From assembly GCA_022457155.1 (NCBI GenBank), contig JAJGOT010000198.1, positions 641,001 through 705,000 on the forward strand: 64,000 bases of DNA, in the 5' to 3' direction. The notes beneath the pieces were generated by a model. It worked only from the letters and a program-made list of their open reading frames with translations. It had not been told where the DNA came from and did no database searches. The position numbers and the translations under genes were made by a program. The stretch's first letter is position 1, and every line of letters starts with the position of its first letter. Source of the DNA: Cladopsammia gracilis. Lineage: Eukaryota; Cnidaria; Anthozoa; Scleractinia; Dendrophylliidae. Of the stretch, positions 1 through 64,000 are shown piece after piece.

Positions 1-144
1 CAGTAACCTTTGTAGGATAATTAGGGATTTTAATTTTTACTATCATTAATCATTTATTGTCTTATTTATGTTGTAATACGACCCCACACGTTTAACGCTT
101 TAAAATATATCTTGCGTAAATAAAAGTATTGTATTATATTGAAG

Positions 145-314
145 CTAGGTCAGCATCTGACGTCCATGTTTTGTTAAGGTTTTCGTGTGCAGCACGGGGA
201 AATAAGGACAGCTCCAAACTTGTGTTTCATGGCGACCGACGTGTTTGGGATGGCAGTACCATCAAAAGGAAACTAAGAGGAGCTTCAGCCATGTATATTG
301 TTCTGGAAGATGAG
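145..314 (+). CDS. Host gene exon 1 (first visible exon)
   Basis: An open exon ends at a GT donor after GAAGATGAG. It begins after a weak acceptor (ATTGAAG), which gives a phase-1 start and phase-0 end, the same phases as exons 3, 6 and 8 of this gene. It encodes about 56 residues including KLVFHGDRRVWDG and AMYIVLEDE. I do not recognise the domain. The exon joins in frame to the exon at 9530, but the 9.2-kb intron between them is full of transposons, so membership of the same gene is inference. The 5' part of the gene lies outside the window. Confidence 0.45.
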
Positions 315-589
315 GTAAACGTCATGACATTTGCGAGCTGGAAGCAAAGTAATTAATTTCGACTGTGACATACTGTATATTAACATTTTCACTTCCAATT
401 TGTGACAACTTGTAAAAGATACAGCCAGGAGCCCATTGACAGGCTCCTGATTCAGCCAAAAATATTGAAATTTTTCGTTAACTGTTACGACGAACGAACC
501 CTTTAAACGCCCAGTTTCGCGCAGCCCATAGTTCGTTCAGTAAACATGCAGTCGAAACGACGCATCAGAGACCACATTGTCTTTCTATC

Positions 590-1440
590 TTAGTTACTTA
601 AGCACAGGCCGCCGACAGTACTTCTCCATCCTACTCCATCCATGCTGAACCAGGTTGTGCCAACCATAGCCTACCTTTTTCATCTCAGCATCCACACTTC
701 TGCACCATGTGATGCGTGGCCTCCCCCTTGTCCGCCTTCCTGAGGATTCCACCTCAGCGCCTTGTGTAATGCCGTTGTTGTTTTTTCTTCGGGTGTGCCC
801 AATCCAGGTCCATTTACGCTTCTTAACCAGAACTGGAGATGAAAGCTGTTCTGTCGGAGCCAGTAACTCCTCATTGCTGATTCAGTTTAGCCACCATATT
901 TTTAGGATCTTCTTCAAGGATTGTTTATTAAAGGATTGAATCAGTTTGTCTGTTGCTGCTGTTCTTCGCCAGGTTTCCGAGCCATAATGGCGAACTGCTT
1001 TGACATGTTAAGCCTGATGAAGGCCGTCCTGGCCTTTCCAATTCGTGCTTTAATATCCTGCTGCGGTCCTCCATTGTTGTCCACAAGGCTTCCTAGGTAG
1101 TTAAATGATGTCACTATCCTCCACCTTTCCCTCTTTTAGCTGGATGTTTTTTATGCAGTTTGCATTCAACCTCATTGATTTGGTCTTGTCTTTGTTGACC
1201 CATTACTTACTTACTTACATGGTAGATGTGTTGTCTTACATTTGATAAACTTTGTTGGAGAGAAGGGCCAGATCATTTGCATAATCAATAATAATCAAGA
1301 TCGTCGAGTTGGTTTACGAGGATCCACTGGATTACCGTTCCTCTTGCCTTATCGCCCAGAATTCCATTGTCTTCTGCGACTTGTACTTGCAGTGCCCAGT
1401 TTCTTAATGCGCGGCATAAAAACTTGCATATTCAAGACTA
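590..1440 (-). mobile_element. RTE-like LINE fragment, C-terminal half of RT plus tail
   Basis: The minus strand translates, with frameshifts and stops, into a non-LTR retrotransposon RT C-terminal half. It shows a decayed catalytic block (LDDLDY followed by NDLALLS), then NKDKTKSMRLNA, YLGSLVD, a block resembling WIGHTRRK, and an ending RGRPRITW...DAEMKKVGYGW typical of RTE-type LINEs. It complements the endonuclease and RT N-terminal half at 5990-8990 on the same strand, so both may be one copy split by later insertions. The first RT residues and about 80 codons between the halves are missing. It is dead. Confidence 0.75.
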
Positions 1441-1454
1441 GTCGACTGTAATAG

Positions 1455-1634
1455 GCCATTTGCACGATGACGTCATTTGACTACTACTACCAGAATTCAT
1501 TTCGTTTTTCCTTTCTTATTTAAATTTTGCAATCCCAGTGCGGTTAAAATAACAATAGCCCTAATTTGCACTACAAAACAAAAAACTGAAGGATTCTGGT
1601 AGTAGTAGTCAAATGACGTCATCGTGCAAATGGC
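1455..1634. mobile_element. 180-bp MITE with about 42-bp terminal inverted repeats
   Basis: GCCATTTGCACGATGACGTC at 1455 is matched in inverted orientation by GACGTCATCGTGCAAATGGC ending at 1634. The inverted arms run 1455-1496 and 1593-1634 with near-perfect pairing. There is no coding capacity. The target duplication is unclear; ATA on both sides is possible. It lies at the inner edge of the decayed LINE. Confidence 0.8.
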
Positions 1635-1639
1635 ATATT

Positions 1640-2312
1640 GGTCAACAAATTAAGCATTGGGAATACTCTAGTCTCTTGGCAGATTCAACTGCTGTCAATC
1701 AAACGGTTTTGTCAACAAATTTGTGTGCACCAAGTTTTTTTTTTTGACTCGTTAGATTCATAATTTAGCGCGATGGCAAAACATTTTCCGCAGAACAGGG
1801 TTTTCAGTTAAAAGCGTTGCCAAATAGTGATCGTGGATCGCGGGTCACTCGCTTGGTGAATGGAGGCAGCGAGCTTGATGCGCGAATGAAAGGAGCGTGA
1901 AGGGCAAGTCACGCGCGACTAGAGGAGCGCAAAACGGTTATGACTTGCGCTTTGCAAAAAGGAAATTTGCAAAAATAACCGGCTTGTGAAAGCAGTTTCA
2001 TGAAGAAAGAAAATGGTCTCGCTGAGAAAGGAAGCGGGTCGTGTGAATGACTCGCGCTGACCCGGACAGCGCATTGGGTTATCGTGACAGACTTATGCAT
2101 TCCGCTTCAGTATTGTTCGTAGTTTAAAATGATCGAAAAGTTCTGTGAAATAGTCTCAGGCTGTTTTGAAAGACCTTTAAAAAGCGCCCGCCCCAAGGCG
2201 GCCGACGACAACTACTCCTGTGGTAAATAACATTCTTTTGTTTGCGAAAATAATTATTCAAATTTGGATCCGTTTTGCTCTCGCGGGAATTTCAAAGCAA
2301 GTCCGTTCTATT
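1640..2312. other. No gene seen
   Basis: This stretch separates the small MITE from the long inverted repeat. Short open frames are present, but none has splice or codon signals I would trust. Confidence 0.5.
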
Positions 2313-3543
2313 GTGGAAACTAATTCGAATGAAATTCCATCAGAGAGTAGAGCCATCCTACTAGTTTATAAAAGTTGCTGTTAACATATTTTGTTTTATA
2401 TTAAGAAGGAGAAAATGGTCGCTCTACAATGTTACATGTCAGCCATTTTGACAGACAACAAAATCAAGGACAACTATTTTCGAAATTTCTCTCAAAGTGC
2501 TCTTTTCCCAGAGACCAAATTAGCAGCAGAGCTTATAAACATGTTGAAGTTTCTAAATATCATAAAATCTTTTTGGGGAAAACTATTCTATGGCCATGGG
2601 AGTTGAACACATTTGAGGCAAATTTGACAAAACTACAAAATTGGCCATTTTGAAGCTTAATTATTCAGCGAATTATTTCGCCCAAGAAGACTTTAGAGAG
2701 ACCGTTTAAGCGCCAAAAGTACTTATTACTATCTTGTCTGCTAACTATGTTTGATAAATGAGGTTTCGGCCACTAAATTTATTGAATTTTAAATCGATAA
2801 AAGCCTACCTTGTAAGGTTTGGTAATTTCTGCAGCGTGCTTTTATCGCGTAAGTCCCTCGGTCGGTCGCTCCGTTTTCTTGGCCAAATCTAGCACAGACT
2901 CTAGCAGACAGGTCACAACTGTTTCCCCCATCGAACATCCACTTCAGAGACAGACGATGGATCGTTAGTCCGCATATAATTTGATATATAATGGAAGAAG
3001 AATTCACTCTGTCAAAACACAGTCGCGCTTTTCGTGGTTTCTGCCATCCATGGAATAAAATTAATCAGTTCAATCCATCCAGAGAGTAAAATAAATGCAT
3101 CACTAACACTGCACTAAGCAAATACTAGTCTGTAACCAATCCAGAATAAAACAATTGCCTTAAATCGACTCGTGGATCGACTTAGTTGAGAAGGCCAGGA
3201 AGTTGTTGTCGAGTAAATGTGCAAACCGGAAATACAAAGAGCAATTTATTACTGCTGACCGGATGTAACGCAACCTTAAAATGTCGACTTTCGATCTGGC
3301 AGTATACCCGTTCCCCAGGCGGGGGACTCCCATATAAAAATCTGATGATGGGGTTGCTTTTCGGAAATTGCGGCGTACGAAGGATGGAGACTGTTTCAAA
3401 TACATGCCAAATGGACTGAGCGCTGAAATCCAGTGCAGGAAAAGTCCGGTTCACAGAGCAACATAAACGTTTCCGGATTGGAAATACAACATCGGTGAAC
3501 AGACCGTGGGAAGAAAAGCAACGGCGAGGAAGTAGCCAGTGAG

Positions 3544-3726
3544 ATGAGGCGAGCTCGTGGACAAGATGACAAACGATTATTTGTCGTTAAGGAATTCTTA
3601 ACGCCACAGCAAATATTCTCATGCTTTTCACGTATGGCTGCCAATTGCAAGCGAAAGGATATCTCACCTCTGGGCGGAGCTAGAGACAGAGGAAAGAGGA
3701 ATAATGCTCCAAGAAGCAACAGCTGA
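3544..3726 (+). CDS. Small transposon-associated ORF
   Basis: An ATG-started 60-codon frame contains LTPQQIFSCFSRMAANCKRK, a short helical block of the kind that precedes SAP-like domains in repeat-associated proteins. The next frame (3799-3948) holds a SAP-like motif, so the two may be parts of one decayed protein separated by a frameshift. No function can be assigned. Confidence 0.35.
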   Translation: MRRARGQDDKRLFVVKEFLTPQQIFSCFSRMAANCKRKDISPLGGARDRGKRNNAPRSNS

Positions 3727-3798
3727 AATCGCTAGACAAGCTACAATGCCGGAAATAGAAGGAGCTGTTACACGTACAAGAGGATAACTTTGTGCCGC

Positions 3799-3948
3799 AT
3801 GAACAGAGACGAGCTTCAGACCAAGCTAACGTTGGCAAACCTGAAAGGCATATGTCTTAAGTACGGCATTCAGGGCGTGTCAGGAAGAAAGAAGGCGACA
3901 TACGTCAATGCCCTTTTCAGTCTTTTCAAACCCCTGCAACTCCCATAA
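3799..3948 (+). CDS. 49-aa SAP-like ORF in DNA transposon remnant
   Basis: The ATG-to-stop frame contains LTLANLKGICLKYGIQG followed by SGRKKATYVNAL. This fits the helix-turn-helix pattern of SAP DNA-binding motifs (leucines, an LK-x-IC-x-KYG core, a basic second helix). It is a fragment inside a DNA transposon remnant and is probably a piece of an element-encoded DNA-binding protein, not a host gene. Confidence 0.4.
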   Translation: MNRDELQTKLTLANLKGICLKYGIQGVSGRKKATYVNALFSLFKPLQLP

Positions 3949-6900
3949 AGGCCTGCGCCAGTATCATTTTTCCTTATCGTTCACAGAAGGCGCCTGTCAA
4001 TAACGTGGATTCGGCCCGGGGTGGGGACTAAAATAACGGGGGTACTCGTCGTACCTGTTATGGGTCAAAATTTGTAGATTGGTACCGCTTAGAATGTTAA
4101 AATCTAAAATGTCCTCTGTTAGAATTATCGTGTTACCTTTAAGTTTATTGAGCCGAAATATATGGCAGAATGTGAGATGTGTTGTTTTAGAATTTGTACT
4201 TCTTAGGGGTAACAAATCTGTGAGCCACACCCATCAAACAAGATTCTGGTACCTTTTAGGGTATTTTTCGATAATTTCCGACAAGCACCCCCCTCATTTT
4301 TATATGGGAGTCCCCCCGCCCGGGGTATTCGGTTTTTGGTATGACTTCATTTCAGTGACTAGACCGAGATAATTCAAACCCCAATCCTCGAGTCCTTGAC
4401 AAAACTGTAGTTTTGGAAACGCGTACTTTTCAATTATAGCTATCGAACGCTCTTGTTCTCGTAAAAGCCTAAATACGTTTGGAAGCCCGTGACCTTCCGA
4501 AAAACAATAACTTTACCCTAGTCTTGTAAAGCCAGTGTTTATAACATTACTGTCAGACCGCGATTGAGTAGTATTATTTACATGATTACACGGTAACATT
4601 GTAACATGATTAGCCTATAACAAAATACAGATCAATAAATGAGCAACATAATTGTTAGACTGCACCGTACCAATTTTTTTGCCTGTTATATTCGGCGTAT
4701 ATAGCTCGACTTCTTTTCAGAGCTTTTATCCTCAGAGTCATGCACTTTTTTCTCTACCCTCAAATCAAGGAATACCAGATTCATAAATATCAATACCAGA
4801 GATCTTAACGCCAGATCGAAAGTCGACATTTTAAGGTTGCGTTACATCCGGTCAGCAGTAATAAATTGCTCTTTGTATTTCCGGTCTGCACTTTTACTCG
4901 ACAACAACTTCCTGGCTTCTCAACTAAGTCGATCCACGAGTCGATTTAAGCCGATTATTTTATTCTGGATTGGTTACAGACTAGTATTTGCTTAGTGCAG
5001 TGTTAGTGATGCATTTATTTTACTCTCTGGATGGATTGAACTGATTAATTTTATTCCATGGATCCATGGCAGAAACCACGAAAAGCGCGACTGTGTTTTG
5101 ACAGAGTGAATTCTTCTTCCATTATATATCAGATTATATGCGGACTAACGATCCATCGTCTGTCTCTGAAGTGGATGTTCGATGGGGGAAACGGTTGTGA
5201 CCTGTCTGCTAGAGTCTGTGCTAGATTTGGCCAAGAAAACGGAGCGACCGACCGAGGGACTTACGCGATAAAAGCACGCTGCAGAAATTACCAAACCTTA
5301 CAAGGTAGGCTTTTATCGATTTAAAATTCAATAAATGTAGTGGCCGAAACCTCATTTATCAAACATAGTTAGCAGACAAGATAGTAATAAGTACTTTTGG
5401 CGCTTAAACGGTCTCTCTAAAGTCTTTTTGGGCGAAATAATTCGCTGAATAATTAAGCTTCAAAATGGCCAATTTTGTAGTTTTGTCAAATTTGCCTCAA
5501 ACGTGTTCAACTCCCATGGCCATAGAATAGTTTTCCCCAAAAAGATTTTATGATATTTAGAAACTTCAATATGTTTACAAGGTCTGCTGCTAATTTGGTC
5601 CCTGGGAAATAAGCACTTTGAGAGAAATTGCGAAAATAGTTGTCCTTGATTTTGTTGTTTGTCAAAATGGCTGACATGTAACATTGTAGAGCGACCATTT
5701 TCTCCTTCTTAATATAAAACAAAATATGTTAACAGCAACTTTTATAAACTAGTAGGATGGCTCTACTCTCTGATGGAATTTCATTTGAATTAGTTTCCAC
5801 GCACGCGAGAACAAGACTCCAAAAAATGTCCTACTTGACAGTGAAATTTTTGATCAAAACTTGGGCCTGAGGCTGGCATGATCAATCGCGGTTACCACGG
5901 CAACGATACATCGGCTGACCCTAATATGGTTGTTTTTGTTCATCCCCCCAGGTAACCTACCTCCGCGCAAAAAACGAAGGGGGGTTAAAAATTTTCATTT
6001 CCAACTTTGCACCACTTTCTCAGAGAACTACTCTCAAATGCTTTCTCGAGGTCGAAAACATTTACCGTGCGTAAAAAAGAGCTGTTCCACTGGATCGATT
6101 GCTCGATGATGATGCGTAAAGTGCAGATGTTATCCGCACATGAGAGTCCCTGTATGAGTCCGGCTTTTTGATTTTCGCAGAATATTATCGACTCCTTTTC
6201 TCATCCTCTCCAGTAGAATTGATATTTTTCTTAAAAAACTTTTCGTGGTGTTGATAATAACCTGATCCCCCGGTTGTTCCTATTTATGCCAGCTTCACAA
6301 TATAGCCCTCCTTATAGTCCTGTGGTATGTCTTCCCCATGCCAAATGTTCTTGAAACGGGGGCACAGCATGTTCACTGATGATTCCAAGTCCGCATTTAA
6401 GGCTTCTGCTGGAATCCCGCCTGGTCTTGTCGACTCTCCATTTTTTTTAATGCTGATATTGCTTTCCTAATCTCCAATGTTGATGGACCTTCACAGCTGA
6501 TTGGCAAGATCTTCTCCACTGATGTTATCTCCGCTCTCTCGCAAGGAGCTATTCTGTTGCGGAGCTCACTAAAGCGCTCTGTCCAACTCGTCATTTGGCA
6601 TTCAGTTGTTGTGAGTATCCTACCATTGCTATCTTTGACTGGCTTTTCTGGTAGCGCATGTTTTTCAGATAGAGTTATCATTATGCCATAGAGCTCCTTC
6701 ATATTTCATTGGCATGCTGCTGTTGCTGCCTTGGTTGCCATATTTTCAGTGACTAATTTTTTGTCTCTTCTTATGCATTTCCTTACTTCCTGGTGTTTAG
6801 CAAAGTACTCCCGTTGGTAATTGGCTTTTGCTCCTCTATTTTATTCAAAATATTTTTCAGCTTTTTCCTTGCCTCGATCTTTTTCAGGGTTGCCCGTGTT

Positions 6901-7070
6901 ATCCAAGGCGTATTTTGCCTCTTCTTCCTTACCACGCATTCCTCGCGCGATTTAATCCAGATCTCTTTGATTTTTTCTCAGTTCTCATCCAGTACTTCAT
7001 CTTCTGTCACCATGTCTTGGAGGACTTGATATCTGTTCCTTAGCAGAATTTGGTAATGGTCATTCTTTAA

Positions 7071-8101
7071 GGTGGCTCCAAGTAGTTGTTTTTTTTGGGG
7101 TCACACTTCTCTTTTTGAATGCGATTTTACATAATCTTACTTCAGTTCAATAAATCTCAGTTTGATACCAGATGTTAGGCTTGGATGAAAGTTTTGGACG
7201 ATGTTCTTTTTATACTAATCAGCGTTTCCATAACAACGGTAAACAAACATGGCGAAAAACAGTTTTTCCTAAATATCTCCCGATTTTGGGGCTACCCGCG
7301 ACAAGCGACTAAATGCGCTATAATCTACACAGTGTAGCACACTAAATGGGGAAATTTCAAACAAATTAAACTGTTCGATTTTGAATAAATCGCGGAAACA
7401 TTTTTAACATATGTCTTTTCTTGTTTGAAATATAAGCGGTCAAAACATTCCATATCTCTTACAAATTATCAATAAATTACCAAAAAAAATTTCCTCAGAC
7501 TTAAATAATTACTCCCCGCAAATAGCTCTGACTAACTCCTCGGCAATAAAGAGATGGATCTTTTCATTCAAATGCAGTTTTAAAAGAGTGAAAAAGTCAA
7601 GCAAAACTGCATTTGAATGAAAAGTTCAATCTCTTTATTGCCGAGGAGTAAGTCAGATCTATTTGCATGAAGTAATTATTTAAGTCTGAGGAAACGTTCT
7701 GTGCTAATTTAATGATATTTAGTGAAACCTATGGAATGTTTTGACCGCTTATATTTCAAACATGAAAAACACATGTTAAAAATGTTTCCGCGATTTATTC
7801 AAAATCGAACAGTTTAATTTGTTTGAAATTTCCCCATTTAGTGTGCTACACTATGTAGATTATAGCGCATTTATTCGTTTGTCACGGGTCGCCCCCAAAT
7901 CGAAAGGTATTTAAGAAAAACTGTTTTTCGTCATGTTTGTTTACCGCTGCTATGGAAACGCTGATTAGCATAAAAAACACATCGTCCAAAACTTTCATCT
8001 ACGCCTAACATCTGGTATCAAATTCAGGTTCATAGAGCTAAAATAAGATTATGTATAAGCGCATTAAAAAATGTGACCCAAAAAAACTACTTGGAGTCAC
8101 C
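7071..8101. mobile_element. 1,031-bp palindromic element with TTAA target duplication
   Basis: It begins GGTGGCTCCAAGTAGTT and ends AACTACTTGGAGTCACC, flanked on both sides by TTAA (7067-7070 and 8102-8105). Nearly the whole element is one inverted repeat with arms of about 500 bp and a centre near 7580. It interrupts the LINE reading frame, whose two sides rejoin when the element and one TTAA are ignored. TTAA duplication fits piggyBac or Kolobok families. It is non-autonomous, with no coding capacity. Confidence 0.85.
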
Positions 8102-8888
8102 TTAACTTCCCTGTCCTGTAGATGGTCTACATTATATTTTACTCCAAGATATGGTTTGTTGTTATTCCTCTTTAGCTTGATCATGAGCTGAAGCTTACCG
8201 ACTACCAAATGATGGCCCGAGGCTGCATCCGCACCACGTCTCACCCTCATATCCAATAATGATCTTCCAAACTTCTTGACCTTATGCAAATGTCATCAAT
8301 CTGATTCTCCGTTTTCCAGTCTGGTGACACCCAGCTGTATAAAAAGGGAGCCCCCAATAGCCATGTTGTTTTCTGACCATTCTCGTTCAGCTCCCTTTCT
8401 GTTGTATCATCCATAACCTTCTGCAACCTTCCGTAGAACTCTTCATCCTCTGCCTCATTTGTGGGCGCGTAGCACATGATGATTTTCTGAGTGATTCTCT
8501 TGTTCTATGTTCTGAATTTCGATGTCATGATTCTAGAACTCACTGCGGAGTGGGTTTCATGCAATAAGGGCCAGCCCTGCATTCCTTGGTAGCATCACAG
8601 CTACTCCTGTTTGAGGTCCATTGTGTTCCCTGTGCCCTGAGTAGGGAATGGTTTCTCCTGTATTCATTTTCAGCTGCCCTGATTGGGTCCACCCTGTCTC
8701 GCCTAGTCCCAGCAGTTGTAGGTTGTAACTCGTCATCTCTTTGGCTATGATAGCACACTTCCCCGCCTCGAGCATGGTCCTTACGTTCTATGTTCCAAAC
8801 TTGTGATTGGCACTCTGGATCTCAGGTGATTCGGACACCTAGCGTCCTTGCGGCATTTACTATGCATCGTCATGCTCCCTCCCACTCT

Positions 8889-8916
8889 GGGGGGGGGGGG
8901 GGGGGAGGGGGGGGGG
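8889..8916. repeat. Poly-G tract
   Basis: A run of 27 G interrupted by one A lies in the 5' region of the LINE copy (poly-C in the LINE sense). Confidence 0.9.
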
Positions 8917-8999
8917 TCCTGATTCAGGATGTCCATGTTGATGGTACTCTCTTCAATTGTCTGCGTTTCTGTAATCCGCAAAAATCCACTTGACGGGGG

Positions 9000-9529
9000 A
9001 TTAGCCCACCAAGCTTTACCAGATACCTGTTAGCCATCTTTACCTGTTTTCAGTCTCCCACGACGTCGACGAAGGTCAGGATATTGTATAAATTTTTTGT
9101 ATAACATTTTTTGTATAAAATTTGTATAAAATGGGCTGCGATGGAATAGTATTCCATCCAGGGAGGAGAAACAATACTCCTTGTTTCTTAATGCGCACGA
9201 TCCCGAGGCGCAGATACTAACCGGTTATTGCTAACTTTAGAAAAAAAAAAACACAAATGTTATCAAATGCAATGCGATATATTACGACAAATAAAGTGGA
9301 ATGATCATTGCTAGTAATAAATACTTGCGAGTCAGTGCAGGTACAATGTTAACTGTATGCCAAGGAACTATTGTCAATAATTAACAGTTATAGGTCAGGC
9401 TATGGACAAAAAATATTTCTTATAATGCATTCCAATAATGCAGTGAATAACATCATTTGTTGTTGTAGCTACTGTACGTTTAAGTGAAAAGCTATGGATG
9501 CTAATCTTTCCTCTCTATATTTTAAAAAG
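9000..9529. other. No gene seen (intron)
   Basis: AT-rich intron sequence with TTTTTTGTATAA-type short repeats near 9090-9130. No other signal is seen. Confidence 0.5.
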
Positions 9530-9578
9530 ACATCACAAGTGCCAGGACCTGCGACTGTCACGTCTGGTGGTTTAACAG
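9530..9578 (+). CDS. Host gene exon 2
   Basis: The acceptor TTTAAAAAG and donor ACAG|GTAAAT enclose 49 nt, phase 0 to phase 1. It encodes TSQVPGPATVTSGGLT. It joins in frame to exon 3 through a split glycine codon. Confidence 0.6.
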
Positions 9579-9747
9579 GTAAATTTTAGGTTATTTACAG
9601 AGGTTTCCCTCGTTGGCGTAATTTTCAATGTATCTGATCAAATGTACGAAAGAATCAGTAGAATCAGTAAGAATTTGATCAGTTACTTACACTCTTATAT
9701 AATGAAATAACGAAATGCGCGTTATAAAATCATTATATATTACCCAG

Positions 9748-9875
9748 GTGCAGCGGTAAGCGGAAACCATAATTACCAATCCAATCCAGTGGACACCGCT
9801 ACCGGCACCGTTACTGATGCGGTCCCTCCCGACTTAAAGGACGTAAATCCTGGACGTTTTGACATGGATTGGAAG
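9748..9875 (+). CDS. Host gene exon 3
   Basis: The acceptor TACCCAG and donor GGAAG|GTATAC enclose 128 nt, phase 1 to phase 0. It encodes a polar segment with DAVPPDLKDVNPGRFDMDWK. There is no recognisable domain. The phases fit exons 2 and 4. Confidence 0.65.
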
Positions 9876-10042
9876 GTATACTTTTCCTTAACGACATAAC
9901 TTGGTTTAAATGTTAAGCCGGAAGTACACGCATGTATGATTTGAAAAATGTTATTTCAAGATTGGAACTGATAAATTGAAGCTGTTCTGTAGTCACTATA
10001 ATTATGATATTAAGTTAAATAATCAAAAGTTTTCTACGGCAG

Positions 10043-10156
10043 GATGTAATGGATGTGTTGGAGGAAGATGTAAAAAAATCAGAACAAATGGACAGTCGCC
10101 GCAGTGAAACTTCACAGATCACACCTCACTCTGCTGTAATTCAAGAGCAGAACAAG
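10043..10156 (+). CDS. Host gene exon 4
   Basis: The acceptor CTACGGCAG and donor AACAAG|GTGACT enclose exactly 38 codons, phase 0. It encodes an acidic segment, DVMDVLEEDVKKSEQMDSRR, followed by a Ser/Thr-rich stretch. It joins in frame to exon 5. Confidence 0.65.
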
Positions 10157-11400
10157 GTGACTCGTTCCTTCTCAACCTAAAATTAGGAAAACACAAACTA
10201 TCCCAAAAACTATCCAAAAATAGTATACAAGTAGGAAAAAGAGGCATTTTGCAACCCTCGCTTTCATGAGTTTGACGAAATAAAATAATTCATAATGCGA
10301 GCCGTTGACAAAAAAAAAAAGATGGCCGAGTTTTAATCGCTGAAGATAGCCTTAGAGTAGTCCAAAATGTTTCGTCTACCGTCAAGTTTTTGTTGCATTC
10401 TTGGGAGTTGTTATTGAAATCAAGTTTAAGTATAATCGGTTCATTAATTTTTACTGTTAATCTATGGATCAGCTCATGCAGTCACTGATGCAGTCAGGAT
10501 CAATTAACGATTATATATGTTTCAAAAGTCAAATAAAGTGCAGGTGCATGGCTAACATGACATGAAAATGTAGATCTGCTGCTCGTAGAAAATACTGGCG
10601 AAATCGTTTAAAGGACTCGAGTCATCCAAATGCACTGCGCGCTCAAACGGTGAAATCTGCCATTTTCGATGCCATCAAAATTACCGAACATTGCATAGTG
10701 AATCGGAATCTTACTGCATCGTCCCAAGTTGTGTAATTGAAAGTCTGTAACTGTTATAGTAGCTTTTTTGAATTATTAGTCTATAGATTTGAACGAGTTT
10801 TTCGTAGTTTTGCGCTACCGGTGGACAAGATTTTGACATCCAAAGTCAATGGTCTTATGGTCTTGGTCTCCCAAGCATGGACGGCCGAAGGCGCCAGGAA
10901 ATGCAAAGAAAACTATTCTTCACGAATCGACTTTCGACATTTGAAATACGAGCAAAAGTGAGGTTGGAATCGTACGGCTAACCCATAGCCAGTTCGCCGA
11001 ATTGTTGTTGTTAAAGAATGTACAACAGTAATCACTTGCATCCGGCCGTGAGAATTATGAAGAAGCAAACATGCTGGAGATTCAAATATTTCACAAACTG
11101 ATTTCATGATGGATGCAATAACGCCATACGTTTAACAACGGAAGTACATCCTTGCTCCGAGACACGCAACTATATGATCTGTAAAAAGATCTATAAAAAG
11201 AAAACAATCTCTCAGGCACGTACTTGGGGTAACCCTATTCTAAAGCCGGGCTGAAATGCTTTTTTTGAGACAAGCAGGATTTGTGCTAGGCCTGTCACCT
11301 TTTATAACGATATTTTTAAATATCTCGCCTCGATGTTTTTCGCGGCGATTTCCTTACTTTTGGTCACGCGCCACGTGTAATATAATACCGAAACTCCCGT

Positions 11401-11434
<34 letters not shown>

Positions 11435-11649
11435 TCCTTATTCGTACTTGGATGGTTCACAGCCAACGCACCTTGTTAATTGTTAAACATTTACTTACTT
11501 TTTACTCCGTTATATTAAATATTCCGCTTTTATATATCATAATTTTACTCAAAACTGTCTAAGTCACATGCACATGCATGTTTAGTGAAACCTTCAATTT
11601 GAATTGCTTGAAAGTCACAATGCAGTTGACAACGTTTGTCATTTCTCAG
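10157..11649. other. Intron 4, no feature seen
   Basis: About 1.5 kb of intron. Short open frames at 10737-10961 and 10913-11107 have no supporting signals. Confidence 0.5.
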
Positions 11650-11716
11650 CTATACCAGGTACCTGTCGCTGCTGCTCAGGGTAGTGAAAGATCTGAGACT
11701 GGTTACTCGTCAGCAG
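11650..11716 (+). CDS. Host gene exon 5 (duplicated exon type A)
   Basis: The acceptor TCATTTCTCAG and donor GCAG|GTGAGA enclose 67 nt, phase 0 to 1. It encodes LYQVPVAAAQGSERSETGYS. The exon resembles exon 7 (14671-14746) in its start (CTATA), its ACTGGTTACTCGTC block, its donor and its phase, so exons 5-6 and 7-8 appear to be a tandem duplication. Confidence 0.7.
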
Positions 11717-11949
11717 GTGAGAAAGCCAGTTTACTTGGCTATGTATATATTGACAGACGTATTCTTACAGTTCTCTTTATATGTGATCACCCGTTAGCTA
11801 GACTGCAAAACAGTCCGTATTTTTTTTTGCGCGAGCCCACCAAAACGCTCATTTTTTATACGCGCGTGCCGCACATGGAATGTTCTGGCCGCTGAGTTAC
11901 GCACAAGTCACATTTCTCTAGCCTCATTTAAATGTTCACTACTTCAATA

Positions 11950-12260
11950 TTATAATAAGGCTCTAGAGCTGGATGACGGCGACGACATCAGAACCTGGAG
12001 AACAATCTGTCCCAGACGCAACATAGCGAGGACTCTCCTAGGCCCACCGTCGTGCTGCTTCTAGCAATTTGTATTCCCGTTTTTTTCTTTTTGAATTTTC
12101 TTGTTTATATATTAGTAGCTTTAGTTATTAATTTTTATTAACGAGGGATCCACTGTAGTTGGCTAGGCTGCAGTGGTCTCCCGGCCTAATAATTTTATGT
12201 ATATAAGTTTTGTATTCTAGTTAGGCGAAGTTAAATAAAGAAAATAAAAAATAAAGTGGC
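11950..12260 (+). mobile_element. 3' end of a LINE, strongly 5'-truncated
   Basis: The + strand encodes DDIRTWRTICPRRNIARTLL then a stop, followed by a 3' UTR and an A-rich tail of AAATA-like units (12230-12257). This is the usual shape of a 5'-truncated LINE insertion. The clade cannot be set from this little sequence. Confidence 0.4.
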
Positions 12261-13069
12261 GATGGCTGAAGCGGCGGAAGAGAACTGGAGCGAGTCGCGA
12301 TCGAGTGATTATTAGCTATGCCCAGTTTACAGCCGCGGGAGTTTAGTTATTCCCGCAATCCTCTTTGTCATTTTGGCTGGATTTCTTCGACCCTACGGCT
12401 TCGTAGAAAATATTTCTTTACTGGTGGTAAAGGCGGAAAGGCGGAATATTTTAAAATAGCTTTGCACAACTTGTCATGACATTCTTTGCACCCCGGCAGA
12501 TGTCTAAATTGAATGCTTCGGCTTCGGCAGCTTCGGGAAATGTTTCAACGCTTATAGGACCATCCTTTTACTATCAATTAGAAACAAGAATTAAAAAGCA
12601 ATAAAAAACACTTAACAAGTCGTTGCAATATTTCTAATTTCAATGATAATTTCTTGATTTCGAAATGATCAAACCGAAACTCCTAAGGTGAGCGTACTTG
12701 CAAGCGCCTTGGTTTTTTCGTTAAAACTCGAAGCATCTGTAATATTTGAAATGATTGCCTAATTCATACCCCAAAACTTTGGAGCTTGCTCCTGATTCTT
12801 TAATTCAAACAAGGGTAAGCCCGTGCACCTAGCTGTGGTAGTGAAGAGGATGGCGGACGCACCGAAACACCCATGGCTCTGTAGGATTAAACTGACAAGT
12901 AATAGGCCTTGCCATGCATATTAAATTCAGGCTTAAGCAAACATTTAACGGTAGAATCAATATCATTACCAACGGCAGTCGTTATTTATTACACAATATA
13001 TCGCTCAATAAAACTTGAGATTATGAAATATTTCGCTAATAAAATGTTTTTTTTTTAACTGTGTTATAG

Positions 13070-13137
13070 GAAGTTTGTCTCAGGATCAAGGACTCAACCA
13101 GGCGCAAGATAATGTTGTGACAACTGATGTTTTAGGG
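13070..13137 (+). CDS. Host gene exon 6 (duplicated exon type B)
   Basis: The acceptor GTGTTATAG and donor TTAGGG|GTAAAC enclose 68 nt, phase 1 to 0. It encodes SLSQDQGLNQAQDNVVTTDV. It is similar to exon 8 (SSSQDQEFVVTVD), which has the same phases. Confidence 0.7.
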
Positions 13138-13518
13138 GTAAACTATCCTTACTATTATTTTTTCTGTAAGTACACCAAGAAGTAGTCACTGATTGTCAGA
13201 ATCATTCACGCAAATAGTGGAACTATTTTATTCTAAAAGTGGTTTAGTTTTCAGTACGGAACATTCCCTTTGGTATAGTGATATAAATTTTCTATTCCAC
13301 CAGACGCCGTTATAGAGGACTATAAATATAGAGAGAGTATATAGAGAATATCTAGAGTATAAATATTTATAGACAGCACTTCTACTAGCGACCTGAAACT
13401 TCTGATTACAACATATATTTTTTTTGTTACTAAAAATGTGGTTGTTGTTCATCGTGGTGTGTAAGATAGGTAAACGCTTTTTTCGTTTGTCTCACGATGG
13501 AGTCACTTTAAGATGTTG

Positions 13519-13564
13519 ATCGCGACGTTTCGACTGCTATTACTGCTAGTCTTCATCAGGCGAT
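13519..13564 (-). ncRNA. Hammerhead ribozyme, inverted arm copy
   Basis: Reverse complement of the ribozyme at 14390-14435, with the same stem I (ATCGC/GCGAT), CTGATGA core, stem II and GAAACGTC. It lies on the inverted arm of the Penelope-like element. Confidence 0.75.
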
Positions 13565-13805
13565 GAGGTCGATTGGTTACGTGTCGCTTATGTAGCACGT
13601 TGGCTTGTTGCTATTGGTGCATTTTGATCCTGATTATTATTCCGAAAAGATGTTGTTCCCTCTCCGGTCCGATTTGATATCGGTCGGCTGTTATGCTTCT
13701 TGATTGTAGGCATCCACGCTTCGGGAATTTCAATTCCACTATCTCGGATATCGGATATCCTTCCTCGTTTGTACAAAAAATCACAAAAACGAAAGGACTG
13801 CAGTA

Positions 13806-14366
13806 TTGCCCTATATCAAAGGTGTATCAGAGGTTCTTCGCCGCTGCCTACAACAACAAGGCGTACGCACTGTTTTCAAATCTGACACAACTCTCAGGTC
13901 ACACTTAGTACGACCTAAGGACGTCCTCGACTCTAATAAACAGGACGGTGTTGTCTACAAGATTCCTTGCGAATGCGGCAAAGTGTATATCGGAGAAACA
14001 GGGAGGTCTATGCATGAAAGAATAAAAGAACACGATAGAGACATACGGCTTGCTCGTACTCAAACCTCCGCGGTTTCAGAACACGCTAACAAGACCGGGC
14101 ATTTTCCTATTTGGGACGAGGTTAAGTTTATTGACCGTGACCCACACTGGTACACCCGTAGAGTTAAAGAGGCCATCCACATAAGACTTCATCCTAATAA
14201 CATCAACAGAGATAGTGGAATTGAAATTCCCGAAGCGTGGATGCCTACAATCAAGAAGCATAACAGCCGACCGATATCAAATCGGACCAGAGAGGGAACA
14301 ACATCTTTTCGGAATAATAATCAGGATCGCAATGCACCAATAGCAACAAGCCAACGTGCTACATAA
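13806..14366 (+). CDS. Penelope-like element GIY-YIG endonuclease fragment
   Basis: The C-terminal part of a Penelope-like ORF. GVVYKIPCECGKVYIGETGR contains the GIY-YIG endonuclease signature, followed by MHERIKEHDRDI and RRVKEAIHIRLH. Upstream residues (KRKDCSIAL) are in another frame, so the start shown is a frame boundary, not a real initiation site. The reverse transcriptase is missing. The endonuclease would nick target DNA to prime reverse transcription. This copy is truncated. Confidence 0.85.
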   Translation: MPYIKGVSEVLRRCLQQQGVRTVFKSDTTLRSHLVRPKDVLDSNKQDGVVYKIPCECGKVYIGETGRSMHERIKEHDRDIRLARTQTSAVSEHANKTGHFPIWDEVKFIDRDPHWYTRRVKEAIHIRLHPNNINRDSGIEIPEAWMPTIKKHNSRPISNRTREGTTSFRNNNQDRNAPIATSQRAT

Positions 14367-14389
14367 GCGACACGTAACCAATCGACCTC

Positions 14390-14435
14390 ATCGCCTGATG
14401 AAGACTAGCAGTAATAGCAGTCGAAACGTCGCGAT
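14390..14435 (+). ncRNA. Hammerhead ribozyme of Penelope-like element
   Basis: It reads stem I ATCGC, core CTGATGA, stem II formed by GACTAGC and GCAGTC around a short loop, then GAAACGTC and stem I GCGAT. Cleavage would follow GTC. Helix III is only AC/GT with no loop. Such minimal forms are known in Penelope-like elements and are thought to work best as dimers. All conserved core bases are present. Confidence 0.8.
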
Positions 14436-14670
14436 CAACATCTTAAAGTGACTCCATCGTGAGACAAACGAAAAAAGCGTTTACCTATATATATTTTTAA
14501 TCACAAGCTAGTAAGCTAGTGAAATTGCTGATTACAAATATATATTTTTAATCATGCATAGGCTTCAATACGTACGTCATATTTTAACATCGTATTAAAG
14601 TACAGATATGTTACTAACTTCAGCCAATCTTTAACTAAAATCTTAAATAGCCGATTTCTCTTTTTCTTAG

Positions 14671-14746
14671 CTATATACGGTACACAGGTCTGTCTCCGCT
14701 GCTACAACTTGTGAAATATCTCAAACTGGTTACTCGTCGGAAGAAG
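14671..14746 (+). CDS. Host gene exon 7 (copy of exon type A)
   Basis: A strong acceptor (CTCTTTTTCTTAG) and donor GAAG|GTGAGA enclose 76 nt, phase 0 to 1. It encodes LYTVHRSVSAATTCEISQTG then YSSEE. It is homologous to exon 5. Confidence 0.7.
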
Positions 14747-15618
14747 GTGAGAAAACCAAATACATGCATTTGGAAGGAATTTAAAGTATGTGTCCTAAGG
14801 CAGACACCATAGGCGGGAAATTTCTAGCGAACTGGAATGATTTTTACCGCGATGTTTTAACCGTAAGGTTAGCTATTTCTATGACAATCAAACTTTGGAT
14901 TGAATACTAAGACTGGTCTTTCAGTGTGGATATTTGTGCCAGGTTTTTTGGTATGATTAGAAGTGAGTTTCCATACGCTGTCCGCCTCGGCGATAGTTTT
15001 AAGAAGGTAGCCATGAGCACGCAGGTCCAATGTAGAAATAACGAGAACTGCGTTACAGTACAAGGCCCAGATGTAATAATCGTTGCAAAAAAGGTGTTGT
15101 CTTAAACGCCAGGCGCAATGCCGAAACAAATGTTTCGGAAAAGGTTGACCATAGCGGTGAAATAATTGGTTGAGGAGCACCTGTGAAATGCGCTGTTGAA
15201 GTGGGGTGTTAGACCCAAGAGCACACGAGAGAATAACTCATCTTATCGTTCAGTTCATGACAAATCGGAGCGGGGTCTGAACTGGAAGTACCCGATTTCC
15301 GACTAAATTAAGTTGCGGTTTACTTCGCGATTAAAGTTCTGTCAACAGAGTCATTGCACTGTCAGCATGAAATTTTTAAGTCTGATGAATTGCAGAGATA
15401 AACACGCAACGAGGTCTTTTCCGAGGCTTTCCAAGTGATATATCCCATGATTCCGCAAGAGTCCGATAGACACATTTCGATCTGCAAAATAAAGATGGCG
15501 GCTTCTTAAAACAACAGGAACAATAGACCAGCCCAAACTTGCCCGCTCTATTCCGACTCACTTCAAAACAAAACACAACTGACACAGATATACTTTACAG
15601 ACATAGAGCAAAACAACA

Positions 15619-15690
15619 TGCCTTGACCAGGACTCGAACCTGGGTTACTGCGGCCACAACGCAGTGTCTTAACCACTAGACCATCAAAGC
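15619..15690 (-). tRNA. tRNA-His (GTG anticodon)
   Basis: The minus strand folds as a 72-nt tRNA. The acceptor stem is GCTTTGA/TCAAGGC with discriminator A. The A-box region is TGGTCTAGTGGTTA. The anticodon stem-loop is CTGCG-TTGTGGC-CGCAG with anticodon GTG. The T arm contains GGTTCGAGTCC. No intron is present. It lies in host intron 7. It may be a functional gene, but a tRNA-derived repeat copy cannot be excluded. Confidence 0.85.
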
Positions 15691-16511
15691 TGTGGATATT
15701 ATAACCGGATAAAACTACAGTATAAGAGGGTTCCGAAACATTCAAGTTTGGAAGCAATAAAATTGCACAGTATCAAAAGCGCTTTTTACTTTACTAAAAT
15801 CTGCAACATTCTTATAACCGCTTCATCGCTAGACTCTATGTCGATTTTCAGTTTCGCAGCCATCACCTTCAAGTTTTATAACTTTTTCGGTAGCTTCAAA
15901 GTTCAAACTTTTAATTATACGAACTTACACCGAACTAAATTTGCATGAAAAATTAGCACCTCGAAAAAATAAACAAAGCAACCAATTAAATGCGCGCGCT
16001 AAAACAATAAAACCACACTTTGTTGAGTTCAAACTATATTTATTGATAACAAACAATATTATACAGGCTGATGCACCGTTAGCGATCGAAACGGCAATAA
16101 GGGAAGACCAGCCCGGACTTTAACACTAGACTGTTTATTTGCACTATTGAAGAAGTAGTCAACTGAAAAATAGAAACGTTTACGAATTACTATAAATTTC
16201 TCTATACATTTCGGCCACGCAGTGATTAAACACACTTACATTTTGTGTTTCTTTTTCCGTGTCTTTAGTCCGTTGAGTTGCGGTCTTAACTTCTGTAACT
16301 TTCGTCGAAATGTACCTCGCGGCTTCGTTAAATTATAATTTTGCGTTACTTGAGTTGCATGTTTTATATATTTATGAATATATTAAATGACACCTTTTTT
16401 CCCGCTCCGCGGAAGTGAGGCGATAGTTTGAATACACATTCCGAAAGGCGCGTGAAATGCAGATCACAGGCAATTTAAAAGCTTAGTTGGAAAGGAAAAG
16501 ACAGAGTTGGT

Positions 16512-17117
16512 TTAGTCTTCTTCATCGGGAAGAACTTGTTTGACAAACAATCGATTGAGTAAGAATTTTCGCTTATCGATGGCAAGTTCTGTCGATTCGA
16601 GCCAATCAAATCCCTCTGTGTCTTTTAACTCTTGTTGGGGTTGCATAACTTTACGAAAGGTCGAATCTTCTTCAAAGCACGCATCCATTGTAGATTCTCT
16701 AAGAGTATTTTTCTCAGTTTCTTTCTATAAGCAGGAAGTAAGGCATTTTCTGCTTTAATGCGAGCCACGTTGTGTGAATCTCCGTTTTGCTCGTATTCAT
16801 TTATCAAAGCATTGAATTCGGCTTCGTGGCGACTGAAAGCTTCATCTTGAATACGCGACCAAGGATCTATCTGCTCTTTCTCTTCTTGGGAAGGTTCCAT
16901 TTCTTCGCTAGATTGAGAGCCTTGAGATGACTGTTCGCTTTCTTGCGAGCTTTCGCTTTCTTGTGAGCTTTCGCTTTCTTCGGAATTTACATTCCCTTAT
17001 TGATAGTCGCTCCACATCGTGATCTTTACTGCACAAGTGCTGACAACACCCTAAACTAATCTGAGCTGGTTGTGTCTTTCTTTTATATATTTCGATAGGG
17101 GCGCGGTTACACGGCAA
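16512..17117 (-). pseudogene. Broken ORF of a repeat-associated uncharacterised family
   Basis: Minus-strand order: a Cys/His-containing start (CCQHLCSKDHDVERLSI), a frameshift near 16985, an acidic Ser/Glu repeat, then DPWSRIQDEAFSRHEAEFNA, ALLPAYRKKLRKILLENLQW, a one-base deletion after RALKK (near 16670), and an end KRKFLLNRLFVKQVLPDEED before the stop. The DPW...LLP..RK architecture resembles uncharacterised proteins repeated in cnidarian genomes. A partial copy lies inverted at 17417-17580. It was probably mobile-element borne. Confidence 0.5.
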
Positions 17118-17416
17118 AATCCTTATGAATTGATTTGTGTTTTGTTTGAGAACAAAATGTTAGAATGAAATAGCTTTACGGATGTTCCGCGAATTCACTA
17201 TAAGGACGGATTACAGGCCTGAAGCTTTGTTGGCTTTTTCGGTAGCAAATGTTTCATCTAAAAACGATTTTACGTTTGGTTCATCTTCGTGTACGTAAAT
17301 CCACTTTGTTTTTCCGTTTGAATAATGTCTTAATTTAACTGGCCAGTAATTTCCTTCGCACCAATAGACTGTAGGACTCGGACGGGGATTGTAAGAATTT
17401 CGGGAAAGCTTAAAAT

Positions 17417-17580
17417 GCCTTGCTTCCTGCTTATAGAAAGGAACTGAGAAAAATACTCTTAGAGAATCTACAATGGATTCGTGCTTTGAAGAAAGATTCG
17501 ACCTTTCGTAAAGTTATACAAACCCAACAAGAGTTAAAAGACACAGAGGGAATTGATTGGCTCGAATCGACAGAACTTGA
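17417..17580 (+). pseudogene. Inverted partial copy of the 16.5-kb ORF
   Basis: It encodes LLPAYRKELRKILLENLQWI then RALKKDSTFRKV and DTEGIDWLESTEL, matching the minus-strand ORF at 16512-16750. It keeps the base that is deleted there. It ends where the 17578-17900 tandem repeat begins. Confidence 0.6.
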
Positions 17581-17900
17581 GTGTGTAACTGTTGCCTTTA
17601 ACATAGTATTATATCCTTTTCAATTATTTTTTGAGATCTCTACTAATAAGGGTAACAGTTGCATCCAGATGTTTCTTCGGAGCGTGTAACTGTTGCCTTT
17701 AACATAGTATTATATCCTTTTCAATTTGAAATCTCTACTAATAAGGTTAACAGTAGCATCCAGATATTTCGTCGGAGTGTGTAACTGTTGCCTTTAACAT
17801 AGTATTATATCCTTTTCAATTAATTTTTGAAATCTCTACTAATAAGGGTAACAGTTGCATCCAGATGTGTCGTCGGAGTGTGTAACTGTTGCCTTTAACA
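17578..17900. repeat. Tandem repeat, about 98-bp unit, just over three copies
   Basis: GTGTAACTGTTGCCTTTAAC recurs at about 17581, 17683, 17779 and 17878. Spacer blocks (TATATCCTTTTCAATT, CTCTACTAATAAGG, CATCCAGAT) are conserved between copies. Confidence 0.85.
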
Positions 17901-19480
17901 CGTACAGTATTACTCAAAAACGTTTTATACGGTTTAATCGACGATTCTAACTATTTTGAAGTCTATTTGGGTTATTTTCACCAGTAACTGTTTTATTATT
18001 TGCTTACCTTATTTCCATGTTGTTAATTGTAATTGTCTCCACTAGTCCAAATCCATTTTGATTCTCTTTTGCCATTTGTAATCAAGGTTTCCATAATTTA
18101 CTGTTTCATTCATTGTCTATAACACAACAACAACACAACACTTTATTTATTCACGGATTGTAAGCATTAAGCATTATTGTGAAAGCATTATTGTGAAATA
18201 TGTAATTCGAACTGTTCTTTTACATATTACTTCTAATCTCTATTAGTTTTTGACAGCTTTTGTAGCACAATTTCCTGTTTTCAAGTATCTAATTGTCTGC
18301 CATTTTTGCACCAAATTATCATTGTTTACAATTTATTTTCTATACAGTTATTTAGCTTGTAGAATTTATCTGTTATTTCTAGCTTTTACATATTATACCT
18401 TTAGCTTATTGTATTGTTACTCGTTCCCGTTTCTTTATTTGGCATGTTTTTTTTTTAGCGTTTCAAACCAAAATTTGGTTTATGTTATGCCCCCGAGACC
18501 GAGCGCTTTCACAACTCGTTTTGTAGTTTATTATTAACAAGAACTCTACGAGTTGTGAAACTGGGCTTTAAGCGTACTGATGAAGAAATTAAGAATTCGA
18601 AGCATAGCCAGTAGTGTAACTATAACTGCTCCACAATCGAAGATTCACTGTGACACTGTAGAATCCATTGACTGTTTATTCTTCATTTCGTAGCTGTAAT
18701 AGGAGGCTTTTACATATAGCTGTGAAAAGTGAAAAACGGCGGGAAAACCATTATCACTAAGTACCTTCTACAGTTCACGCGATAAATATGGTATTCAAGA
18801 CTGGGGTGTGAAGGTTTTGTTTCCATGTGCAAACACGAGGTGAGACTACATCAAACATGAGTCGAAGACGATAGCGTATACGAGGCTCTTCTTACATATT
18901 TTGATAGTAAACCAAATGAAAATCCAGACCCTTAAAGCCCGATTTCACTACTCGTAGAGTTCTTGTTTATTTTTCTAGACTGTAAAGGTCACCAATTTTA
19001 ACGCATTAGGTCATTACGTGACTTGAATCGCACGTAGGTTTGATTTACCCGATTGGTGTTTTATGTAACTTTGCATTTCAGTTATAGCGATCGTGTCGGC
19101 TACTGAATGTAGTCTTACTTTTCAGACATAATTTTATGTTTCTCCGTAAAAGCACTCATAACACTCGGGAATCAATACTGCAATGGGTTAAAGATGCCAA
19201 GAGTTCAAGCTGTATACAGCTTATCGTTTTTATTCAATAAATGTACGGTGACTGTGAACACGCATTTCAAAGCTGCTATTTGAAGTCACCCGCCACGTTC
19301 ACTTAGACACTTTTTGCGTCGGTGGGAAAGTGAAATACGAAAATTTGTTTTATTTACCAACTGGGTTAATAAGGTAAATTTAAAAAAAAAAGGTAAATTG
19401 GTCACCATTAAGAAATACAAAAGCTGACGTTTTGAGCGCTAGCATGTCACTAACGTTTTCCATCCACACGACTCTTTAAA
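17901..19480. other. Intron 7, no gene seen
   Basis: Mostly AT-rich sequence. An inverted pair CACAACTCG/CGAGTTGTG spans about 18508-18560, and ACTCGTAGAGTTCTTG recurs at about 18950. Nothing coding is evident. Confidence 0.5.
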
Positions 19481-19481
19481 A

Positions 19482-19965
19482 CATGATCCCCATACTCGCC
19501 CCCTTGAAAATATAACTATGAGCTGGGTCTGGAGCGGTTCGTACTACGCATGATAATTTAGTCCCCCCGCATTTTGAGGGGCTATTAATTAACCGGAAGA
19601 CAAAACTCATAAACCCGAAGATAAGATAAGAATCCTTACCAATCGCTGATAACAAGTCTAGGCATAGCGCAACAAGCGGCATTGCTATCCAATTGTTTTG
19701 TCCTTCGATCCAAAAGGCTAATAATAAGATTGATCAATTATAGTGAACTACTTGGCTTGCTGTGCTATGCATAGACAAAATTGTCAAGGGTTGGTTTAAT
19801 TAGAATTGTTGTTATCCAAGTGTATTAGACGTCATTATTTGTTTTATTGACAAACTTCCGGTTATTAAAAAGCCTCCAAATACAGAAGACTAAATTATCA
19901 TGCGCAGTACGAACCGCTTCACCCACTTGATAATAAAAGTAAGGGATGGGTCGGGGTATGGGGAC
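19482..19965. mobile_element. MITE-like inverted repeat element, about 480 bp
   Basis: ATCCCCATAC at the left and GTATGGGGAC at the right begin imperfect arms. These also share GCGGTTCGTACT, GCATGATAATTTAGTC and TAACCGGAAG in inverted order (about 19482-19607 and 19853-19965). There is no ORF. Confidence 0.6.
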
Positions 19966-21445
19966 CAGACTAGTAATTATTAATGTTCCAGAATATTAAA
20001 ACCATATAAGCCAGCGAGGAAAACTATTCTCTGGCGTTTGTTTCATTTCTTGCCATGATGTTGAACTTTCTATTTAGGTCGAAAAAGGCCGCAATAGTCG
20101 CTTGCACGAGTGCGTTTTGGGGGTTAATCAATGTGTTTATTTGAAACAGGATACGGGTTAAAACACAGGCAGTCGAAGCTCATGATGAGAGCAGCGCGTA
20201 AATTAGACTGCTCCACGTCCTGCATAATAATAACATTCGTAAAATATGAGAATGTGAATGGAAATAGACTCTTAAAAGCGTATCATGGGTTATTGGGGAA
20301 ACATGGTGAAAAAAAAAAAAAACATGTGGAAAATGTAAATGTTTGTGGGAAAATTGAAAGCCAAAAAATCTGTACTCGAATGTATATGTTTGTACCTTTC
20401 TCCATTCAAGACCTAACGTACGAGTTTAAAGAAACAACAGAAAAGATTTCGAGATCGACGAACCAATTCGTTTGTATTTTATTCCCAAGCGTGTTTTTTT
20501 TTTCCATAATATTTCTTGTAATTTTGACGCTGTCGAATTACAGAGAATGTATGGGAAAAATACGTTTCAGAATAGATTCAAAGGAATGGCTAATTTATTG
20601 CACACTTTATTTTTCTTTCAAAAACTCATTAATAATTCATAAGCATATCAGCCTATCGCAAGAGGCAAATCAATCACGTACATGAACCTTTATACCTGCT
20701 GGTAATATACCTGGTACAAAACTGAAAAGCCCGGAGTGGGTTTTGATATCAGTCTCAGGGGGAAAACGGGGTTGTTAGAACAACAAATGGTGACTTTAAT
20801 ATTTTTGTTCACTACATGTTATACGATATCTTTTGTCATTGAATTTGGAAACTTCTCCAACAAAATAAGCATGCAACCAACAGTTAGTAATTAACCAGTT
20901 ATTTTGAATGACACCAGCGCCCACGTGTAAATTGTTAGGAAAGCAAGTGGATTCAGTGATGCAAGCTACTTATTTCTACTTGTTCTCTGCCACTGAAAAA
21001 CAAATTTTCAAAGCCGTTTTTTCCACCGTACCTGTCAACTTTGGTATAGCGTGTTTCAGGAGATTATTTTTAACTCAGAACTTTAATATCCCAAAACTTT
21101 CGACAGGAGAGTGAGAGGACGCCATGGCCACTTCGTCGAAGCAGTCGGTACATGTGGCACATTTGTTGTACACTTATCAGTCTACTTGTTTTTCTTGTTT
21201 GCTGAAGTACTCTTTGCACAAAAGAGCAGTTGTTTAATCTCCGTAGGGACACACTTTGTGAGGAATGCTTTTAAAGTCGTTCAAAATTACAAATTCGCAG
21301 CACGTGTTTTATCAGGTGTAAAATTCGTTAAACCTGATTTGACATTTAACTATATACTCATTTTTTAAACGCTACATAAAATTTAGAGATTTTGTAACAT
21401 TCGGTAGATACCATGTTTTGTTAACTCAGTGTATTTGTTATATAG

Positions 21446-21507
21446 CAAGTTCGTCTCAAGATCAAGAGTTTGTTGTGACTGTGGATCCCAACAGTGGTCC
21501 TCCTGAG
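21446..21507 (+). CDS. Host gene exon 8 (copy of exon type B)
   Basis: The acceptor GTTATATAG and donor CCTGAG|GTAACT enclose 62 nt, phase 1 to 0. It encodes SSSQDQEFVVTVDPNSGPPE. It is homologous to exon 6, and joins exon 7 through a split alanine codon. Confidence 0.7.
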
Positions 21508-22144
21508 GTAACTAATTTTTTTTTGTTCTGTTAGTGTGTAATAATGGAAGCTTTGTCAACAATGCTAGCTAGCATTTGAACTGTTGAAATAAATCGAAAA
21601 CAAAACAAAATAAAACCAAATAATTATTTAAAACTGTAGAGAGGAATAAAAGATCAACTTGAAGAAAAATAGTATTATTGGGCAGAGTGTGCTCATTTCA
21701 CGAGTCACGTTCGGGGGCAGTCCCGTAGCTATCCAAAGCCGCGTTCTGATTGGTCATCAAGCGAGAACAATAAAAAATTACGTCAAAAAAATGTTATCGT
21801 TAGTATATGTTTTCGTAATGAAGTTGGTGCGAGTTACAGAGTTGTAATTTTCCTCAGAGGGCTAAATCTTAATTGTGGTCCTTTTAAAACGAAGTGAAAT
21901 GAAGTGCCGGATCTAATGATTAAAAAACAAGAGGCTACTATTGTAGCCTACACTCATGCGCTTGCATAAGCAAGTTTTATGGTTTGTTTTGAACGGGTCA
22001 CGCACCCCTTCCCCCCTCAACGAATTTTGCGTGACACACTAAAGAACACGCTAAAACACGTTTTTAAGTCGTGAATACGACTTATTGCGATTACTGGAGA
22101 AAAGTCACTCGCTCATTGTAAACTTTAGGAACACTGTTTGACAT

Positions 22145-22240
22145 GCGCCGGTTCTCGTCTGATCACCGAAGTTAAGCCCTGTCGGGCGAGGTTAGTACTT
22201 GGATGGGTGACCGCTTGGGAATACCTCGTGTCGTTGGCTT
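22145..22240 (+). rRNA. 5S rRNA fragment, 5'-truncated
   Basis: It holds CGTCTGATCACCGAAGTTAA, GTTAGTACTTGGATGGGTGA and CCGCTTGGGAATACC, the conserved 5S body and internal control regions, ending GTCGTTGGCTT. About the first 25 nt of a normal 5S are absent or changed. It is a pseudogene or the head of a 5S-derived SINE. No tandem array is seen. Confidence 0.75.
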
Positions 22241-22649
22241 ATCATTTTTCTTTCCTTCATTCCCTTTCATTTTTCATTTTTTGGTTCCGTCAAGGAGCCA
22301 CTTGTCTGAGGAGGGCAAACTGAAGCCAAACGGTCATGAAAACATAGCATACCTTTGACGATATTCCAACGACAACGAATGGGCGACGAAGTTTGTCCGT
22401 AATTTTCATTTTCGCTAGTAAACACATTCCTTCGTGTTAACATGTTTTATTAATAATTATTTCCTCAAAACTAACCAGAACACAGAGAAAATTGAATCAC
22501 AAATTGATATCAACATAAATTCTCACCAAAAAAATTGTAATTTCTTTTACGGTAAAGTCCCTCATCTGTAAGAAATCTGCTTCTTCGGTTTTCATCGCCC
22601 CGCACTGATAGCAGCGTATGAATTTCCTTGAAGCAAGATTCAGTTGCTG

Positions 22650-22745
22650 AAAGCTCTCCTTTTTCTCCACTATAGCGGCTTTGGATATTCTTTAAAGCTT
22701 TCTCTTTCCATTTTGAATATTTTAAATGTGAGTTATCAAAGCGAT
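22650..22745 (-). repeat. Dispersed repeat with shared coding-like block
   Basis: The minus strand encodes HLKYSKWKEKALKNIQ. An almost identical stretch lies at 41150-41235 minus (HLKYSKWKEKALKNTQ). The shared DNA, including CTTTCTCTTTCCATTTTGAA, identifies a dispersed family. Its function is unknown. Confidence 0.55.
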
Positions 22746-22997
22746 GACACGAAACTACGGTTTTAAAAACCAAGCACATGCCGAGCGCGGCAGCCATTTT
22801 TGTAGAATATGTTGGTGACCCGAGGACCCGGTCACTAAAATATGCGTGCATAAATTTGCATGCAAAATCGTGAGACAAAAAATAACAAGCAAAACGGAAC
22901 CGAAACCTTACCTCATGCCGCTACGCGCATGAGTAAAAAAACTATTCAATGATCGAACAAATTGGCTGCAGTAATGGCTTCCACATGATCAACCACT

Positions 22998-23182
22998 GAA
23001 CCGACTACTGTGTACCGACTGTACCGAACGTACCGACTGTACCGACTGTACCGACTGTACCGACTGTACCGACTGTACCGAACCTACCGAACGTACCGAA
23101 CGTACCGACTGTACCGAACATATATACGAACGTACCGACTGTACCGAACATATATACGAACGTACCGACTGTACCGAACGCA
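22998..23182. repeat. Minisatellite, 9-11-bp GTACCGACT/GTACCGAAC units
   Basis: Units TGTACCGAC and CGTACCGAA alternate about 18 times, with two ATATATACGAA-type variants. Open frames on both strands (YRLYRT and VQSVRS) are a by-product of the repeat. Confidence 0.95.
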
Positions 23183-24520
23183 CAGAGTCAAGTTTGTTTT
23201 CCTGGGTTTTTTTTTCTCGATGCCTTTTTTATTATAATTCTTGTTGTCTAAATGATTTCACAGTGGTAAACATCCCGAAAAAAATCATTTGAGATATTAT
23301 ATTAATCACTGCCTACTTCACTTTAATAACTCGAATTTTTGATACTTGAAAAGTTTTGTACTTCCACTGACGGTTCGAGTTATCGGAATTATACACTTTT
23401 TGTAGCTGAGCTCCTGCGCGGAGCACCATACTTAATATAGAATGGGTATGTATATATCCATGCAAGTCTTTTTGGATGGTCATGCATGGCTTGGAGACTT
23501 GCAAAAAATATAAGGCGTACAATAATACATGATGTAACTGGTATTAATATTTTAGAGAAATCGATGGAATACTGCGAAGGAATCGACTGATTATTGAGGA
23601 AGATTACTCGTATAAAATAATTCTTGTGAACGGTTATTCCGATCCTGAAATCTTGCAATTGCTACCCAGAAATCTTGTTATGAATACCTTCTACAATACG
23701 CATTCAGCAGATTGCACTTAATTGCTATCATTATCGTTTTCAGATCCTCCTATCTCTTTTAGTCATTAGGGCCTGACCACGCCTGGCGTGCTTTTCTTAA
23801 AACTCCCGAAGACATTTGGGACTCGAGAACTCTTTTTTAAATCCATTTTCTATCGAATGGTGGTGTAGTTTTCAGCCAGCAAATCAGCTCGACTTATTTC
23901 ATCAATTTTGAATTTTATTGCTTAGCTTTTAAAATGAACAAAAATTACGATTGTTATTCCTACAATTAACATCATGCTATTATGTGTTCTCGAAATTGTC
24001 ACATGCGTCAGTCACTGTGAGAACCACATGCTTTAACTGTGCCTGATCTTTTATTTGTTTGATTGATTCGTTAATTTTCTTGTGTGGCCCATACATGTAC
24101 ATATCGCCGTTCGAATCAATACAATAATACAATACAATATTTTTTATTTAAACGCGATAAAAATTAAAGCTGACGCTTGTGGGGTGGTGTTACAAAAATT
24201 AAATATTAAAAAGCTAATTTACATATATTAAAAATACTTAATAATAATATACATACAATCGGTACTATACTGCTCCGGGCCATTCTCACGTCTTCACTTG
24301 GGTGGTTGGATCGTTGGCAACTATTAACAGTTTCTTTAACGGCACGATTTAGGTTATTTAATCATTTACCAACCCATATTGTATAAGACCGGTGCTAAGG
24401 TGTATGATGTAACACACAAAAATTGCATGTGACGCAGAAGTTTGCAAAAGTTAGATGTCATTTACTACCACTACACTGCCTTTATTGAAGTCATTAGTAC
24501 CTTTAGTCAGTTTGAGGGAA
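23183..24520. other. Intron 8, no gene seen
   Basis: AT-rich sequence with AATACAATAC-like short repeats near 24120. Its 3' side merges into the Penelope-derived end at about 24525. Confidence 0.4.
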
Positions 24521-24522
24521 TA

Positions 24523-24573
24523 AGTTTTAAATACATGTTTCGGATACTTCAGGTATCTATCATCAGTTAAAAA
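24523..24573 (-). ncRNA. Hammerhead ribozyme in a Penelope-like remnant
   Basis: The minus strand reads TTTTTAA, CTGATGA, a stem II with GATAC and GTATC, then GAAACATGTA and TTTAAAA. All core bases are present. Helix III is the self-complementary ACATGT without a loop. Stem I pairs A/T with one mismatch. No coding part of the element is seen beside it, so it is probably a solo terminal remnant. Confidence 0.6.
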
Positions 24574-24730
24574 TATGTTTACATAAGTTGAACATATATA
24601 AATTATTAAGGTAAGGTGCACGGCAATTCAAAGGGAAGATGGTGGAGGGGTGGAATGGTGTGAGATATATATTGCTTAATGTCTTGTTATGAATTTCTAT
24701 ATTGCTTACACTGACAATTTTTTAACCCAG

Positions 24731-24872
24731 GGTGGGAAAAACTTTTGTCTAGAATTTGATAGAAGCCTTCCCTATCCAGTGGTATCAGCGTGGGCCTATT
24801 TTGGAGACAATGGCACCAAAGTATGGAAGACATACGAAGGAGATTGTATCATGTTTGGAAGAAACATACCTC
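24731..24872 (+). CDS. Host gene exon 9, start of IPT/TIG-like domain
   Basis: The acceptor TTTTAACCCAG and donor CCTC|GTAAGT enclose 142 nt, phase 0 to 1. It encodes GGKNFCLEFDRSL, then AWAYFGDNGTKVWKTYEGD and MFGRNIP. The GG start, alternating hydrophobic strands and the partner exon 10 resemble the IPT/TIG immunoglobulin-like fold of NF-kappaB and CAMTA proteins. This is recognition by pattern only. Confidence 0.75.
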
Positions 24873-24924
24873 GTAAGTAATCCCCATATTTAAGAAAATT
24901 AAAAAATCAAAGGCTCCTATGAGC

Positions 24925-25275
24925 TAACTGGTTAGCTCAGTTGGAAGAGCGCCAGTCTGCAGAGCGGGAGGTTTCGGGTTCGAATCCCGGCCGGACCTCC
25001 AACCAGGGTCTTTAAATAACTGGTGGGATCATGCTGGCTGTGTTCAACACCTTGTCTCAGTTCAGATGATCGCGTCAATGGGCGGTGTAAACCCTGGCTG
25101 TGACCACCCTCAGTGTCATGTCTTCCTTCATGGGTGGGGTGGGGAGATGAGATCAATAATGGACTGATAGCGGCTGCCTGAATCGCCTTCATGAGCTGAC
25201 GTCCGATCTCATTCTCATAAATGTAAAGCGCAACTGAATATATTCATATAGACGTTCACGCTATATAAATGTAAA
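24925..25275 (+). mobile_element. tRNA-derived SINE
   Basis: It has an A box in GGTTAGCTCAGTTGGAAGAG and a B box GGTTCGAATCC at 24978-24988, followed by about 280 bp of unrelated body ending AAGCGCAACTGAATATATTC and an A/T-rich tail. The tRNA-like head does not fold as a clean tRNA, so I call it a SINE, not a gene. Confidence 0.75.
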
Positions 25276-25289
25276 ATATATATCTTATT

Positions 25290-25900
25290 GACCAAGGGCG
25301 AGGGCCGTACTGGGAGAATATCGGCCCTAGGTCAAAAAAGACCGACGGCCGATATTCTCCTAGTACGCTGTCCCGAGCAAGCTTGGTTAATGAGATATTT
25401 ATTACACGACTCCTGCGGGCGGGAGGATCGCGCGGGATCAATCGGGACAACGCCCGGTCCAATAGACCAATATCACGCTAGAATGGCATGAAAATATTTT
25501 TAATTTAATGGGGGAAAGAGTCCAGTATCAAATTCAGCACATCAATATTAGTAAAACTGTAAAGTTTCGTAAAGATTGCTCGTACACTGACGGAGATATG
25601 AACTTTTGAAACTTAGTACTCTGGCCTAAGTTTTACAAAGAAATGCATAGGAAAACACGAAAACGAGGCTGGACGGGCAATCTATGCCCGTCCACCATGC
25701 ATTTCTTTGTAAAAATGCTCAGTTTCAAAATTTCATATCTTCGTCAGTTTGCTAGCAATCGTTACAAAACTTTGTAGTTTTACTAACATCGATATGCTGA
25801 ATTTGATGCTGGGCTCTTTTTCCCAATAAACTAAATATATTTTTATGCCATGCTAGCGTGATATTGGTCTATACTTAGAGAATATTGGACCGGCGATCGA
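25290..25900. repeat. Foldback repeat
   Basis: The arms at about 25462-25666 and 25690-25873 are inverted copies (AATATCACGCTAG, ATGGCATGAAAATA, ATGCATAGG and others) with the centre at about 25678. A separate hairpin GAGAATATCGGCC/GGCCGATATTCTC lies at 25314-25368. No ORF is seen. Confidence 0.75.
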
Positions 25901-26007
25901 GCATACTGATTCTTCACCAAATTTGAGGGGTTTTGAGTACGACCCGAGGGCAGTACTTAGGTATCTATTTTGTGAATAGAAAAAAAGTTCCGAAAAGAAG
26001 TATTAAA

Positions 26008-26258
26008 AAATCTAACCCACCCACTTTACATTGCGCGCCTCTATTGTTGTTGTTATCCGGGAATTTCCTATAATCCATTCCATATTTGGGCACGAATATC
26101 TAATATATCTAATGTATCTAATATTTGTGCTTTTCAATGCCCGATGGAAACAGATTACTTTTACGAGTGATAGAATTCCGACTTTCGGGTGCCCTGAAAA
26201 TGGCGTCTGAATGTAGGTGAGCGCGCAATGCATACTGGGTGGGTCAGATTCTTTAAAA
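26008..26258. mobile_element. MITE-like inverted repeat, about 250 bp
   Basis: AATCTAACCCACCCA...CATTGCGCGC on the left matches GCGCGCAATGCATAC...TGGGTGGGTCAGATT on the right in inverted order. TTTAA-like sequence flanks it. It is non-coding. Confidence 0.65.
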
Positions 26259-26389
26259 GATTTTGCGTTACCCGATAGCGAACGAAGTTGAATATTTCAT
26301 TGAGTCAAGTGTCGAGAATGCGATGGGAAAAGAGTCCTTACTTTGCTGGAGTCATAATTGTTGCTAACAATGGAACGATATTTAACTAT

Positions 26390-27708
26390 TATAGCGCGAA
26401 AGCGCGCGTGATATCGCCTAATACTTAGCCGAAGAGGCCGTAGGCCGAGTCGGCTAAAATTAGGCGATATCACGCAAGCTTGAGCGCTATAATAGTTTTA
26501 TAATTCAACACATTGATAACAAAGCACAGTTTGAAGAAAAAATATCGCCGACAAGCCTTTTATTTTAAAAAAAAGCTTAGATGTTTTACCGCGCGAAACT
26601 TGCAACATCACACAGTTCATGAATGAAAGTGGCGCCTTTGTCAATATTGTCCAAGCTTGAACACTATAACTGTTTTATAATTCAACACATTGATAACAAA
26701 TCATCACAGTTTCGAGAAAAAAATCATTGAGATATACAACCTTTCATTAAGTAAAAAGGCTAACTACAATATTTTACCTCGCACCATTTCTTAAACAACA
26801 AGCAGTGAATGCCGAAACTTTTGCCAAGCTAAAATTAATTTAGCGTACACAATCATTTGACAGTTTCTACGAAGAGCTTTCGTCTACTCAAAGAACGGGA
26901 CAGAGTAGTGACTAAAATAATTAAAACACAGTAAAATGGCATAGAATGTCTTAGTTACAAGTGTTTCGTATCTTAAAAAGTTCAATTCAGAATCAAAACA
27001 AATTGAACAAACACACGGCTACGAACCTAAACGTAGCGGCGAAAAGTCGGAAAGAACTGCAGCGTGGACAGTAAGCTTACAAAAATTCACAGCTAAAGGA
27101 TACAAGAAACGGTTAAAACATCGTACCTGTAGTTGATTTGACTTTTTAGTCCCTTCCATCAGCACCAAATTTTCAAACATCGAAGTACGAGCTGAGTCGA
27201 TCAATGTTGTTTACAAACTTGGAATGCTCGTTTTTAGCTCCCACAGCCATAATGACGAGATCAGAAACTTTTCTGAGCAAAACATCAAGTCTATATCATA
27301 TTCCAGAGGTGATTACCAAAGGAATTTCACGAAAACTGTGCTCCTTCATTCACTTCTTGTCGAGCGGTTAAACTTTGAACCATTTTTCATTCACCTTCGC
27401 CAAGAAATACTGCGACCGCGACAACGCGAAAATTTCGCGCCTTTTTTGTCCAATCATGTGAACAGTATTTTTCTCTTTTCTTTTCTTCTCTTTTTTTCTT
27501 TCTTTTCCCTTTTTTAACTAATAGTTCACTCACTTTTTCGCCAAAAAACACGAAATTGCAGGCAGCAGTGTCGGCAGCAGTCATTTTCACTTTCCTTCAA
27601 AATGCGAAATTTACCGCCATCGCTGGTTATACGTCATGTAGACATAACGCATATCGATAACTTTTTTACCATATTTGGGCAGTGTATCAATGTGTTGAAT
27701 TATAATAC
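26390..27708. mobile_element. Dispersed repeat, reference (uninterrupted) copy
   Basis: A stem at 26404-26476 (GCGTGATATCGCCTAAT/ATTAGGCGATATCACGC with an inner TAGCCGA/TCGGCTA) precedes TATAATTCAACACATTGAT. That block recurs inverted at 27690-27706. A second copy is split by the 14.6-kb insertion: left part to 46786, right part 61383-62412. This copy is uninterrupted through the point where the second copy is broken (26650-26660). No convincing ORF is seen. Confidence 0.8.
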
Positions 27709-27821
27709 AAATTAACTTTGTAGAAAACATTAAAGATTAAAAGCAAATTCCCAGGCTTATCTAAATGCTGGGATCCAAAAGTGTATAGAATTTGCAAATA
27801 ACATCATATATTGAACCTTGT

Positions 27822-27911
27822 GGAGGAGGAGGAGGAGGAGGAGGAGGAGGAGGAGGAGGAGGAGGAGGAGGAGGAGGAGGAGGAGGAGGAGGAGGAGGAG
27901 GAGGAGGAGGA
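27822..27911. repeat. (GGA)n microsatellite
   Basis: Thirty uninterrupted GGA units at the 3' side of the minus-strand LINE fragment. Confidence 0.95.
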
Positions 27912-27929
27912 AAATAATTAATCAATGGA

Positions 27930-28990
27930 AGCAGTCTGCATTTATGGGGATTTGGCAATTCGGATGGAATGGAGTCTTCAAGTGTGTTAAATAAAATTTG
28001 CTGACATGTATACAATTTGAAAGTTGTATCTTTGTATAATGATAATCATTAAACCATCTTAGAGTCTTTGTAAAGAAATTAGTTGATTTGTTACAATGTA
28101 TAAAAGTATGTTCTATTGAGTCTGGATTGAAGCAGAAAGAGCATGCATCATCAACAGTTCAATTGTACTTCTTCAGTTCTTTCTTAGCTGGAATTACCCT
28201 GTGCAGAACTTTAAAAGACAATCGTCTAAATTTATTGTCTTTAGATGACTTATATATTTCCGCAAAACATTTGCCCCAGTTAGTAAATTCCGGGAAGTAC
28301 TGTATTTTTTTCCAGGACCTAACGGTGGTCGGCTCTACAGCAAGTTTTTCAGATAACACTGATGTTTTGTCCTCCAACTGATGGTATTCTAATGGTGCAC
28401 TTAAGCAGATCAGGGGTGGGAGAATCAAATGCCTTTCTCTTCAGATGAGAAGGGATGGTAGCGATTAGTTGAAAATAATGCAAATAGTTCTATTTAATTT
28501 TGAATTTATTTTGTAAGTCTGAGCATCAGAAATTTCCCTTCTGAATTTAACAAATCACTTACAGTATATAAAATAAATTCCCTTGTCAAATCAGTGTTTC
28601 CAAAAAATACAATTATTTTCGATAGTTATTTTCCTTTTATTCCAAAGAATGAGGTCATTTTGTTGTCTTTGAAAAATTAGTCAATTATTGGAAGTAGTCT
28701 AGTAATTTGTGATAAAATATAGGTAATTTTTTTATCGAGATTTTCAGTATTGTAATTACATTTACATGTACATAAGAAGGAAGAGTAAGCCCCGATATTT
28801 ATCAAAATAGTAATTTGGTATGGCTTTCCATTTGTCATTAGAATCGCTGAGCAGTCTATCTATCCAAGCTAAATGAAGAGATTTCACCATAAATGTACAT
28901 TAGTTCTAAAGTTTATGAAATTAAGGCCACCTTTTGACAAAGGCTGGCAGACATAATTCACGTTATATTCATGTGATATGTTTTATGCAG
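27930..28990 (-). mobile_element. L1-like LINE fragment, RT C-terminal region
   Basis: Across several frames the minus strand encodes GGLNFINFRT, LAWIDRLLSDSNDKWKAIP, DKYRG, FFGIKGK, FWKH, SSKDNKFRRLSFKVLHRVIP, KKELKKYN and a zinc-binding block CSFCFNPDSIEHTFIHC. This order is that of the region following the RT domain in L1-like LINEs (including the zf-RVT motif). Stops and frameshifts show decay. Confidence 0.7.
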
Positions 28991-29029
28991 TTCAGTAGCA
29001 AGGGTATATTTTCACTTGAGGAACAGATC

Positions 29030-29230
29030 CATTGACAACATATGAAAGTTGACCTTTAGCGCATAAAGCGGTGTCACCGCAATAAATAACTTTAATGACA
29101 AAAATCGCCACTGGTTTTAATCTCGAGTTAAAAAAGTTATTAACTCTCCCCACTAGAATTCGAACTCGGGAGCTAGGAGCCTTCACTATGGCTCAGCAAA
29201 AGCACGCTACACTGTTGTTGCTTGCGCCAC
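29030..29230 (-). mobile_element. Possible tRNA-derived SINE
   Basis: The minus strand shows a B-box-like GAGTTCGAATTC preceded by a tRNA-like stretch beginning TGTGGCGCAAGC. It does not fold as an intact tRNA. Confidence 0.35.
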
Positions 29231-29338
29231 AAGGTCACAAATAATCTGAAAGGGTTTGATTAATATAATAAAATAATTTCAACTGTGTCCAGTACATACA
29301 CGTACAGTACATTTATGTAAAGTTATATTTTTGCCTTG

Positions 29339-30075
29339 TTTACACTTGAGGGCTTTACTGCGCTATCGGAGTTTACTTACCAAGGTAAACTTTACATGAG
29401 TGTAAACGGCAACTAATACCTCAGTAAATGCTGCCAAAGACAATAGAAATTTGACCAAGGTAAATGCTGTAATTCCGCTGTGATCAGGCCTGGTTTAGGT
29501 TGGTAACCGAGGTCAAAATGACAGATACAGTACATCCGCTTGGGGTGGCATTACTATTTCACTTCCCGCGGTGTTCAGATCACTTTATTTGAATGCATTT
29601 TGACAGCTTTTTAGCTGTGGCACAAAATAATCCTTCACAAAACAATCCCGGTAAAGCATTTGATCCTTACGGCGGATAATCTGAAAGGTAAACTTGGCCA
29701 TGACCATGCATGTCTAGCATGCCTTGTATTTCATAATGCAATTTGAGTTAAAACTATCCATTTTCGCTTCAATTTCTTGAGGTGCTGTAGCAGTAACAGC
29801 TGCTGAAATCTCGAGGCTTCTGTTTGCCGCTCAAGAACTAGAAAATGAAAGGCAATGAACACTAAAGCCACCGCTTCACTTCTAATAGCAGGCATGTTTT
29901 TAGAAATTCCAGCCAATTCAATTTGTTGCACTGGAGAATCGAGTACTAGCGTTGCTCAATGGCAGTTTAACTTAAGTTATTTGAGCCAGTTTAACCACTG
30001 TACGAACGTACTAAGGTAAAGTAACTTGACCTCATTAAATTTAAACCTCGGTAAACGTTTAAGTGTAAACACAAG
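29339..30075. mobile_element. Inverted-repeat element with TTGTTTACACTT ends
   Basis: TTGTTTACACTTGAG on the left pairs with AAGTGTAAACACAA on the right, and GGTAAACTTTAC-type blocks recur inside in both orientations. The size is about 740 bp with no ORF. The boundaries and target duplication are uncertain. Confidence 0.5.
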
Positions 30076-30322
30076 ATTTTTTCAAGTAAATTGTTCATAA
30101 AGACAAAATGTTTTTACTTGCTTTTAAATCTCAAACATCAGTGGTCCAACAAAAATATCCATAATACATGCACACAAACCATTATTTATAGCAGTACACT
30201 GTAAATACTAGATTAAAAGCAAGGGTTCACTACAATCTTACAGGTATGACACAACTCGCAAAACGAAGCAAGGCTACAGATAATCTTTCATGTACAAGCT
30301 TCTATTAAAGTCTCATAGCGTT

Positions 30323-30457
30323 TATGTGAGGTATTTGACTTTGTCCAATAGCATTATAATACGGAGTGTCAGTTGGTTAATCATTGACTACCGTAGGAAC
30401 ACGTCCTATCTCAAGTTAGTTTTACTTCGCCTTTGTGCTGTACACACGTTGCTTTTT
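30323..30457 (+). repeat. Ngaro A1 split direct repeat
   Basis: 135 bp from TATGTGAGGTATTTGAC to ACGTTGCTTTTT, repeated at 34901-35035 with very few differences. Confidence 0.9.
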
Positions 30458-30481
30458 GCTCGCTTTATTTTCTGCTTAATT

Positions 30482-31101
30482 ATGCCTTGTAAGTCCAAAC
30501 GATCTTCAAAAAAATCGGACCAAGCCGGCGATTCGTCTCCCTGGCTGGAGAAGTTTTGCCTTAAGCACGACATACCGGCCGCCCTTATGGGAATTCTGGC
30601 CGAAAACGCCATAACTTCCGAAGCCATCTTCTCCCGCATCACGGAACAAGATTTGTCAGATATGCGCCTTGTGGTGGGCCACAAAGTAATTCTGCGCCGA
30701 GTTCTCTCCACCTTGACTACCTCTCCGGACTCGTCTACCGCTCCCGACGCTGGTTTAGCAGAGCCTGCAACACCAGTTGTGCCGCCCTTCAAACGCGACG
30801 AAGAGTTGGCAAAAATCGAAGAAGAAGCCCTCTCTGCGACTCCTCGCCGCGAGCCACCTTCACCTCAGGCTTCAGTTGACAGCCAAGCTGCCTCCAGCTC
30901 AACTACCTCTGCTAGCTCTGAAGGTAAGCCTCTCCTACCATCAGATCTAATTTATGGCGCAGACGGTAAACAACTCAAGCCCCTTCAGTTAACATTTGCG
31001 CAATTCATGTTGGCTAATTTCAAGATCCTCGAGACCCTTATGGCCAAAAACCCCTCGGAGGCGTCCGATTATCTCAAATATTTAAAGTTCCTCGCTATTA
31101 A
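30482..31101 (+). pseudogene. Ngaro Gag-like N-terminal part with SAM-like domain
   Basis: The first ATG at 30482 gives MPCKSKRSSKKSDQ, a basic start. A SAM-like helical domain follows (WLEKFCLKHDIP, ILAENAITSEAIFSRITEQD, LVVGHKVILRRVL), then a Pro/Ser-rich linker and a second conserved helix (QFMLANFKILETL). The frame is cut at 31101 by the 584-bp MITE. The part after the insertion is in a different phase, so removing the MITE alone would not restore the frame. Confidence 0.75.
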
Positions 31102-31685
31102 CCCTATTCGGCCTGGGCTTTTTTTGAGTTTCTGAGCCTGGGGGGGGGCACATTGTGCCCCCCCTTCGTAACTTCAAGAACATTAAGGCTATGACAATGA
31201 AACCTAGAGGGTACATAGTACGCCCAAAACTGTCTCCTTTGCGGTCCGCATAATGGAACGATGACGTCATATGACGTAGTTATTAGCTAATTAGTTATGC
31301 AGCCGCCATCTTGGATCCGCCATCTTGGATTTCTGAATTTTTTCAAAACCTCTTAAAAACCGTCCAAATTCACCCAAAATTAATCAAAACCAATAAATAA
31401 ACGCTAAATGACGTAAAAATATAAACGTTACACCAATAAACATTGTTTTTCTTCATTGAAAGGTATAAATATGCAATTTTCAAAAAACATGGCTGTCAAA
31501 ATCTTGTTGCCATGGAAACATCAAGTCACGTGATCAAAAAATTGTCATATGAAATTGTTGCCAGATAAATTTTAGGAAAAGTCACGAAGTTTGAAGGCGT
31601 TTGCATACATATTAAGGAAGTTATGAATGTTGAAAGTTAGCGCGGGCACTTTGTGCCCCCCCCCCCCCCCCCAGGCCGAATAGGG
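31102..31685. mobile_element. piggyBac-like MITE inserted in gag
   Basis: 584 bp bounded by CCCTATTCGGCCTGG and CCAGGCCGAATAGGG, with TTAA on both sides (31098-31101 and 31686-31689). Inner G and C tracts around GGGGGCACATTGTGCCCCC extend the inverted ends. CCC-starting inverted repeats with TTAA duplication fit the piggyBac superfamily. It is non-coding. Confidence 0.9.
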
Positions 31686-31688
31686 TTA

Positions 31689-32048
31689 AAGGCACACGCT
31701 TCGACTAAAGCTATCCTGGCCTTCGATCAGGACTACCGGGCAACAAAAACGCGCGAAAAGTTCAATTGGGGGTGCAACGTGGATGATTTGAGCGCACAAT
31801 ATTTCGATGCCGCTGTTGCTCTTCGCCCAACACCGTCCCAAAGTTCGCGTAGTACACCCACGGATGGCCGACGGTCAGCTGTCTCACAGTCAGCTCAGGA
31901 CGAGTTCTGTTTTCGGTGGAACTTTAGCCCCAATGGTTGCCCAAATGCACAGTCTTGTCGATACAAGCATGTGTGTATAAACTGTTCTCAACAACACAAA
32001 GGGAAGGCATGCCCTGGCAAAGCGGGGTCTAGTACTCAAAAACAATGA
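31689..32048 (+). pseudogene. Ngaro Gag-like C-terminal part with zinc-binding motif
   Basis: It continues Gag after the MITE with DQDYRATKTREKFNWGC, then a Cys/His-rich block FCFRWNFSPNGCPNAQSCRY, KHVCINC and HKGKACP. This matches the zinc-binding ends of cnidarian DIRS/Ngaro Gag proteins. It ends at a stop at 32046-32048. Confidence 0.7.
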
Positions 32049-32201
32049 CAATTTTTACCCCACCCGAATGGAGACCCTGCCCCTATTTGTACTGACTCAA
32101 CTTTTATTGATTCACCACCGCTTGAGGATTCCCCGCTCAATTACCACGCTTGGGAAAACGAACTTTTCCATGATCCCGACCGCTCTTTTATTCTCGATGG
32201 T

Positions 32202-33475
32202 TTGCGTGCGGGATTCAAGCTTCTCCCGAAATCGGACATCTCGTGTATTGACAGCTATGCTAATGACAACTATTCTAGTGCCACGTGCGCTGAGTTTAAA
32301 CCGGAAATGGATCAGCTTTTCTTAAATGAACTCTCTCTTGGCCGCATTTCTCGTGTAAACACTAAGCCGAAATGCATTCATCCCATCGGCCGCGTACCTA
32401 AGAAAGACTCGGGTAAATCCCGCCCGATCACGGATTGTAGCCGTCCATTTGGAATGTCCCTGAACGATTACATCAAGCGTGACCTTGAGTCCTTCCGAAT
32501 GAACTCAATTGACACCGCTGTGTCAGTATCGACTGACAACTGTTTTTATGCCGTCGTCGATATCGAGTCTGCCTGGCGATGGGTGCCCGTATTTCCAGCT
32601 CATCGTCAACTCCAAGGCTTCCGCTGGATGTTTGGTCCGCATGACCCTTCTCGCTACGAATACTTTGTTGACAATCGCCTGATCGCCTCTGGTTTGGCGT
32701 TTCGTGCGCCCCCGCCATATTTAATCGCTTATCTAATGCTATTGTCCGGATGATGGCGCGACGCGGTTTTCATTCTATTGTTAATTACTTAGATGATTTT
32801 CTTATCGTTGGCAAAACACAAGCTGAATGTCAACAAGGTCTCCTGGTTCTTATCAATCTGCTTCATTCACTCGGTTTTAATGTCAGTTGGAAAAAAGTGG
32901 TCTCCCCATGTCAACGCGTTACTTTCTTAGGAATCGAACTTGACTCCACAACTATGTCTGTTCGCCTTCCATCCGACAAGTTAGACCGCCTAAATTCTCT
33001 TATCAAGTCTTTTTCCACTAAAGTCTCTGCGTCTAAACGTCAACTGCAATCTCTCGCAGGATCATTAAACTTTGCTTGTCACGTCGTGCATGGCGGTCGC
33101 ACCTTTCTTCGTCGGGTTATTGACAGTATAAACAAACTTAAACGGCCATCCCATCGCACTCGCCTATCCTCGCAGTTTCGTGAAGATATCCTTTGGTGGA
33201 AAAACTTCCTCGTTGCATTTAATGGCCGAAGCATGATGCTAGACTTTCGTCAGCCAGTTTATGTACAAACCGACGCCTCCTTTCGCGGGTTCGGTGCAGT
33301 ATGCTCAGATGACTGGTTTGCAGGTTCTTGGTCCGAGTGCCTAGATCCCGAACTTCACATTTCTCGCCCCCTTAGTGCGCACTGTAGTCACGCAGGTCAC
33401 GCAATTGATCCTTCGCTTCGCTCGAATATTAACTATTTGGAGTTATTTCCTATCCTCATCTCCGTTCGCCGCTGA
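32202..33475 (+). pseudogene. Ngaro reverse transcriptase and RNase H, frameshifted
   Basis: RT blocks in order: CIHPIGRVPKKDSGKSRPIT, DCSRPFGMSLND, a frameshift in the C-rich run before CCATATTTAATCGC (about 32715), the catalytic YLDDFLIV (about 32786), VTFLGIELDS, then RNase H with VQTDASFRGFGAV and NYLELFPILIS. A TGA at 33473-33475 interrupts RNase H after SVRR. The RT copies element RNA in a DIRS-type cycle without integrase. Confidence 0.9.
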
Positions 33476-33724
33476 GGTCCCCAGTTCCAAAATAAACGTG
33501 TTATCGTCGAGACTGACAATACCCAGGCCATGGCCTTTATTAACAATGGCACGTGCAGAAATCCCATAGCCATGTCTTGGTTGCGTGAGATTTTCTGGAT
33601 AAGCGTTCAATATAATTTTCATCTTCTGTCACGGCACTTACCAGGCAAACTGAACACACACGCCGACAGATTAAGTCGCCTGCAGTTTCCCGATCAAACT
33701 AACGGAGTTTTATCTTCTCATTAG
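33476..33724 (+). pseudogene. Ngaro RNase H C-terminal part
   Basis: After the stop, the same reading continues with VETDNTQAMAFINNGTCRN, SWLREIFW and LPGKLNTHADRLSRL, the standard ending of DIRS-type RNase H. A TAG (33722-33724) closes it. Confidence 0.8.
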
Positions 33725-33738
33725 GATATCTCTCTCAG

Positions 33739-34626
33739 TTGGACCGTCGCGCTCAGATTGTCTCCGCCTCTGCCTACTCTAGCTCAACCCTGGCTACTCG
33801 CCGTTCTCAGTGGCGAGTGTTTCTACGCTTCTGTTCGGAGTTTGGCCTGGCCCCTGTCCCAGCCTCAACCAGAAATGTTATTCGATTTCTCATCCATTTG
33901 TCTTCTTACTGCAAGTATTCCACGATAATTAATTACCTGTCTGCTATAAACGTCCTTCATCGCCACTTTGGTCATGATGTCACCTTTCAAGAGGTTTTTA
34001 CTGTCAAACTAATCGTCCGAGGTCTCCGCCGCGTTTTGGGTGACGCACGCGAACAAAAACTACCCATCACTCCTGAGATCCTTTTGCGTCTCCGTCCTAC
34101 GGTTACGGCAGACAGCGATTCTGGTTTCTGGGCGGCGATGCTCATGGGCTTTTACTCATTCTTTCGAAAGTCTAACCTTGTTCCAAAATCCGCTAAAGAT
34201 TACGATCCTTCTAAAACTTTGTTACGCAAGAACATTATCGTTCGACCATGGGGCCTAGTTATTTGCGTGACTTGGTCCAAAACCATCCAGTTCAAGGAAC
34301 GACAACTTCTCATACCGGTTCTCCGTCTCCCCGCTGACCATCCGTTGTGCCCTGTACAGGCCTACGAACGACACCTACGTCTCTTTCCAGCCCCACCATC
34401 CTCACCCGCATTTCTACAATCTCGCGGAGATTCAGCTACACCCATAATGCATGCAACTTTTACCACCAAATTACGTAAATCTTTGAGTGACACTGGGCTC
34501 AAGGCCTCTAACTACTCCGGTCATAGCTTTCGTCGTGGAGGAGCAACATTCGCCTTTCATTGTGGTGCCCCTGTTGAACTCATCAGCCTTCAAGGAGACT
34601 GGTCTTCGGATGCTGTGCTCCTGTAG
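33739..34626 (+). pseudogene. Ngaro tyrosine recombinase, stop at catalytic Tyr position
   Basis: The core-binding part (RRSQWRVFLRFC, INYLSAINVLH) is followed by the catalytic domain with FFRKSNLVP (first Arg), GHSFRRGGATF (H..R) and LQGDWSSDAVLL. The next codon is TAG (34624-34626). Beyond it the same frame stays open (IAQPLKRRMSVAQLI) to a stop near 34701. In related recombinases a Tyr is expected in this place, so the nonsense change removes the nucleophile itself. Confidence 0.85.
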
Positions 34627-34752
34627 ATCGCCCAGCCTTTAAAGCGCCGCATGTCAGTGGCCCAACTCATCGCCACGCACATTTCTTCATCATCAACTTA
34701 ATTCTTACTTTTCCCCTTCATCTCCCCCTTCTTCTATTGTCTGGTGGTTTGG

Positions 34753-34901
34753 GCGGGCCGCATCGGGGGGGAGGCGGGCCAACTTCGGTCGCGGCTCCCC
34801 CGCCACTCCCTTGATGCGGCTCTGCTCTTTCCGGCAAACAATAAAGTTTATTATATTGTCACCTGATAGTCTCTCCTTTATTTAATCACCTGCGTAGGAT
34901 T
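34753..34901 (+). repeat. Ngaro B1 split direct repeat
   Basis: 149 bp from GCGGGCCGCATCGGGG to TGCGTAGGATT, with AATAAA inside (AACAATAAAGTTTATT). It is repeated at 35052-35200. Confidence 0.9.
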
Positions 34902-35035
34902 ATGTGAGGTATTTGACTTTGTCCAATAGCATTATAATACGGAGCGTCAGTTGGTTAATCATTGACTACCGTAGGAACACGTCCTATCTCAAGTTAGTTT
35001 TACTTCGCCTTTGTACTGTACACACGTTGCTTTTT
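34901..35035 (+). repeat. Ngaro A2 split direct repeat
   Basis: Second copy of the 135-bp A repeat, directly after B1. Confidence 0.9.
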
Positions 35036-35051
35036 CCCACCCATCCCACCC

Positions 35052-35200
35052 GCGGGCCGCATCGGGGGGGAGGCGGGCCAACTTCGGTCGCGGCTCCCCC
35101 GCCACTCCCTTGATGCGGCTCTGCTCTTTCCGGCAAACAATAAAGTTTATTATATTGTCACCTGATAGTCTCTCCTTTATTTAATCACCTGCGTAGGATT
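35052..35200 (+). repeat. Ngaro B2 split direct repeat
   Basis: Second copy of the 149-bp B repeat, marking the 3' end of the element. Confidence 0.9.
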
Positions 35201-35780
35201 ATATATGACGATTATATGTTAAAGGTATAATAAAATTCTGGAGCTCGTAATCTGTATCATGACCAGTTAATTTCAAAGCAAAAACCGAAATGTTTCAACT
35301 TACATGTAAAACAGCGAACAATATATAAGCCACATGTATTTACATTACATGTAAATTGTACCAAGACAAATATCGAATGCAGTCTCATTTTATAATGTCG
35401 TCTACAGCGTACATCATAACAGTCATGTACTATCGAGGACCGATCGAGGTCAATATATTTTGAATTTGGCAGGAGAAAGAATGCTGTTTCACCGCAACAA
35501 ACTATGTAATAACATTAAACCATTCACTGTTGTCAAGAAATAATCAAACAGTCTTCTAATCGTACATTGCATAAAGTCGAAGCGTTACGGTATTTAAGCT
35601 TAATAATATACATGTGGCTTACCGTACGCTGTAGGCTTCGTTCGATTAACTGCATTCCGGAATAAAAATAAACACTACAGCGCTTTCTTTATAGTTTATT
35701 AAGACACACTTGCAGTATACACATGTAAATCTGGCAAAACATGGTTATAATACGACAGCTTTCATGTTCTTTAATATTAT
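35201..35780. other. No gene seen
   Basis: AT-rich sequence with TACATGTAA-type short motifs. Nothing coding is evident. Confidence 0.5.
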
Positions 35781-35942
35781 AAACTAATTTCGATTTTGAA
35801 ACGGCAATACTGCATTATATTGACGGCTAGTTGGAAGAAAATATATTCCGTATTGGGCGGAGTCGCGAAATGCGGATAATATATTTTCTTCCAACGCCGT
35901 CAATATAATGCAGTATTGCCGTCTCAAAATCGAAATTAGTTT
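35781..35942. repeat. Long hairpin, about 70-bp arms
   Basis: AAACTAATTTCGATTTTGAA and GCAATACTGCATTATATTGA on the left arm are repeated inverted on the right arm (35871-35942), with only about 20 bp between the arms. It may be a MITE. Confidence 0.85.
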
Positions 35943-36349
35943 TGTATCACGATTCAACTGTTTTTCGGGCAAAAAGAAAGCAAAACTGAAGATAACTTGT
36001 GCTGATCAAAACTGAAATTCTTAATAGTCACGAGCTGACGAACACGACGTTTTGTACGCGTTATCATATTTTTGTTTAGCAAAAAAGTTTCAAAAACACA
36101 GACTTTTCACGCTATAAATTGCTCATTGAAATAGAACAAATTTGTTAGAACATCTTTTCGAAGTTTTTCAAAGTTACAAACGTCGAAAAAAATGAGTAAA
36201 TAACGCAAGCTTGCCGACGTTTTAGCCCAAAACTTTTTTAAACATTATGATGGCGTGATAGCGCGCGCACAGCGTAGCTCAATGTAAACAAACCGTTCAA
36301 ACGAACGATAACAGCTTTTAAACTCATCTTATCGTTAACTTTCGATAGA

Positions 36350-36507
36350 ATGGGTCGTTGCATTGAATACATCATTATCCACACCAACTTCTTGGATGAC
36401 AACAATGAAGGCAATGATGATGACGATGATAATGATGATGATGAGGAGGAAGGAAATGGCATCACCAACCCAACAACTGACCAACAATGTGAAGGTGAGC
36501 ATTGCAG

Positions 36508-36541
<34 letters not shown>

Positions 36542-37117
36542 ATTGAAGAGGAAATAGAGAGCCTAGAGCCTGTAACTGAAGATGAAAATCGACCCTGTCT
36601 TGATGTTGATGACCATGATGAAGGCACAAGTATCCAGGAGCTCACAAGGACACTTGCAGCTGTTCTTCCATCCTCCTCTCCCAGTGATTGCCAGCCTCTC
36701 AATTTAAGCAGCTCTGAGCACCAAAACACCCTGTCAAGTAGTAACTCGAGTCAAGCTCCATCTACAAGGCAAATTGCTACAAAGCTGTGCAAGACCATTG
36801 CTAGAATTGTGGGAGAGACAGATGATGTCCACCAGTTGGATCAGGCTAGAAACAACCTGAAGTGTCACCCGAACAGTAATTTCCACAATGAGATGTACGA
36901 AAACCTGCTTGCTCAAATGCAAACAAAGATCCTTGCCAAGCACACGTCACTCAAGAAAGAACATAAGAGCTGGGAGATGGAATATTGCCTTAAGCATGAC
37001 TTCCATGAGCCAACCTTGAGCGATGTGAAGCAAGACAAGAGGCAATATTCCATCTACAAGAAACTTATGCTATGTGATGAACTTCTCAAATATTGGAATA
37101 TTACTGTTCACTTGTAG
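36350..37117 (+). CDS. 255-aa acidic protein of unknown function
   Basis: An ATG-to-stop frame. It has a short N-terminus MGRCIEYIIIHTNFL, two Asp/Glu runs coded by GAT repeats (36417-36450 and 36508-36545), a Ser-rich middle, then a folded-looking C-terminal domain of about 110 residues with QIATKLCKTIARIV, YENLLAQMQTKIL and WEMEYCLKHDF...YSIYKKLMLCDELLKYW. An AATAAA 47 bp after the stop supports a real 3' end. It lies inside a host intron. A TTCGATAG acceptor directly before the ATG leaves room for an upstream exon. I recognise no family. It could be transposon-derived. Confidence 0.6.
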
Positions 37118-37163
37118 AAAAGGCATGTACCAGGGCACATTTACAGTAAATACAAGTATACAC

Positions 37164-37169
37164 AATAAA
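37164..37169 (+). promoter_or_regulatory. Poly(A) signal AATAAA
   Basis: It lies 47 bp after the stop of the 36350-37117 ORF, in an otherwise AT-rich stretch. The placement is right for a 3' end. Confidence 0.5.
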
Positions 37170-37199
37170 GGCTGACTCATGCATGGGGCACAAATGTAA

Positions 37200-38500
37200 A
37201 TGTTGCAAACATATATTAAACAAACAAATGTGTGAGCATAAAATGCAAATTCCCTTTAGCACTGGTGCAAAAATGCCCATTTCCTTACACTTGGCTTGCA
37301 TTTGTGTTTGCATAAATAATTTATTGGAAAGTGTGAAGAATGCAAACACGAATACAAGCTAATGAAGCAAAAATGATTATCTCAAAGCAAGTGAATGGTA
37401 ACCTTAGGATGTACATAAAAATCCTAGTTGGCCCAGTCTCTGCAACTGTAAACCAATCTTAAGCTGATTATCCACAAAACAATTACTAATAGAAATTTAT
37501 GTGATTCAGGGATACAAACAATCAAGATAGTCAGTGCAGAGCCAAATTACACACAACAACAATTAAGAAAAGGAATTACCTTTCTGTTTCCACGTAGTTG
37601 AGCTTGAGTTTACATCATTACATAATGTACATAATGTATCCAGGATAAAAGTATAAGCTTGAACAAGTCCAATGTATATAAGTGTAAAAAAAACAGTGTC
37701 CACTGTATCCACTATATCACTATTCAGTCATGCAATCAATTGCATGTTCACAGTTAAATGCACAATATGCCTGAAAATAATGGAAAAGACCAGCTCATTA
37801 TTAATTACATGTAAATGATAGATTTACCTATAAATGCCTCTAATGTCTCAACCAAAATTTTACATGTGAAAAGCATCCGGTGTTACGTCTACAAAACGTT
37901 GGCTTATACATGTGCACAGTAAAGTATACAGTATAAGCAAATGTGGTCCGCATGTGCATAATTTTATGCCCAGTCTTTTGGTAAAGATAACTTTATGCCT
38001 AAGTGTATTAAATTATTACTGTACCATTTATTGGCATTTAAATCAACAAAAGGAACTAATAAATGCTTTCAAAATATAAGTGATCAATGCAAGTAATAAT
38101 ATATTTGCAGAAGGTTTTAGCTAAAATCTTCATATACACTGCAATTTTTGTATGACAGTTTGTATAATGAATTGAATTCAGAGTACATCAATGTGCCTAG
38201 CTGGGACAATATTATTTCCTTTGCAAACATACAATGATATAGATTCACAATTTACTCAAACAAGCTATAATTAAAAAGGCCTGAAAACTTTGCGATGTGT
38301 CTTCTCCACACAAAGCATCATAAAACGAGGGGAACTGGTTGGGAGAATATCGGAATAAATCAATTTCAAACATAAACACAACAAGTCATTTAACCTTGAA
38401 ATGATTATTATGAATTCAAAGTAATGTAGAGTGTGTTTTGGATATATACTTTTATATGTTTCGATAACAAGCAGAGTTTCCTGGACGAAAACGAAAACAA
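37200..38500. other. No gene seen
   Basis: AT-rich sequence with repeated ACATGTAAAT-type and GCAAACATA-type words. Nothing coding is supported. Confidence 0.45.
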
Positions 38501-38516
38501 TGTGAACAAACCTTAC

Positions 38517-38765
38517 CGGCCGTTCGACTGTCAGAGCAGCATCTGTAGAGAGTTCAGCTTCCTCCTTCAAAGCGTACAAACGATTGGTAAAGTCAATAAG
38601 ACACCTTCCCAATTAATCGCCAGAGAAGAGAACGTAAAACCCCACCATTTCTTGTATTAGCCGACACGAGTAAGCTACCGCGAAAACCTTTTAGACTGGT
38701 CGAGATATAAACACTGCGAACGCGACATACGACACCACTTGGCCGCCATCTTTATTTTCCCAGGG
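38517..38765 (-). promoter_or_regulatory. Possible minus-strand promoter and first exon
   Basis: The minus strand shows AAGATGGCGGCC near 38745-38757, a YY1-type initiation element common at animal promoters, followed by GC-richer sequence and a good donor (CGGCCG|GTAAGG, exon end 38517). A partial frame (LIDFTNRLYALKEEAEL) runs to the donor but has no ATG in frame. The next exon was not found. Confidence 0.3.
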
Positions 38766-39210
38766 CTTGCTCAGGGCTTGGTAACCACGCCCAAAAAAGG
38801 AATTGGAGCCATGCCTTAATTTTCTTGAGTGGTAAGGGTAATTTAAAACATTACGTCACCAAGTTTACAGCCGAGTGATGGAGTGAGTGAGAGAGTGAGT
38901 GATTGAAAATTTGCATATTTGCCACCGTCTCTGATAACCCGTTCCTTACACTTCGCGTATTCACGAGTTAAAAACCGTAGAAATTCCCATGTGTTAAATG
39001 ATCAAAGGTCACATGCGTGCCAATTCAACAGGGAAGTATGGGAAAGGTGGTTGTAATGGTGGAATAGTGTAATATTACATTGTGTTAAATTTCCACGACA
39101 TACAACCTTTCGTTTACTCTTTATATTTATAAAACTAAACATCACAGTAGATTAAGTAAAATACAACCACTCCTTTTTTTTCTCTTTCGTGCAGACCCAA
39201 GAACCTAGTC

Positions 39211-39276
39211 TGGTCCCTCCTACTACTCCTCCTTGCTCACACCCTGTGTGAGCAAGGAGGAGTAGTAGTAGAGGGG
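39211..39276. repeat. Perfect hairpin before exon 10
   Basis: CTACTACTCCTCCTTGCTCA and TGAGCAAGGAGGAGTAGTAG flank a short loop (CACCCTGTG). It lies about 110 bp upstream of exon 10. Confidence 0.9.
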
Positions 39277-39383
39277 AGTTCAGAATAATTATTGAAGTGT
39301 ACCAACATGTACAGCTTCCCATGATACTCGCTCCATTTGTCGCGCATGGAATTGTTTCTTTAAAATTATTATTCTGTATTTAG

Positions 39384-39614
39384 CTGGAAACCCTGGACCT
39401 GTTACTGTGAAAATCAGAACAGAGACTGGGACTTACTTGGGAGAGACTATCTACACTTATGAGGATCCAGGGAAAAAAGAAAATGAACAGAGTCTTCCCA
39501 GTAAAAGAAAGCTGAACGATTTCTCTCACCTCGTCCACAAGATGGTTAAAGTCTTAAAACAGTTTGAAAAAGACGATGACAGTGAAGAAAATGGAATATT
39601 GGATTCTCAACAAG
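39384..39614 (+). CDS. Host gene exon 10, end of IPT/TIG-like domain and basic linker
   Basis: The acceptor CTGTATTTAG and donor CAACAAG|GTGAGT enclose 231 nt, phase 1 to 1. It starts PGNPGPVTVKIRTETGTYLG and ETIYTYEDPGKK, which resembles the last strands of IPT domains. It then has a basic cluster PSKRKLNDF (possible nuclear signal) and a helical stretch LVHKMVKVLKQFEKDDDSEE. The codon is split with exon 9 as proline. Confidence 0.8.
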
Positions 39615-40815
39615 GTGAGTTGAAAAAAGTGTTTTAATTATTTATTCATGCAGAGCAAAGTACCAGTGTTCCCATGGATGCCCATTTACTAATTATTAAC
39701 TTCATATTAAAATTTTAAAAACTTCATTCAATCTCCAATATTTCTTATTTTTCTAAATTCCACACACCCCCCCGTCTTTTCTGTCCTCTCACACCCTCCT
39801 AAAAATCACCCAAAAATTCCCAAAATGTCAGATAACCTTGATTTACAGGATAAGTAAAATGATTTGAAATGAAATAAATCCATAAACATAAACCCATCCA
39901 TAAATCCATAAAACCGGTCACGAGTAGCGCCAAAATGGCATTATATTTCATTTCATTGTAATCCCCCCTCCCTGTCATAAGAAAATAAAGCGATGTTGAT
40001 TGCGTGTATCCAACTTTGGCTTTTGCTTATTTTGAACTAAATAAATTTGAAACTTAATCACGGCTTATCAAACAATATTCAGAAAAGGTTAAAACTATTC
40101 TGAGAGTCATGATATACATGCAAGTAACGCAAAGCGGAATTATTAGGGTTGTATGACAATTCGTCGGATACATTCTATCATGGTCGTAGAAACACGAACG
40201 ATTTATTAATCAATGAAAATGCCTTGATTTACTCCACCTCCCTTTAGATCACAATATATTTTTATCCTTGAGTGGTTATTGATTACCAATTCTTATTGAC
40301 ATTGACCGTTATACATAAATGAAGTAATACTCTCTCCTTTATATAATAGGATAAACGAGATGCTATTTTTTTCATAATTCTCTGGAAACGAAAAATTATT
40401 TTGAGGGCAAAAAAGAACCCATTTAAGTGAACCTGATTGACGCGCGCGCAACAACGTAGGACGTCCAATTACAGCTATCCAATTACGAAAAGTTGTAATT
40501 GGTAGCAATTGGACGCCCACGTGACCGCGCGCCAATTACGTGAGAAATAGGCGCGCGGATGACTAATCATAATCGAGAATTTTGTTATTGATACGATTAG
40601 TGAAGATATGTGAAAGAAGGCTAATTATTTCAAAAAATTCTACCATATACAATTCCCCTCAACTATACGAGTATAGGTAATAATAATAATCATAACAATA
40701 ATAAGAATAAGAATAATTAAAACATATTTATACGGGATTGCTACTTCAGTTTTAAGAAAGAAAAAAACTGCTATCTATGGCCAACACAGACCTAAGCTTT
40801 ATGGCTTGTTTTCAG
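39615..40815. other. Intron 10, no gene seen
   Basis: It includes a short inverted pair around CCAATTACAGC/GTAATTGG near 40466-40503. Nothing coding is evident. Confidence 0.5.
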
Positions 40816-41066
40816 ATCGGCTAAATCAAGAGAAAGAATTACAACCACAAGAGATTTTAAAACCTTTGGTTTATGCAGCAGCGGAAGCAGGAGCCAGGGA
40901 TCTCGTTGAAATAATCTTTAGCTTGTCAGCTGGGAGAATTATCTTTGAGGCCTACAAGAACGAATCTTCTTTACCAGAAGATATTGCAGAGGACAATGGC
41001 CACAAAGAGATCGCAGAATATCTCAGAGGCATCACGAAAAGGTTTATTAATAGATTAATGTCTTAA
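40816..41066 (+). CDS. Host gene terminal exon 11, ankyrin-like repeats
   Basis: The acceptor TTGTTTTCAG opens a 251-nt phase-1 exon ending in TAA. It encodes QEILKPLVYAAAEAGARDLV, EIIFSLSAGRIIFEAYKNE, SSLPEDIAEDNGHKEIAEYL. The last block matches the second half of an ankyrin repeat. IPT then ankyrin is the order seen in NF-kappaB p105-type and CAMTA-type regulators, but no Rel or CG-1 DNA-binding domain is visible here. Confidence 0.8.
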
Positions 41067-42580
41067 GTTTATTTACTCCGAAAAGCAAAACAAATATTGT
41101 ATTAACCCTCGGACGTACTCGGTTCCTCGAAGCAAGATTTTATTCCTTAAAGCTCTTCTTTTTCAAGCGGCTTCTGAGTATTCTTTAAAGCTTTCTCTTT
41201 CCATTTTGAATATTTTAAATGTGTGTTATTACTCCGATAAGCCCTGATAAGATGAAAATAAGCTTTTGAAGCACTTGCGCGAAGTCGTGCGCGCATGTTG
41301 GGCGACGTCATACGCGCCCACGATCTAACCCTGCACGACATCGCGCCCGCGAAACATTCCACTAGCCATGACCATGAAGAATGACGGGCATAGGTTCTAT
41401 GAGTATGGAACTCCGCGAGCGGACCTTCGGCCCGCGACAGCTATATACAAATATATATATATATATACAAATATAAACAAACTGTTATCTTTTATAATTT
41501 AATACAAAGTAAAATACATGCGAAGGAAAAAAGAACTCGGTTGTTGAAGTCCTAAACGAGACCTTCGATGCGGTATTTGAAGCCGATTCGCTGTATAAAT
41601 TCGTAGAAATTCTTTGTTTTTTATTTAGTCTTTCGTAAATAATAAGTAGTCTTTTGTAAGTAATAAACAATACTTCAATTGTCTTAAGTTCATATTGGGT
41701 CTGCTCACTGATTGATCATTAGTTTTCTAAATAACAGTTCTTTGGTGGAAAATGAATAGGAGGTGGCATGTTCACCATTAATTCCAAAACTCTAGTAAAG
41801 AAAGACTTGTACGTGTCATCTATCGAATCACTTTCGTTGCAGTACAGGCAATCTTTAATTATTGCTTTCAATACGATAGGAATATAGTTCTTTTTTAATG
41901 GCGATGTTTCTGTGTAAGAATTTATGATAAAATTCACTGAGTTTCATCAAGAGAAAATATTATTTTCTCATGGTTTGGTCTTCCAAATTTTAGGTAATTT
42001 ACTGGAAATAACCAGTACGTCACCATCGAAGTTGGTCAACTGGACTTCGTGTTTCAATCCAGTGTTTTAGTTAAAGACGTGTTGATGAATAGCCAATAAA
42101 AGTCTTTACTTCTTTTGGTTATAGACACAAAGGGCGAGAGATGAAAAGTGGACTAAACGGTATCGAATAGATTCTTGTTGAGTGACGTCTGTTTTGCCTT
42201 TTCTAGCAGTAGTTTGGGAATTGCCGCAAGAACTTGAAAGTACCGAAGAAAATTATAATCTACATCATATTTTTTTGCAGAAATTCCTGATAGGAAAGAA
42301 ATTTCCCCTCATCATTTAGGATATCCTGTAGTTAGAGAATGATAATAATAACTTTATTATTGTGTGAAAGTTTCAAACAACATATAAAAGCGCCCTTATC
42401 TGTTTTACATTCTGATGTAGCCTGCACAACAGGCGCTTTTGGGGGTACGCGAGCGTGGTTTGATGAAGCTATTTTTGGAGACTCAGATCATCATGTTAGT
42501 CTGTAAACTAATTCATCATGTTATGATCATGGTAGTATAGTTGCATTCAATAATTAACGAGTCATTTTATTACTTATTAG
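41067..42580. other. No gene confirmed; repeat block at 41150-41235
   Basis: It contains the HLKYSKWKEKALKN repeat on the minus strand and ATATATAC short repeats near 41450. A possible exon after TTTGCCTTTTCTAG near 42206 runs only about 38 codons and fits no neighbour. Confidence 0.4.
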
Positions 42581-42678
42581 GTATTCTGAAGAGGACAGCA
42601 CAAGCCCAGCTCAGTCGAAAGTCATCGATTGCCTTGAACTTGCAAACGCTTTCGAGAAAATTGTACTGGAACAATCTG
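42581..42678 (+). CDS. Orphan candidate exon
   Basis: The acceptor TTACTTATTAG and donor AATCTG|GTGAGT enclose 98 nt. One frame reads YSEEDSTSPAQSKVIDCLEL then ANAFEKIVLEQS, which is coding-like. Its phase (2 to 1) does not follow exon 10 or 11, so it would belong to a further gene or an isoform. A second frame is also open. Confidence 0.4.
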
Positions 42679-43207
42679 GTGAGTTACAGATTTTCTGTTG
42701 ATTAGCACTGAAATTCAGTCAATAAAAAACAGTAGAGGGTTAAGGGACTAAACTTTAACAACTCACGTCAGTTTAAAACTAGACTGTAAGTCAGTACGTA
42801 TTTTGGTGTGACTGGAGAACAAAAAGCTTGGAGCGCGAGGGAAACACATTGCTTTCTCCTTTCTTACAAATTATTGTTTTTGCAAACAACTGGTACTTTG
42901 GCGTTATTTATCTAATCACGTATTTTACGCATTTTTCATAAACTAAAATGATCAAATGCGCATTACAAAGATGAATCCTACAATAAAAATCGCAACCGGT
43001 ATTATTAATCGATTACCTTAAAATCTATAAATCAAATTCATCTATAAAATTAAATTTTAAAAATAATGTAAAAGATACAATACTATAATACAATAGGACA
43101 AAGTATGATTTAAGACGCCTTTAAAAGTTTCATTTGAGTCAAGGACACGAAATTCCTTTGGAACGGACTTCAATAGCTTAAGCGCAGGAGGCCTCAGTCA
43201 ATGCCCT

Positions 43208-43297
<90 letters not shown>
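43208..43297. repeat. (AAT)n microsatellite
   Basis: About 30 uninterrupted AAT units. Confidence 0.95.
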
Positions 43298-43298
<1 letters not shown>

Positions 43299-43465
43299 TA
43301 TGATTAGGAGTTCAAAACTGTTTTCCGGCCGGAGTTGACTTGGTCCTAACCGCAGGAACATAGAGGTGATTTGAATTAGAAGTAGTCTGAATAGCCAGAC
43401 GTTCTAGAGGGAAGCGGCTAAAGCTACCCTAAGGCAGCCTCGCTGGATCATGTATCATATAGGGT

Positions 43466-43625
43466 GCCTCGACCGACATATCATCCGATATATTGGTCGA
43501 CGTATCGGTCGTTACTCGATCGACACGCGACCGTTACGTCGGTCGGATATCAACGGATAGTCGGCCGCTAGTCGACCGCCAGCCCACCGATATAGACTAT
43601 CGGCCGTCACTCAATGAAAATCCGC
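43466..43625. repeat. CpG-rich degenerate CGACCGA/TCGGTCG cluster
   Basis: About 160 bp holding many variants of TCGGTCG, CGACCGA, GTCGAC and TATCGG in both orientations, in sharp contrast with AT-rich flanks. One + frame stays open through it (STDISSDILVDVSV, then VDRQPTDIDY), which may be chance. Confidence 0.6.
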
Positions 43626-43771
43626 TGATACATTACCGATACTAATATTAACTCGATTGACACTACAAACTTAACTTATTCCCTGATTATATATACATAT
43701 ATATATAGTTCGGGAGTTGCCATAAAGCCATTATGGTAACAACCGGGAGGGCACATTGTATGTATTACATA

Positions 43772-43776
<5 letters not shown>

Positions 43777-43852
<76 letters not shown>
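43777..43852. repeat. (AT)n microsatellite
   Basis: Uninterrupted AT dinucleotides at the 3' junction side of the minus-strand Penelope-like element. Confidence 0.95.
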
Positions 43853-43857
<5 letters not shown>

Positions 43858-43950
43858 GTAGAACTGGATATTCGTAAAACAGTGCTCAATACATTAATGT
43901 AGAGCGAAGTATATGTTTATGGAAGAAAGAAACAAATAAACTACGCTTTC

Positions 43951-43993
43951 ATCCCGACAAGCCTGTTTCGTGGTTAACCACTGATCAGGGGAT
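43951..43993 (-). ncRNA. Decayed hammerhead ribozyme (core G8 to C)
   Basis: The minus strand reads ATCCC, CTGATCA, GTGGTTAACCAC, GAAACAGGCTTGTC, GGGAT. Stem I, stem II and helix III (ACA/TGT) all pair. The core reads CTGATCA in place of CTGATGA, which should impair cleavage. It lies at the 3' end of the Penelope-like copy. Confidence 0.65.
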
Positions 43994-44084
43994 TCAATAA
44001 GAATATTCTTTACCATCGCTTCTTATATACAAAATAATTTACATAATAACAATAACAAATCTATGCGGCGCGAAGGTTAACAGT

Positions 44085-44860
44085 TCAGCTGTTGCATAGA
44101 AGGGCTTTGTTTCTATGGCGGCAAGAAGACACGAGTTCATTACGTTTGTTAAGAGTAGAAAGTTTCGGTCGGCAAATGATTAGAAATTTTTCCTTTAGGC
44201 AGAGGTTGCATCTTTTGCTTGAGCTGTTGTACGGTGAATGCGAAGACAGGATGCGCCATGAAATATAGTGTTCGATGTTGTTGTCTTTGAGAGTCCAGAT
44301 GTACTTGCTTAGTTCAGTTGAGTTTCTGTGTTTAGAGTGGCGGAATGATGCAGTGTGGTTTCGGTATCTTGTTTTGAAGTCGTTTTCCGTGAGTCCCATG
44401 TATGTTTCTGTTGTGTTGTTGTCGTTGCGCGTGACTGTAGCTTGGTAGATGACTGATGCATCGATGATTTTAGGCAGTTTCCGTCGAGTGGGCATGTGTT
44501 CTTTTCTCGGCAGTTGCATGTCTTCTTGTCTTGGGTGGTATTATAGTTAGCTGTGGCGGCGTCGTTGGCTTGCGTGGATGACTTTAGAATCTGCTTATTA
44601 TGGTTATCAATTATCTGTTTGGCGTTATTCATGCAGCTGTAACTTATTTTTATGGTGTTGCGGTTGAAGATTTTTCGGAGCTTGTGATCTTTAGGGAAGT
44701 GCTTGTCTATTAGTGCGAGGAACTTGTATCCGATGTTGGTGCTGGTGTTTTTGCTAAATGGAGGGTTATACCAGATGATGTTGTTGCGTTGTCTGTTTTT
44801 CCGTCTGTTTGTTGTTGGAGGTTCATACTGTAGCGTGTATTGGTTATTTGTTTCTTTCCT
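44085..44860 (-). pseudogene. Penelope-like element, RT end plus GIY-YIG endonuclease
   Basis: The first part (about 44860-44460) reads [35 protein letters not shown] and a Cys-rich linker [15 protein letters not shown]. After a frameshift it continues (44519-44085) with [29 protein letters not shown] (GIY-YIG endonuclease), YISWRILSS and RCNLCLKEKFLI. The RT catalytic core is missing at the 5' side, where (AT)n begins. The Cys-rich linker places it near the Neptune-like Penelope group. Confidence 0.85.
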
Positions 44861-44865
44861 CCATA

Positions 44866-44867
<2 letters not shown>

Positions 44868-44952
<85 letters not shown>
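44868..44952. repeat. (AT)n microsatellite
   Basis: Uninterrupted AT dinucleotides at the 5' junction of the Penelope-like element. Open frames of Tyr-Ile repeats here are artefacts. Confidence 0.95.
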
Positions 44953-44960
<8 letters not shown>

Positions 44961-45168
44961 ATGTGTGTATACAATGCGCCCTCCCGGTTGTTACCATAAT
45001 GGCTTTATGGCAACTCCTGAACTTGGGCACAGGATGTACGGTTACACATTGTTGGATTGCATTGTGGAGTCACGAGAGTGCTCAAACTACAAGCAGTGAG
45101 CGAAGCAATATGCCAATAGTGAACACCTCTTATGAGGCTCTCCACCCAATCCAGAGAGTGTACATATT

Positions 45169-45173
<5 letters not shown>

Positions 45174-45210
<37 letters not shown>
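45174..45210. repeat. (AT)n tract
   Basis: It borders the left end of the palindromic Penelope-like element. Confidence 0.9.
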
Positions 45211-45211
<1 letters not shown>

Positions 45212-45246
45212 CAATGTATGATTACTCACAGTTGTTTCATATAGAC

Positions 45247-45302
45247 TTTAATACAGTTCTGTTTCGTGGACCGATGTTGCGTCGGTCTACTCATCAGTTA
45301 AA
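45247..45302 (-). ncRNA. Hammerhead ribozyme, left arm
   Basis: Inverted copy of the ribozyme at 46269-46324 with all core bases present. Confidence 0.8.
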
Positions 45303-46268
45303 TTCTATATACACTGTAGCATAAAAGAGGTTTTATACATCAGTAATATGATCTAGACCGAAGCCGTTACAAAATTTAAACAAAAGTGACAACAGAGAGA
45401 GATACATATAATTGGTCCTGAAAAATACGAAATAGACAGTAATATGATGCTGACCAAAAACGTTAAAAAATTAAAACTAGGGGTACAATACATATAATTG
45501 GTTCTAAATGATGCGGTATAAACGATCAAAGCAAACCCAAAGAACAATAGAAACCTATATAAGTGTGGGATATTTCTAAAGGATTCAATTAAATTTAAGG
45601 AGAAACTTTCGCTTGTGCCTACAAGTGGATACAAGTTCATTGCGTTTATTAAGCGTTGCCATGTCTGGTTTATATAAAATAAAGAATTTCTCGGTGTTAC
45701 AAAGGTTACACCGTTTTGTAAGGTTACTATAGGATTTGGCCTTGGCAAGGATTCTCCAGGAGATTGTAAAGTCTTTGTTTTGATCTTTCAGCTCCCAAAG
45801 ATTACAATCTCCTGGAGAATCCTTGCCAAGGCCAAATCCTATAGTAACCTTACAAAACGGTGTAACCTTTGTAACACCGAGAAATTCTTTATTTTATATA
45901 AACCAGACATGGCAACGCTTAATAAACGCAATGAACTTGTATCCACTTGTAGGCACAAGCGAAAGTTTCTCCTTAAATTTAATTGAATCCTTTAGAAATA
46001 TCCCACACTTATATAGGTTTCTATTGTTCTTTGGGTTTGCTTTGATCGTTTATACCGCATCATTTAGAACCAATTATATGTATTGTACCCCTAGTTTTAA
46101 TTTTTTAACGTTTTTGGTCAGCATCATATTACTGTCTATTTCGTATTTTTCAGGACCAATTATATGTATCTCTCTCTGTTGTCACTTTTGTTTAAATTTT
46201 GTAACGGCTTCGGTCTAGATCATATTACTGATGTATAAAACCTCTTTTATGCTACAGTGTATATAGAA

Positions 46269-46324
46269 TTTAACTGATGAGTAGACCGACGCAACATCGG
46301 TCCACGAAACAGAACTGTATTAAA
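46269..46324 (+). ncRNA. Hammerhead ribozyme, right arm
   Basis: Stem I TTTAA/TTAAA, core CTGATGA, a long stem II (GACCGA/TCGGTC closed by GT/AC), GAA, helix III ACA/TGT with loop GAAC, then A at the cleavage site. All invariant bases are present and every stem pairs. Confidence 0.85.
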
Positions 46325-46442
46325 GTCTATATGAAACAACTGTGAGTAATCATACATTGTTATAACCGCTCCATTATTGTCGAGCACTATTCTGGATACA
46401 TCAGTGTGGAACTCACCTGTAGTTATATATATATATATATAT

Positions 46443-46479
46443 ACGGCCTACGGCCTCGTCGGCTAACACATATCGGCTA

Positions 46480-46557
<78 letters not shown>

Positions 46558-46581
46558 TAGCCGACGAGGCCGTAGGCCGAG
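46443..46581. repeat. Hairpin around (AT)n: CGGCCTACGGCCTCGTCGGC arms
   Basis: The left arm 46443-46470 and right arm 46552-46581 pair across an (AT)n tract (46486-46552). The arm sequence matches the stem at 26430-26460 of the dispersed repeat. It is the left edge of that repeat's second copy. Confidence 0.75.
46486..46552. repeat. (AT)n microsatellite
   Basis: It lies in the loop of the hairpin. Confidence 0.95.
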
Positions 46582-46789
46582 TTGGCTAAAATTAGGCGAT
46601 CTCACCCAAGCTTGAGCGCTACAATAGTTTTATAATTGAACACATTGATAACAAAGCACAGTTTGAAGAAAAAAATATCGCTGACAAGCCTTTTATGTTT
46701 TTAAAAAAAGCTTACAGATGTTTTACCGCGCGAAACTTGCAACATCACACAGTTCTTGAATGAAAGTGGCGCCTTTGTCAAGTGTGCAA
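46582..46789. mobile_element. Dispersed repeat copy 2, left part
   Basis: It matches 26450-26650 (TTGAGCGCTA, TATAATTGAACACATTGAT, ACCGCGCGAAACTTGCAACA, GTGGCGCCTTTGTCAA) and stops at the CACTGG end of the 14.6-kb insertion. Confidence 0.85.
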
Positions 46790-47370
46790 CACTGGAAAAA
46801 CTGGACCATTTACAGACTTACAAAATCATAGTGAAATCTCTGTAAAATTTGTAAAATCTCAATATTTTCCTTGTAAATTTCGAAGTCTGTAAATGTGCAC
46901 ACTTACAGAGATTTTACAAATCCCATAAAAAGTCTGTAAATTTTCACCCGATTTTTGCATCGTTTTTTATGAAATGTCTGTAAAATCTTCATGTTTATCT
47001 TGTAAATTTTTGAAACCATTTACAGAGATTTTATTAGGAATTTACAAAAGGTTGTAAAATATTTGTAAAATCTCTGTAATATTTTACAGAGATTTTATAG
47101 ATTTCCAAAAATCTCTGTAAAATCTCTTTATTATGTCTGTAAATTTGTATGTAGTAAATGTGCAGTTTTTACAGAGATTTTATAGATTTCAAAATATCTG
47201 TAAAATCTCTTTATTTTCTGTGTAAATTTGTATGTAGTAAATGTGCACTTTTTACAGAGATTTTATCAACTCTTTAAAAACTATGTAAATTTCACTTTTT
47301 TTTTCCACATTTTGTCTGTAAAATGTTAATGTTTATACAGAGATTTTACAGTACTAAAAATAATCTCTGC
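46790..47370. repeat. Left subterminal repeat region
   Basis: About 20 variants of TCTGTAAA, TTTACAGA and GAGATTTTA words in both orientations follow the terminal repeat. They are likely transposase-binding sites, by analogy with CACTA elements. Confidence 0.75.
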
Positions 47371-47763
47371 CAACATATTACTGTAGGCATGCTACAAAAA
47401 ACTTGCAAATTACTGGGTACATAAACATATCAAAAACCAGTAAACACCACCTTGGTAAGTTTTGGCATAGAAATAAGCTTCACTTGTCTTAGCACAATTT
47501 AAGTGCATAGCTTCCACAGTCGCGACATTTTGGGGTTTCTGGATTTTCCATGCTTGTACCCAGCAATTTATATGAGAAACCAGCAGCTAACAAATCCATG
47601 AAACTGGAAGGCAAGGCTTCAATGCAACATTATTAATTTCCTTTATTATTTTCATCTAAAGGATCATGATAAGAAATATATTCTATCTTCTATTATATTG
47701 CAATACATATAACTATCTCTAAGAAGGTGCAGCAAGATCATGATATATTAGAACATTTTTTGG

Positions 47764-48285
47764 AAATTAATAAATATCCTTTTGCATCAGAACTAATAAA
47801 TAAAAGGTCCCCCTAGTATATTTGTCTAAGGTTCAACAAGATCACATTTTATTTTTTTTTTGGGGGGGGGGGGGGGGGTGGGGGGGGGGAATTAATAAAT
47901 AAATTTCTTTCTGCAATAAAACTTATAAATCAAAGGCGGTCCCCCTGTAATTATTTGTCTAAGGTTCAACAAGATCACAATTTATTTAAATGTTTTGTTT
48001 GGAATTAATAAATAAATTTCTTTTTGCAACAGAACTTACAAATCAAAGGCCGGCCCCACTGGTATATTTGTCTAAGGTTCAACAGGATCACAATTTATTT
48101 AAATGTTTTGTTTGGAATTAATAAATAAATTTCTTTTTGCAACAGAACTTATAAATCAAAGGCCGGCCCCACTGGTATATTTGTCAAAGGTTCAACAAGA
48201 TGATGATCACAATTTATTTGTTTTTTTTTGGAATTAATAAATAAATTTCTTTCTGCAAAACTTATAAATAATAGGTCCCCTGATG
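47764..48285. repeat. Tandem repeat, about 113-bp unit, 4-5 copies
   Basis: Copies share GAATTAATAAATAAATTTCT, TCAAAGGCCGGCCCCACTGG and GGTTCAACAAGATCACAATT blocks. One copy holds a G-rich run (47862-47889). Confidence 0.85.
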
Positions 48286-48582
48286 TATTTGTGTGATCTC
48301 TTTTCAATAAAAAATGGGGAATTTATACAAAATTTCTTTCTGCAACAAAACTTTAAAAAATAGTCCCCTTTGCCCTTGTTCTTCAAAAAATGGACAGTGC
48401 TTTCCAGAGAATAACATATAATTAGCTTTTACAAATTTATCTGCTGGATAGTGATTTATTTATACCCACAAAAGATAATCTTCTTCTTCTTCAACCATTT
48501 CTTGAAGTTTAGACATGTATGCATGTCTTTTTTTGGTTCTTAGGTTGTAAAAGTTGATTATTGACTCTAATTATTCAAGTAG

Positions 48583-50093
48583 TTAAACAATAACAAGATT
48601 ATCCCTTGTTACAACCTTTGTTTCGTCTTTCCCACGAACTTTTCCTTTAAGGAAAAGCTCCTTTCCAATAAGTACCACTAAGTTCTCTTTGTTTTCTGCC
48701 ATTTCACCCGCCCTAGGGACAGGCACACCCAGGTCTTGCAGAGTTCTTTTAAGTTGCATAGTTTTTAAATCAGCTAATTTCTTTACTTGCATAAAGAACA
48801 GAGTGGTGATTATTGCCATTTGCCTCGGTATCTGAAATTGATGAGAAAAAAAATGGCATTTAAAAGTGAAGCGCATACTGCTTTTGAATACTTTGATATT
48901 CTTATAAGTGTACAAAACAGGAGACTACTTAATTGAAAACCTTGCTTTCAAAGAGAATACTACATTACTGCAAAATTTTACAATGCTATACACGTAGTTA
49001 AAACAGGTTGCATGTTGACTCCAAATAATAGAGAATCAATCAATAGAGTTGATACAGTATAACCTCATTATATCATTTCCCAAGGGAAGTGAGATGCCAT
49101 GCATTATTTTATCCATTGAAATTTTAACATTGGTTCAATTCCTCAAATACCAAATGAGGGTCATTACATACTACTATTAGCCATATAGTTGTGTCACAAT
49201 CTTACCAAATTGTTTTTAAGAGTTCCAAATTTCCCTCTTCTATTCTTTTTAATCTTTCCAACTCATATGGAGAGATATCAGGAAGACTCTATAAAATTGA
49301 ATAAAAATAAATAACTTAGTACTGTGTGCTTCTACAGGTAAAGATATGATGGATGATGGGGGATGAAAATCAAACTACCCTTATCTACAACTGTACTTGC
49401 CACATACTTACCATAAAACCATATTTATACCATGCCATAGAAAATACAATCAATCAGAATACAGAAAAGCTGTTGTACAGTGTATATATTAAACGGTATT
49501 ACACCAAACCTTCCTATTTTGTGCTGCGATCCTGTTCCTGCTAGTGTATTTTCTATGGCATGGTATAAAATAATTATGCATCACTTTCTCATGATATACC
49601 ATGGAATATCCCATTTGTCACTTGTACTTTCTTGGTATACACACTTGACAACGCTTGTGTGTACACCGAGAAAATTCAAATGACTAGTGGTACATTCCAT
49701 GGTACCACTCAAAAGTGTTGCATTACTAGAGTATACATGTAAATACCAAAACAAAACAAGCCCATCTCAAAAAAAAATGTAACTTTACCATAATGTACAA
49801 GCCTGCGTGTTTATGTGGAAGCTGCTGTTGAAAAGGTGAACCCTCTTCAGCATGAAAATTACAATAACACTCACATGTTCGTTGTTTACTTCATCCTCGT
49901 TTACAGGACTTGCAACCTTTTTACGTCCCTAGCAAAACAAAACGTGGCTTAGAATTCATTCATTCATTCAATGACAAAGGTAGTCTATTATTATTATTAT
50001 CATGTGTTCTCTATATAATTATGTGTTTTCCATGAGGGCTGGGTCCAAACCATGGACCTAGGGCACCCATGAGGCGCTGTGTGGAGGCCACAC

Positions 50094-50153
<60 letters not shown>

Positions 50154-52694
50154 TTGTAGTCACTATCTGTCTTCTCATTGGCTAAGAACCTACATTTAAT
50201 TCTGGAAATCAGCTCACCCTACAAGATTATTCACTTATCTGCTAGTAGATACACTGTAAGTGAATTATCTGTTAAGTGTGCACTGTCACGACAAGTCATG
50301 ATTTCCAAGAGCAATGCCCAGTTCACGGGTGGTGAATTCTATTCTTGTTGGAAAATAATAAAGTATGTTCCATGCGACAGTGTTTTTGTTGAAATTTTCT
50401 TTAAAAAAAAGAGTAATAAAACAATTATTAGATTCGTTTTTTGTAATATCAGGAATAATCAAGGTCTTGGTAAGTGTTATCAGCTGAAGCCGAAGGCTTG
50501 ATTATCACAAAAACCTCATCCACTATTATTTGTTTATAATAATAAAACACTGTCATAAAACTGAGAACACCCCTTCATCCCTGTACGCTTACTTTGTCAA
50601 CTTTTTTTTTCTTTTTGTCACTGGCTCCTGGGTTATTATCCTGTAAAAATAATATTGAAACAATAAATAACAACAACAAACACACTTTAGTCACATTTTT
50701 ACTTCTTATGGCTTGTTTAAAAAACTCAATACTTTCTGTGCAACTTTGCAAATTTTGGTCATTATGTATTTTCATTGGCAGTTTAATCTGAGAAATTTGC
50801 CATGTGCAAACAGCTTGCTTGCATGGTTTGGGAATTTGCTTGCAACGGTTTTCAGGAGATTCCACTTGTTCAAAAAAACCTTCTATGATCAGTTTGGTCT
50901 CAGCTTTAGTTCACATGCTAAATAATCAACTCAGTAATATTCCAAGCAAAATTTTCAAATAAAAAGGAATCTGCCAAATAATCTACCAGATGAAATTTTC
51001 TACCGAAATGAAGTTGTTTGCACCAGTTGCAAATTATGTAGTTCTTAGGGTAAACGGTCAATCAAATTACCAACATTATGATGTTAGTTTGTAAAGTTTT
51101 ACAGAAAATTCCATCTTGTTTGACTGTAACTCTGAATACTTGAAAATAAATGATACTGTCTTTTGATGTTTATAAAACTAACACCGTTACAGGTACATAT
51201 GCTTACTTGATTAACTGGTTTTGCTCCTGGATTACTTTCCTGTGAAAACAAAATATTAAAAGGTTAAGTATCTGTTTGCTTCAATCACAATCACATAATA
51301 TGCCAAGCCCAGTATTTAAACTTAGAATACATTGGTGGGAGGCAAGTGCTCTCAACACCACACCACCCTTGATCTTATGACTTTACTCTGGTTGCAGAGT
51401 TAAGCAAGAACATGCATCAAAAGCAATAATAAAGATGAGTAAATTTGTGCTTACAACAATTTCTCCATCATCGCTTGAGCTTTGCTTGACTCTCTGTAAA
51501 ATAAAAATGACCATTTGGAAATGTTTGAAATCCCATATTATAGAGTAACTGACAATAATGCTTTTTATGGTTATTACTTGTGACAACATTTCAAAATTTT
51601 CAGTGTGCAATGTTAGTATACTGGCAGTAATAACTTTTTACTTCTTTTATTTTTTTCTGTTAAGGTTACAGTGTACCTTCGGGGGTGTCTCCAGTATAAC
51701 AGCTCTAGCGTCTTAAGATTACACTTAATATACCTAAACCCAAATATCAAATTAAAGCTTATAGAGCTGGCTATCTAAATATGGAAACCATTTGGTAATA
51801 AAATGAATTGTCGAATTTTTTACGACGTCTAAATTCGAACGTCCGAATCAGCTTTAAAACGCTATAACTCAAAGCGATTATTATATTTTCTAAATTTGAT
51901 TTGTTCTCGGGTTTCCGGACACGAAGCGCTAAAAAAACGTGTCGGCGATTTTCCATATTCAATTGCAGTGAAAAGTTACAGAATATTTTCGAAAAGGGGA
52001 GAAAAAAAAATTGGAATGATCGCACGGAAATGCCTCTTGACGAAAAAGTTTTCGGAATTAAGAAATTCGCCGACACGTTTTTGTTGATTATATGTCAGCC
52101 TAGCTTCTGTCCAAATTTAAGGAAAATCGAACAAATTCCCTTTGAGTTGTAGCTCTTTAAAGTGTCCCCAACAAGCGAAAAATTAACTTTGAGAAAACGG
52201 CGCTTAAAAAAACATATCGCTTAATAAACAAACTCCGCCCACAAAAGTTATACCGTCATTTCTCCGTCAATTTTCACTAATTTTCGATACTTTTTTTTTG
52301 GATGAAAGCTCATTCTGTAAACTTTATTTTAACGCCAAAAAAAAATTTTCAATAAATTTTCGATCTGAAGGTACACTGTAACCTTAAGTGGGTGTTCCAA
52401 GCACATAGGCATTTTGACTGCGCATGCTCAGGAAAATGTGAATCGAACACATGATTGCCGCCATTTTGTTTCGAGGGGGCCGTTGGGCAGGTTTTCAGGC
52501 GAGTGATCGATGCTTTAGAAAAGTATCTATTGAGAAAATTGAAAGAATGTGATGAGTTTACATACAATACTAACCCTGTGGACACTCGTGGTGTTTGTTG
52601 AATGCTTGGTTGGCGAGTTATCATCGATCAAAGTGCGAACATGAATTGTATAAATGGGCAATGCACGGGAGTTTGACACTAGATCTACTCGTGT
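48583..52694 (-). CDS. Cargo gene 1: multi-exon gene of unknown function
   Basis: Minus-strand exons in order: about 52694-52575 (VRTLIDDNSPTKHSTNTTS; no in-frame ATG seen), 51493-51455 (RVKQSSSDDGEIV), 51239-51207 (ESNPGAKPVNQ), 50640-50593 (DNNPGASDKKKKKVDK), 49928-49875 (GRKKVASPVNEDEVNNEH), 49288-49206 (LPDISPYELERLKRIEEGN, LELLKTI), 48823-48583 (LADLKTMQLKRTLQDLGVPV, to stop). Phases agree at every junction. Four consecutive tiny exons have good GT-AG sites. The product is a charged linker, a Y-E-x-x-R-L-x-x-I helix motif and a SAP-like C-terminal part. The last acceptor (ACCGAG) is chosen by frame. The better-looking CAG 11 bp upstream would give a stop. Confidence 0.6.
51664..52383. 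mobile_element. 720-bp TTAA element in the first intron of cargo gene 1
   Basis: It starts GGTTACAGTGTACCTTC and ends GAAGGTACACTGTAACC, with TTAA on both sides (51660-51663 and 52384-52387). It is non-coding, and younger than the 14.6-kb element it sits in. Confidence 0.85.
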
Positions 52695-53097
52695 TCAAAA
52701 AATATGGACGAACAAGCAATCAATTCAGGTTAGTGTCAAGGAATTGAAGTTTCGTTATTTAAAAATTTAAGTCTTTATATCAATGCGTGAGTAAGTTACA
52801 CGGTTCTTTTATAGTGCTAAATTTTGATTTCCACTCGATTTTCCTTCAGTTTCAGTGTCAATTTGCTTAATTTTTTTACCGTCCCCCCAAATTGTAATTA
52901 TCGGAGATAACTTTATTATTGCTTTATCTGTTTTACAGTGCAGAAAATGAGACCTTAAAAAATGCGTGGCGTTCAACATGTACGTTTTCCTTCACAGCAC
53001 CTCTGGTGCATTTGCATACGACAAGATTTCGTAGATTTTCTCGGTCGTCGATCAAAGAGTTGGTTGACCATCTTGTTGCTGAAGTCTGCTGTGAAAG
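52661..53097 (+). CDS. Tentative divergent transcript, two exons
   Basis: An ATG at 52661 (MHGSLTLDLLVFKKYGRTSN) runs to a donor at 52728. It joins in phase 2 to 52939-53097 (NETLKNAWRSTCTFSF, SIKELVDHLVAEVCCE) after a TTTTACAG acceptor. No following exon fits the phase. It overlaps the first exon of cargo gene 1 on the opposite strand, so a bidirectional promoter with a non-coding transcript is equally possible. Confidence 0.3.
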
Positions 53098-53159
53098 GTA
53101 AGCAACTATATTCCTATGCAGCTGCTGCAATTACATCACTGCAAATATTGAGTAGGCAA

Positions 53160-56100
53160 TGAATTTTTTTATCCTTTTTTGATAAGTGTGGTGTCAATAA
53201 TTTTCTTTTTGGAAGTGCAAGCTTGAGAAAAAAATGGATATATCTTTTCATTTCACCTGTCCCCCCAGTCCCAAAATCTGTCGACGACTTATTTATTTAT
53301 TTCTTTTTCGCTTTGTTTAATTTGTTTACTTAAAAAAAATGCGTGCTTTTTACTTTACGAGTTCAAAGTGCTGCTAATTTTAGTTAAAGTTGGCCTTCGA
53401 AGCTCAGTTGTGTTGTGGTACTTTTCACGAACTCTGACACGGTACTAATTCTCTGAATGAATATTTTTTTAGGAGAATGCGCTGCTTGTGATGCTGACTG
53501 TCTGTTTGACATTTTTACCTTAATGAAAACTGGAACACTTTTTGGTCCTTTTCGTTGTATTGGTAATGTCTTGTTTATAATTCTTCAAAATGTTACAATA
53601 TTCAGATTTGTGATTTACTCTTGCAACAACTCCATATACTGCAGTACATACTATGGAAATGCAATATTTCTGTTATAAGATAAAGTTTATTATGAACTGA
53701 AAACTAAAGATCATCCTTTGACATACACACAGTCTCAATGTGTTTGCCAACACTGAAAGATGCAGTCGCACAAAATAATTGATCTTTTACGCTTTGTAGA
53801 ATTTTTTAAAAAAATATAAATTATGCTATTTAGTTTAGGCTTGCTGCTTCCCAATATGTTAGTGGTGCCATTAATTTCTTAAAGAACTTCTGTGTTCGTG
53901 TTTTTTACGAGCAAGGTCAATAATTTATGATTATGATATGGCATTTACCAGAGATGGGCTTCTGTTTCCATCAGTGTGATTAATTTTATTTATATGGTGT
54001 ACCTCAAAATGTTATTATCAGAACAACAACTCTTAGAACAGACCCTGCAGAAATATCATATTTGCTGTCTTGTTGTAAGATGAACTGTACTGTCAGTTGT
54101 ATTTAAAAGAAATGAATGTTAAGCAACATCTGTAAATCAGATACAGTGACAATTTTTGGCACAGTGTACTTTGGCCGAAGTAGCAGCATTTCAGGCAGCT
54201 GAACATAATCCAAATTCTAAGTATTGCTCTACAGTATTCTAAGAAATTATTTAGTTTAAAGGAAATGCTGTGCATTGAGAGGCCAGATTAAAGGAATATA
54301 GTTGTCCAACAGATTAAACAAGTTCCATACTGAAGGTCTTTGAATCTTGAACACTTCTTCATGACAGTATCAGTGTCCAGCCCCATAGACAACCTCCAAG
54401 ATTAGGCTTACCCACCAGGGCTTAAGAGTATCTGCCAATCTACTTCTGGGGAAAATTGTTTCATATATTGATTTAAAAATTGGATGAAATGAATTAAAAA
54501 CATGTTCTCTGCTATTTAGAGAGATGTGAAGTGGCCCGATAGTTGGACAATGGACAAAATGGATGGCTGTCCAGTGATATTCTCAGGCAGGCTGTCATTG
54601 ATGTGACTGTCACCAGCCTTAGAGGACAATGGATATGAATACGAAGAGTGATCATTTGAAATATGAGAATGTTCCTGCTGAAGAGTATTGGTCAACCCAG
54701 GATATATGATCTCCCTACAATAGAATTGGCCTCAAAAGAAAGCCAAACCTGTGCTCATTACTATATCATATGCAGTATCAAAGTCCTTCTTTGACTTCAG
54801 TCTGTACACTGTAGCTCGACAAAATCCAATTGATGCAAAGTGCCTGTTTCCCACATTGTTCTAACATTGCCACATCACAATGTTGATGTGTGTTGATTCT
54901 GTGTCTTTCAAGTTCAGGGGTAACAAATTTCTGCTGTGAACCAGTCGGCATCACAGACGCATATGTGTTACTGATATTATGCATGCAAGATGCAGATGTA
55001 ATAATTACATACATGTACAAAATAATGCATGATTATTTTTCTTTGCTCTAATAACCTGTCTGTTTGACATTGTATACAAAAGAAATAAAAAAATGCGCCG
55101 AGTGCATTATTGAGTTATAGAAGCATGCAGGAATTTTTAAGAACACAAGAGAAGTGCAGAGAAGCATGAGCCAAGTGTTCTTAAAATTCCAAACAACTTA
55201 ACAATGCACAAGGAACAAGTTTTTTTATTTCTTTTATAAAATAAAAACGGTTATAATAAACCTTATGTCACGCGCGTGCTTTATTTCTGAGAGAATTACC
55301 AGAGTTAATTTAAAAACAAAATTAAGAATATACTTTTGTCTATACTTAAAGAAGCAGATTCCTATATTAATATTGACGAGATTATCTCTTAAGTTAAATC
55401 AAAAAGTAATTAATTAATATTTTCACAATTCTCTTTTTTTATTTCAATCACTTGTTTCTTCTTCCCCCCCCCCCCCCTTTTTTTTCTTCTATTGTTTGAT
55501 CCTTTCTTTTTATTTCAACAAATTGGTGTGCGTAGCGATTTTTAATCATGTAATTAATTTCACTGGCCTGCCAAGATTAGCTTTTGCTACCTGCAGGCCA
55601 GTATTATAAATTCTATAATAACTAACTAATAAAGATTTTTTTTTTTTGTTGTTGTTGTTGTTATCGAGTTATAATGAACTCGGTTTAACCAATCATAGCG
55701 CACGCATTTCCTTGAGCATTTTATAACGAGTTATAATGAACTCGGTTTAACCAATCATAGCACACGCAATTCCTTGAGCATTTTATAATATGTAATATAT
55801 ACTGTGTCCCAGCGTGGAGAATTTAAATGCTGATCACTTGAAAATTAAAACGGGTGTCTAACACCCATAGTCAACCAAAGTTTAAAAATAAAGTACTATT
55901 AGGCCCGGTTAAGATGCCAGACTTCTCATAAGTCAAAGCAAATGGCATCTGAATCAACTGTTTGATTGAATATTTGACTGTGGACCAGGTTTGAGTCAGA
56001 AACCAAATTTCACATGACCTGAATCGACTGCATAAATTATTAAATGTAATTTGAGGCAAGGATCGATTTTTTTATTAGATAGTATTTTAATGATTTGGGT

Positions 56101-57000
56101 CAACCTAAATATGAATTAAGTTAAGCTCATGAAAAGTTTGGTGCATGAACCAGGCTTTAAAAATAATCACGTTATTATTAATCTCATATCAGCATCTGAG
56201 ATAATGGAGATTTTTCAATAAATGTGCAGGGTGTCAATGTTAGATTTAGCTGAAAATATTTCCCTCTGTAAAATTTTCAGTTTTTCAAGTTAAAAGTGAT
56301 TGTCTCATAACCAAGCAGTCTTAAGATCAGTAACGGTTATCTCTCATGGGAGATGCTCCTGTGTTTTAAATAGCTGATCAAAAAAGCATGAACACTAGCA
56401 TTATTTTTTAAATATATTGAGGTGAAACCAATCAGTTGTAAGAGGAATAAACTACAAATCCCAGCATTAATATTGTTATTGCAGATTGTTCTCCCATCCC
56501 ATTGGTCACCGTGCAACTCACATATTATTACTACTTAATTAAGGAATTAGTGGGGTGAGCATGGCCAGGGATATTCTTCTTTTGTCTTGGTAAATTCAAT
56601 CAGGCTATTAGCTAAAAAAATATTGCAGGTCGCAGCAGTTAAGAGGTGGTTAAATCAGGACAACATTGCTTGAGGTTATTATACTCTTCAATTTGAGATG
56701 TCCTTAAAATTGTGCCACTAAAATGTTTTCTAACTGCCAAATGAAGATAATTACAGCTTCCAGTAAACTATTTAAAGCAAATTATGCAAACAAGGTTTCT
56801 TACTCGCTGATAATATCTTTAATTTTTCCTCCGTTTCTAAGAATGTTTCCTTAGGTAAAGCTACACCTTATTATCACTATCTGACTCTTCCTTTTTGGAA
56901 AATCAGTGACCCTCGTTTTTTCGGTACTCCTACCCGCTGTCGATTGAGTTAAAGAATTTATTGTCCTCGGAAAAAGAGGCACTTGAAATATTCAATAATG
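53160..57000. other. Interior of the 14.6-kb element, no gene supported
   Basis: AT-rich sequence. The frame at 53457-53678 begins near a TTTTTTTAG acceptor and ends near a GT donor (53571), but its phase fits no neighbouring exon. Apart from the direct repeat at 55663-55788 I see no structure. Confidence 0.4.
55663..55788. repeat. Two-copy direct repeat, about 64-bp unit
   Basis: CGAGTTATAATGAACTCGGT with TTAACCAATCATAGC, and TCCTTGAGCATTTTATAA, occur twice in tandem. Confidence 0.9.
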
Positions 57001-57015
57001 ACTTACAGACAGTAC

Positions 57016-57159
57016 TTATGTGATGGAAGGACTTTTCAGAGCGACGATACTCTTGAACAGCTCGTCTGCAGCGTTCACAAAAATATCTCCGTCCTTTATT
57101 TCACTTGTCGAATTTGTTCCAAAACAACCCTCGAAATCATCACTGTACGCGGCTAGCAT
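57016..57159 (-). CDS. 47-aa ORF in the 14.6-kb element
   Basis: ATG to TAA, in a GC-richer island. It encodes MLAAYSDDFEGCFGTNSTSE, then IKDGDIFVNAADELFKSIVA and LKSPSIT. A strong GTAAGT donor lies just after the stop, so it may be the coding part of a first exon or an upstream ORF. The codon choice looks coding. The family is unknown. Confidence 0.4.
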   Translation of the reverse strand: MLAAYSDDFEGCFGTNSTSEIKDGDIFVNAADELFKSIVALKSPSIT

Positions 57160-58008
57160 TTTGCCAAGGGCTCTGTAGGGACTTTCTCTCACAAACTACA
57201 CAACCATTTTTCGATTTTTTAACAGCAGTCTCTAACACGTAACCAAACAAAAAGAAGAAAGACGATCAAACATTTTGTTGCGTACACCGCCATTTTTTTT
57301 TTTGGTGTGCACGCGGAGCAGGCGCATACCAGCGGTTACGTTCATTAAAATACTCTTTATGGAGCATGCGCAGACAAAATGCCCCTCTGCTGGTGTTCCA
57401 CCGTATCCTTTAAAATTTATTTCTGGCAACTATCTAAAATACATAATCACCTTTTGTGGTTTTAAATCCTCACTGGTGCAGCTTTCTTGAACCTGCTGAC
57501 ATAAATTTTTGAATGAAAAAATATTAACACTAAATATTAATATTAATTGCTGCACTAATACAAATCTTTGACTAAATTAAACATGCCAAATGTTTATTTT
57601 ACTAAATGCATTACTGCATATAACAATTAGGCATGTTGGTCTCGTCAAATGACCATCTTATAATTTTCTTTTCTTTTTCCCCTCCACTAGCAGCCTTTTA
57701 TTATGCTTAAACAGAATGTGAACACAATATGAAAGGATGAAAATGGAAGGATTTCATATTCTGAAAAGATATATAATCAGAAGGATTACATGTAGGGCCA
57801 TCTAAAAATGAAATGCTCCAATTTAAGGTAATTTTTTTTTGATTCACTCAAATAGTCCTTATCAGGCAAGTCTGAGTGAAAATATGACACATGTGGTTAT
57901 GCCCTGAGCACCTTAAATGTATTTTTACATAATGCTTGGCTTTTAATAACAAGTAAATCACTGTACCTTTCTTTTATAGGCAGTAGGCTTTCGGTTTGAG
58001 GCTAGCTT

Positions 58009-59617
58009 TCACGCAATAAGGACCTTGGCCTTTGACCGGTTTAACGTAAAACTCCCACTCTTGCCAAAGTGGAAAGTTCCGTAGAACTTTGCCACAGAAG
58101 GACTGTCAACAATTTCATCGGCAATATCCATGTTTTCCTTTGCATCGTCTCCATCAGTGCTGTCACAGCATTTTAAAGCTCCAGCTCCCTTCCACTATCA
58201 TGACAATTGAAATACATTTAATTCTGATTTTTGGTGACACAAGAAAGATTCATATTTTAGTCGGTGACACAGGCGTAATTTCACTGCATATACAGTTTGA
58301 GTTTGAGTAGGCGGGGTCGTACTTTACCTACAGTAACTTCACTTCACCCTTATCTCATGACTAAAATTGAAATGAATAACATTTTAATCATTAAAATGTG
58401 TAAAACATTAGCTGTCTGTTTAGAAAACGGACGGCTATTTACAAAAGATATGTTGATTGGGCTCACATTTACTTTTAAATTCTCCCAAACACCAATTCTT
58501 ATGTTATGAAATGCATGACGCAGACTTTTTGCCAAAAATTGAAAAATGGGTGTCCTGGAGGTCTTTAGGTGTTATTTCTAAGAATTTCATGGTATCCCTT
58601 CTGCCAAGAATGCATGTAATGCAAGCACAAGGGCAGTCAACATATGCAGAAGCAGTAACATGTTGATCATATCAGTCTCTTTGGTTAGCATTTGTCCTAA
58701 CATAAGCAACTTAGTATTGACCAATGACCAATAAATTATTACAAATAACTGTGTCTTCATCTATTGCTTGACTCATGCTTGACTCATTTATATACATTGT
58801 AAACAGTCCTTAGTGAGTCTTAGTGGTAAAATAATCTCATTCAATTATTTTAATATTTACCTTTCCTTCATGTCGCCTTATTGCTGCCAGCAATGTTTTA
58901 TTAAAATCATTATATTTTAGAATGACAGCTTGAGCTGACAAATCAGTTTGTGCCAGCACAACTAATTCTTTTTTTGATAATTCTTTATTGGCATTAAGTG
59001 CTGTACTTGGACTTGCACTTATTGTACTTGTTTTATCTATCAAAAGATAAGACAACACACAAAGGAATTAACAACTGGAAACTGTTAAAAAATCTGTGAA
59101 AATTATTTTCAACACAATGCATTGTAATACACTGTACACACAATCCTACTAACTAAATTGTTCAAAAATTAATTACAAAGTTTACTTGCCTGGGGCAATA
59201 CATGTAACTTCATTGGATTCAGGTTTGCTATCTGTGAAATAAGAAATAATATTAGTTAAGCATTCAAAACATCATTTTGAACACTTTCAAAACAAACCTT
59301 AAAATAAACCCTGTTCTTTTCGTAGGTCAAACTGCAAGATATATTGTGATGTTTGCCAAGTTGTTATTACTTAGCTTTCAATAAGCAAGGTAAATGAGTC
59401 AGCAATGGAAAACAGAGCGATTAATCAAAATTTCCTTGCTGAAGACCATCATTTCCCGACCCCCACCGTAGAAGGTATCTCAGTCGGTAAAAATTCGCTG
59501 AGCGATCGATCGTGCCAAATAAGTTTATATTTTAGACCGTTTTACCTTATTATCTTCCACCACAATCTTTATAAGGTCTGCCAACCCATGTTTTCTAAGA
59601 AAATCGCCAGCATCCAT
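58009..59617 (-). CDS. Cargo gene 2: six-exon, 197-aa protein of unknown function
   Basis: Minus-strand exons: 59617-59546 (MDAGDFLRKHGLADLIKIVV, EDNK), 59331-59310 (micro-exon FDLRKEQ), 59231-59190 (SKPESNEVTCIAP; GC donor GCAAGT), 59036-58861 (NKELSKKELVVLAQTDLSAQ, LLAAIRRHEGK), 58562-58467 (TPIFQFLAKSLRHAFHNIRI), 58194-58009 (KENMDIADEIVDSP, FYGTFHFGKSGSFTLNRSKA, stop TGA). Coding lengths sum to exactly 198 codons. All phases agree. The N-terminus resembles the first helices of SAM-type domains; the rest is unrecognised. It sits wholly inside the 14.6-kb element. Confidence 0.65.
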
Positions 59618-60839
59618 GGTCTAAGGAAAGAACCGGCGTAAGTCAAACAAAATGAAGCTTATCTCAGTGCGGGTCGTGTCCACCATCGACAGCAGCGATC
59701 GCAACGATCCAATTCCATCGACATGACTAACAATTTCCAATGTTGAAAAAGCTAAAACTAAGATTTGAACACTGATATACTCACTCGCTTTGAAATTGTC
59801 CACTGTCCGACGAAAAAAAAAAAGATATTACACAAAATGTACAAGCGAAGATGAATTTGCATGAACTCAACGAAATAACGAAAAAGAGCGCGAATGGAGC
59901 GAGAGGCATTGTGGTAAGGTTTGTGTAACATGTGACTTGAACATGTAACCTACGTCACATCCATTCCTGTCCCCAGACCGCCACCGTTTTTCCGAAAGAA
60001 CGAAACGAGGGCTGTGGGGAAGAGAATGTGTCAAAGTACTACACGTGTTTGTAGCTGTCATGTCGGTCTGTTTTTTTTTGTGAAAAATGTCGCGGTAACG
60101 TATCGTGGCATCGAACCACTGTAAATCGCCACTTTGAGCGCCAAGGTATGTTAAATAGTAGTTTGGAAGATGCCAGCTTGGATGAATCTTGGATGAATCG
60201 TATTGCCGTTCCGAAGGCTTTATAGGACAGGGAGAAATTCGCCTTCTTCAGTCCTGTGAAAACAACTTTCACTTCGATTTTGCATCCAGCCTCTTCACGC
60301 AGGTTTGTCTTTGTCCTAATAAAGCAAAACAGAAGAACTGATATAGCAAAAAGAATCGGTAAATACCGTATCAAAATAAGGATTTTCTTACCATTTGACT
60401 GCCTCAGCAATAAAATGAGACAATAACTTTCTCGCATAGGTATTCTTGTCCGCCATGCTAGTTTAACATACCACCGATAGCCATTGCATTCTCACTTCAT
60501 TCCCAGGTTATACCGCTTTCTTGCAACCGTGTGTCGTTGCTCGTTTCTGAAACCGACTGATTAGCTCGGTTGTTAATTATGTCCGGTTAGTTAAGTAATC
60601 CCGGTTAGCTTGATCTTTTTTTAACCACCAGGTCGTCCTCCAACAACAACGCATTTCGTGATTCTACTTTTGTGTAATATTTTGCAGTTTTATGCTTATG
60701 ACTGTTTCGTAAAACGTGGCTGTCTACTACACCTTAATATCAAGAGCAATACAGAAAGTAAAATATCGATTTACCATTTAATGACTTTACTGTTTGAACA
60801 AAAATTTTGTCACTGACAATTGTAGAGAATTCATTTAGA

Positions 60840-61050
60840 ATGCCCCGTATATGCTATTTACAGAGATTTTACAATGCCCCATATATGCCATTTTACAGAG
60901 ATTTTACAATGCCCCGTATATGCTATTTTACAGAGATTTTACAATGCCCCGTATATGCCATTTTACAGAGATTTTACAATGCCCCGTATATGCCATTTTA
61001 CAGAGATTTTACAATGCCCCGTATATGCCATTTTACAGAGATTTTACAAT
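60840..61050. repeat. Tandem repeat, 35-bp unit, six copies
   Basis: ATGCCCCGTATATGCC plus ATTTTACAGAGATTTTACA repeats with few changes. The second half of the unit is the element's subterminal word, so a binding-site word has been amplified. The three open frames here are repeat artefacts. Confidence 0.95.
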
Positions 61051-61379
61051 ACCTACAAAAATTTACAAACATTGCTGAATTCCAGCAAAATCTCTGTAAA
61101 TCGCATATTTACATGCAGATATTCCACAGAGTTTTTGTTAACTCTGTAAATTATTTTCAGTATTTCATATTCGATACACTAGAATTTACAGACATTTTAT
61201 AAAGCTTTCAAGCCATACAACGATAACTAAAGTCTGTAAAATATCTGTAAAACAATAATTTACAGACATTTTGTTTTTCACCCAAATAAAAGCCATAAAT
61301 TCGTTTGTGATAAAAAGTCTGTAAAAACTAGATTTACAGAAATTTTGTAAACTCTGTAAATGGTCCAGTTTTTCCAACG
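61051..61379. repeat. Right subterminal repeat region and terminus
   Basis: Further TTTACAGA, TCTGTAAA and ATTTACAGACATTTT words lead to the terminal GGTCCAGTTTTTCCAACG. Confidence 0.75.
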
Positions 61380-62408
61380 CAAGCTTGAACACTATAACTG
61401 TTTTATAATTCAACACATTGAAAATCACAGTTTCGAGAAAAAATCATTGAGGTATACATCCTTTCATTAAGTAAAAAGGCTAACTACAATATTTTACCTC
61501 GCACCATAAAACAACAAGCAATGAATGCCGAAACTTTTGCCAAGCTAAAATTAATTTAGCATACACAATCAGTTGACAGTTTCTACGAAGAGCTTTCGTC
61601 TACTCAAAGAACGGGACAGAGTAGTGACTACAAGAATTAAAACACAGTAAAATGGCATAGAATGTCTTAGTTACAAGTGTTTCGTATCTTAAAAAGTTCA
61701 ATTCAGAATCAAAACAAATTGAACAAACACACGGTTACGAACCAAAACATAGCGGCGAAAAGTCGGAAAGAACTGCAGCGTGGACAGTAATCTTACAAAA
61801 ATTCACAGCTAAAGGATACAAGAAACGGTTAAAACATCGTACCTGTAGTTGATTTGGCTTTTTAGTCCCTTCCATAAGCACCAAATTTTCAAACATCGAA
61901 GTACGAGCTGAGTCGATTAATATTGTTTACAAACTTGGAATGCTCGTTTTTTAGCTCCCACAGCCGTAATGACGAGATCAGAAACTTTTCTGAGGAGGCA
62001 TCAAGTCTATATCATATTCCAGAGGTGATTACCAAAGAAATTTCACGAAAATTGTGCTCTTCATTCACTTCTTGTCGAGCGGTTAAACTTTGAACCAGTT
62101 TTCATTCAGCTACGCCAAGAAACAACACTGCGACCGCGACAACGCGAAAATTTCGCGCCTTTTTTGTCCAATCATGTGAACAGTATTTTCTCTTTTCTTT
62201 TCTTCTCTTTTTTTCTTTCTTTTCCGTTTTTTAACTAATAGTTCACGGACTTTTTCGCCAAAAAACACGAAATTGTAGGCAGCAGTCATTTTCACTTTCC
62301 TTCACTAAAATGCGAAATTTACCGCCATTGCTGGTTATATGTCATGTAGACATAACGTATATCGATAACTTTGTTACCATATTTGGGCATTGTATCAATG
62401 TGTTGAAT

Positions 62409-62412
<4 letters not shown>
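61380..62412. mobile_element. Dispersed repeat copy 2, right part
   Basis: It matches 26658-27708 almost continuously (CAAGCTTGAACACTATAACT, GCTTTCGTCTACTCAAAGAA, GGAAAGAACTGCAGCGTGGA and others). It ends at TATCAATGTGTTGAATTATA, where an (AT)n tract begins. Confidence 0.9.
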
Positions 62413-62488
<76 letters not shown>

Positions 62489-62800
62489 TTTTACAAAAGT
62501 CGCTTCTCAAAAATGGGTACCCATCCTCATTAATAAAAAGTGGGCCATTTTCAGCACCCCGTACATTAACGTTATCCAAGAATGATTGCACAGGACATGC
62601 GTTAAACTGCACCGTGATTATAATTATGTTTATAGTTTGCGAAGGTAACTACCAAGGAAACTACCTTGCCCTTTTTACAAAACTGTCTCTGCACTTGTCC
62701 TAAATATAACAGGTTACTGTGGATACTTCGGGGCTTTGTGACCGTAATTTCACCAATACGTAGAAATCCAAAGGCAAACAGTAGCACCTTGAGAGACGTT
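62319..62800 (-). pseudogene. Tyrosine recombinase fragment
   Basis: The minus strand encodes LLFAFGFLRIGEITV (the first catalytic Arg block), NYKHNYNHGAV, then after a frameshift NACPVQSF, GPLFINEDGYPFLRSDF, before running into (AT)n. This is the start of the catalytic domain of a tyrosine recombinase as found in Crypton- or DIRS-type elements. The H..R and Tyr blocks are absent. It is distinct in sequence from the recombinase at 33.7-34.6 kb. Confidence 0.7.
62413..62485. repeat. (AT)n microsatellite
   Basis: It separates the dispersed repeat from the recombinase fragment. Confidence 0.95.
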
Positions 62801-62809
62801 TACTTAGGG

Positions 62810-63939
62810 ATGCGGAAGTTAAACCCCATATATGGTGGAGGTTTATAGACGATATATTTTTCATATGGACGGAGGGTGAGGAGAAACTTCAAGAGTTCAT
62901 AGATTATTTGAATAATGCGCATGATACTATCAAATTTACGTCGAAATGGTCAACGAGTGAAATTAAATTTTTGGACGTTAAAGTTATAAACGAGTCGGGA
63001 GATTTAGAATCGGACGTATTTGTTAAACCCACAGATAGCCATCAATATTTGCATTACAGTTCATGCCATCCTAACGCATTCAAGAAAGGCATACCTTACG
63101 CACAGGCTTTACGACTGCGGAGGATTTGTTCGAAACTTTGCTTTTTTGAAAGGAGAGCAAGTGATCTGAGTGAGTTTTTAGTTACAAGAGGATACAAGAA
63201 GAATTTTGTGGAGAGTCAGATTGGAAGGGCTAGAAATATGTCAAGGAAAGAAGCTTTGGAGGCCAAACAGCGTGAACGAATCCAAAAAATACCTTTTGTT
63301 GTGACATACCATCTTGGCTTACCGAATATTGGTGGAATACTAAGAGAGCTGCACCCAATATTGGAGTCATCAGATAGATGCAGCAGAGCCATTAGAAATA
63401 TCCCCATGGTAGCATTTAGAAAACGTAAAAGTTTGGCGGATTATCTGGTCCATGCAAAGTTAAACAGGAACTCGAGAGAGCGTTTACAACGAGGGGTAAG
63501 CAAGTGCGGGTCAAGGAGATGTGAGGTGTGCGGTTACATGGACATGAAAGATTTTTTTGTTTCCACTGCCACTGGTAAAATATATTCCATTAACTATAGC
63601 CTTAATTTGTAATTCGTGTAATGTGTTATATAATATGTAGGATCTATCACGACTAAGTTTAGACTTAGATTTAATAACCACAAGTCGAGAATCAGACGGC
63701 ATGGAAAACTTGAACAAGTAAATCGAGAGAATGATGACTTGTTTTATAAGCATCTGAGGAGTGAAGGACATAACGGGTTGACGGATGTGAAGATTCAGAT
63801 AATAGACAGGGTGAATGGAGAAAGAGAATTGAGGGAAAAGGAGAGACAATGGGTGTATAAGCTGAACACTTTGAGCCCGTATGGTCTCAATGACAATGAT
63901 TTTTTCTTTGGTCAAAACAAGCGCTCTAGGCGCACGTAA
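62810..63939 (+). pseudogene. Penelope-like element, RT palm to GIY-YIG endonuclease
   Basis: It starts abruptly within RT at WWRFIDDIFFIWTEGEEKLQ (catalytic DD). It continues EIKFLDVKVI, YLHYSSCHPNAFKKGIPYAQ, RLRRICS (thumb), a Cys-rich linker CGSRRCEVCGYMD, then, after stops near 63610, YVGSITTKFRLRFNNHKSRI (GIY-YIG endonuclease) and KERQWVYKLNTLSPYGLND. The 5' half is missing. It is a different subfamily from the 13-kb and 44-kb copies. The 3' end may lie just past 63939. Confidence 0.85.
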
Positions 63940-64000
63940 CAGTATTAGTTCATTAGCGCGTGCGTACGTCCGGGATTGTTTATTGTTGCGCGCGCGTGAT

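What the first reader, a model, noticed from the sequence alone, without database searches (positions are those of the whole stretch)
46790..61379. A 14.6-kb CACTG-ended transposon carrying spliced genes, with its empty site in the same window
Both ends share TGGAAAAACTGGACC in inverted orientation and are bounded by CAA. The flanks are halves of one dispersed repeat that is uninterrupted at 26650-26660. So the whole 14.6 kb behaves as one insertion. CACTG ends, 3-bp duplication and repeated subterminal words fit EnSpm/CACTA, yet the interior shows two intact-looking spliced genes and no recognised transposase. It may be a gene-carrying giant element or an unusual autonomous element with undescribed genes.
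Basis: partly seen in the sequence, partly recalled or inferred. Interest (0 to 1): 0.88.

Follow-up and report, generated by a model that had tools for sequence, protein, structure and literature searches.

The report
Nested, gene-less CACTA-type transposon copy
This 14.6-kb stretch is one copy of a CACTA-like transposon family, found at about thirty places in the same genome, that was enlarged when a second, different transposon landed inside it; no gene was recognised in it, and it was likely moved by an enzyme encoded elsewhere, so it is ordinary rather than a giant gene carrier.

Summary
Confirmed: 46790-61379 is one insertion with inverted ends and a CAA duplication; the rejoined flanks match 26425-26900 (445 of 485 columns identical). 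In the window's own assembly (878 Mb) the 18-bp end occurs 57 times exactly. 29 copies have both termini readable; 23 of 29 have perfect 3-bp duplications (22 of 28 after merging two records of one site). Canonical ends are CACTGG...CCAGTG; this copy's right tip reads CCAACG. Median length is 9.7 kb; 15 of 29 lie between 9.2 and 10.0 kb. This copy is 14.6 kb because a 4,992-bp transposon (52400-57391, 9-bp duplication, nine other near-full-length copies) and a 0.72-kb TTAA-flanked insert sit inside it. One site seen twice, 9.2 and 26.6 kb between identical flanks, shows later growth. Six frames hold no Pfam family (E up to 1) and ORF substitutions among copies look neutral, so two spliced genes are not supported. 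A degenerate end pattern finds 609 ends genome-wide (0 in control). The genome has 56 CACTA transposase (PF02992) matches, but only one of 29 pairs encloses one, in the 55-kb copy and apparently nested. Verdict: non-autonomous EnSpm/CACTA-type element plus nested insertions; its mobiliser is inferred.

The parts
46787..46789 (.). 3-bp target-site duplication CAA, left
46790..46807 (+). left terminal inverted repeat CACTGGAAAAACTGGACC
   Evidence: 57 exact genome copies
46832..47348 (.). left subterminal array of TTTACAGAGATTTTA-like words in both orientations (14 matches)
46808..51659 (.). element body shared with 9.3-kb copies, no recognised gene
50133..50498 (.). about 350-bp dispersed repeat inside the body; six 82-84% matches on contigs that carry no end of this subfamily
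51660..51663 (.). TTAA flanking a short inserted element, left
51664..52383 (.). 720-bp inserted element with GGTTACAGTGTACCTTC inverted ends (MITE-like); copy number elsewhere not tested
52384..52387 (.). TTAA flanking the short inserted element, right
52391..52399 (.). 9-bp duplication GGTGTTCCA, left of the nested transposon
52400..57391 (.). nested 4,992-bp transposon with 30-bp imperfect inverted ends; nine other near-full-length copies at 97-98%
57392..57400 (.). 9-bp duplication GGTGTTCCA, right; also the resumption of the outer element
57401..57785 (.). element body resumes (98-99% to 9.3-kb copies)
57786..59340 (.). 1,555-bp body segment present, whole or in part, in 13 other copies of this family; no match outside the family was listed
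59341..61361 (.). element body, right part, ending in the subterminal array
60857..61347 (.). right subterminal array (12 matches), overlapping a 35-bp tandem repeat at 60834-61050
61362..61379 (-). right terminal inverted repeat; last three bases ACG here, GTG in other copies
61380..61382 (.). 3-bp target-site duplication CAA, right
26425..27705 (.). uninterrupted copy of the target repeat (paralogous empty site, junction near 26644-26655)

Best explanation
The stretch is one copy of a CACTG-ended DNA transposon family whose commonest size is 9-10 kb, with 3-bp target duplications and no recognised gene, enlarged to 14.6 kb by a 5.0-kb different transposon and a 0.7-kb insert nested inside it; it likely moved by cut and paste, using a CACTA-type transposase supplied in trans from elsewhere in the genome. 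Shown: the ends, duplications, pairing and copies; the nested insertions; the lack of Pfam matches and of coding constraint in the ORFs tested. Inferred: the trans-acting PF02992-type transposase, the binding role of the subterminal words, and descent by internal deletion and segment exchange from a once autonomous element.
For: Family: 32 places match the left 601 bp at 91-100% and a similar number the right 880 bp, full-length matches at 86-100%; 57 exact 18-mer ends, 32+35 at up to one mismatch against 6+10 for the reversed pattern. Duplications: 23 of 29 pairs perfect, against 34 of 812 when a left flank is compared with another copy's right flank. Nesting: the 9.3-kb copy C1281 aligns at about 97% to each of three others and lacks 51664-57391, as they do; the nested element has its own 9-bp duplication and nine other near-full-length copies whose limits fall within 8 bases of its own, six of nine exactly. 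Growth after insertion: C867 (26,618 bp) and C1197 (9,195 bp) share both flanks, 28 of 28 bases each side. Genes: 0 Pfam families in six frames at E up to 1; in 13 body ORFs the synonymous fractions scatter around the neutral expectation, and 11 of 13 have a frameshifting gap in at least one copy. Trans supply: 56 PF02992 matches in the genome. Ends rather than bodies shared: a second subfamily is 76% identical over the first 245 bp; other DNA matches were subterminal or low-complexity, and one body ORF of the other subtype matched a retroelement-like stretch.
Against: No transposase was tied to these ends. Only one of 29 pairs encloses a PF02992 match (C965, the 55-kb copy), and matches of the same type also sit on contigs without these ends. 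C1080 has a PF02992 match 15.1 kb inside a related left end, but the 2 kb fetched there show no family words, so it neither helps nor is excluded. Six of 29 pairs lack a perfect duplication, including the 34-kb C1104. Single short ORFs gave sub-cut-off Pfam matches, best E 0.0092. The coding test used 4 to 23 copies per body ORF and no transcripts. A transposase too divergent for Pfam, in short exons, cannot be fully excluded. In one search only 40 of 949 candidates were scored and only 48900-51660 was queried, so a diverged host parent of a body segment could have been missed.
Confidence: 0.9

Rival explanations
1. A giant gene-carrying transposon that mobilises two host-like spliced genes as cargo.
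For: Spans up to 55 kb keep perfect 3-bp duplications (C639 45.0 kb, C965 54.9 kb). Small open frames exist.
Against: 15 of 29 copies are 9.2-10.0 kb. The same site is 9.2 kb on one contig and 26.6 kb on another. The extra length in the window copy is a separate multicopy transposon. No Pfam family in six frames, only sub-cut-off matches for single ORFs, and no coding constraint seen.
Confidence: 0.03
2. An autonomous element whose transposase is too diverged for Pfam and split into short exons.
For: No transposase was tied to these ends although a degenerate end pattern finds 609 ends. Bodies are long for non-autonomous elements. C1080 places a PF02992 match 15.1 kb inside a related left end.
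Against: Substitutions in body ORFs are near neutral. Two copies of subfamily 2 share no long ORF; the best stretches are 98% over 60 aa in the subterminal region (DNA 95%) and 90% over 60 aa (DNA 86-87%), and the longest ORF in L069 is 120 aa. No body ORF matches the CACTA transposase locus L079.
Confidence: 0.06
3. Chance inverted words around ordinary host sequence.
For: At up to 3 mismatches the end word is no more frequent in the window than chance allows.
Against: Pairing in inverted orientation at about 30 places with duplications and an uninterrupted target repeat.
Confidence: 0.01

Closest known systems
EnSpm/CACTA superfamily (CMCT clade)
   Same: 5'-CAC..GTG-3' termini and 3-bp duplications, the pair of features that PMC12730594 calls consistent with EnSpm for fungal families (passages seen); subterminal repeat arrays
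   Different: no transposase in the element; animal TRC families such as SmTRC1 show CCC ends and 2-bp duplications (PMC1636069, passages seen)
Soybean Tgmt* 20.5-kb CACTA element (PMC2613891, passages seen)
   Same: 3-base duplication, short CACTA inverted ends, asymmetric subterminal repeats, large size
   Different: Tgmt* is described as able to encode the functions of an autonomous element; this one has no recognised gene
Pack-TIR / Pack-CACTA gene-capturing elements (PMC8277862, passages seen; Pack-CACTA papers, listing only)
   Same: non-autonomous TIR element with a body unrelated to transposase
   Different: no captured host gene fragment was identified here; bodies match family copies, a dispersed repeat and, in the other subtype, a retroelement-like fragment
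[quoted passage not shown]
   Same: large EnSpm-type element
   Different: the algal elements have more ORFs; this one has nested transposons

Membership tests
EnSpm/CACTA | CAC..GTG termini in inverted repeats | tested here: met
   57 exact CACTGGAAAAACTGGACC ends, paired inward; 27 of 30 right ends shown read CCAGTG; the window copy's right tip is changed
EnSpm/CACTA | 3-bp target-site duplication | tested here: met
   23 of 29 pairs perfect; cross-copy control 34 of 812
EnSpm/CACTA | repeated subterminal words near both ends | tested here: met
   26 of 27 window matches lie in the two ends; 0.51 expected
EnSpm/CACTA | CACTA-type DDE transposase encoded by the family | tested here: inconclusive
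   none recognised in the window copy; 56 PF02992 matches in the genome, one inside one of 29 pairs and apparently nested
gene-carrying giant transposon | size is that of the mobile unit | tested here: not met
   median 9,748 bp of 29; excess length here is nested insertion
gene-carrying giant transposon | cargo genes kept open by selection | tested here: not met
   13 body ORFs, 4 to 23 copies each
Pack-CACTA | body derived from a host gene | tested here: inconclusive
   for the two body stretches queried, only family copies and a dispersed repeat matched; 40 of 63 and 40 of 949 candidates were scored
TTAA-flanked element (51664-52383) | transposase family or copies elsewhere | not tested
   ends and TTAA seen only in the window
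superfamily of the nested 4,992-bp element | 9-bp duplication and a transposase to name it | tested here: inconclusive
   9-bp duplication shown for the window copy; no Pfam family in any frame at E up to 1

The most novel reading that the evidence does not exclude
A group with 609 detectable ends, so perhaps some 300 long (mostly 9-15 kb) CACTA elements, has spread with bodies that carry no recognised gene, sharing conserved ends while bodies are swapped; keeping such length without genes would mean the body itself (spacing, chromatin or RNA) matters for transposition, or that one hidden, very divergent multi-exon protein drives them all.
Probability: 0.1. Interest if true: 0.45.

Novelty: new member of a known kind. 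Interest (0 to 1): 0.2.

Why it matters
It shows how a reader of raw sequence can take a nested insertion for a giant gene-carrying element, and how copies in the same assembly settle it. For annotation, a group with 609 related ends would be a recognisable class II component of this genome. If the long gene-less bodies are required for movement, that would be a modest surprise, since non-autonomous DNA transposons are usually short (general knowledge, not from a call).

Tried and rejected
Rejected: giant cargo element. Rejected: the C965 transposase as the family's own; L077 shares its transposase stretch at 98% with C356 (L078), and PF02992 matches of the same span and similar score sit on C1192, C1098 and C263 (same type inferred from that), contigs on which the 18-mer search shows no end. 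Inconclusive: C1080. Led nowhere: Pfam on ten single small ORFs at E up to 10, only sub-cut-off hits, best E 0.0092; PDB search of the 113-aa ORF, one hit at E 0.3; Pfam on subfamily-2 copy L069, two sub-cut-off hits. A first coding test with fewer copies was replaced and agreed with it. The organism was not identified. Rows dropped before counts: C1122 (right tip missing) and five contigs with one end only (C676, C992, C1028, C1057, C1190) were left out of the 29 pairs. One search lists only the first 100 of 609 ends; the pair statistics use those 100 (31 inward-facing neighbours, 0 outward, 5 same direction).

Full report
Observation. The element is 46790-61379, 14,590 bp. One detail is wrong: only the left end is CACTG here. 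The right end is CCAACG, while 27 of the 30 right ends shown read CCAGTG (the others are this copy, C50 and the truncated C1122), so two of the last three bases have changed in this copy. The flanks align to the uninterrupted repeat at 26425-27705, and the joined flanks align straight through the junction with one CAA, 445 of 485 columns identical. The local bases just left of the CAA differ, so this is a paralogous repeat and not the same allele.

Copies. The window lies in an assembly of 877.8 Mb in 1,469 contigs. The left 601 bp match 32 places at 91-100%; the other 45 rows are partial, internal-repeat or 66-80% matches. The right 880 bp match a similar set, with full-length matches at 86-100%. 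The 18-bp end is found 57 times exactly, and 32+35 times at up to one mismatch against 6+10 for the reversed pattern. Twenty-nine places have both termini readable; 23 of 29 carry a perfect 3-bp duplication, with many different triplets, against 34 of 812 cross-copy comparisons. Six do not: C248, C1129, C1204, C1357, C350 and C1104. Two of the 29, C867 and C1197, have identical flanks, which leaves 22 of 28 sites. Lengths run from 4,969 to 54,920 bp with a median of 9,748; 15 of 29 are between 9.2 and 10.0 kb.

Why this copy is 14.6 kb. The 9.3-kb copy C1281 aligns at about 97% with each of C50, C339 and C232 over nearly its whole length. Against them the window copy has extra DNA from about 51664 to 57391. 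This resolves into two insertions: a 720-bp element with inverted ends flanked by TTAA (51664-52383), and a 4,992-bp element (52400-57391) with 30-bp imperfect inverted ends and a 9-bp duplication GGTGTTCCA. The latter is a separate family: besides the window copy, nine other places match it nearly full length at 97-98%, six of nine with exactly these limits and three overrunning by up to 8 bases. A further segment, 57786-59340, is present in 13 other family copies, whole or in part; in C1281, C50, C339 and C232 its place is taken by other sequence, which in C1281 includes a GIY-YIG retroelement-like fragment (the label is recalled). C1088 carries the first segment and also part of the second, so the subtypes look like deletion derivatives of a longer ancestor (inferred). 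Substitution divergence of the window copy from six others is 1.5-2.3%, so the burst is fairly recent.

Genes. Six-frame translation of the whole element gives no Pfam family at E up to 1; ten small ORFs scanned singly at E up to 10 gave only sub-cut-off matches, best E 0.0092. Seventeen ORFs were tested for coding constraint across held copies, 13 in the outer element body and four in or across the nested element. In the 13, with 4 to 23 copies each, synonymous fractions scatter around the neutral expectation, stops are not avoided, and 11 of 13 have a frameshifting gap in at least one copy. The four nested ORFs had few copies or changes and say little. For 48900-51660 the only matches listed outside the family were to a dispersed repeat of about 350 bp (40 of 949 candidates scored); the query 57700-59400 matched family copies only (40 of 63 scored). 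The rest of the body was not searched in this way. The claim of two intact spliced genes is therefore not supported, though transcripts were not available.

Wider group and mobiliser. A degenerate end pattern finds 299+310 ends, with none in the control. Of the first 100 listed, 31 inward-facing neighbours lie within 25 kb, none outward, with a median span of 10.8 kb; three of the 31 are subfamily-1 pairs. A second subfamily shares the first 245 bp at 76% but not the body; its two fetched copies share no long ORF. The genome holds 56 PF02992 matches. One of 29 subfamily-1 pairs encloses one: C965, 55 kb. That transposase type also occurs on contigs without these ends, so it is read as nested. 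A PF02992 match on C1080 lies 15.1 kb inside a related left end, but 2 kb of sequence there did not connect the two. Because one search lists 100 of 609 ends, other enclosed transposases in the wider group were not excluded. The mobiliser is thus inferred, not shown.

Classification. The ends and 3-bp duplications are what a recent paper calls consistent with EnSpm (PMC12730594, passages). Subterminal arrays are a CACTA trait (PMC2613891, passages). The element fits as a non-autonomous EnSpm/CACTA-type family. Large CACTA elements are known in soybean (PMC2613891) and a red alga (PMC6431247, passages). I made no broad search to prove that this family is unpublished.

Noticed in passing
L079:4726 (C1188:385425-385442) versus window 46790-46807: 17 of the 18 terminal letters CACTGGAAAAACTGGACC recur inside a CACTA transposase reading frame, encoding its motif TADHWKNWT. 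It is one of six one-mismatch hits not tied to an element copy, so it may be coincidence, but it is odd.
   Followed up: partly
window 52400-57391: Nested 4,992-bp element: 9-bp duplication, 30-bp imperfect inverted ends, nine other near-full-length copies, no Pfam family; superfamily not named.
   Followed up: partly
window 45207-46364: Near-perfect palindrome (98% over 864-bp overlapping arms) just left of the element.
   Followed up: no
window 2313-3300 and 4810-5800: Inverted arms of about 990 bp at 97.6% identity, foldback-like.
   Followed up: no
window 30284-35202: ORFs that look like reverse transcriptase and tyrosine recombinase between repeated ends; looks like a DIRS-type retroelement (recalled; only a sub-cut-off phage-integrase match).
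   Followed up: no
C867:2618384-2645001 and C1197:382454-391648: Same insertion site on two contigs with identical flanks but 26.6 and 9.2 kb between them: alternative haplotypes or a duplication.
   Followed up: yes
C1080:478330-493909: CACTA transposase match 15.1 kb inside a related left end; candidate mobiliser, not proven.
   Followed up: partly
window 62785-63612: ORF with RFIDDIFFIW, resembling a reverse transcriptase of the Penelope kind (recalled), beside the element; no Pfam hit at E up to 0.01.
   Followed up: no
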